Source: Cheilinus undulatus (lineage: Eukaryota > Chordata > Actinopteri > Labriformes > Labridae). From it: DNA of 64,000 nt. The first letter of the stretch is position 1. Every line of letters begins with the position of its first letter. Positions 1 to 64,000 of this stretch are shown in pieces. The notes below the pieces were generated by a model. That model did not search any database, was not told the DNA's origin, and saw only the letters and a list, made by a program, of their open reading frames with translations. The translations under genes and the position numbers were made by a program. The stretch lies in NCBI RefSeq assembly GCF_018320785.1, contig NC_054866.1, positions 8,710,487-8,774,486 on the forward strand. Reading direction: 5' to 3'.

Positions 1-694
1 CTTAAATAACCTTGCTCTCCCATCTTAATGCTTTTATTCTTTAGCAGATCTTCTTGACCACGTCTACATGCCTAAATGCACTGATCACAGCCATGTGATT
101 GGCTGATTAGATTTTTGCATTAATGAGCTTAATGTAACTTCCTAATTATCTAACAATCCTTAAAAGCTTTGTTTTATTTCTAGCCCATTTTTATGATAAT
201 CAATTTGTACGTTCATTGTGATTTTGATCAATGGGGGCTTATTTTAAATTTTTTCAGGATTCATGTCACCAGGTTTTATGGTTTCATGAACAGCACCCAT
301 GATGTCACAAAAATTCAGCTCAGCATTAGTTCATGCAGGACAGGGTAGTCATACACCCAGCTGTGATCAGCTGATGGCCAACTGATCCCAATTATCACTT
401 CCCATCTCTGACAGCCAATCACAGCTCCTCTCAACACAGCTGTGTTTAATTATGACAAACTTCTCACTAATCGCTGCTTTAATTAAGGCTGATACACCAA
501 ACTGCTGCTGCTGCTGTTGGCAATGCTTAACCTTCTCCACCCCAGCCTCCTCTTTTATAGCATAAAGCTTTTTGCACCCTTGTGTTACCATGGATTAACT
601 GCTTTTGAACCGATTTTATTGTATTCAGTATGCATTCTCATGAATGTATCTATCCATATGGGGTTATCTAGGCAAAGTCATAGTATGCTGCTTG
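1..694. other. No gene recognised
   Basis: AT-rich DNA without convincing exon, RNA gene or complete repeat. The short open frames (including one with a CAG-rich run near 500 on the minus strand) lack family features. Confidence 0.5.
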
Positions 695-1595
695 ACTGAC
701 CCAGGGAGCATCTTCTGAGAACCTTCCCAGTCAAGTAAAACTGATCATCCATTTTGCAATAAAATGGTGAAATGTATGACAAGTGTCTTCCTGACTGGAC
801 TCATGTAATTGCTCGTCTCAGCAAGAAAGTCTGGCTGCAGACCACTGTTGTCAGACACCACCACTCTGGACAGAACTATGCAAAAGACTTTCAGAATAAA
901 ATTGGATTAAACTTTGGTAATTGCTGTGGTCAGTGTTAGGGTATGGATTGATATTCATGTTGAAAATCTGACCTGCAAACCTAATTATAGAATTTTTAAT
1001 GAAGCCAACTAAACTGTCAGTTTACAGAAAATAAAAGCTCGCCCTCCATGAAAAACTGTAACACAGCTAAGGTAGCTCAGGTTAAAGCTAACAAAGTTAT
1101 GTTAGCTAGGTTAGCTTATGTTGCCTGACGCCAAACACTATAGGCTGCAGTAATACAGGCTTGAACAATTACAAATGTCAGTTGACTGACCTAGGGAAAT
1201 ATGTTGTACTGGCAAATTCTCTCACTTCCATCCTAAAGAATCCCACAGTAGTGGTCTGCAAAACAGGTGCCTGAGAGCTATGGTCTGCAGCCAGACCCCT
1301 CTTGGTCTCAGTTGCCACCTACATGTTTTAGCAAGTTTATTTTTTCTATTTTTTTTCTAAATTAAAGAAAGTTATTATTTAATTAAATGCATTAACAGAT
1401 GAAAAGACAAATCCAAATCCTCCTTCCACAGAACTCCATCAGATAAAATAAAACCAAGCAAATAAAACTGACTCTGTGCAGTTCTTTAGGTTAATAAAGT
1501 CAACAACACCAGACACAATTCTTCCCAGATGCCATCTATGGAAGGTTTTCCAGAAAGATGTGTGAAACAAATCCATCTGGCGTGTCAGGTTAACA
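695..1595. repeat. Repeat blocks upstream of gene 1 shared with the gene 1 downstream region
   Basis: 695-790 resembles 15390-15490 (both contain TTTTGCAATAAAATG) and 1528-1590 resembles 15995-16058, in the same order. The rest of the interval shows nothing I recognise. Confidence 0.5.
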
Positions 1596-1814
1596 ATTCT
1601 GTATTTTTCTCAAGATTTCTACCAATTCATCTGCATTTTGAGGGAAAATAAATCTGGTTTACCCAAGACAACAAATAAATTCTTAGAGAAATGATCAAAC
1701 TTCCATGCTATCTCGGGAAAATGGAGTAAAATAAGATGTATGCATGCAAATCCTTCTGTAATGATGCGCTTTCTAAAGTTTTTTTTTTGGTCCAGTCTCT
1801 TCGTTCAGTATTTT

Positions 1815-1895
1815 TTTTAACAAAATATTTTTTGAGTGTTCTTTTGTCTTCATGGTGTAATGGCAGTCAAGAATGCTGATTAACCAGTGATGACC
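1815..1895. mobile_element. Short Tc1 fragment of the 27450 family
   Basis: GTGTTCTTTTGTCTTCATGG and the following 30 bases recur at 28450. Only this piece is present. Confidence 0.5.
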
Positions 1896-2127
1896 GATTA
1901 ACCAACAAGTTAAATTAATTAAGAATTTAAAAAATTTTGATTGCCTGACCATTTGAGAACCACTGCTCTAAGTCATCTTCATCAGGATCTAAAACATCAA
2001 CTTTCATTTCTTCAACCATAAAAGAAACCATATTTCTTACAATTATTTCCAAGAGAGTTGAAGCAGAATATAAAGATACAGTTCCTAGATTTTATGACAT
2101 AAATAAGCAGACTTCTTTTACCTGCAG

Positions 2128-5100
2128 AGCTACCTCAGCATGTTTTACAACCTGAACCGTGGAGACAGAGCAACGAGAAGGCGGATCAGGTCCACGTCAG
2201 CTGTGGAGGAGAAGATCAGAGAGATGCAAAACTTCTTTGGTCTAAGAGAGACGGGTCATCTGGACCGTGACACCCTGGATGTGATGAAAGAGCCGAGGTG
2301 TGGCGTTTCAGATGTTGAAAACTTTAGTTTTTACCCGGGGAGGCCAAAATGGAAGAACCACACCATCACATACAGGTGAGATTTTAAGATAATACTTTAA
2401 CTCAAATACATGATTTTGTTGTGGACTTTTAACTCTGATTTTGTGTCCATCTGGCATGCAGGATTGAAAAATACACTTCAGATATGAAGAGAGAGGATGT
2501 GGAAAAGTCCTTTAGCTCAGCCCTGAAGATGTGGAGCGATGAAGCCCCACTGAGGTTCATCAGAGTCCACCATGGCAAAGCTGATATTGTCCTCTCCTTT
2601 GCCCGTGGATGTAAATCTGAAATCCACCTCTGAAGCATGATGACAAGATACCTCAGAAGGTATACAAAGATAAAGGAATTACACTGAAAGTTCTGTCTCG
2701 TTCATGCTTCCTCTGCAGTTCATGGGGATTTCTTTCCCTTCGATGGACCTCGTGGCGTGCTGGCTCATGCTTTCCAGCCTGGAGAGGGGATGGGAGGAGA
2801 CGTGCACTTTGACGAGGATGAAACCTGGACAGTAGGGAAGAAAGGTTTGTCTGAAAGAAAACTTTGAGCCAGTGATACTCAACATGTGGCTCCTGAGCCA
2901 CATGTGGTTCTTTTGTGATGATTTGTGGTTCTTTTATGTCTCTATTTGAAATATTATTCCGTCAGAAAACCTTAGAAAAGGGAAACTTTGACCTCAGAAA
3001 TTATACATTACAAGTAACATTAATCAGTTTGTTTCCCACTCTTATACAGTCAGCTTAAACTGTCAAACTTTATATTTTTGTTTGTATATTTCCATTGCTC
3101 TTATTTGCAATTTTCCGCCTTTTTTGCCACTTTCAATCTATTTTACAGCTTTTTAAGCCCATGTTTTCCACTTCTTTTGCCCCTTTTCACCAGTTTCTTT
3201 TTTGTCCTGCTTTTTTGCTATTTTCATTTTTCCCATGTTTTTGCCATGTTTTGCCCCTTCTCACCCATGTAAGCTGTCTTTTTCCATTGAATGCCACTTT
3301 TTCCCAGATTTTGCCACTTTTGTCTCTTTTCACTCATTTTTGCCTTATTTTTACAGACCCTTTAAGCCACCTGTAACTCATTTTTAATCAATTTTGCCCC
3401 TTTTTCTACCCATTTTTGCAAATTTTTTACTTTTTGATGAATTTTTGTTATCAATTTTTGCAATTTTTCACCAGTTTTTTCCTCGCATAGCTTGCTTTTT
3501 GCTATCTTCAATTTTTTTCCCCCTTTTTGCCATTTTATGCCCCTTCTTGCATATTAAAGTTGCCTTTTGCCATTGAATGCCGCTTTTGCACATTTTTGTT
3601 ACTTATTTTTGCCACATTTTAGGGGAGAGTGGGGTGAGTTGTGCCAGTTTTTACTCAAAGTAACTTTAAAGTGAGGCCATGACAGTAATGCCTCCATCTA
3701 AAGTATGTACATATATTTCAGGATGTGGTGCATCCATGGGAACAATAACTTTGGATCTGAAATAAACTGTTTAAGAAATATAGCTTTCAGAAAAAAAAAA
3801 AAAAGGTCTCATGGCACAACTTGCCCCCGGTGCGGGGTAAGTTGTGCCAGTGATTATTGAAAATAATTAAAGTAAAACAGAACATTTTAATCTCATAAAC
3901 TGTAACGCTGTATAAAAGCAAGACAAAGTCAATACAAAATTACTCATTTAAGGTTTATTTAGATATCATCACCCTATTAAACTAATGGCATAAGTCATAC
4001 TTTCTAGTTTTTGGGAAAACACAAAAAACTTAAATACACAATATATGATATTTGTGAATCATTTCAAGCAACAAGGCTTTGGCAATAGATGCCTGTTGAC
4101 ATACATAGGATGCCGTCTGTCAATTATATAACATACGAATAAAGTGATTTAGGCCAGTTTCTGAATATCTCATTGTGACTTAGGCCACTTAAAAACTGAA
4201 TAAAACTGCTCTTTAATAACAGTGCAAACTCAAAACTGAAATCAGTGTTAGCTAAATTAAACAAATGGCAGGTAAATCAAACACTGATGAGGTATTCCTG
4301 TCTCCTCACTTCTCCAGCTGTTCTTGGCCCTTCTTTGCTGGGTTCTAGGTGTGTAGGTCTCCATGTGTGGTTGTGTGAATTTGTTAGGGTTGGTGTGTCG
4401 GTGTGTCTCTGGGTGTGTGGGTCTGCATGTGTGGGTCTGGATTTGTAGGTGTGCCACTGGCACAGCTTAACCCAGGCCCTTTGGCACAAATCACCCCAGC
4501 CCCACCATTTTGACAAACCAGCATGATCCAGCAGTTTAGAGCTAATATCATGCTAACTGTATAGACTCATTGTGTAGCCTAATAAAGCACTAAAACATGT
4601 GTGAAATGTTTTCAAACTTGTCTATAATTGTTCAGACACAACAATCAAAAATCTGTGATCATAGAAATTTTATTTTGAAAGGCAAAAAACAGTTTTTTGA
4701 GCTAAAGTGTGCTTATCTCTCATGCCATGTGTCTCTCTTTTATGCCAGATGAGTAAAATGTATGGCTCTTCAAAAATATGTGGTCACATGACCAATTTCT
4801 TCTATGGTTTTCTATAAACAAAGGATGGCACTACTTCCCCATTGGCACAAATCACCCCACTCTCCCCTACTATATTTTGACCATTTTTTCCACCTGTAAC
4901 TTCATTTTTAATCAATTTTTGCCCCTTTATTGTTGGGTTGACTGCTTTGAGCTGAGTGTCATGAACAGGCCAGTCTTGAAAAGGGAGGAGTCTCCTACAT
5001 TAAAGGGCATTTACCAACAATATCTTAATTTAAAGTGATATTACGACTGCAGGACACTCTCTTTCAGTGTCATGGAGACTAACAGCTTTGTCACTGTTCC

Positions 5101-8100
5101 TAAAAGGTGTTTACACTGAAGGTCACACCTCGAACCACACCTGATGGACAAAATTCCTGTGGTCTCTGTGCAAACTGTGTGTAAGTTCAGTCTTAAGGTA
5201 TAGTGTGAAGTCAACACTAAACCCCACATGACACTAGTGACGTTGCACCCTAAGTTGGTTCAGTTTGGTTGCACCACACAGGCGAAGGTTCATCATGATT
5301 AGTCTGGAGTAACAAAAATATTGTAACGTCCCGGCAGGACAGGAGCTTAAAGGATGGGGAGGAGTTTGCGAATCTTGCATTTTAAACAACTGCAATAACA
5401 ATCACTGTCTCTGTGGCTGTGACCATGCCAAAACAATCAAACTATAACTGCTAGCTCTTGTGCTCTCCTTCGCTTCACAGTCCTCTCACTCCCACACCTA
5501 CAGTCCACCTAGGCCTCAGTCACCATTCCCCTCAGACCAGGGGAAAATAACACCAGTTAAAGACCCTGTAAAGTAAAAATAAATCTTTATTTAGGTTTGA
5601 TGTGTGACAGGTCACTGTCAAAATTTATAAAATGAAGCTTCAAAATCATGAAAAATGAGGCAGTAAAATCTGCTCCAGGGTGGTGTGGGTGTGTCTGTTG
5701 AATGAGATGAAGCCACGTCCACTCAGGAGAAATATGATCCTCTCAGATTAAAAAAATGTTATAATCTGAATGTTGACCTTATGATCAGAGTGCAGCTACC
5801 TGAGAAGACACTGGCTATAAAAAGCATTCAAACCCTTGGATGTTTTACCTTTTTACTGATGTTATAAATCAGCCAATATAATTTTGCTTTTTTAACCAAA
5901 AAGTGACAAAAGAAAGAAATGGCATCTAAACAAAATGTAATGCTAAATAAATCACTGCTTAATTATTCACCACCTTCAAGTCAGTATTTAGTAGACACAC
6001 CTTTGGCTGCAATCACAGCACTGACTGTGTGGTTAAGTCTAAAGCGGGCTTGCACAACTGGACACTGCAATTTTACTCCATTCTTCTTTGCAAAACTGCT
6101 CAAGCTCTGTCAGCTTGCACAGGGACCAGGCATGAACAGCCCTTTGTAAGTCAGGCCACAAATTCTCTGTTGGTTTGAGACCTGGTTTTTGACCTGGCCA
6201 CTCCCTAACATTCACCACGTTGACTTTAACCTCCTAAGACCCTGCACGTACATATGAGGACATTACATTTGGCTTTCCTATAACATTTCTGCTGTTAGAT
6301 TTGTTGAGATAGATGTCCAGAAATTCCATTCAAGTTCAAGTATTGTGCTTCAACTGTGGGAGAGTCTGCTTTGAAATGTTCAAGTATTTTCATGAAATTT
6401 GGTAACCTGACAAACCAGATAGACTGTTCCATAGATCTACTGCATGGATATATTTCACAGTCATCTGTGACAGCTCCCATAAAAAGAGTTTGGGAAGGGC
6501 AGCACTTTTCAAAAACTTGCAAACTTGCAGAGCAACAAGACAAAACGAGGTTGTGCTCATGTGCTTCTCAGGCTAAAACATGCTTTCCCGTCATGCAAAG
6601 CTTCCAGTGTTGCTCTTTGTCCTTGTTTTGATAATGAAATGTTGTCCAGTTCTGACAAAACTGCCACTGTGGCTAAGTCCAAGCTAATCACTCCACTAGC
6701 AGCCATTGTGTACAACCATTCACAGTACAACTAACCACAACCCCATAACGATCACAAACTCATGCTGACGTAGGTCAGCAGAAGAGCAGAGCATCATTTT
6801 GATCATGAAAGCTTTAAGTGTTTTTACTCTTTATTTCATTCAGAAATGTGGTCCAGTTGGGATAAAACAGCCATTATGTTGTTGAAGCTTTGCAACTGGC
6901 TAGTACAACTAAACCCACCCATAACTACTGCCTGGTCCTCTGTTTGGTCTGAACAGTATGCTGTTCTGCCCAAACGGTGTAGACTGGAGCTTTTCAAGAT
7001 GAATTTACCTGATGACAGTCTAGCCAATCCATCTGCTTTGCAAGGTTAGAAAATGGGGCATTGTTGGCATTGGAAAGTTTGGGAGAAATTTACTTTTAGT
7101 ATTGTCTCACTTTTACATTTTTATGTGAATTTAGACCAGTGGTTCCCAAAGTGGGCAGTCCTTTGAAATTATCGAGGATGTCAGTGGATATGTTTTGATG
7201 TGGGAGAAATTTTATCAGAATGTTTCAGCTTTATGATGTAGTTTAACTGAAGCATCTGGGAAGTATTTGAAGAAATTTTGGGCTGCTTTATATAGGATAA
7301 TTAAAAAAAACATGTTTAAGAATTTCACATAAGTTTTAGGTAATTCCTCTGAAATTACAGGGAATTTCAGAGAATTTTGTTCATGTATGCCTGGCCCTAA
7401 CAAGTCCTTGTAGTCCATCATCAAAATGACTCCTCCATCCCTCTCTCATTGACTGACACCATTTCTGACTGACTGAAGACCCCAACAACTGACCGACACT
7501 TGGCCAAAACAGATGCTCTAAAACTGATCCAGTGCTGTATTTTCTACAGAAACAGAGCCTTCAGGAGATTTGTGGGTATCATTTTTGATAAACTAAACTA
7601 AATCCTGTTCATAGTCAAAGCTGAGTTTTAAAACTTATCAGGTCCTACTTATCCCAAATAAGTGGAACTAAACTAAAAATGCATTAAATACCAAAGCTTG
7701 GGTCTCAGGAGGTCAAACCCTTTCTGTGTAGCTTCTCCCATGCCGTAGTTCTTTTGCAGACTGAATAACATTCCCCTCTAAGGATTTTCTTATATTTTGC
7801 CCATTTATTTAACCCTCTACCTTAACAAGCCTTGCAGGGCTGGCTGCTGAGAAGCATCCCCACAGCATGATGCTGCCACCACCATGCTTCACAGTTTCGG
7901 ATGTTTGATGTGCAGTGGCGTTTGCCAAACAAAGCATCTTGTCTGATGACCAAAAACCCCATTTTGATCTCAGAAGAACCAACCCGGAGGTTTTAAGCCT
8001 GGTTTAAAGTGAAATTCCTGGTCAGATTTACCCACAGTTGTTGTCTGTTCATATATTTCAGGTTACAGTCTGTTTGCGGTCGCAGCTCATGAGCTGGGAC

Positions 8101-11100
8101 ACTCACTGGGTTTGACTCACTCTCGAGACCCCTCGGCCATCATGTACCCCAACTACAGATCTAAAAGTAATACACAGTACTCGCTGTCCAAAGATGATGT
8201 GCTTGGGATCCAAACACTGTACGGTGAGGAGCCATTAAAGATTTGGAATAATTATCTGAACAAAACAGAAATAAAAGATTCTAAGTGGGTTGTGTGCCAA
8301 AATAATTATACCATCATTAATACATTTTTTCCTGTGAATCGTAGGAAAACCCACAAGAAAAGAAGAAACCAGTTCAGCCCCCAAAAAGTGCGACCCCGGC
8401 TTTTCTTTCGATGCAGCCATTATGATTTCAGACGAGATTGTTTTCTTTAAAAACAGGTTTGTGATTTCACTGGTGATTCTATGAGTCGTTTACTGTGTTT
8501 GGGATGCTGCTGAGTCTTGTTACTGCTCCGCTGCAGGTACATGTGGATGAGAACAACAAAGTCGACTTATTGGAATCGCCTGAGAGAGAGCCCCAGCAGC
8601 GTGTATTTACCCAGCATCAGCTCTCATGTTGATGCTGCTTACGACATCCCTGCCAAAGGCGTGGCGTACATATTCACTGGTAGAGTAATGAGCAGTCTGC
8701 AAAGCATCACTTAGACTTTGTCAGCATGACAAGGCTGGATTTCCAGTCCAGGAGCACAACATTGCACCCAAATTACAGCCTTGTGAAACATAAGTGTTGC
8801 AGTTCATGCAAGAGGCTTAATGAGATAGGCTGTTCTTGTGGTTTGTTGCCTTTTTTCATGGAGTCCCAGAATGCAGTGACACGGCTGTGTTTTTCCAGGT
8901 CCTAAGTACTGGGTGGTTCAACAGCTTAAGATGAAAAGTCAAGCCGGCTCCATCCAAGAATACGGCTTCTCCTCCAGAGTCCAGCAGGTCGACGCTGCAG
9001 TGCACATCGCTGAAAATGGAAAGACAGTCTTCTTCATAGGAGAGGTTTATTACAGGTAACTATTATTACTGTGACATAAACATCCTGCTTCTTAAGCTTA
9101 AATTATACCTCTGTGCCCTAGCATAATGGTTCTCAACCAGTATGGCCACCACCACTTTAATGAGAAACAATAACCCAAATTTATCAAATATTTTTCAAAA
9201 AATCAAGTTTATTTAATGAAAAATGTTGCATTTTGTATTTGGGATATGCTAAATATGCTTAAAAAGGCTTTTTTTACAGAACATATGAGAAGACATGTAA
9301 GCATACATTATATTTCACTCCTTTTGTGTGTGATCATGAGGTAAGTCAAGACCACTGTTGGGTGTAATGCAATACAAATTGTGTTACTGCAAGGCCGCGC
9401 ATAAGGAGGGATAAAAGGGGGAGCTTTCTGGTGCCCAGCTAAATATGGGTCCATGGAGGTCAGGAAAATCATACTCCAAATCATGGAAGCTGTGAAAATG
9501 TGATATGTGATTTATTTTTTTTACCTGAATAATAACCACCTTCATCAAAGTAACAAATAATTCATTAACTTATTAATGCTGTAGTACTCCAACATGTAAA
9601 CCCCTTCTCTTAGAACAGAATAACAATGCGTTAAAGGTGGCAAAATTGTGTTTAACCCTCAGAACTCACAGCTGTTTTTTTCACCGTCTGGATTTTTTGT
9701 CTTTAAAAGCTTATAAAACATCAACCCTGCTGTGCACAGTCAAGCTCTATACATCCTTTTTATCAGGACAACCTGGGCTTTAAGAATATATCTACTACAG
9801 TAATGTCACTTGAATGTTAAAAACAAGTTACAGGACTGTAAAGGCAAAAGAAAAAACAAATCAGAATTTGAAACTCAAAGATTTTTAGTGATAGCACACG
9901 GTGAATAATAGTGACTAAGCCTTTTCTTTACACAGATTTGTTCTCCCATCTTTTGGGGACAAACGGGTGAAAAAAAAAATCTGTGACTAACGGTTCTCAG
10001 AATATCTACATATACACAATAAAGGTCCATGCACTTTTTTTTGCAGTTAGATGGATTAATGACTTATGGTTCAAAAGTTACCAAGCAGTTTACAAAGGGG
10101 TTTGTCTGTGGCATAGATCCATGTCACGTGAGCTCCAAGTGTTAAAGTGGCACAAATGGTTAAAAAGTGTCAAAAATGGGTTAACAGAAGCAAAATAAAT
10201 AGTGGAAAAACTGCTTACAAATGCAAAAATGGGCAGAAAAAAAGGTGAAAAGGGCTTACAAATAAAAAAAAAGTGTAAGAAAGAGTGAAATGAAGTTAAA
10301 GTATGCAAGAATTGGCATGAAAAGCAAAATTGGAAGAGGCAAAATGGGTTTAAAATGGCAGTGAAATGGTCCAAAGGAGTGAAGAAGTGGCTAAACATAA
10401 CTAGAACAAGAAGTAAGGAAATTTGTGTTTGGTGCATTATTTCTTTGTTGTAAATTTTATACCATTGGAAAGCCTGTTTATTACCCTTTTAAATGATCCC
10501 ACATTTGTAAGGATCATGCATTTGTGGGATGAGCAGCAGAGCTGAGTATGTGGGTTGCGCCCATGAAAAATGTGCCAGATCTTCTCTGCCAATGCCAAAC
10601 AGCTGATTCTGCCACTGACTCTTGTTTGGTGTTTGGTGGATTGGATTATTGAAGTTTGAAGAAACAGGACATATTGACAATTTACAATTTATTCATTTAA
10701 CAAACAGGAGCCTCAGTAGCGTGTGGAAGAACCATACACAGCCACAACAGCCTGGCTCCTCCTCCTCATGCTGGTCACCAGCCTGGTCACTGCTGTGGGA
10801 TGGTATCCCATTCTTCAACCAGCATTTGTTGCAAGTCAGCCAACGTGGTTGTGTTGGTCACTCTGGCACGAACAGCACACCCAAGCTGATCCCACAAGTG
10901 TTCAGTGGGGTTAAGGTCAGGACTGCTGGCAGGTCATTTCATCCTCTCCACTCCCAGATTCTGGAAGTAGTCTCTGATAAACCCTGATCTGTGGGGGTGA
11001 GTGTTGTCATCTTGGAGGATAGAGTTCTTGCTGACAGGGTGAGAAAACGGTATTTTTGGGGTCTTCTTAGGACGCCCACTTCACGGCCTGTCTCTGGCAT

Positions 11101-14100
11101 TCCCTGTTATATGGAACTTGGCCTTCAGTTTGGAGATGGTACTAGGGTTTACTCCAAACAATGCAGCAACTTGGTTTTGCAGACCAGCTTGAAGTTGCCC
11201 AACTGACAGGCCCTGTCCAGATCAGTCAAACGTGGCATGCCGATTCTTGAAGCAGACATCTACGGACCACTGTAGCAGGGCCCACGCTCACAGGTGCTGC
11301 CAATCAGGCAATCAGGCACCTGATTGGCAGCACCTGGGGGTACCAGAATCTCATAAGAAGAGTCAATAGCAACAGCAGAATAAGCTGTTTGGCATTGGCA
11401 GAGAAGGTCTGGCACATTTTTCATGGGCACAACCCACATACTCAGCTCTGCTGCTCATCCCACAAATGCATGTTCCTTACAAATGTGGCATCATTTAAAA
11501 GGGTAATAAACAGGCTTTCCAACAGTATAAGATTTATTACCAAGAAGCATTGTTACAACAAAGAAATAATGCACCAAAAACAAATTTCCTTACTTTTTGT
11601 TTAAAGTTTACGTAGAAATGAACAAAAATGTGTTCACAGGGGCAAAAATTGATCAAAAGTGAAAAAAAAAACAGCAGAAAAAGTGGTAAAAAAAAAAAAA
11701 AGTAAATTGGGCAAATTGTGTATTAAGTGAGTAAACTGATCAAAAGTGGCAAAAATTTGTCTGGAAAACGTGTTTAAAAGAGGTTAAAAAGTGTCACATA
11801 TAAATATCTTCAAAAACAGCCCACCAATAGCTTGACACACTTTTCAGGTCCAAAAAAAAAGGAACTGTTGGCCAGGATGCTAAAACCAAGAAACTGATCC
11901 AACACTTATTTATATCAGTAAATCACAACCAGGGAGGGTCCATTTTCTGGGTTTGTCAGGGCCAACTGGGGGCAGGCCTGCGCTTCTGTAGTGACATTAC
12001 ATCTATCTGTAACAGCAGTGTAATGCTTTACTGTTGCAAATGTAGTAATCATATTAGTGTTATTATAAAATAATAAGCTCATGACTGCCGTTACTGTAAC
12101 TCCTCCAACTGTGTGTAAAATGGGAGCACAGAGAAAACAAATCAAGAGCCCCTTTTGATGCGTGCTGATTCAGCACTCGCTGATTCAGGTGACTGACACA
12201 TCAGCTGGAGTCCACGGAGGAAGAAGAGGAAAGTGACGAAGTACAAATAAGGTCGTCTTTTGATGCGTGGAGATATGAATACTACTTTGCATTTGTTGGA
12301 CAAAAGTAAAAGAATGTGATGGCGAAGAGTTAACTTTGCTCAGGTCAGAAACAACTCTCTGTCTGCCGGGAACTCTGCATCTGAACTTTCCAAAAACCTG
12401 CAAAGACAGCACACTAACACAAAGCTGGTAACGTTTATAAAGACCCCTGAACCAGAGTGAAGCTCAAAATAACGGCATGATACTGAGACATACCAAGCAA
12501 CCAAGTGTTGATTTTCAACAGCTACAGGTAATCACAAAAGCTTGGATAAATATGTCTGTGGCAGCAGATAGGAGGGTTCCTGCAGATCCTTGAAAAGTCT
12601 TTAAAGGACCTGTAAAGTAAAATCCCAACTTTCTGTCTTAACACACTAGATATGTTGAGATGTTTGCTATAAACATGTGAAAACACTGAGATCTACATGT
12701 GACTGAATTTTGGACTGAGACCTAAAGTTTTTTACCTCTTTCCTGGCTGGGTTTAATGTGGGCGGGGCCAATATGTGGGCTGGTGATGTCACGAGCCCGC
12801 AGTGGGGAATGACCCCGCTTCTCTAACACAACAATATAAAATCACAGAGCAGTTCATCTCAGTCCAGTCTGTTGTTAGCTGATGTCACTGCCTTTATTGA
12901 AAGTTATCAGAGTTAAATGCTGTTTTGTGTTCATAGTGAGGTAAATTTGCCAAATCAATCAGCTACAGTGGTCTATGAATCATTTAAAGCATCACAACAG
13001 ATTTGAGCCAGAAACTGAATTTTGTCTCTTCTTCTAAGGTCAACGTAAGGTCAAGGGGTGAGTTAATGGCGTGAGTGCTTTCCTCCATTCAGATTGTAAC
13101 ATTTTTTTAATTAAAAGGATCCTACTTCTCCTGAGTGGGCGTGGCCTCATCTCATTAAACAGACACACCCACACCATCCTGGAGCAGATTTTACTGCCTC
13201 ATTTTTCATGATTTTGAAGCTTCATTTTATAAACTTAGAGATGTTTTATTTGGGCTCCACTGCCCAGGGGTTAACCCTGTTGCCTCACAGCAAGAAGGTC
13301 CTGGGTTGCTTCCAGCTCAGGGCTTTTCTGTGCAGAGTTTGCATGTTCTCCTCGTGCATGCGTGGGTTCTCTCCGGGTACTTCGGCTTCCTCCCACCACC
13401 AAAAACATGCTCGTTAGGTTAATTGTTGACTATAAATTTGCCCCTAGGTGGGAATGTGAGCATGCCTGGTTCTGTCTATATGTCAGCCCTGCAATTGACT
13501 GCTGACCAGTCTAGGGTGTACCCCGCCCAATGACAGCTGGGATAGGCTCCAGCCCCCGCGACCCCCAACATGATAAGCTGTATAGAAGATGGATGGATTT
13601 TTTTATTTGACTGAAATTTGACCTTGGGGATTCATAACACAGTGACCTGTCATAAAACAAATCTAAATACATATTTTCACTTTACAGCGTCTTTAACAGT
13701 CTTAAATTGCACATCTGAAATTTAAGGCCATAAAAAGTCTTAAAAAGTCAGATTTTTACCAGTGAGAGGTCTTTTTGAGTAAGACATGTCCTTATCCAAT
13801 CTTTGTTTTTAGCCAATGTTTTACAATTTTAGTCATCTCCCCTCACAAATTGTTGCTTGAATAATCTCCATAATTCAGGGAATTCAGGGTTGGATGTTCT
13901 AAATTTCCATTAGGAGGATCCCAGACCCCTCTCTGCTTTTATCTGACTCACTGTGATTCAGTAAACTCTGTACTGATGTGAAATCCTAGTCCAGTGATCT
14001 AACATCAGGGCTAGACTGCCCACATTCTCGCAGCCCACTGTTATTTCAGCAGGCCTTTCCTGAAAACGTAGTGTTCTGGTTTTTAATAGCTAAACTGTTT

Positions 14101-15048
14101 AGAATCAGCTCAGCACCAAAAATGCATTATGAAAAATATCAGTATACAAACATGGACAAATTGTTGTTGGTGCTAACAGTTTTGTCCATGTATGTGTGTT
14201 TTTGACCCCCAAAAATACTGTCCAACACATCTGACATTTCATAAACAAGTCATTAGATTAGAAATAATAGTCTCATCCTTCGAGTCACAGCAGACAGCAG
14301 ATGTCTGCAAAGTCTGAAGAAAATCCCTCAAAGTTTTCTTTAGATATTGCACTCAACACACATATGGATGTACTGAAAAATGTCACATCATTAACAGTTA
14401 AACCAACCCAGTAAATCAACAGGTGCTGAGTAATTATCTAAACAGTTCCTATTATGCACATTTCAAAGTCAATAAGTAGATAAATGTGTGTAACAGTAGT
14501 GGCTCTTTTATTAGAAGTTCACATTAACGTAAGAACAAATCCACCCTAAAATAAAGAACCCTCTGATTCAGATGTTTTATATCAATGATTTCACTTCAGG
14601 TTTGATGAGCGCAGGAGGATGATGGACCCTGGTTTTCCCAGACTAATCCGCACTGACTGGCCTGGACTCCCCAAAAGGATCGACGCTGCCTTCAAGTTAC
14701 AGGGTAAAAATACAAGAAAACACTTGGTGGTTGACAATTCGAGCAGCAGGACACAGTAAGAATAAAGCCAAAAAGAAGTCATAACTTCTTGTTTTAGTCA
14801 CATTGAGGAGCTACACAGGTTTATATTACTACCATGGACTCTATCACATAAGAAAAACACCATTTGATACACTTGTAGTTTTGTAATTATGGATTACTAG
14901 AGCAGAAATCTTCTTTTACCTCTTCTTGTTCTTTCTTCCTTTCACAGGCAGCATCTTCATCTTCAGTGGGACAAAGTCGTACCAGTATGACTTCAGGAAA
15001 AAACAGGTGGTTAATGTAATTTCAGCAAATTCCTGGCTAGGATGCTAA
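2128..15048 (+). CDS. mmp20: MMP20 (enamelysin)-like matrix metalloproteinase, exons 2-10 (5' exon not found)
   Basis: Secreted zinc endopeptidase; in the MMP20 family the known role is processing enamel/enameloid matrix. Exons read from splice sites: 2128-2375, 2462-2610, 2719-2844, 8062-8223, 8345-8456, 8537-8679, 8899-9055, 14600-14703, 14948-15048 (stop TAA). They join in frame to 433 residues. Order: propeptide with cysteine switch PRCGVSD, catalytic domain with structural-zinc motif HGDFFPFDG, active site [11 protein letters not shown] and Met-turn IMY, a short hinge starting GKPT, then a four-blade hemopexin domain closed by the Cys in KKCDP and the terminal Cys (SWLGC). The [22 protein letters not shown] series and the SWxGC end resemble MMP20 more than collagenases (recalled family sequence, not aligned). 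Exon phases match standard ten-exon MMP genes. The signal-peptide exon is absent from 1-2127 as far as I can see. Donors after exons 4 and 6 are GTTTGT, weak but GT. Confidence 0.88.
3080..4940. repeat. Pyrimidine-rich degenerate repeat tract (interrupted)
   Basis: 3080-3620 and 4870-4930 consist of irregular units of the kind TTTTGCC-CTTTTT-CACC-ATTTTTGCC. No coding content; open frames here reflect the base bias. A complementary purine-rich version occurs at 10100-10415 and 11591-11790. Confidence 0.7.
3622..4867. mobile_element. TIR element GGGGAGAGTGGGGTGA, TA-flanked, no transposase
   Basis: Left end GGGGAGAGTGGGGTGAGTTG and right end CAAATCACCCCACTCTCCCC are inverted with one mismatch, bounded by TA on both sides. 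Internal copies of the end motif occur near 3832 and 4472. It splits a pyrimidine-rich tract that resumes at 4870. Superfamily uncertain (TA duplication suggests Tc1/mariner). Confidence 0.7.
5553..5780 (-). mobile_element. Fragment of piggyBac-like MITE
   Basis: TTAAAGACCCTGTAAAGTAA and the following 200 bases are the reverse complement of 13090-13696, including a shared stretch around the TCACTGTCA/CTCAGGAGAA region. The far end is missing. Confidence 0.65.
5812..7990 (-). mobile_element. Tc1-type remnant in intron 4 of gene 1, split
   Basis: 5812-6235 and about 7730-7990 match, respectively, the outer part (AGTATTTAGTAGA, CTTTGGCTGCAATCACAGCA) and inner part (CAGCATGATGCTGCCACC) of the Tc1 copy at 27450. 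The middle, about 6236-7720, is foreign, with dispersed repeat pieces. Transposase is minus-strand and badly broken. Confidence 0.65.
6836..7052. repeat. Dispersed repeat, copy 1
   Basis: Shares with 18345-18548 and 25740-25955 a common order of motifs: a run like AGTACAACTAAACC, CTACTGCCTGGTCCTC, a TGATTGGTC-like site and GGCCAATCCATCAG. About 210 bp, no tRNA boxes. Confidence 0.55.
9060..10099. other. Intron 8 of gene 1, left part: repeat fragments only
   Basis: Contains a hAT-end-like TGGTTCTCAACCAGTA near 9126 and a dispersed repeat near 9390-9500 (GGCCGCGCATAAGGAGGG). Nothing else recognised. Confidence 0.45.
10100..11790. repeat. Purine-rich degenerate repeat tract (interrupted by Tc1)
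   Basis: Irregular AAAATGGG/GCAAAA units in 10100-10415 and 11591-11790, the reverse complement type of the tract at 3080-3620, split by the Tc1 element at 10416-11590. Confidence 0.65.
10416..11590 (-). mobile_element. Tc1/mariner element with terminal repeats about 200 bp long, degenerate
   Basis: 10416-10605 and 11385-11590 are long inverted repeats (outer bases AGGAAATTTG and CAAATTTCCT), each flanked by TA. The interior on the minus strand encodes a broken transposase; the region around 10780-10920 corresponds to the [12 protein letters not shown] motif of the Tc1 DDE domain. Lies in intron 8 of gene 1. Confidence 0.8.
12605..13692. mobile_element. piggyBac-like MITE flanked by TTAA
   Basis: TTAA on both sides (12601-12604 and 13693-13696), with inverted ends AGGACCTGTAAAGTAAAA and TTTTCACTTTACAGCGTCT. 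No transposase; a SINE-like repeat is nested inside. Lies in intron 8 of gene 1. Confidence 0.65.
13250..13608 (+). repeat. SINE/LINE-tail type repeat nested in the MITE
   Basis: Starts with a tRNA-like segment (GGTTAACCCTGTTGCCTCAC, GGTCCTGGGTTGCTTCC), continues through GTTTGCATGTTCTCC and GGATAGGCTCCAGCCCCCGC, and ends GATGGATGG. This is a very common fish repeat. TTTTATTTG flanks both sides as a target duplication. Confidence 0.75.
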
Positions 15049-15287
15049 AACACTCATTATGATTACAGACAAGGTAAAGCCAAGCTTAAGTTATTCCTTG
15101 GTACAGGTACAGTGACACAGGGATTACAGTGTTAAAAAGTATATTTTATGTGTTTTTTTTTTACAGTGTTATAGATTTTATTCCTATTAAAACAAAATGT
15201 CACATTATTATGTGTTTGAGGATGTTGGTGTTAACATAACTCTATTACATCTTTGTAAATCTCCTACTCTCCCTCTAGACTGACCTC

Positions 15288-15293
15288 AATAAA
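15288..15293 (+). terminator. Polyadenylation signal of gene 1
   Basis: AATAAA about 240 nt after the stop codon at 15048. A second AATAAA near 15458 belongs to a repeat also present near 760. Confidence 0.5.
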
Positions 15294-15499
15294 AGGATTT
15301 TTTTCCTCACAATGCTTTGAGGATTTTGTGCCGCACACTTCTTTCTCCTCTGCTCTTCAAGAAATAAGTCAGCTATCAGAACACAGCTTGACTAACCCAG
15401 AGAGCATCTTTTGAGCAAAGCTGTCTCTGCCAGGTTAAACTGTACATCAGTTTTGCAATAAAATGTTGAAATGTATTCCAAGAGTGTTCCAAAAGGAAT

Positions 15500-16660
15500 A
15501 CTGAGTTGGTCACACATTTGCAGCTGTAACAGCCTCTACTCATCTTGGGAGGTGTTCTGTAAGATTTTGGAGTGTTTTAGTGGGAATTTGTTCATTCTGT
15601 AGAGCATCTATGAGGTCAAGCACTGATGTTGAGCGAGAAACCTGGCTTGCAATCTCTGTTCAAACTCAGTCCAAAGGTGCTCAGTGGGGTTGAGGACAGG
15701 ACTCTGTACAGGTCAGTCAACACAGAACTCATCAAACCATGTCTTTATAGTCCTTGAGCTCCCGTCTGAACTGTTTGGGCCCGGTTAGAAAGTGACAGGA
15801 CCAATCAGCATCAAGGGGCAGTACTTTCAGGTGTGGGGGAGCGGTGACATAAGCAAGCAGCAACTAGAGACAAGTGCAATTATGGCGGACGACATTAGCA
15901 TTCTGTTGTTCTGATTGGCCCACAAAGATGTGACAGACAGAAGGTTCATCCAGTCACACTCTTAGTTTTTTTCAAAGGCTCTGCCCTTTCCCAAACGCCA
16001 TCTATGGAAGGTTTTCCAGATGAATGTGTGAAACAAATCCGTCTGGCGTGCCAGTTTAGGACACAGTTATGTTGGAATAGAGAAGGGCCTTCCTCAAATT
16101 GTTGCCACTAAGTTGGAAGCAAAGCATCGGACAAACATTGTCCTGTGTTTCTGTACTTTACAGCTCTCCATCTGACGCTTGGCACTGGACTTGGTGATCT
16201 GAGGCTCTTCAGCTATGGACTCAACAGAGTTCATGATTATAATTCACCAAAAGTCTGGGATTTTACGTGGTCTTCTGCTTCATTGCTGTTATCTTAAATG
16301 CTTCTACTTTCTAGTGATATCCCTTATAATTGATTGTGGAATATCCAGCAGGGATGAAAATTCACAAACCGTATTATTGCAAAGGTGGCATGCGTCACAG
16401 TACCATGCTTGAAGTCACTGAGTTCTTCAGAGTGACCCAATGGCCACTATGTCCAGGTGCTTGATTTTAAAAAACCTGTGACAACAGGCCTGATTGAAAC
16501 ACCTGAATTCAACAGTTAACAGGTGTGGTCAGTTACTACAGTCCATCAGAAAATCAGTCAAGTCTTCCTTTATAGTTGAAACTCCTCTCAGTCATTGTGG
16601 ACACTAGTACAATTAAAACATTAAACACCTATCACAGTTTTTTTTCCACAACCCTCTGAG
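15500..16660 (-). mobile_element. Mariner/Tc1-like remnant, interrupted
   Basis: The minus strand resembles a decayed transposase; GGTGCTCAGTGGGGTTGAGG (near 15677) is the reverse complement of the DLNPxEH region. The copy is broken at about 15755-16058 by a different repeat. It lies between gene 1 and gene 2. Confidence 0.55.
15755..16058. repeat. Dispersed repeat inserted in the mariner remnant
   Basis: Contains CCATCTATGGAAGGTTTTCC and GTGTGAAACAAATCCGTCTG, also present at about 1530-1590. No coding content. Confidence 0.55.
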
Positions 16661-16839
16661 TTTGGCCACAGGCTTCTAGTTGTCATCACATGAAATTAAG
16701 TTCATCTCTACTGTAATCTTATGAAAGCAACTACATCAAAGCCCTCAAGTGACCATTAGACGTTGCTCCAGAGTTATTCTAAAGACTCGTGTGTCTGCAG
16801 AGATAAACTCATGTGACACTAGTTATCTGTACAGAACAT

Positions 16840-17484
16840 GATGCTTATGTTTACCAGGAAAACTGGACTACGGCCAAAGTACAGGAAAGGTTATGGAAGC
16901 ACAGAAAGGTATTTCAGAAAAATAACCCAACGTTGATAAACGTCCACATTTTTTTGGACAATTTGTACAAAATTGAAGACGACACATTTGTTATTCGTAA
17001 CCACTAGATGACACATCATTTTCTTTTGATAGTACAGTCCTAACAAACGTAACTGATGATTTTGGCTTCATGCACATGGATTTGACCAAATTTTCTCCTT
17101 TTGTTCAAATGTGGTAAGTTTCATTTGAACAATGCAACAAAAACCTTTAAAAAAACATTAAAAAAAAAGGAAACAAACATTTGATTAAATCAAAGACTCA
17201 GGAAAAAACATAGCAAACTCCTTTCCAAACATGTTATCGTTGCAGGTTAAATGACCTGATCACTGATCATTGATCATTGTCTCCCCTCACTGTGGGATCA
17301 GAGGGGCCACTGTTTACTCTCCTCTTCACCTTCGGTCACAGAGCCTCCTCTTCATTTAGTGAACTACACAAGAGGACACAACATACTTTCCTTCAGTCTT
17401 CATTAACAACAAATTACTACATTCTCAAACAGCTTAGCTCCTTTTATATAGGGAGGTTGGATGTAAAGAATGAAAGATTTCAAC
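16840..17484 (+). promoter_or_regulatory. Gene 2 5' flank, duplicated upstream of gene 3
   Basis: Blocks in this flank recur in order at 37140-37860: the stretch around 16875-16935 (at 37152-37210), the segment containing GATCAGAGGGG, and the segment CAAGAGGACAC just before exon 1. An AP-1-like AGACTCA followed directly by GGAAA sits near 17192, but it is one base off the consensus TGACTCA. Confidence 0.6.
17445..17450 (+). promoter_or_regulatory. TATA box of gene 2
   Basis: TATATA within CTTTTATATAGGG lies 35-40 bp before the start codon, so transcription would begin only about 10 nt before the ATG. Inducible MMP promoters are typically TATA-driven. In the duplicated promoter of gene 3 the same position reads TTTATGCAAGG. 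Confidence 0.55.
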
Positions 17485-31475
<13,991 letters not shown>

Positions 31476-31703
31476 AAAAATATAAACATATCAACATGAG
31501 TGACTTTGTCAAAGATTGAACTGCATTTAACATGAAAACCATCATGATCCAAAGTACCTTGTTTTGTTTTGGTAACAATTCTCAGAGACACTGGGCCTCT
31601 GCCAAATTGAAAAGTCAATGAATGTTGGCAAAGTGCTGGAAACATCAGTAATCATCCCATCATTTCTAAAAACAATCTAAGACTTGCTTTAATGATTACT
31701 GCA

Positions 31704-31709
31704 AATAAA
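31704..31709 (+). terminator. Polyadenylation signal of gene 2
   Basis: AATAAA about 230 nt after the TAA stop; no earlier canonical signal was seen in the 3' flank. Confidence 0.6.
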
Positions 31710-33689
31710 TTTACTACAGTCAATGTGTTTACCCCATGATGTTTACTTGACAATGATGCCAAATTACATTTTTTTTGCTGAAATTCTAAGTTAAGTTATC
31801 ACATGTATGAGTTACATTTAATTCTTAAACCTAGTGCAAGAGCTTTCAAGAAATTTCTTAAACTCATTTACTTAAAAGGGCCCAAATGAAAATGATCTTA
31901 TTTGTATGACTGCCCCAAAGGATACATTACAAATCGTTTTTACAAATTGTTTTTCTGAGTGTGTCTGAGCTGTTGTTGGAAAATGCCCGTCTTTTGCCAG
32001 TGTTCTACACACTTTGAATCACAGCCTATGTGACTGGCTCTTAACCACATATGAAAAGATTCGACAAATAAAACTGAGCAGAATCTCTTCAACTGCACAT
32101 GAAATTCTAATTTTGTCTCCCTCACCCTAACCCTAACCTTTGTCTTTGGGTTTTCCTTAAGTTGTGGTGGGTTAAAATTAAATCTTTCCCCCTCAGTAAA
32201 TTTACCATTTCTATTCATGAAATTCTGCCGTTGTGAAAAAAAAAAAAACTCTGACAGCGAGTGGAAAACATACACCTTTCAGTAAGTCATTCTGATTCCG
32301 GCTTAGAAAATGTACGTCACTTTCATCCCTATAGTTGAGCTCACCCCATTTTAGAGGTCTGCAGCAAGATCCTCTTGTGTAACTAGGTTATTCTGACACC
32401 CAGTGAGGTGTCCCAGTAAGCAGCTGGTAACGTCAAATTTCCAACCATTTCAGATCAATCTGATGAAAAATCTGCACTTTTTATTCATAGTCCCCCTTTT
32501 AAATTTGACAACATGACAAAAGCACATCAAAAGTGCATAAAAACATGACAACAGAGCTGTATTTGATCAACCTGAGGTAGCAGAAATGTTTTTTTTTTTA
32601 CTTGAATGAAAATAAAATAAATAGAATGAAAAAATAAAATGAAATTCTGTAGATAATAATTTTGGTCACATCTTACCCAGGCATATCTTAAAGTGCATGA
32701 AAACTAAATCTGCACAGTTGTAGCTACAGTTGAAAAAGACATGTTTATTACTGGGTATTTTAGGGCTACTTCTGTCAGCATCGCTAGCCACATTTTAAAA
32801 CAGCACAGTGCATTGTAGTGAGACTGTTGCTAGGCTACGCGGAGTGTTGCATTCACGGTTTGGAAAGCTGTGGGGATTTATGAAAGCTTGCAAAACAGGT
32901 TGCCCTCTGCATCTCTGACATGACCACAGGCTGAGCCACTTGGGGGTTGGTCCTGGGCCGCATATGGCCCCCAGGCCACTAATTGAATAGGCCTGAGCTA
33001 CACCAAGCTGGCTTACAGTTACATCAGCCATGCCTCTATGCACAACTCCCATGCCTCAGCTTGGCCTAATACTGCCTCCCAGTGGCCTTCGTCCAGGCCT
33101 GTGTGATTTCCATTACCTATTTCTGAAGGTCCCCCCGTGATCTGGTCTTACCCACCAGGTCCCAAGCACAGAGTGTGGGTGAGCTGGATCAGGCCTGAGA
33201 ATGTGCACCAGATGACCGTAGAATCACAGCTGCTGCTCCTGTATCTAACAGTTGACCCTACCCATCCCCACCGTCCTGAGTACGTCAGCATTAGACACAT
33301 GTTCTTGCCAGTGAGTCCCAAAAATGTGCAGAATGGAAGTCCTCACAAAGAAGTCAAGATGAAGCCTCTGGCCATCAGTCAAGGCCCAGGCCCCATGAGT
33401 GAATGCAACAGTGGAGGAAAGGAGTAGAATGAGAAAGGAAACTTCAGCAACAGTCAAAGGCATTAGAACAAATAAGGAGCGAATGAAGTGTGTGGTGAAA
33501 GGTGTGATGGGTTGCAGCATTGCAGCTTGCAGGTTGTAGCTAGCTAAAGTACAGCAGCAGGTAGAAAACCACAGTTGGCAGGATATCAGTAACCCTGGCA
33601 GTGGGGAGGAGGAGGATGGCATTGTGGGAAGGTGGCTGACACTGAGGCCAGATCTCCAGTTTAAGAAAGAACCTTTAAGCACAAAGTTT
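31710..33689. other. Intergenic region between gene 2 and the LINE
   Basis: No gene supported. Open frames near 33137-33682 overlap on both strands and show no family features. A hAT-like piece with GGCCGCATATGGCCCCCAGG occurs near 32953. Confidence 0.45.
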
Positions 33690-35120
33690 AAGTGAAATGG
33701 CCTTGGGCAAGAGGTCGGAAAGAGTGGGCAACAGTAAACAGGGACCTTGTAATGTTGATAGAGGGGATTAAAGAAACAGCAGTAAATTTACCAAGATAGG
33801 GGATGTTATTATGCATATGGCATAGAAAGAGTCAGAGCTTATGATAGGAGTAAGGTTAAGAGAGTACAGCAAGTTTGATCTATTATAGGGAAGTGGAGGA
33901 GAGACAGGGAATTGATATTCTCCAAGATGTGCTTAAAAATAGGTTAATAACAGTTAAAAGGACTAAAGATTTGAGGAGGAGGGAGCAGAAGGACGAGGTT
34001 AGAACAGTTTAAAGGGATCCATTTAAATTTGTTAAAGGCAAGGGCAACTTAAGGTATCCGTGCACGAGAAAAAGAAGCATTTAAAATGTGGGTATTATGC
34101 CTTTTTTCAAGGCTTTACATCAGAGAGGGGGAATAAACCACCAGCAGCGAAGGCTAGAGCAGGACGTATCTGTTTGGTAAGTGTTTAATTACTGTGTTAC
34201 TAAATGGCTAAAAGGCCTCGTGGGGGCGGTCTGTTCCGCTTTGCCGGCAGCACAGACGAACCTCGAACCAGTCAGGAGATAATATTGCGATGACCTCATC
34301 AGTTTGCTCCCTGTTTGCTTCATCGAAATCTCGTCTCGGGAGAATCTCGGAGAGATTTTCAACGAACCGTTTTCATCAGTTTACACGCTAATTCCAAGAT
34401 TACTGCCGCATACGTTTATCTTGCGGTTTGAAAATTTGCACACGTGGAGTATGGACACCCAACATTGTGATTTTATATTTATGTTTTAAAAATCTTAAAA
34501 TTATAATACCCCCTCTTTAAGAAAGACTTGCTCTGATTCCAGGGAACAATAGAGATTTGGGCCTTCCACGTGACATCCCACCTTAAGAACAGATAGAGTT
34601 TTTAATGGATAGAGGACAGTGATCATGAACTGGCAGCCTGGGGGCCGCATCAGGCCCCCCATATCTTCCCCCATCTGGCCAGTGTTATTTAGTCGACTAA
34701 AACTATGACTAAAACTGTTCGTTGACAGCCTTTTTTTCCATGATAAGGAAGGAAAGGCAAGTGCAGACTGTAGTGTGGTGAGCAAAGGCTTCCTTTGTTC
34801 CAGGGGCAAATGAAGTCCCCTACCAGATTTTTAAAAGCATACCTGATGTCTTAGATTTCTCTGTTTACTAGGGTTAGTATGGCAGAAACAATCTATCCTG
34901 AAAGCCTGGTGTAGAGCAGTGGCAGTCCTGATTCCTTAGGAGAAGAAGTGCTCTGAACTTAACCAGTTTTGAACCATTTCACTCCTGAATGTGGAGGGGA
35001 AGATTTTCTTTAGCATCATGTCACATAGGCTAGCTAGTTATTTAGGAAGGAGTAAATAACTAGGTATGAGAGTGCAGAGAGCAAAAATCCCAGGTTTTTC
35101 AGGGTGCATAGAACACAATT

Positions 35121-36953
35121 GACCTATGGCTAAGTCCCGCCCTCAAACGCGATGAGCCAAACACAGTGCGCATAGCCGTTCCATACACTCGGACAACTGC
35201 TGTCTGGACGTCCATTGAAATTAATAGGAGAAAATCAGTTTTGGTCTGGTTTTATGAGGTTTTTTTGAGATTTTAAGGGTGCGTTCACACCAGAGCTGTT
35301 TGGTCCGCTTTAACCGAACTCTGGTCCATTTTCCCGGATGGTCTGGTTCGTTTCGAGTGGTGTGAACGCTCACACAAACTCTGGTGCAGACCAAACAAGC
35401 GGACTCTGGACCGCCTGAAACAGGTGGTCTCGGTCCGCTCCTTAACAAACCCTGGTGCGGTTCGTTGGAGGTGTGAACACAAAGCAGACCAACTTGTGAA
35501 CCAAAGGCAGGATGAGGCATAAAGCATAATAATACACAGATTTGTATGTGATTTAATACACTCAAATACATGTTGGTAACTCCCTTGGCATCTGGGTAGC
35601 CATGGCAACACTTCGTAGTCCATGCTGATTTATTCATCTCATGTGAAGGACGACATGCTGGACAGCTCACCACCTTGCCGGCTGCTCATAATGCCAAAAT
35701 GCAAGAGCAGAAACCACAAGACAGCATAAATTCTGTGGTTTTTAATTGTTTATGTGGAAGGAAAGACCGGTGGAAGGAGTTTCACCTTCTTCTATGCCTT
35801 CTTTTCTTCTTGGTCGCTGTTTGTTTGTGGCGACAGCGCCCCTAGCGGGCAGAGGTTGTAGGTGTTCAGACGGTTTGGTCCGCTTGGCCAAGAGAGCAGT
35901 GTGAATGCAAACCAAACCAAAGGAAAGTGCAACATGGCAATGTCTGTTCCAAAACGGACCGAGTCCCCGGACTATCAGGTGTGAAAATGACCTAAGTTCA
36001 AAAATGGTCAAATGGTGTTCATGGGGTACATGCGACTCCAACACAAGGTATCCTGAGAGTCTGGGCAACGGAGTGTACTTTTTACCCTTTCCTAAGCCAC
36101 ATCTAAACCGAGAAAAGTGTCTTCTTTGGATATAATTGTGCGGTAGACCACAAAATCAACTTGGCGTGAATAAAATTAACAAGGATGTCTACATCTGTTC
36201 TAAGGTAAGCCAATGTCATATTTGAGGCAGCATATTGTCACTTTGCTGGAAAGAAATATAAAGTTATCTTAAACATCTCTAACATTAGCTAAAGCTAGCC
36301 TAACGTTAGCTCCTAGCTACATTGTTCATTGTGTCAAGTTTTTTGTTGGGAGTTCATTGGCATTTTTTGTTCTAGTTTTTATTCTGTGGTGATCGTACAT
36401 CATTGTTAGCTGTTGTCCAAAGGGCTCCAGTTAAACTAACATTAACTCTAGAGCTTAGCTTCGTTAACTTATCTGTAAAAGCCGAGGATGGCAAACGTTA
36501 TGCTGAATGATTCAATGTAAATACTGTAGCACCAAACTAATGGGGAGAAACTCTTGGTAACAATGGTAAAAAGGCCGTTATATTTTTCTCTATTCTGAGC
36601 CAAAAACCTTAACTTCAATGGCACTTTGATGCTGATCCTCTATCTTGTGGTCTGAGGTTGTGATGGCAACGAGATGCGGTTTATCACGTTTGCACTGGGA
36701 TCTGTAAATTTTGGCTTGTAACTGAAGCTTTTTATCGACCTTCTCGACAATAAAATGATTAATATATCCCTCCAATTTGTAGTTTAGCCCTTTTTGGTAA
36801 CTTCTAGATGATATGTGATCTTTCGGTCTCCAATAATCATCAATGGCCTCCTGTGAAATGTCTCCTACTGTGACAACTGCAGTAGCGTCTGTCAGTGAAT
36901 GTTCATTGTTTGTCCGAGTGAGTGGAGGGGGCGTGGCTTAGCCATAGGTCAAT
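35121..36953. mobile_element. TIR element with TTGACCTATGGCTAAG ends
   Basis: Left end TTGACCTATGGCTAAGTCCC and right end GTGGCTTAGCCATAGGTCAA are inverted over 16 bases. It interrupts the LINE frame. No transposase was recognised; the superfamily is unassigned. A second inverted-repeat element is nested inside. Confidence 0.65.
35277..35992. mobile_element. Nested MITE (GGGTGCGTTCACACCAGA ends)
   Basis: Left end GGGTGCGTTCACACCAGA and right end ATCAGGTGTGAAAATGACCT are imperfect inverted repeats. The interior repeats GGTCCGCTTTAACC-like and GAACCAAACCA-like motifs on both strands. Known as a frequent fish MITE type. Confidence 0.6.
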
Positions 36954-37139
36954 AGTGTGATATGGCCCCAGAATCAGGCAGGTTAGTTAGAGAATAGGGA
37001 TTTAATTCCTGGTATATTTCGACATAGAAATGCGTTTGTACCACACAGTCTAATTTGGGGGGCATTTGACTACTTTAAAGTAGGGGGCAGAGGTTAATTA
37101 GAGAAAGCATATTTTAAGACATCAGGATGTGTACTTGAC

Positions 37140-37860
37140 TGTGACTGCAGTACAGAAAAGGTTATGGAAGCAGAGAAAGGTAGCACAAAAAGCAACCTAA
37201 TGTTGATAAATGTCTGGATGTTATGGTATAGTGTTAAAAAAAAGTCTACAAGTTTGTTCTTTGTAACCACTAGTCTTTACTAATGCAACTTTACTAATGC
37301 TACTCAAGTGTTTTCCATCAGGACCCCTCAACTTTGGAACAGCCTGCCCAAGGAGAAAAGATGTGTGGCCCTTGCTGTTGTGTCTTAATGCTTTGCTCTA
37401 CAATTGTCACATTTGGCAAAGCAATCCATAAACCCCTGTTTTTAAAAAGTGGTATACAAATAAAGTTCTCATTGTTATTATAACTTCTGATTTTGGCTTC
37501 ATCCACATTGATTTTACTCAATTTCCTTATCATTTTCACATGTGATAAATTATATTAATATGGTGAGTTATAAAACAAACACCGAAAACCTTCTGGAAAA
37601 AAAACAAACTGCCTTACAAATGTATCATTGCCTGTTAAGTGACATGGTCACTGATCACTATCTCCTCCCACTGTGTGATCAGAGGGGTCACTGTTTACAG
37701 ACAGTGTGAATATCAAACAGTGTGTAGGAGGATGTCTGCAGTTTTTATCAGAAAGCACAAGAGGACACGACATACTTCTTTCAGGATTCATTAACAACAG
37801 TAATACATCTAGGCCTCCTTTATGCAAGGAGATCAGATGTAAAGGATGAACCACTGCAGC
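37140..37860 (+). promoter_or_regulatory. Gene 3 5' flank, duplicate of gene 2 flank, with LINE-tail insertion
   Basis: Collinear with 16840-17484. The copy is interrupted at about 37290-37487 by a LINE 3'-end-like insert (ending TACAAATAAAG then ATTGTTATTAT). The TATATAG of gene 2 corresponds here to TTTATGCAAGG near 37818. Confidence 0.6.
37314..37487 (+). mobile_element. LINE 3' tail fragment
   Basis: CTTTGGAACAGCCTGCC through TGGTATACAAATAAAG and a short ATT-rich tail is the usual end of a fish non-LTR retrotransposon of the L2/Rex type. It interrupts sequence otherwise collinear with the gene 2 flank, so it inserted after the duplication. Confidence 0.55.
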
Positions 37861-37968
37861 ATGAGGTCTCTTGCTGGTTTTTGGATCCTTCTGCTGGGCT
37901 GGCCAGCCCTGTTCCATGCAGCATCTGTTTCTTCACCAGTTTCACCAGAGGACGAAGTCCTGGCTGAG
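37861..37968 (+). other. Gene 3 exon 1: signal peptide
   Basis: 36 codons, [13 protein letters not shown] followed by a small-residue region and ending EDEVLAE at a GTAATT donor. It aligns codon for codon with exon 1 of gene 2, with a one-codon deletion. Confidence 0.82.
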
Positions 37969-40900
37969 GTAATTCAGCACCAATTCAAAATATTTAATAC
38001 AGAAAAATCTTATTTATAGCTAAATGATAATGCACAGTACATGTCACAGTTGTCAGAATAATGATAAACTTTAATATAATTCTGGTGAAAATCTAATGAT
38101 GTTGGAACCTGCTTGATACAGAGGCTAAAAGAGAACTCCTGGACACTCAGTGTTGGAATGTGTTAATTTAAAAAGTTAATCAAATTAATCACATCACTAT
38201 GCTGTGATCACAGCATTTTTTAAAATAGTTTTAGTATCTTTTTATGTTTAAAGATTTTTAAAGATTGTTATTGTGGGGGTTTTTCTTACTTTTAATTCTA
38301 TGTACAGCACATTGAATGGCTGATCTGAGTCCTTATCGATACCACTATCGATACTTTCTATAGTTTGGTGGAAAGACAAAACAAGGACAAATATTTGAAC
38401 TACAAGTGGTCTTAGCAGAGTATTGCTTTGGTGTAAAGACAGTTCATCACTGCAGCATGTGCCACAATTTTGGTTTTATCTTGACTAACATCCGTCAGCT
38501 TTTTAAAGAGAGAACTGCCATTAAGCAGACCTGGATCTGTCTCCTCACTCATCACTGCTGGCTGTGTCTGACCTGTCTGTCATCTCTTCATCCCCAGGCA
38601 CATAAACATCCGCACTGGAAGACTACAGGAGCAAGTTGTGGTCAAACATAGTCATATGATTAAATTGCATTATTATTTTCTTAACGTGTTAAGGTTTCAA
38701 TATTAATCACAAGCATTAATGTGTTAATGTAAGCAGCCCAATATTAGGGCTGTCAAAGTTAACGCGTTAATATCGTGTCAACTCAGATTTCTTTTAACGC
38801 CACTAATTTTTTTGTTGCATGATTAACGCATGTGCGTTCTGTGTGACCCTCAACCCATCCTGTAGTTTACCAGATCGGGAAGTGGCGCCGTCGTGATGCA
38901 GTGCAAGTAAGCAGAAATGGATACAGGACAGAGACTTTTAAATGGCAGGTTCAGTTTAAGATCATGTCAGATCGAGCAGAGGCTCCTACTGTGGACATGA
39001 ACTGAGTTACCAGGAGTTCGTAGAATCGTAAATAGCCCGTACCATTCGCTGGCAGAGCACACCGCCAATGCAGAGAGCCGCCCCCCCTAGCCATGCTGGA
39101 TTGTTTACAACCAATAGACTCACTATCTGGCATACCGGTCATTTCCTGGTGGGCCGACACACTTTTTGGCCAGTTTGATTTATTCATTTATCTAGTTCTG
39201 TTTTGTACCTGCTCCATAGTGGTGATGCCCCTTTATATCGACTATTGACTGGTCCAATCACTTCTCCTAAAGGTCTGTATATCCCCTCTCCCATCCCCAT
39301 GCAGCTCCTGCTTGAAAGTGAAAGTATTCTGAGAAAACGAACCAAACGCGCTTAAATGTTCGACTGGGACTGTAAATAAATGCCAAATTCAAAAAACAGA
39401 CAATCAAGATGCCATCAAAGACTCTGCAGTCTCTATTGGAGACGGTCAGATGCAGATTAATATAAAGCTACATCATGAGGAGGAGGAGGAGGAGGGGACA
39501 GATCAGCAGAGTATGACAGGAGCAGAGGTGTTGCAGGTGAGCCTGAGAGTGAAGAAGCTCTGTAGAGTATCATAATATAAGCTAACAAGCATTATTAGAC
39601 TGTGGGTCTCCTTTATTTATGAATAAAAAATGTTTGAGATTAAATCTGTAGCTCTTCTATGATCTGAAGAATGAAAAGATGGTTAGTTCCTCTTACTACA
39701 CCATAAAGGTTCTCCACTGAGACTTCTTTTACTTTTACATTCCAGTGAATTTACTGGACTGATGACAGTAATTTCTTACTGTCAGCATTTATTTTACATT
39801 TGGGCGTTTTTTAAATTTGAAAATAAAAAAGATGATAAATAATAACAGACATTTTTTAAGTAATTACTTGCTTTTTCCCATGAGTAGGGCAGATGTGTCC
39901 ACCTTACTCACCTCTGACCACATCAGAACAGTGAAACACCATTAGTTGTGTCTGTCTTATTGGTGAGCTCTCAGCAGAGACTTGACTTCTCCCAGTAATC
40001 TGTAATGTAATTCTCTAAGTATATTTAGTCTCTCAGTGATCTGTAGTGTAATTCTCTAACTGTATTTAGTCTCTCAGTAATCTGTAGTGTAATTCTCTAA
40101 CTGTATTTAGTCTCTCAGTAATCTGTAGTGTAATTCTCTAACTGTATTTAGTCTCTCAGTAATCTGTAGTGTAATTCTCTAACTATATTTAGTCTCTCAG
40201 TAATCTGTAGTGTAATTCTCTAACTGTATTTAGTCTCTCAGTGATCTGTAGTGTAATTCTCTAACTATATTTAGTCTCTCAGTGATCTGTAGTGTAATTC
40301 TCTAACTATATTTAGTCTCTCAGTGATCTGTAGTGTAATTCTCTAACTGTATTTAGTCTCTCAGTGATCTGTAGTGTAATTCTCTAACTATATTTAGTCT
40401 CTCAGTGATCTGTAGTGTAATTCTCTAACTATATTTAGTCTCTCAGTGATCTGTAGTGTAATTCTCTAACTGTATTTAGTCTCTCAGTAATCTGTAGTGT
40501 AATTCTCTAACTGTATTTAGTCTCTCAGTAATCTGTAGTGTAATTCTCTAACTGTATTAGTCTCTCAGTAATCTGTAGTGTAATTCTCTAACTGTATTTA
40601 GTCTCTCAGTGATCTGTAGTGTAATTCTCTAACTATATTTAGTCTCTCAGTGATCTGTAGTGTAATTCTCTAACTGTATTTAGTCTCAGTGATCTGTAGT
40701 GTAATCCTCTAACTGTATTTAGTCTCTCAGTGATCTGTAGTGTAATTCTCTAACTGTATTTAGTCTCTCAGTAATCTGTAGTGTAATTCTCTAACTGTAT
40801 TAGTCTCTCAGTAATCTGTAGTGTAATTCTCTAACTGTATTTAGTCTCTCAGTGATCTGTAGTGTAATTCTCTAACTATATTTAGTCTCTCAGTGATCTG

Positions 40901-43900
40901 TAGTGTAATTCTCTAACTGTATTTAGTCTCTCAGTGATCTGTAGTGTAATTCTCTAACTGTATTTAGTCTCAGTGATCTGTAGTGTAATTCTCTAACTGT
41001 ATTTAGTCTCAGTGATCTGTAGTGTAATTCTCTAACTGTATTTAGTCTCAGTGATCTGTAGTGTAATTCTCTAACTGTATTTAGTCTCAGTGATCTGTAG
41101 TGTAATTCTCTAACTGTATTTAGTCTCAGTGATCTGTAGTGTAATTCTCTAACTGTATTTAGTCTCAGTGATCTGTAGTGTAATTCTCTAACTGTATTTA
41201 GTCTCAGTGATCTGTAGACTAATTATCTAACTGTATTTAGTCTCAGTGATCTGTAGTGTAATTCTCTAACTGTATTTAGTCTCAGTGATCTGTAGTGTAA
41301 TTCTCTAACTGTATTAGTCTCTCAGTGATCTGTAGTGTAATTCTCTAACTGTATTAGTCTCTCAGTAATCTGTAGTGTAATTCTCTAACTGTATTAGTCT
41401 CTCAGTGATCTGTAGTGTAATTCTCTAACTGTATTTAGTCTCTCAGTAATCTGTAGTGTAATTCTCTAACTGTATTTAGTCTCTCAGTAATCTGTAGTGT
41501 AATTCTCTAACTGTATTAGTCTCTCAGTAATCTGTAATGTAATTCTCTAACTGTATTAGTCTCTCAGTGATCTGTAGTGTAATTCTCTAACTGTATTTAG
41601 TCTATCAGTAATCTGTAGTGTAATTCTCTAACTGTATTAGTCTCTCAGTGATCTGTAGTGTAATTCTCTAACTGTATTAGTCTCTCAGTAATCTGTAGTG
41701 TAATTCTCTAACTGTATTTAGTCTCTCAGTAATCTGTAGTGTAATTCTCTAACTGTATTAGTCTCTCAGTGATCTGTAGTGTAATTCTCTAACTATATTT
41801 AGTCTCCCAGTAATCTGTAATGTAATTCTCTAACTGTATTAGTCTCTCAGTAATCTGTAGTGTAATTCTCTAACTATATTTAGTCTCTCAGTGATCTGTA
41901 ATGTAATTCTCTAACTGTATTAGTCTCTCAGTGATCTGTAGTGTAATTCTCTAACTGTATTAGTCTCTCAGTAATCTGTAATGTAATTCTCTAACTATAT
42001 TTAGTCTCTCAGTGATCTGTAATGTAATTCTCTAACTGTATTTAGTCTCTCAGTGATCTGTAGTGTAATTCTCTAACTATATTTAGTCTCTCAGTGATCT
42101 GTAGTGTAATTCTCTAACTATATTTAGTCTCTCAGTGATCTGTAGTGTAATTCTCTAACTATATTTAGTCTCCCAGTGATCTGTAATGTAATTCTCTAAC
42201 TATATTTAGTCTCCCAGTGATCTGTAGTGTAATTCTCTAACTATATTTAGTCTCTCAGTGATCTGTAGTGTAATTCTCTAACTATATTTAGTCTCCCAGT
42301 AATCTGTAATGTAATTCTCTAACTATATTTAGTCTCCCAGTAATCTGTAATGTAATTCTCTAACTATATTTAGTCTCCCAGTAATCTGTAGTGTAATTCT
42401 CTAACTATATTTAGTCTCCCAGTAATCTGTAATGTAATTCTCTAACTATATTTAGTCTCCCAGTAATCTGTAGTGTAATTCTCTAACTATATTTAGTCTC
42501 TCAGTGATCTGTAGTGTAATTCTCTAACTATATTTAGTCTCTCAGTAATCTGTAATGTAATTCTCTAACTATATTTAGTCTCCCAGTAATCTGTAATGTA
42601 ATTCTCTAACTATATTTAGTCTCTCAGTGATCTGTAGTGTAATTCTCTAACTATATTTAGTCTCTCAGTAATCTGTAATGTAATTCTCTAACTATATTTA
42701 GTCTCCCAGTAACCTGTAATGTAATTCTCTAACTGTATTTAGTCTCTCAGTAATCTGTAGTGTAATTCTCTAACTGTATTTAGTCTCTCAGTAATCTGTA
42801 GTGTAATTCTCTAACTGTATTAGTCTCTCAGTAATCTGTAGTGTAATTCTCTAACTGTATTTAGTCTCTCAGTAATCTGTAGTGTAATTCTCTAACTGTA
42901 TTAGTCTCTCAGTAATCTGTAGTGTAATTCTCTAACTGTATTAGTCTCTCAGTGATCTGTAGTGTAATTCTCTAACTGTATTTAGTCTCTCAGTAATCTG
43001 TAGTGTAATTCTCTAACTGTATTTAGTCTCTCAGTAATCTGTAGTGTAATTCTCTAACTGTATTAGTCTCTCAGTAATCTGTAGTGTAATTCTCTAACTG
43101 TATTTAGTCTCTCAGTAATCTGTAGTGTAATTCTCTAACTGTATTAGTCTCTCAGTGATCTGTAGTGTAATTCTCTAACTGTATTTAGTCTCAGTGATCT
43201 GTAGTGTAATTCTCTAACTGTATTTAGTCTCAGTGATCTGTAGTGTAATTCTCTAACTGTATTTAGTCTCAGTGATCTGTAGTGTAATCCTCTAACTGTA
43301 TTTAGTCTCAGTGATCTGTAGTGTAATCCTCTAACTGTATTTAGTCTCAGTGATCTGTAGACTAATTATCTAACTGTATTTAGTCTCAGTGATCTGTAGT
43401 GTAATTCTCTAACTGTATTTAGTCTCAGTGATCTGTAGTGTAATTCTCTAACTGTATTTAGTCTCAGTGATCTGTAGTGTAATTCTCTAACTGTATTTAG
43501 TCTCTCAGTGATCTGTAGTGTAATTCTCTAACTGTATTTAGTCTCAGTGATCTGTAGTGTAATTCTCTAACTGTATTTAGTCTCAGTGATCTGTAGTGTA
43601 ATTCTCTAACTGTATTTAGTCTCAGTGATCTGTAGTGTAATCCTCTAACTGTATTTAGTCTCAGTGATCTGTAGTGTAATTCTCTAACTGTATTTAGTCT
43701 CAGTGATCTGTAGTGTAATTCTCTAACTGTATTTAGTCTCAGTGATCTGTAGTGTAATTCTCTAACTGTATTTAGTCTCTCAGTAATCTGTAGTGTAATT
43801 CTCTAACTGTATTTAGTCTCTCAGTGATCTGTAGTGTAATTCTCTAACTATATTTAGTCTCTCAGTAATCTGTAATGTAATTCTCTAACTATATTTAGTC

Positions 43901-46900
43901 TCCCAGTGATCTGTAATGTAATTCTCTAACTGTATTAGTCTCTCAGTGATCTGTAGTGTAATTCTCTAACTGTATTAGTCTCTCAGTAATCTGTAGTGTA
44001 ATTCTCTAACTGTATTTAGTCTCTCAGTGATCTGTAGTGTAATTCTCTAACTATATTTAGTCTCTCAGTGATCTGTAGTGTAATTCTCTAACTGTATTTA
44101 GTCTCTCAGTAATCTGTAGTGTAATTCTCTAACTGTATTTAGTCTCTCAGTAATCTGTAGTGTAATTCTCTAACTGTATTAGTCTCTCAGTGATCTGTAG
44201 TGTAATTCTCTAACTGTATTTAGTCTCTCAGTAATCTGTAGTGTAATTCTCTAACTGTATTAGTCTCTCAGTAATCTGTAGTGTAATTCTCTAACTGTAT
44301 TAGTCTCTCAGTAATCTGTAGTGTAATTCTCTAACTGTATTAGTCTCTCAGTAATCTGTAGTGTAATTCTCTAACTGTATTTAGTCTCTCAGTAATCTGT
44401 AGTGTAATTCTCTAACTGTATTAGTCTCTCAGTGATCTGTAATGTAATTCTCTAACTATATTTAGTCTCTCAGTGATCTGTAATGTAATTCTCTAACTGT
44501 ATTTAGTCTCTCAGTGATCTGTAGTGTAATTCTCTAACTGTATTAGTCTCTCAGTAATCTGTAGTGTAATTCTCTAACTATATTTAGTCTCTCAGTGATC
44601 TGTAGTGTAATTCTCTAACTATATTTAGTCTCTCAGTGATCTGTAGTGTAATTCTCTAACTATATTTAGTCTCCCAGTAATCTGTAATGTAATTCTCTAA
44701 CTATATTTAGTCTCTCAGTGATCTGTAGTGTAATTCTCTAACTGTATTAGTCTCTCAGTGATCTGTAATGTAATTCTCTAACTGTATTAGTCTCTCAGTG
44801 ATCTGTAGTGTAATTCTCTAACTGTATTAGTCTCTCAGTGATCTGTAGTGTAATTCTCTAACTGTATTTAGTCTCTCAGTGATCTGTAGTGTAATTCTCT
44901 AACTGTATTTAGTCTCTCAGTGATCTGTAGTGTAATTCTCTAACTGTATTTAGTCTCTCAGTAATCTGTAGTGTAATTCTCTAACTGTATTAGTCTCTCA
45001 GTGATCTGTAGTGTAATTCTCTAACTGTATTTAGTCTCTCAGTGATCTGTAGTGTAATTCTCTAACTGTATTTAGTCTCTCAGTGATCTGTAGTGTAATT
45101 CTCTAACTATATTTAGTCTCTCAGTGATCTGTAGTGTAATTCTCTAACTATATTTAGTCTCTCAGTAATCTGTAATGTAATTCTCTAACTATATTTAGTC
45201 TCCCAGTAATCTGTAATGTAATTCTCTAACTATATTTAGTCTCTCAGTGATCTGTAGTGTAATTCTCTAACTGTATTTAGTCTCTCAGTGATCTGTAGTG
45301 TAATTCTCTAACTGTATTAGTCTCTCAGTGATCTGTAGTGTAATTCTCTAACTATATTTAGTCTCTCAGTGATCTGTAGTGTAATTCTCTAACTGTATTT
45401 AGTCTCTCAGTGATCTGTAATGTAATTCTCTAATATTTAGTCTCCCAGTAATCTGTAGTGTAATTCTCTAACTGTATTTAGTCTCTCAGTGATCTGTAGT
45501 GTAATTCTCTAACTATATTTAGTCTCTCAGTAATCTGTAATGTAATTCTCTAACTATATTTAGTCTCCCAGTAATCTGTAATGTAATTCTCTAACTATAT
45601 TTAGTCTCTCAGTGATCTGTAGTGTAATTCTCTAACTATATTTAGTCTCTCAGTAATCTGTAATGTAATTCTCTAACTATATTTAGTCTCCCAGTAATCT
45701 GTAATGTAATTCTCTAACTATATTTAGTCTCTCAGTGATCTGTAGTGTAATTCTCTAACTATATTTAGTCTCCCAGTAATCTGTAATGTAATTCTCTAAC
45801 TGTATTAGTCTCTCAGTAATCTGTAGTGTAATTCTCTAACTGTATTTAGTCTCTCAGTAATCTGTAGTGTAATTCTCTAACTGTATTAGTCTCTCAGTAA
45901 TCTGTAATGTAATTCTCTAACTGTATTAGTCTCTCAGTAATCTGTAGTGTAATTCTCTAACTGTATTTAGTCTCTCAGTAATCTGTAATGTAATTCTCTA
46001 ACTATATTTAGTCTCTTAGTGATCTGTAGTGTAATTCTCTAACTATATTTAGTCTCTCAGTAATCTGTAATGTAATTCTCTAACTATATTTAGTCTCCCA
46101 GTAATCTGTAATGTAATTCTCTAACTGTATTAGTCTCTCAGTAATCTGTAGTGTAATTCTCTAACTGTATTAGTCTCTCAGTAATCTGTAGTGTAATTCT
46201 CTAACTATATTTAGTCTCTCAGTGATCTGTAATGTAATTCTCTAACTGTATTAGTCTCTCAGTAATCTGTAGTGTAATTCTCTAACTGTATTAGTCTCTC
46301 AGTGATCTGTAGTGTAATTCTCTAACTGTATTTAGTCTCTCAGTGATCTGTAGTGTAATTCTCTAACTGTATTAGTCTCTCAGTGATCTGTAATGTAATT
46401 CTCTAACTGTATTAGTCTCTCAGTGATCTGTAGTGTAATTCTCTAACTGTATTAGTCTCTCAGTGATCTGTAGTGTAATTCTCTAACTGTATTTAGTCTC
46501 AGTGATCTGTATTGTTATTCTCTAACTGTATTTAGTCTCTCAGTGATCTGTAGTGTAATTCTCTAACTGTATTTAGTCTCTCAGTAATCTGTAGTGTAAT
46601 TCTCTAACTGTATTAGTCTCTCAGTGATCTGTAGTGTAATTCTCTAACTGTATTTAGTCTCTCAGTGATCTGTAGTGTAATTCTCTAACTGTATTAGTCT
46701 CTCAGTGATCTGTAGTGTAATTCTCTAACTGTATTTAGTCTCTCTTAGTGATCTGTAGTGTAATTCTCTAACTGTATTAGTCTCTCAGTGATCTGTAGTG
46801 TAATTCTCTAACTGTATTAGTCTCTCAGTGATCTGTAGTGTAATTCTCTAACTATATTTAGTCTCTCAGTGATCTGTAGTGTAATTCTCTAACTGTATTT

Positions 46901-47694
46901 AGTCTCTCAGTGATCTGTAGTGTAATTCTCTAACTGTATTAGTCTCTCAGTGATCTGTAGTGTAATTCTCTAACTATATTTAGTCTCTCAGTGATCTGTA
47001 GTGTAATTCTCTAACTGTATTAGTCTCTCAGTGATCTGTAATGTAATTCTCTAACTGTATTTAGTCTCTCAGTGATCTGTAGTGTAATTCTCTAACTGTA
47101 TTTAGTCTCTCTTTTTTTGTATCATCCTGTTGTGAGTCCTCTTGTTGTAAAGGGATGATTGTGAGCCTTTATTTCCCCCATGTGAGGTTGAAATTCTCTG
47201 CTTTAAGTGTGAAGGTTCAGGAATGATCTTTGAGTGATTTAAACTTGACCGACCATGCTCTTTATGTCCATGTGTGATTTTTAGATTGTTCTGTGCTAAG
47301 CTGCTGAGAACAACGGAGGAGTTAACTTCTAGAAGTGTGAAGTTTGACTCTACACTGTGGTATCATTCAGTAATGTTACATCTGTTTCTCTTGGGCTTGA
47401 GTTTACCATGTTATGCTCTCAGCATATTTTTGGAGCATTCACTATCTTTGAACTTAGTCAAGAGAATTTTCTGGATATTATCAGTTGTTTTGGGTTGTTG
47501 GCCTTACCAAACATTTGTATAAAGAAAGCATTTTTGTCTACTTGTGTTGTTAAGAATATTTCAATCTTGAAATATAGTCCTGTATGGTACATTTAGAACA
47601 GATAATAAAGTGTGATTAATTTGTGAATAATCTCAAGTTAACTATGAAATTTGTGAAATTAATCGTGATTAAAAATTTTGATCCATTGACACCC

Positions 47695-47756
<62 letters not shown>

Positions 47757-50700
47757 GCCTGGCCAAAAAAAAAAACAACAACAAAAGTCCCCACCTGGAT
47801 TTAACTAAGCAAATAGGTACGAGCCTCCTATTGGATAATTACTGCATGGGTGATTATCCAATAGGAACAAGTTATTTAACCCCAGCTGATGCAATGAGTA
47901 ACTTCTCATTTCTTAAACAACCATGGCGAAAGACATCCTGTGGTCGTGGAAAAGATGTTAGTCTGTTTAAGAAGGGTCAAATCATTGGCATGCAAAAAAG
48001 GCTTCAGTTTGCTAGGGAGTATAAAGATTGGACTTTGGAGGAATGGAAGAAGGTCATGAGGTCTGATGAGTCCAGATTTACCCTGTTCCAGAGTGATGGG
48101 CACATCAGGGTAAGAAGAGAGGCAGGTGAAGTGATGCACCCATCATGCCTAGTGCCTACTGTACAAGCCTGTGGGGACAGTGCTGTGATCTGGGGTTGCT
48201 GCAGTTGGTCAGGTCTAGGTTCAGCAACATTATGTGCCCAAAGAATGAGGTCAGCTGACTACCTGAATATACTGAATGACCAGGTTATTCCATCAATGGA
48301 TTTTTTTTCTACCCTAATGGCACGGGCATATTCCAAGACGACAATGCCAGGATTCATCAGGCTCAAATTGTGAAAGAGTGGTTCAGGGAACATGAGATAT
48401 CATTTTCACACATGGATTGGCCACCACAGAGTCCAGACCTTAACCCCATTGAGAATCTTTGGGATGTGCTGGAGAAGGCTTTGTGCAGTGGTCAGACTCT
48501 CCCATCATCAATACAAGATCTTGGTGAAAAATTAATGCAACACTGGATGGAAATAAATCTTGTGACATTGCAGAAGCTTATCGAAACAATGCCACAGCGG
48601 ATGCGTGCTGTAATCAAAGCTAAAGGTGGTCCAACGAAATATTAGAGTGTGTGACCTTTTTTGGTAGCAACTTTTTTTTTTTGGCCAGGCAGTGTGTGTA
48701 TGTATGTATATATATATATATATATACGGTGCTTAACAAATTTATTAGACCACCCTAACCCTAACCAAAGTAAGGTTTATGCCACAGCTGCCCTAAATTA
48801 ACAGCATTGGTAATTACCAAAATCATTTTTTATGTTTCTGCAATGGTTAATACACCAATATGTAGAAGCTTTTTAACCAAAATGATATTTTTAATGCTAA
48901 AATAGAATTATTATTGTTATCCATGAATTTTCACATTTGCGGATTTACAAAAAAACTGAAAAAAATAGTAAAGCACATTAATATTTCTTGATTAATATGT
49001 CAAATTATAGTTATTTACTTGAATTCCTGAAGAGAAAGAGTTTTAGTGGTTGAATGTTATGCTTGATTCATTTCTGACTTCTCAGACAAGCCCAGTGAGC
49101 CGGCTCAACATTGGGTTTAAAAAGGTTAATTCAGTTTGAAATCCCTCATTCCTATTCAAAATGGTAAAACGTGGAGAGCTCACTGACAATGAAAGAGTCC
49201 ACATTAAAGCACTTCATGATGCTGGATGGTCTCTGAGACAAATATGACAGGTGGTCTAATAAATCTGTTAAGTCAGGAAATTTGTGTTTGGTACATTATT
49301 TCTTTGTTGTAACGATGCTTCTTGGTAATAAATCTTATTAAGTTGGAAAGCCTGTTTATTTTCCTTTTAATTGGTACCACATTTGTAAGGAACATTTATT
49401 TGTGGGATGAGCAGCAGAGCTGAGTATGTGGGTTGCACCCATGAAAAATTTGCCAAATCTTCTCTGTCATTGATAATGAAAACAGTCAAATTAAAAGAGC
49501 TCCAGACATTACATTTTCTCCTTTCATAATTGAAGTCCATACAGTCTTTCTATGGCCTTAAGGTACAACAACAAAGAAAAGGAATTAAGATTTTCTCCGG
49601 AAATTATTTGGCAAAATGTGTAGAATTGTTTTTTAACTTTGACTTTAAAAAAATCTCCCACTATTATGCTCTGACCTTGAGGTGACTGGTGCGTTGAACA
49701 ATGAAACACTTCCGGTGATGAAGAGACCGAGGTGTGGTCTGCTAGTTGTCCGCCGATACGTATTCTATGATGGAAGACCCAAATGGGGGAAAAAGCTGAT
49801 TACATACAGGTAACTGAATGTAACATAATCTGGCAACATGTGAATATTCTTTACATTTTACTAGCATAATTTGATTTTCTTTCCCTGATGCATGACCAAA
49901 AGACAATCAGAACATTTGCAGGCAGAGTAAGGATGAGCTATGGTGATAGTTTAATTAAACAACCTCCCATTAGTATACTGTATGTGCACAGTGGGAGAAT
50001 CAATGTATGGACAGGGGGATGTTCCTGCAGAGAAAAATCAATGTGTCAGTACTTTTTCATGACCAGAAAATAAAATCCTTTATCTACTCCTACAAGTTCC
50101 ACATGTCAGCGTTGATAAAAACACGACTGTATGTCTGACCTTTAAATGCGTTGACTCTTCTGTCCTTCTAAAGCTTACTTTACGGCCCATAATCTACCTC
50201 TGCTGCATTATAGGGTCAGTGACGAATAAGGTTTTAAAAAAGTGGAAAAATTTAAATGAGTTAGAAAATGTAAATGTAAGCTCCTTTTAACTTTAGTTGA
50301 ATGTTATGTATATATTTAAAAAAGTTTTGTTTTCTTAAAATGAAATTTATGCATTTTTATTGCAATAGTTATGCAAAACTTTGGCTTCATTTGTAAATTG
50401 GTAGAATTTTTTCCTCTCATATCTTGATTATATCACATTTTATTAAAAAACAAACTGAAAACAGGTACCACTTTAATTCATAAATGTGATCTAACAAGGC
50501 AAAAGGCAAATATTAAACATAAATCTTTTTTATATTGCTTGTAATTGGGATGAAGTAAACATCTGTTGAGTATTTTAACATAAAATTGTTTGATTATGTT
50601 GAATTAAAAACCCACAAATGCAACAGGTCCACCAGACCCACCAACACTGGCTGAACAACAAAAATATGAACACCACACAAGGGTAACGCATGCAGGTTCA

Positions 50701-52478
50701 AGAAGTCTGTTGGCTTAGCCCGTTCTGTCCACCTGCATGCAGGGGTATTGCGTTGGATGATTCATTGTTGTTATTATTGGTCGTGGATATACCTTCTCTC
50801 AAGGCTGAGGCTCACACGTTATGAAAATGAATAAATGACTGAAGTCATCTGCTCCACTGCTGACACATTCTGCCTTCCTTGCTCACACTGCACTCTTGTA
50901 GACATTCATGTAGAACTTCTTAACTCTCCAGTCTGCTTAACACTCTGTTGGTCACCTGAAGTACAGGCACCTGATGGCACAATCCTGACAGAGGAGTCAG
51001 CTGCAATAGAAGGAACAATGGTCTGACTACTTTGAGGAGTGTACAGGGCAGATCTTCTCAGGTGTGAGCTGAAAATGGATGCAGTAATAGGTGCAGTAAG
51101 GGTGGAACCACTTGTAAACTGTGGTCCACCAACTTTTGGGGAGACTGAACAAGCTGAAGTCCGGGAAAGCAGCAGTGGGTTCCAGGCTGAGATGCTCAAG
51201 GCAGGTGTTGAACCTCCCTCCATGTTCTCATCTGCCCTGTATGGAGAAGAGGCATCATCCCTACTGACTGGAGCAGGGGCATTGTTGTTCCAGTCCTGAA
51301 GGGAAAGGATGATGTGTGAGGGTCTAACAACTGCAGGGGTAGTCTCACAGTCCCGGGTAAGGTCCTTGAACTGATTCTGCTAAACAGGACCAGCTGCTCC
51401 AACACCAGCGGCCTGAACAGTCAGGCTTAACACCGAATAAGTCTACGGTGGAACACATCCTGGCAAACGTCACTGAGCACTTTCGGGGATTCAACAAAGT
51501 TGCTTGCAGCCTATGTTGACTTCCAGAGATGCCCTCTAGAGGATTCTGGAGCTTCATGTGATCCCACATTCGCTCTTTCAGCTGATGTTTTCCTTACACT
51601 CTGGTACAGAGAACGCTGTGAAGTATGGGGGCTGCACCTCTGATGTCTTCCTAGCTGATCCTGGGGTTAGGCAAGGGCCCCTACACTCATCAGTACATGT
51701 ACAGTGCCGTGAAAAAGTATTTGCCCCTTTCCAATTCCTTATTTTTTTTTTTTTTTTTTTTTTTGCATATTTATCACACTTTAATGTTTTGGATCATCTC
51801 ACAGAGACAACCCAAGTAAATAAAAAGGCATTTCTAAATTATGATATTATGTATTAAAGGGGACATATTATGCAAAAATCACTTTTTCACTTTTTCAGAA
51901 CAGAAGCATAGAGAATCACACAAACCCTGTGTGTAATAACAGCACGTAATTGGAACAGCTGATTCAATGAAAGCAAACAGAGCTTTTAAATTTACATTTC
52001 ACCATGATGCTGTTGTTGTTTAACCTGAAACCTTCAATACTAAGTGGTTGGGAAAGGGCAGAGGATTTGAAAAAAAAACTCTGAGTGTGATTGAATGAAC
52101 GTCTGTCACATTTACGGGAAAATCAGAGTAACAAAACACGTGTCGTAGCCGCCACCAAGGTGCGTGTGCGCAGCCACTGAGGAATAACGCGAAACATGGC
52201 GACTGTAGACATGTCGGTACACAACTTTTGTCATTTTTTAAAGAAATAAACTCACTGCTGTTTTTTGTTCTTCTTTAAATGGAGAAATGTCATCAAGTTC
52301 TGATAAAACTGGCGCTTTCGCTCTTATTAAATAAATAGTCTCGGCTCGAGTCCAACGCTTGCTTCCGGCGGCCATCCTGGAAAATGTGCCCGCTAGCCAC
52401 GGAATATGTGCATCATCGCGACAGGACAAGGGGACGAGCATGCGCAGAATGAACGCATACATGATGGAGGAATTATTA

Positions 52479-52515
<37 letters not shown>

Positions 52516-55500
52516 TAATTAGGATTTAAAATCAGAATAAACCACCCACTTACTTCCTGTTTAAGTTTAATTCGGAATGGTCATTTTCATTCGGAATTAG
52601 GTGTTTACAAGGTCTTTTTAAAGAGGATTTAACTTTTATTTGGAATTAAAGCCCTCATGTAAATGTAGCCAATGTCATGCTGTCCTGTCTGTCATCTTGT
52701 TGCTCAACAAGCTAACAATGCACGCGTATCTTTGGCACAGAATGTTTACCTTCCGCTGGCACGGCGCTACGTGCCAATGTGTGTACAGGAAGCAAGAAGG
52801 ACAAACAGGAAAAACAGGACAAATAATCAGTTACTTTCAGTAACGGAATTATTTTCATGAAAATGTAACTAATAACGGTATTACTTGATTACTTGAATTG
52901 TAAAACTAATGCATTACGTTACTCGTTACAACAAAACAATAGTCATAGTACTCTAACAGATTACTTTGTAATGCGTTACCCCCAACACAGCTACCACCAT
53001 CCACAAAAAAGGATCCTGGTGGCTAAGAAAAGGGCTTTGTTGCAAGAATAAATCAATCTCTGATTTAATACATTTTAATTGGATTAACATGTTTCCATGT
53101 ATTCCATGTATATAAAGTTCCTGTTTTACTTGGACTCACACAATAATTCTACTTTTTTTTAACTGCATGTAAGTTAATGTCCTGATAGTTGCATTTAATG
53201 ATGATGATGACTGATTGTGTGGTATGATTTAAAGGATCACTAATTACACTTCAGACCTGGCCCAGGAAACAGTAGATGCAACCATTGCTCAGGCCTTCCA
53301 GCTCTACAGTGATGTCATCCCTCTGGACTTCAGGCAAATCCACTCTGGTACTGCAGACATCGAGATGTTCTTTGTAGCTAAAGGTAAGTCTGGTTTTAAT
53401 CAGATATTCTGACACAGTCTTAACTCCTACTCAAAAATTAAATACGATGACATGTCACTTTACAGTTAGTCTTGTTGCCTCCTTGTTGGATTAATTTGAC
53501 CTCACGGTCAAAGGCCTTTCTCTCTTTGCATGCAATCAGATGATGTATTGTTTGAATTTGATGTGCTGCAGAACACGCGGACGGTTACAACTTTGATGGG
53601 AAAGGTAGAACCATGGCTCATGCACAACGTCCAAGAAAAGCTCAGGGAGGGTTTGTACACTTTGATGAAGATGAAACCTGGACTGTTAGTGAAAAAGGTA
53701 AATAGTGTATACGCTTCATTGAAGAATCTGTTTAGTTCACTGATGTGATTCATGCATTTTCACCTACAAACTGCTGAAAGCCACAGGCTACCAACCGCTG
53801 GCATACTAATGAAAACAATGTATTGCAACCACAGTTCCTAAAAGGTTGGGGCACTTTGTAAAATGAACATTAAAAAAGAATTAAATATTTTTATTTTTAT
53901 ATCTCATAAATCCATATTGTATTCACAACAGAACATAAACAACATATAGATTTAGAATCTGAGACATTATACCATTTAATGAAATATATTAGCTGATTGA
54001 ATTAGATAGCAGCAAAACATTTTTGAAAGGTAGGGACAGGGGAATTAAAGGCTGGAAAAGTAAGTGGTACTTAGAAAAAAAAAACATGGAGGAAAATTTT
54101 GCAGGTCATCTTACTGCTACAACTGTTGGCACATCTGTGTGTGTCTGTGTCGATTTGCATGCCAAACAGTTGCTTCATTTGTCCTTGATATGTCTCAGAA
54201 GACTTCTTGGGTGTACTGGTTCAAAACTGGTGATGTAAAAATCATTATGTACAGATTTTCTATAAAATTCCAAAATGTTTTGCTGAGTCTTTATTCAGGG
54301 ACTTCTGTTGCATTCCATTTACCACAGAAGTTGGATATTGGAGCTGGGAATGACATCACACCCGAGTTGAATGCGTTCCATTTTCCACAAGCTCGTTAGG
54401 TTAATTGGCATCAAGTCAGAAACATGACTGGGGGTGCTTCTCACTTCCCTTATTATAAGGCTTGGGTCTTTGGCGTGAGTCTTTTCCTTGAGTCTTAGTT
54501 CCGCCCACCAGAGACTCATGGAGAGACCGAGGAATCGACACGGAAGACTGAAGCCATAAGACTGATGTTTAACGGTCCACGGTATGTCCTTCCCTCTGCA
54601 GCGTCACGTGAAGCGACGTCAGTTTATGATGACGGTGCGGCTGATCATCAATCAGCTGATCATCATCAATCAGCTGTCAGGAGGCAGAAACAGCTGTGTC
54701 TGCATAATTTGTATTGTATTTATTTAAAAAAATCTCTACATTTACAGTGTTTGGTCTCAGTGTGGATCAGAAAACACCTGCATGAAGAGAAACCTGCAGT
54801 AAACATCAGGAGTTTAAAAGGCTCAATAACTGATGGGCTGGCATTTTAAAAAGTGTTTGAAATAAGCATTTACAGTGGAATGTTGAGAATATATTTAATA
54901 AAATCAATATTAAAGAGTGAATCAGTATGGAGTTTAATATTTGATTTGATTTCTGATTCAACTTCAGCATCAAAATGTTAAAAGCTCATAAAATCAACAG
55001 AATCAGATATAAATCTGATCTCTTCATAATCTAAACAGAAATAACCACTAAATAGACTACTATACCACCCAGCAAATATTAGTTATAAAAGACGTTAAAA
55101 AAACGGCTCCACTCCAAAAAAATGTCTAGATTTAACTGAAAAGTGAAAGGTAAAATAATGTAATTTTCAGGTCGCAATATGGTCATATTTTAAACGACTA
55201 TTTTTGGGCTAAATTTGGACTAAAACAGACGGACAAAACATGGCTCAATTTCCTACGACTATCTTTTCACTAAAGGTTATGACAGATGTAGAAATAAACG
55301 TCTAAATGATGTCAGTGTTTGGGGGGAAAGGGAAGATTTATATCTGAATCTTTAGATTTTATGAGCTTTTAACATGTTTTATGGATGAAGGTGAATCAAA
55401 ACAAATCAAATATTAAAACCCATACTGATTCACTCTTTGTCATTTATTTTATTTAATATATTCTCAATATTTCACTATAAATTCTTGTTTTAAACACTTA

Positions 55501-58500
55501 TTTTAAATCCCAGCCCATCAGTTAATGAGCTTTTTCTAAACTTCTGATGTTTATATTCTGTTTAGAGTCCGCTGAGTCCGTTTATCATCTGTAATAAACT
55601 CTGTTTCTCCTCCACTATTTTTTGCTGCTGCTGCTGTATAGTTTCACTGACATCCACTATGTAGCAGTGTCCAATCAGAGAGTGATATCCAATAAGGGGG
55701 CGTGCCTCTGAGTAAAAAGAGATCCAGGTAGCCTGCTCTCATGTGTCTTTGCTCATCGGTCTTCAAATCTCAGTCCTCGGTCTCATGGCTTGGGTCTTAG
55801 ACCCGTCTAAGGGCTTTGGCACGGCCGTCAAGATGGCGGATCAGAAACTACTTCCGGTTCAAGCAAATCCATAGGCTCGAGGACCGATCTATAAGGGATT
55901 TGGGATCCGGCCTGGGTATAAAAGGAGCATTTTAGAGAGACACAGTCTATCCGAAGCATTGATGTGCAGAAATTCATGTGTCTGTTAAAGAGAACATCTG
56001 AACGTTGTAGAAAATTTTCAGAAAACAATCCTCAACATGAAGAGGAGAGGGATCATCCAGCTTGTTATCAGCACACAGTTCAAAAGCCTGCATCTCTGAT
56101 GGTATGGGGTTGCATTAGTGCCTGTGGTGAGGTCAGCTTACACATCTGGAGGCACTATCAATGCTGACGAGTATTTAGAATTGTTAGAGCAACATTATCC
56201 TATCTAGACAGCATCTCTTTCAGGCAAGGCCTTGTATATTCAAGACCAGTGGTTCTAAAATGGGGGTACGTGTACCCCTGGGGGGTACGTGAAGGCACTC
56301 CAAGGGGTATGTGAGATTTTGAAATATATTCTGGCTATTTCAGAAAATATCGCCTTTCTATGCACGTCAGGAGCAACACGATGTTGCAAGTATATTATAT
56401 ACATTTTAAAATCACATTCGTGCTGCGAACGTCTGCAGTGTGTTTTCTCTGTCCTCTAAAAAACAGTGATATTCATTGGAGCGGAAGATAAAAGGTTTCT
56501 CCCTCCCCGTCCTTCACTCCATGCATAACTTGGCACTTTTATGCACAGCCAGGACGTCAGTCTAGTTTCACTGTTCATTAACTGTGCCAGCCAAGTCTGT
56601 AAGAGGAGGGACTGACTTTTCATTCATCCTATGTCAAATATGATTAATAAGAGTAATAAGGGCACAGCTGAGGGTCGCGGTGAGAGGAGTTAACTCACAC
56701 TACGCACAGATTGGCTCACCTGTTTGTGTTCCAGAGTGGTCAGAGGAGTAATTTCAGTGAGCTGGTTGATCCGTAGCATTTATAAGTAGTATGTCTGAGG
56801 TCAGAGGAGACTGTGTTGGTAAATATTTCACTGGAATAAAGTCCCGTTAGTTTAGAAACAGCTCCAGCTGTGCGAGTAGCGCATTTGCGCTCATGTGGAC
56901 ATGCCGGGCTGCCTGCTGCCTGTCTCCCTCTCTACCAGGCTACATGAGGCAAAAACACAAGCACTGACTACAGACAGATATGAGGAGAGGACAAATATCA
57001 GGTGGTGTTATAGAGGAGAACAATTTTGTTCCTCTGTCTGCCTTAAAAATGGGCACCACCACCACCAAGTGCACTCATCGGAGCGAAACTTTGAAAAAAT
57101 ATCTGCAGCAATGTCACGCTGTGAAATGATGTAGCAGGTGTGAAAGCTTGCATTGACTCGCTACAGGTTCGAAATGTAAATATTTAGTGTGAGTAATTGC
57201 GAAAAAAATGTGTATAGAGTGTAAGGACTTAAGTTAATGAAGCGGAGTTTATATTTTGTAAATTAATTAAATTTAGTGACCCTAAAACCTCCTGAGTCTC
57301 CCCCATGGCAGAATGGTTTGACCCACACTGGCACATGCCTGTCAGTCACTGTATTCACGTCACTCCATTCATAAAAAGCTTCATGATTTATTTTTGTGAG
57401 GAAATGCTGACTAGTTCATGATTTCAGTTTGAGAAGAGATCTTTATTATGATCCCAAAAAGGGGCACTAAGCTGTCGTTTTATAATTAGTTAATTATTTA
57501 CAGGTTTTTAGTTCTTTCTAGCTCTATGTTTTTATTTCCAAATTGTTCCAGAGAGACCACTGCAGCCGAGCAGAGTTTTGCACACTCTGGGTTTAAATGG
57601 TTTTATGTCTTCCACTCACTGTTTTCAACACCTTAATTTGAATTCCATTACATTTAGTGATGAGAAAATGTGCCATGAATTTAGTCAAGCATTTCTAACA
57701 TTTAAAATGTTTGAAAAAATATTTGTAACTTATACTTGTTTATCAGTTACAAAGTTTGATAAATCAGACAGTTGTCACAGCGCTATTTAATATGTTTCTT
57801 TTTGGCCAAAAGTTTTGAGCTGTTTAGGGAGTACTTGGCTGAAAAAATACTTCACAGGGGGTAAATGACCGATAAAAGATTGAGAACCACTGTTCAAGAC
57901 AATACTTAGGGAACGTAATATGCAAAAAAACACTTTTTCAGGCTTTTCTAACACAAATATGTCCCCCTTGCCTGTCCACAATCCCCTCAAGTACCAGAAA
58001 AATCCATTCCCTCCCCCCCTCTCTTTCTCCACCTTTCAGAAAATGTGCTAAAACAAGCTATTCTCAGATTGTAGATCTAGTGACCTCACCAGGGGCTTAA
58101 GCACCCACCCCCAAGTTTGGTTGGCCCTCCCCAACTTGGAGGAAAGTTCCACCCTCCTCTACTGATCTTCCTCTCAGTTACAAGCTGAGATGCTGGATAG
58201 CTCAGTGGGTTACCCTGCTGACTACGGTCTGGGAGATTGATGGTTTTAATCCCAGTCAAGTCCTAAACTTTGGATAGAAGTGTCTGTAACATCAGGAGTG
58301 CTGCATCCATTTTCTGAAAGGGGTGGGGTCAGACAGCTAATTACCATTTAAAGCCACAGAAACGGCTCATTTTGAGAAGGGCTGACACAGAGGGGTTTGT
58401 AGACATGAAAAAATCCTATACTGGAGTGTTTTTTCAGCAACAAACTTCACAGGCAAGTTTTGGGGACATCTGAGAACAATATAAACTTGTCTTTAAATGG

Positions 58501-60592
58501 TAAAATATGTCCCCTTTAACCACATTCAACACAACAACATGGCTTCACAGTAGAAGAGTCCAGGTGCTGAACTGGCCTGCCTGCAGTCCTGACCTTTCAC
58601 CAACAGCAAACATCATTAAACAAAAGATCAAGCAAAGACGACCCAGGACTGTTGAGCAGATAGAATTCTAGATCGGACAAAAATGTCACAACATTCTTCT
58701 CCCAGAACTCCAGCAACTGTTCTCCTCTCTTCCCAGGAGTTTACATACTGTTGTTAAAGGAAGAGGGGATGCTACACAATGTTGACTATGACCTTGTCCT
58801 TACTTTTTAAGATGTGATGCTGCCATCAAATTCAAAATGAGCTAATATTTTTCATCAAATGGTAATATGTCCAAAATTTTAAACATCTATTATGTGGTTT
58901 ATGTTTTATTTTAATAAAACAGGGTTTTTGAGATTTGCAAATAATAGCCTTTTGTTTCATTAAGGTTTTATATAGTGCCCCAACTTTTTTGGAAGAGTGG
59001 TTGTTTTCTGGACTAAATATGTGACTGTTTTTGTGGTCATTACTGTGTTAAGAAGCAAATCTGCTGCTGGTGGCCGCCCATGAGATTGGGCATTCCCTGG
59101 GCCTGGATCACACCCAGGACAACAGCACACTAATGTACGAGGAATATAATTACTTCGACACAAAAGGATACAAGCTGCCAGATAATGAAAGACGTGGGGT
59201 TCAAGCCCTCTACGGTAAGAAAACATCAATACAACAATTCATTTTAATACTGGGTTTAAAAGTAAGACGGTTATAGTGAGTTTAAGGCAAATGATCTGAA
59301 GACATTTCTATGAAATATACAGTGCTTAACAAATTTATTAAACCACCTGTCGTATTTGTCTCAGAGACCATCCAGCATCATGAAGTGCTTTAATGCGGAT
59401 GCTTTCATTTTCACTGAGCTCTCCACGTTTTACCATTTTGAACAGGAATGAGGAATTTCAAACTGAATTCACCTTTTTATATCCAAATTTGAGCCAGCTC
59501 ACTGGGCTTCACTGAGAAGTCAGAAATGAATCAAGCATAACATTCAACCACTAAAATTCATTTTTCTCTTCAGGAATGCAAGTAAATAACTATCATTTGA
59601 CATATTAATCAAGAAATATTAATGTGCTTTACTATTTTTCTTTTTTTTTTTTGTAAATCAGTTAATTTAAAAAATAAATGGATAACAATAATGATTATAT
59701 TTTAGCATTAAAAATATCATTTGGGTTAAAGAGCTCCTACATATTGGTGTATTAACCATTGCAGAAACATAAAAAATGATTTTGGTAATTACCAATGCTG
59801 TAAATTTAGGGCAACTGTGGCATAAACCTTACTTTGTTTACGGTTAGGGTGGTCTAATAAATTTGTTAAGCACTGTATATAACTGTCAAATATCTAATTA
59901 GCTTTCTAATTATAATATTGAATAATGTTTGCTGTGACATTGAAATGGTTGGGTCAGAATTTGGACATTAACAATATGGAAGTGTACCCAACCACCAACA
60001 ACCATGGCAGATTCAAAGTCCCCTAAAACACCTTTCTTGATGTTTCTCAGCCTGAGCATCAGCAGGTCACCTTGTTCACGTCTACCTGCCAAAATTCTTT
60101 AGGTCTAGAAATACGATTGGTTAAAAAGATATTTGTGTAAATGAACAGTTGAACAGTGAGGTATACCCAGTGAAGTGTTCAGCAAGTCTATTTATAGAGA
60201 TTTATGTTTGGTTTTGATGACTAACAGCCATATTTTCATCACTTTTGTGGTTTTACAAATCTTTCTCTCAGGCTCCCGTCAGCCAGTGGAGCCTAGCCCT
60301 GAAGATGAGCAGTGCAATCGCACTCTTGTGTTTGACGCAGCTACCTCCTTTCGTGGAGACCTCGTCTTCTTCAAAAATGGGTACTTTTTGAATATTTGTT
60401 CTTCTCTTACTTTTATAAAGAATATCATCATGCATCTTCTCATACTTCAGTGTTTAATCCAAACCAGGTACTATTGGAGAAAGTGTTCAAAAGACATCTA
60501 TTTCACCAATGTGAACACAAAATGGTCAGAAATCTACATTGTTGACGCTGCATATGAGGTTCCTCACAAAAATGTGGTGTATCTTTTTGAAG
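37861..60592 (+). CDS. MMP paralogue of gene 2 with reduced propeptide; 5' part, continues past the window
   Basis: Exons seen: 37861-37968, a remnant 49536-49562, 49682-49809, 53235-53383, 53572-53697, 59053-59214, 60272-60380, 60468-60592. Lengths of exons 2b, 3, 4, 5 and 7 equal those of gene 2 (128, 149, 126, 162 and 125 nt), and all are open in the expected phase. Signal peptide [13 protein letters not shown] is intact. The catalytic domain keeps [11 protein letters not shown] and Met-turn LMY. The cysteine switch reads PRCGLLV instead of PRCGVSD, losing the conserved Asp. GGD before the HFD motif has become GGF. The hinge is 28 codons shorter than in gene 2. Exons for hemopexin blades 2-4 are not in the window. 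It may be a gene with an altered latency module or an early pseudogene; the open frames and kept active site favour the former, the eroded exon 2a the latter. Confidence 0.75.
39471..39498 (+). repeat. Short GAG/AGG microsatellite
   Basis: Run of GAGGAGGAGG inside the left flank of the hAT-like element. Confidence 0.7.
39987..47111. repeat. Minisatellite, about 41-bp unit, about 175 copies
   Basis: 7.1 kb of head-to-tail units of the form TAATTCTCTAACTGTATTT + AGTCTCTCAGTGATCTGTAGTG. Three length classes are visible: 41 bp, 40 bp (GTATTAG in place of GTATTTAG) and 39 bp (AGTCTCAG in place of AGTCTCTCAG). Point variants recur: CTATA/CTGTA, CTCCCAG/CTCTCAG, GTAATC/GTGATC, TAATG/TAGTG. Variants occur in runs; for example 39-mers dominate 40960-41290 and 43180-43760, and CTCCCAG units dominate 42160-42720. 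This points to expansion by local block duplication. It lies in intron 1 of gene 3. Confidence 0.97.
47697..47755. repeat. TA/CA dinucleotide microsatellite
   Basis: About 46 nt of alternating TA followed by a short CA run, at the boundary between the hAT-like element and the following Tc1-type element. A second short TA run follows that element near 48708-48726, as expected if it inserted into the microsatellite. Confidence 0.9.
47753..48694 (+). mobile_element. Tc1/mariner element, internally deleted transposase
   Basis: Matching inverted ends CACTGCCTGGCCAAAAAAA and TTTTTTTGGCCAGGCAGTG. The transposase reads on + from about 47921. An N-terminal piece ([11 protein letters not shown]) is fused by deletion to the DDE domain. 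The first Asp is in SDESRFTLF, the second Asp region (near 48340) is broken by a frameshift, and the Glu is in [11 protein letters not shown] in the next frame (48370-48645, ending GGPTKY). It is about 0.94 kb, against the usual 1.3-1.6 kb. No longer active by itself. Confidence 0.85.
48727..49272 (+). mobile_element. Tc1-derived MITE copy (family with GTGCTTAACAAATTTATTAG ends)
   Basis: About 545 bp. It retains the first codons of a transposase ([20 protein letters not shown]) near 49162-49247, followed by the right inverted end. The last bases (CACTG) are missing where the next element begins. Confidence 0.8.
49275..49470. mobile_element. Solo terminal repeat of the 10416-11590 Tc1 family
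   Basis: AGGAAATTTGTGTTTGGTAC through GTGGGATGAGCAGCAGAGCT repeats the left terminal repeat at 10416. It directly precedes the eroded exon 2a of gene 3. Confidence 0.75.
49536..49562 (+). pseudogene. Gene 3 exon 2a remnant
   Basis: Encodes SIQSFYGLK, aligning with MQSFFGLE at the end of gene 2 exon 2a, and is followed by a conserved donor (GTACAA). The upstream 90 nt of the exon, which encode the first propeptide helix in gene 2, are missing. An in-frame TAA lies four codons upstream of the remnant. A pyrimidine-rich tract and AG end exactly at 49535, so a 27-nt in-frame microexon is possible. A Tc1-type inverted-repeat fragment lies just upstream (49275-49470). Confidence 0.6.
49682..49809 (+). 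other. Gene 3 exon 2b: altered cysteine switch
   Basis: 128 nt, open, same length and phase as gene 2 exon 2b (20745-20872). It begins [10 protein letters not shown] and contains PRCGLLV. The family consensus is PRCG(V/N)PD, in which the Asp stabilises the Cys-zinc latency bridge; here Val replaces it. Confidence 0.8.
49810..51159. other. Intron 2b of gene 3, left part
   Basis: AT-rich; nothing recognised before the LINE fragment at 51160. Confidence 0.45.
51160..51690 (+). mobile_element. LINE reverse transcriptase fragment, degenerate
   Basis: Broken frames contain [34 protein letters not shown] and a VWGLHL/ARAPTL region, which correspond in order to conserved blocks of fish non-LTR reverse transcriptase. 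Frameshifts and stops throughout. Lies in intron 2b of gene 3. Confidence 0.65.
51705..51860. mobile_element. Tc1-type terminal fragment
   Basis: CAGTGCCGTGAAAAAGTATT, a long T run and GATCATCTCACAGAGACAACC form the outer part of a common fish Tc1 family; the rest is absent. Confidence 0.5.
51861..53234. other. Intron 2b of gene 3, right part
   Basis: Holds the left end of a piggyBac-like MITE (51856), the ATT microsatellite, and a DNA-transposon end near 52850-52990 (CGTTAC repeats ending ACCCCCAACACAG). No exon until 53235. Confidence 0.45.
52467..52516. repeat. ATT trinucleotide microsatellite
   Basis: About 50 nt of TATTATTATT. Confidence 0.9.
54800..55555. repeat. Long inverted repeat (foldback), arms about 220 bp
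   Basis: 54800-55020 pairs with 55333-55555: for example AACTGATGGGCTGGC with CAGCCCATCAGTTAATG, AAAGAGTGAATCAGTATGG with CATACTGATTCACTCTTTG, and TTAAAAGCTCATAAAATC with GATTTTATGAGCTTTTAA. Loop of about 310 bp. Weaker pairing continues outward to about 54480 and 55800. Confidence 0.8.
56247..57892. mobile_element. hAT-type element with exact 8-bp target duplication TTCAAGAC
   Basis: Ends CAGTGGTTCT and GAGAACCACTG are inverted; TTCAAGAC occurs at 56239-56246 and 57893-57900. 1646 bp. No full transposase. Inserted in the Tc1 transposase of the surrounding element. Confidence 0.88.
57907..58519. mobile_element. piggyBac-like MITE
   Basis: Left TTAGGGAACGTAATATGCAA and right GTAAAATATGTCCCCTTTAA are imperfect inverted ends with a TTAA-like target. 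A related left end, TTAAAGGGGACATATTATGC, occurs at 51856. Confidence 0.55.
58192..58262 (+). repeat. tRNA-like segment (SINE head)
   Basis: GGATAGCTCAGTGGGTTACC resembles an A box and GGTTTTAATCCC a decayed B box, with spacing near that of a tRNA. No CCA-stem pairing convinces me, so it is a SINE head inside the piggyBac-like element rather than a functional tRNA. Confidence 0.5.
59320..59875 (-). mobile_element. Tc1-derived MITE copy in intron 5 of gene 3
   Basis: Ends CAGTGCTTAACAAATTTATT and AATTTGTTAAGCACTG with TA on both sides. It occupies a different intron from the gene 2 copy, so it inserted independently. Confidence 0.82.
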
Positions 60593-60746
60593 GTAATGCT
60601 CTATTATTTTGATGTTTCATATATTTAATTAACCATTTGTCAAGTTCTGCCTTCCTTGGATACTCTAAGTTAGACAAAAGCTCAGTCCCAATACACCCCT
60701 TGTCCCTACCACTTAGCTTTACCCCTACATCTTGCGTGTTCACATA

Positions 60747-62921
60747 CAGTGCTAAACAAATTTATTAGACCACCCTAACCAAAGTAAGGTTTATGCCACA
60801 GCTGCCCTAAATTAACAGCACTGGTAATTACCAGGGGCGATTCTACGATCAGAGGTTTAGGGGTGCTGAGCTGCCCAGCTAGGCAAGATAAATTTAACTG
60901 TTTCGTACATTTTAATGTAATTTAATTCTCACATTTGTGAAAGAAAAGCATAACACTTTTTGGGAAAGTCTGTGACTAAACCATCAAATCTGATAACGGT
61001 TGTTTAAAAGTTGAGCCACAGCAAAAGAGGAATGGATTGGAATCATAAAATAAACATATCGTTACCCTACTTTCAGGGGGAAGACAACTCATTTTGATAC
61101 AGCAGCTCCTTAACATACACATTAACAGTATGCGTGTTTCTGGAGTAAAGCAGCCCACTATAGTGAGTACCAAAAATACCAAAAACTGACCTTAGCCTAC
61201 TCTTTCCCTGGTCTGCTCTCTCATCTCCCAGAGTCTCTCCCTGTTCTTGTCCTCCTTGTATAGTGAAATTAATCAAACAGTAAAGCATATAGTCAATTAG
61301 GAAAATGTAATGAAGATGTCCTGTTTAGAATGAAGTCCACTGATAAATGTTAAGTGTCCATGTGCTTGGGGAAAGCATTAAATGTGGGGAGAACACATAA
61401 CTCCCATGACATCTATGTAAGATTAAATTGTGAATGGAATGTTTTTCTTTGTCAGCTTAAAAGTTGCTGTTTTGCGTGATGCCACTATTCTCTGTTTGTT
61501 TTCTTAGTTTGTTCTTCCTGATCTTGCACTCTCTCCTCTCCTTCCCCTTTTTCATCTCTCCTTCTTTGGACTGACAATCATACACAAATAGACTGTACAC
61601 AGTTACATTAAAAACTACATAAATATGAAAAAATACTAATAAGAATACTAATATATAAAGTCCTCTCTCTGCTCCTCTCTCTCTCTCTTTATACTGTCAA
61701 CCAAAAGGCAAATAACCAAACAATGCATTTTATATCTAATAAGAGATATAAACTGAAACTTGTTTCAAAAAACAATCTTATATCCATGATTAGACTGTCT
61801 ATCTGTACACACACGTACACACGCACACACACAATAGGAGTTATAATGTTTATGGGCATCCAGTCAGTTAGCTAGTCAGTAGCACCTTGGCTTAATATTA
61901 ACACATGCACATGACACAACAGCTAGCTTCTCTCATTCTAATTCAAACAGAGGACAGTGGTACAGTCTGACCACCTGTAACGTTTCCTAGCTAGAAAAAA
62001 CGTTAGCTAACTCCTACCTAACAACATCAACAGTGAACTACGATTAAATGCATCAAAAATGAGGACTGGTAATGATTATATTGTGTTGGTACTGAGTGGC
62101 AGAGGTTAAGAAATGTGCCACATATGCTGGTTTAAGCCAGGTACTTTCACCATAACTGCATACCACTGGGAGGCAGCGCATTGTGCAGACAGAGCGCTCT
62201 GAGCGTGAGTTGAGGAGAGGTGGGAGGGATGGCGTGGATCAAACCATTTTTGAGGCAAGGGGGGGGCTGCTGTATTTTTGTTGTTTAACTATTATGTTTC
62301 AATCAAGTACTGTATGGTTTATCTATTGTTCTTGCTTGTTAAAAAAAAAGGACATAGTAAATAATAATAATAATAAAAATCACTCAAAGTTTAGGGGTGC
62401 TGGTATTCAATTTAGGGGTGCTTCAGCACCCCCAAAAATGGGCTAGAAACGCCTACAGTAATTACTAAATCATTTTTTATGTTTCTGCAATGGTTAATAC
62501 ACTAATATGTAGAAGCTCTTTAACCCAAATGATATTTTTAATGCTAAAATAGAATTATCATTGTTATCCATGAATTTTTTCAAATTTACTGATTTATAAA
62601 AAAAAAACTGAAAAAATAGTAAAGCACAATAATATTTCTTGATTGATATGTCAAATGATAGTTATTTACTTGCATTCTTGAAGAGAAAAATGAGTTTTAG
62701 TGGTTGAATGTTATGCTTGATTCATTTCTGACTCCTCAGAGAAGCCCAGTGAGCTGCCTCAAATTTGGGTGAATTCAGTTTGAAATCCCTCATTCCTGTT
62801 CAAAATGGTCAAACGTGGAGAGCTCAGTGAAAATGAAAGAGTCCACATTAAAGCAGGTCATGATGCTGGATGGTCTTCGAGACAAATATAACAGGTGGTC
62901 TAATAAACTTGTTAAGCACTG
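60747..62921 (+). mobile_element. Tc1-derived MITE copy split by a hAT element
   Basis: Left part 60747-60831 and right part 62458-62921 together form one copy of the same family, flanked by TA. The residual transposase start is near 62808. The interruption carries an 8-bp target duplication (next entry). Confidence 0.8.
60832..62457. mobile_element. hAT-type element nested in the Tc1 MITE, exact 8-bp target duplication
   Basis: GTAATTAC occurs immediately at both sides (60824-60831 and 62458-62465). Ends CAGGGGCGATTCTACG and GGCTAGAAACGCCTACA are imperfect inverted repeats. 1626 bp; no convincing transposase frame. Interior has CT- and AC-rich runs near 61670 and 61803. Confidence 0.8.
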
Positions 62922-63299
62922 TATATGGGGGCGGTGTCCTGATTCTTGTTGTAATGAAGGTTTAGGATGAAGTGCATACTTAGTCCTTCAATCTTAGATT
63001 TCTAAACTGTGTGTTCTTGGGAAATTTTCCAGCAAGATGGCTGGTCAAGTATCGTAGAAGTGTAAAAAAATGTCAGTAGTTTTCTTTGCAGGTATGAGTT
63101 GAAGATTTTGGCATTGAATCAATTCAGTATGGTCCTTTTATTTTTAACAAACACTTTTAAAAATGCCTGTGGTAAAAAAAAAAAGAAAAACTCTGATAAC
63201 ATCATATCTGTTGATGTAGATGCTATTAAAGACTACCAATCTTTGTTATGATGCAGCAGAAATGCTAATATTTGTTCTATGCTGAAGGGAAATACATAT

Positions 63300-64000
63300 C
63301 AAATCAAACCAAATCATCTTTATTCATATAGCACCTTACACACAACACAGTTGATCCAAAGTGCTTTACAGAAAACAGCATTAAAAGAATAAAAAGAAAC
63401 AGAAGAAAATGAGTCAAATTTAAAAGCAATAAAAAGTAACAACTGCTCATAATAGTAATTATTATAACAAGAACAATTCTGATCACAATACTAAACAATA
63501 TTAGGAGAAAAAGGGGGAGGGGTTCAAAGTTTTGGGGCACAGATAGAAAATGCCCTGTTTCCATAACTTTTTGCCTTAGTTCTCTGGATGGACAGGAGGT
63601 GTTTGTTGGATGACCTTAGTTGTCTGACGGTGTGGTATGGAGACAGGAGATCAGTGATGTGTGTTTTGGGGGGGCAATCCATTTAGTGCTTTAAAGACAA
63701 ACAGAAGGATTTTGAAATTGATTCTGTAGGTGACAGGTAGCCAGTGCAGTGAAGAAAGAATGGGTGTAATGTGGGCTGTCTTTTTGACCTTGTGAGGATT
63801 CTTGCTGCTGCGTTTTGGACGAGTTGAAGCCGGGATAGACAGGAGTGTGTGATACCAAAATATAGTGAATTACAGTAATCAAGACCGGATGAAATGAGTG
63901 CATGGATTATCTTTTCTAAGTCTGAGGTGCAGAGAATTGGTCTGAGTTCGGAGATAATACGGAGCTGCATGAAACTAACCTTGACTACACGAGTGATTTG
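63300..64000 (-). mobile_element. LINE 3' part (reverse transcriptase end and tail), minus strand
   Basis: On the minus strand 63683-63970 reads through SSGLDYCNSLYFGITHSCLS and RLQLVQNAAARILTR, the conserved C-terminal block of L2/Rex-type fish LINEs. A non-coding tail follows, ending near 63305 in CTATATGAATAAAGATGA. The element continues past the right edge. Confidence 0.8.

Follow-up and report, generated by a model that had tools for sequence, protein, structure and literature searches.

An in-frame tandem MMP gene of Cheilinus undulatus with a deletion in its propeptide and a possibly weakly latent product

Gene 3 of an MMP gene cluster in Cheilinus undulatus (humphead wrasse, a labrid; genome 1.17 Gb in 46 contigs) is open through 11 exons in a single frame, and most of one propeptide exon is gone through one deletion. 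The gene begins in the window analysed here, a stretch of 64,000 nucleotides at C2:8710487-8774486. We put at about even the chance that it is an in-frame MMP gene without the bait region, the product of which is weakly latent and the catalytic domain of which is diversifying. This reading draws on observations of four kinds, namely, the gene structure, the deletion, the residue changes, and the pattern of selection. A more far-reaching version is unlikely in our judgement: that gene 3 is a functional secreted MMP without zymogen control, the germline-encoded equivalent of a bait-cleaved enzyme, active from the start and controlled by its site of expression or by inhibitors, and that positive selection acts on its catalytic domain within a five-copy Cheilinus cluster.

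The region contains five closely related MMP copies, each with exon 2 split into 2a and 2b: copies A and B (C2 8528-8562 kb) lie on the minus strand and genes 2, 3, and 4 on the plus strand. Gene 3 was rebuilt to its end, giving 435 codons and a TGA stop, with GT-AG at all ten introns (Table 1). An earlier note on this DNA had proposed the exon coordinates, including the junction at the end of exon 1 (37968), and these were reproduced in one frame; exons 8-10, which it expected to the right, were recovered at C2 8777429-8781946 free of stops and frameshifts. Exon 1 differs from that of gene 4 by one change, and the signal-peptide-like start with its phase 0 donor is conserved in 5/5 copies. 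The Pfam domain Peptidase_M10 matched residues 79-234 (E 4.5e-53), and both the HExxHxxGxxH motif and the Met-turn of the matrixins (M10A) are present. The Hemopexin domain was also matched (E 1.1e-32), with the bounding cysteines in EQC and LECY, and the hinge is shorter than in the four sister genes. When signs of a pseudogene were examined, neither stops, frameshifts, nor intron loss was found in the 11 open exons. The NCBI protein of gene 3 (P0001) likewise carries SIQSFYGLK and PRCGLLV. It differs from the rebuilt gene by five extra N-terminal residues and by a 13-residue extension after exon 5, which results from a GTTTAA donor in place of GTAAGA and keeps the frame; the choice of this donor by NCBI might reflect transcript evidence. 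Models built by the same method were identical to the NCBI proteins for copy B (P0004) and gene 2 (P0008), and those of gene 4 (P0003) and copy A (P0005) differed from NCBI only by extra N-terminal residues, the copy A model also by one X.

Table 1 Exons of gene 3 and other features of its locus. Positions are those of the window unless C2 is given.
Feature	Position	Strand	Description
Exon 1	37861..37968	+	Start codon; putative signal peptide; some 15 N-terminal propeptide residues; end phase 0
41-bp tandem repeat	39988..47111	+	About 176 copies, 95% matches, 7.1 kb, occupying a large part of intron 1
Deletion junction	49531	+	Left and right sides match gene 4; one shared base
Exon 2a remnant	49536..49562	+	27 nt, nine codons SIQSFYGLK; weak acceptor AAG
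Exon 2b	49682..49809	+	Altered cysteine switch PRCGLLV (PRCGLLVV); acceptor GAG, CAG in the four sister genes
Exon 3	53235..53383	+	Catalytic domain
Exon 4	53572..53697	+	Catalytic domain; contains HAD, MAHA, and VHFDED
Exon 5	59053..59214	+	[11 protein letters not shown] and Met-turn TLMYEEY (LMY)
Exon 6	60272..60380	+	Hinge and start of hemopexin domain; 109 nt, 127-193 nt in the four sister genes
Exon 7	60468..60592	+	Hemopexin domain
Exons 8-10	C2 8777429-8777594, 8777727-8777830, 8781843-8781946	+	Right of the window; open; end TGA

Among the best 120 of 1503 matches, the four closest to the gene 3 model, fused models aside, were Cheilinus copies, and the best identity to a protein from another species was 60%. 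Twenty-eight of these 120 were aligned, and a tree was constructed from 27 of them, the Chanos row (P0070) being left out. Genes 2, A, B, 3, and 4 fell inside a clade with collagenase 3-like proteins of three other wrasses (support 100/99). Within it, the five Cheilinus copies were supported at 94/86, the group of A, B, 3, and 4 at 100/100, and the pair of genes 3 and 4 at 100/97. No member from another species was placed among A, B, 3, and 4 in this tree, and the end branch of gene 3 was the longest of the four (0.20). Furthermore, the start regions of genes 3 and 4 are 95.6% identical over about 600 bases. Gene 3 is a young tandem copy of the teleost collagenase 3-like/mmp30 gene and the sister of gene 4.

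Gene 3 was compared with gene 4 around exon 2a. A stretch of 1216 bases of gene 4 has no counterpart in gene 3, consisting of 1134 bases of intron 1, including the acceptor, and 82 bases of exon 2a. On the left of the junction, positions 49471-49531 correspond to gene 4 intron 1 (8794186-8794245, 92%); on the right, positions 49531-49570 correspond to gene 4 exon 2a from 8795462 (95%). This alignment shows a single deletion, joined at about 49531, and not a gradual erosion of the propeptide, which the earlier note had called eroded. Exon 2a is 117 nt long in gene 2 and 114 nt in gene 4, and the gene 3 propeptide is incomplete, as 27 nt of this exon remain. The remnant is in frame and comprises nine codons, as the earlier note had described. 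Its claim that the first 90 nt are gone holds against gene 2, whereas the new acceptor leaves the exon 87 nt short of gene 4 and the deletion itself takes 82 nt by that comparison. Copies A and B have, like gene 4, the sequence directly before exon 2a that gene 3 is without; the deletion is therefore derived in gene 3. When intron 1 was searched with the exon 2a peptide of gene 2 and with DNA of gene 4 intron 1 and exon 2a, no second, complete exon 2a was found, and the sole plus-strand match was at 49530-49570. The 1216-base stretch of gene 4 contains a 537-base repeat, a relative of which is inverted in intron 1 of gene 3. In intron 1 of gene 4, the matches to the 41-bp repeat lie within a single unit (C2 8793473-8793513), and the array of gene 3 therefore probably expanded after the duplication. 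An open frame at 48280-48645 of the window, also in intron 1, presumably resembles a transposase of the Tc1 type.

The splice sites around the remnant were scored with a matrix made from 40 acceptors of the four related sister genes. The AAG acceptor of the remnant scored -0.45, the lowest of the 40 sister acceptors 1.54, and a second, in-frame AG (CAG) nine bases on 1.51. Moreover, 41% of the 536 AGs in two gene 3 introns outscored the AAG, and 26% outscored the CAG. It may be that the nine codons do not form an exon, because the acceptor lies below all 40 sister acceptors and many intronic AGs score higher; on its splice site, the nine-codon exon is doubtful, although the NCBI model uses it. 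Since exon 2a has phase 0 at both ends, the mRNA would be in frame with the remnant, giving 435 residues, or with the exon skipped, giving 426. The altered acceptor of exon 2b scored 9.5 against 10.9-12.9 in the sister genes, and 1.9% of the 536 AGs scored higher.

We also examined the residues of the cysteine switch and the active site. As had been noted, the switch of gene 3 differs from the PRCGVSD of gene 2; in copies A and B and gene 4, it reads PRCGVPD. Compared with the matrixin pattern PRCGxPD, gene 3 keeps Arg and Cys, and the Pro-Asp is gone. The place of the Asp is occupied by Asp in 26 of the 28 aligned proteins, by Glu in one, and by Val in gene 3 only. The three zinc-binding His and the catalytic Glu are kept in genes 3 and 4. 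Gene 3 also keeps the Met of the Met-turn, and the statement that its later exons are open and keep both motifs was borne out. HAD, MAHA, and VHFDED in exon 4 presumably mark the places of the structural zinc and calcium ligands. At 14 gap-free columns, gene 3 differs from a residue that is identical in the 27 other proteins; three of these were dropped because they stem from the 13-residue extension of NCBI. The 11 remaining comprise two propeptide and nine catalytic-domain residues, the hemopexin domain being free of them. Six such changes were counted in the row that came second, and one in gene 4. One of the nine catalytic changes replaces the Pro directly behind the Met-turn (LMYE for LMYP). 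We take this Pro to be part of the S1' wall, and its change could damage substrate binding.

The introns of genes 3 and 4 differ at 615 of 4976 aligned sites (60 gaps), giving a K of 0.135. Using this intron K as the rate, we simulated neutral evolution and counted genes as intact when they had no stops, frameshifts, or splice-dinucleotide changes, the splice part being approximate. An intact gene was left in 0/5000 runs over the whole branch, in 0.06% over half of it, and in 3.0% over a quarter. Neutral decay of gene 3 over the whole time since its split from gene 4 is thus unlikely. The early decay that the earlier note offered as its alternative finds no support in this form; a decay that started late on this branch is conceivable.

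Changes were assigned to the branches with copy B, and the introns of the same genes were used as the yardstick (2711 sites). In the site-level count, the catalytic domain of gene 3 showed 34 nonsynonymous changes in 342 sites against 63 in 1260 sites of introns 3-5 (ratio 2.0, p 0.0013; range 1.9-2.0). The hemopexin domain showed 16/448 against 77/1146 in introns 7-10 (0.53, p 0.017), and the ratio against all introns was 0.67, which was not significant (p 0.13). For the propeptide remnant, 10/118 was observed (1.6, p 0.14); the synonymous counts of gene 3 were small, being six in the catalytic domain and none in the propeptide remnant. A stricter, matched codon-level count gave 1.6 for the catalytic domain (p 0.041), 2.2 for the propeptide remnant (p 0.025), and 0.68 for the hemopexin domain (p 0.20). 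In the first polarised count, with unmatched denominators, the catalytic domain changed at 1.1-1.2 times the neutral rate, which was not significant, and the hemopexin domain at 0.42-0.53 (p 0.001-0.018). The three methods showed the same directions with differing strengths; the p values are nominal, across several partitions and branches, and rest on small counts, and the figures for gene 3 span the whole branch since the split from gene 4, before and after the deletion together. Gene 4 resembled gene 3 (catalytic 2.0, p 0.009, or 1.6, p 0.05; hemopexin 0.19), and copy B was constrained in both domains (0.38 each). The nonsynonymous rates of the catalytic and hemopexin domains differed in gene 3 (p 0.0003) and gene 4 (p 2e-5), and not in copy B (p 1).

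In the codon model, omega on the gene 3 branch was 2.87 for the propeptide remnant and the catalytic domain together (2dL against omega 1 of 6.7, 6.5, and 6.1 under three topologies). For the propeptide remnant alone, omega was at its upper bound (2dL 6.2). Not significant were the catalytic domain alone (2.14, 2dL 3.1), the hemopexin domain (0.54, 2dL 1.6), and the whole coding sequence (1.37, 2dL 1.25). Taken together, the simulation, the rate counts, and the codon model suggest that gene 3 was probably maintained over the greater part of its history, its enzyme half changing faster than drift predicts.

In the general view, secreted MMPs require a zymogen lock. We considered what would be left of this lock in the gene 3 product. 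The Pfam domain PG_binding_1 was found just above the cut-off in gene 4 and copy B and was absent in gene 3; this absence counts for little, because the matches are near the cut-off and the domain is also missing in the precomputed domains of several relatives, P0003 of gene 4 included. When aligned to proMMP-1 (1su3), the retained part of gene 3 joins at KQMQEFFGL. In a low-confidence model of gene 4, the propeptide helices are placed at residues 34-48, 62-75, and 86-93, and exon 2a covers residues 42-79; in gene 3, the segment equivalent to 71-79 is left. Judging from this model, the gene 3 product would lack the bait-region loop together with about half of helix 1 and the greater part of helix 2. 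The AlphaFold models, made on 28 sequences, had a mean pLDDT of 65.8 for P0001 and 67.5 for P0003; in both, the hemopexin domain was confident and the propeptide and catalytic domain were poor, with lower catalytic confidence in gene 3.

An excerpt of PMC10910010 describes the loop between helices 1 and 2 of the propeptide as the bait region. According to an excerpt of PMC7290392, cleavage there strips away a portion of the prodomain and leaves the remainder, with its cysteine-zinc contact, destabilised. In gene 3, the deletion took the 3' end of intron 1, the acceptor, and the start of exon 2a. The product, if the gene is transcribed and spliced as modelled, would keep the signal peptide, both ends of the propeptide (some 15 residues at its start and, at its end, the stretch with the switch Cys), and the catalytic and hemopexin domains. 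If folded, it would mimic the proMMP intermediate after bait-region cleavage, with the cysteine-zinc contact loosened. Little latency would be expected, because the bait region is absent and the switch Asp is lost, and activation might easily be completed by the enzyme itself. With the middle of the propeptide and the switch Asp absent and the zinc site intact, the weak latency proposed in the earlier note would be a sound expectation. Secretion of MMP-28 depends on propeptide residues according to an excerpt of PMC2989691, and the gene 3 product might therefore stay in the cell. How bait-region cleavage destabilises the remaining prodomain is called an unanswered question in the excerpt of PMC7290392, and gene 3 and its full-length sister gene 4 would provide a ready-made test pair for it. 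The same pair would test whether a secreted MMP persists without latency.

Several known systems resemble gene 3 in part. The teleost mmp30/collagenase 3-like proteins have the catalytic and hemopexin domains and the tree position in common with it, but gene 3 is without about 30 of their propeptide residues. Chanos P0070 is a late-starting row like gene 3 and is perhaps a partial model. The propeptide of MMP-26 (matrilysin-2) is of ordinary length. As in gene 3, its switch is altered (PHCGVPDGSD, in an excerpt of PMC10910010) and is called unusual in an excerpt of PMC7290392; however, a different switch residue is changed, and MMP-26 is described there as having no hemopexin domain, unlike gene 3. 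The same excerpt gives MMP-23 a short propeptide and no standard cysteine switch, comparable with gene 3, and likewise no hemopexin domain, whereas gene 3 has both this domain and the switch Cys. The bait-cleaved proMMP intermediate, again in the excerpt of PMC7290392, is without the bait region and retains the switch segment, as the gene 3 product would; in gene 3, however, the gene itself and not a protease accounts for the absence, and some 15 residues at the start of the propeptide are retained. Among the literature matches listed, the titles and the starts of the abstracts mentioned neither a propeptide-truncated mmp30 nor these Cheilinus copies.

Gene 3 may instead have worked until lately and then been broken or crippled by the deletion, so that it is now a stop-free pseudogene. 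We regard such a recent decay as possible but doubtful. The lost acceptor with its poor replacement and the weakened acceptor of exon 2b would fit it, although both splice routes stay in frame. The change of 11 otherwise invariant residues also agrees with decay, but none of the 11 is in the hemopexin domain and the zinc ligands are untouched. Even a neutral last quarter of the branch, the shortest period simulated, left 3.0% of the genes intact, and the hemopexin constraint was not significant against all introns; however, the catalytic changes lie above the neutral rate instead of equalling it.

The same excess bears on a poorly or non-proteolytic role based on the hemopexin domain, as a binding partner or decoy, in which the catalytic domains of genes 3 and 4 were released and the hemopexin domains kept. 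This role would account for the different rates of the two domains in genes 3 and 4 and not in copy B, but release alone is not expected to give faster-than-neutral change. The Met of the Met-turn in gene 4 and the following Pro in gene 3 are gone, as it would allow, whereas both genes keep the three zinc-binding His and the Glu, and we consider this role quite improbable. We rate it as highly improbable that the exon 2a deletion is an assembly collapse beside the 7 kb tandem repeat and the transposons. The junction is about 2.4 kb from the tandem array and is matched by gene 4 on both sides, although the intron is rich in repeats, one of which ends just before the matched stretch at about 49472, and a single assembly was examined. 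The change in the switch is independent of the deletion. The small contig C44, which was checked for an alternative version, holds another MMP type; its MMP exons match genes 2, 3, and 4 at 24-44%, and C44 was rejected as an alternative haplotype of the cluster.

Several further observations were made on the cluster. A frame starting with MCGPCCC at 37361 was considered as exon 1 of gene 3 and rejected; it recurs before gene 4, where the ATG is absent, and copy A is preceded by a similar stretch. The segment at 37861-37968 was preferred for its conserved signal-peptide-like start and phase 0 donor. This frame (window 37361-37426; VCGPCCC before gene 4 at C2 8790096) belongs to the duplicated unit, is conserved, and is easily taken for exon 1. 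We take the stretch to be a retroelement tail. In exon 5 of gene 4 (C2 8800892-8801053), the Met of the Met-turn is lost (ALLFP against ALMYP), the only such case among the 28 aligned proteins. Exon 4 of copies A and B and genes 3 and 4 encodes GGF before the structural HFD, whereas the other 24 aligned proteins have GGD, the Asp of which is presumably a calcium ligand; the change probably arose in the common ancestor of the four. Finally, an intron divides exon 2 in genes 2-4, in copies A and B, and in an MMP at C2 8675-8681 kb, which we take to be MMP13-like, whereas gene 1 and the gene at 8699 kb have no such intron (split exons at window 20491-20607 and 20745-20872, and C2 8680574-8676844). 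This distribution points to an intron gain or loss inside the propeptide.
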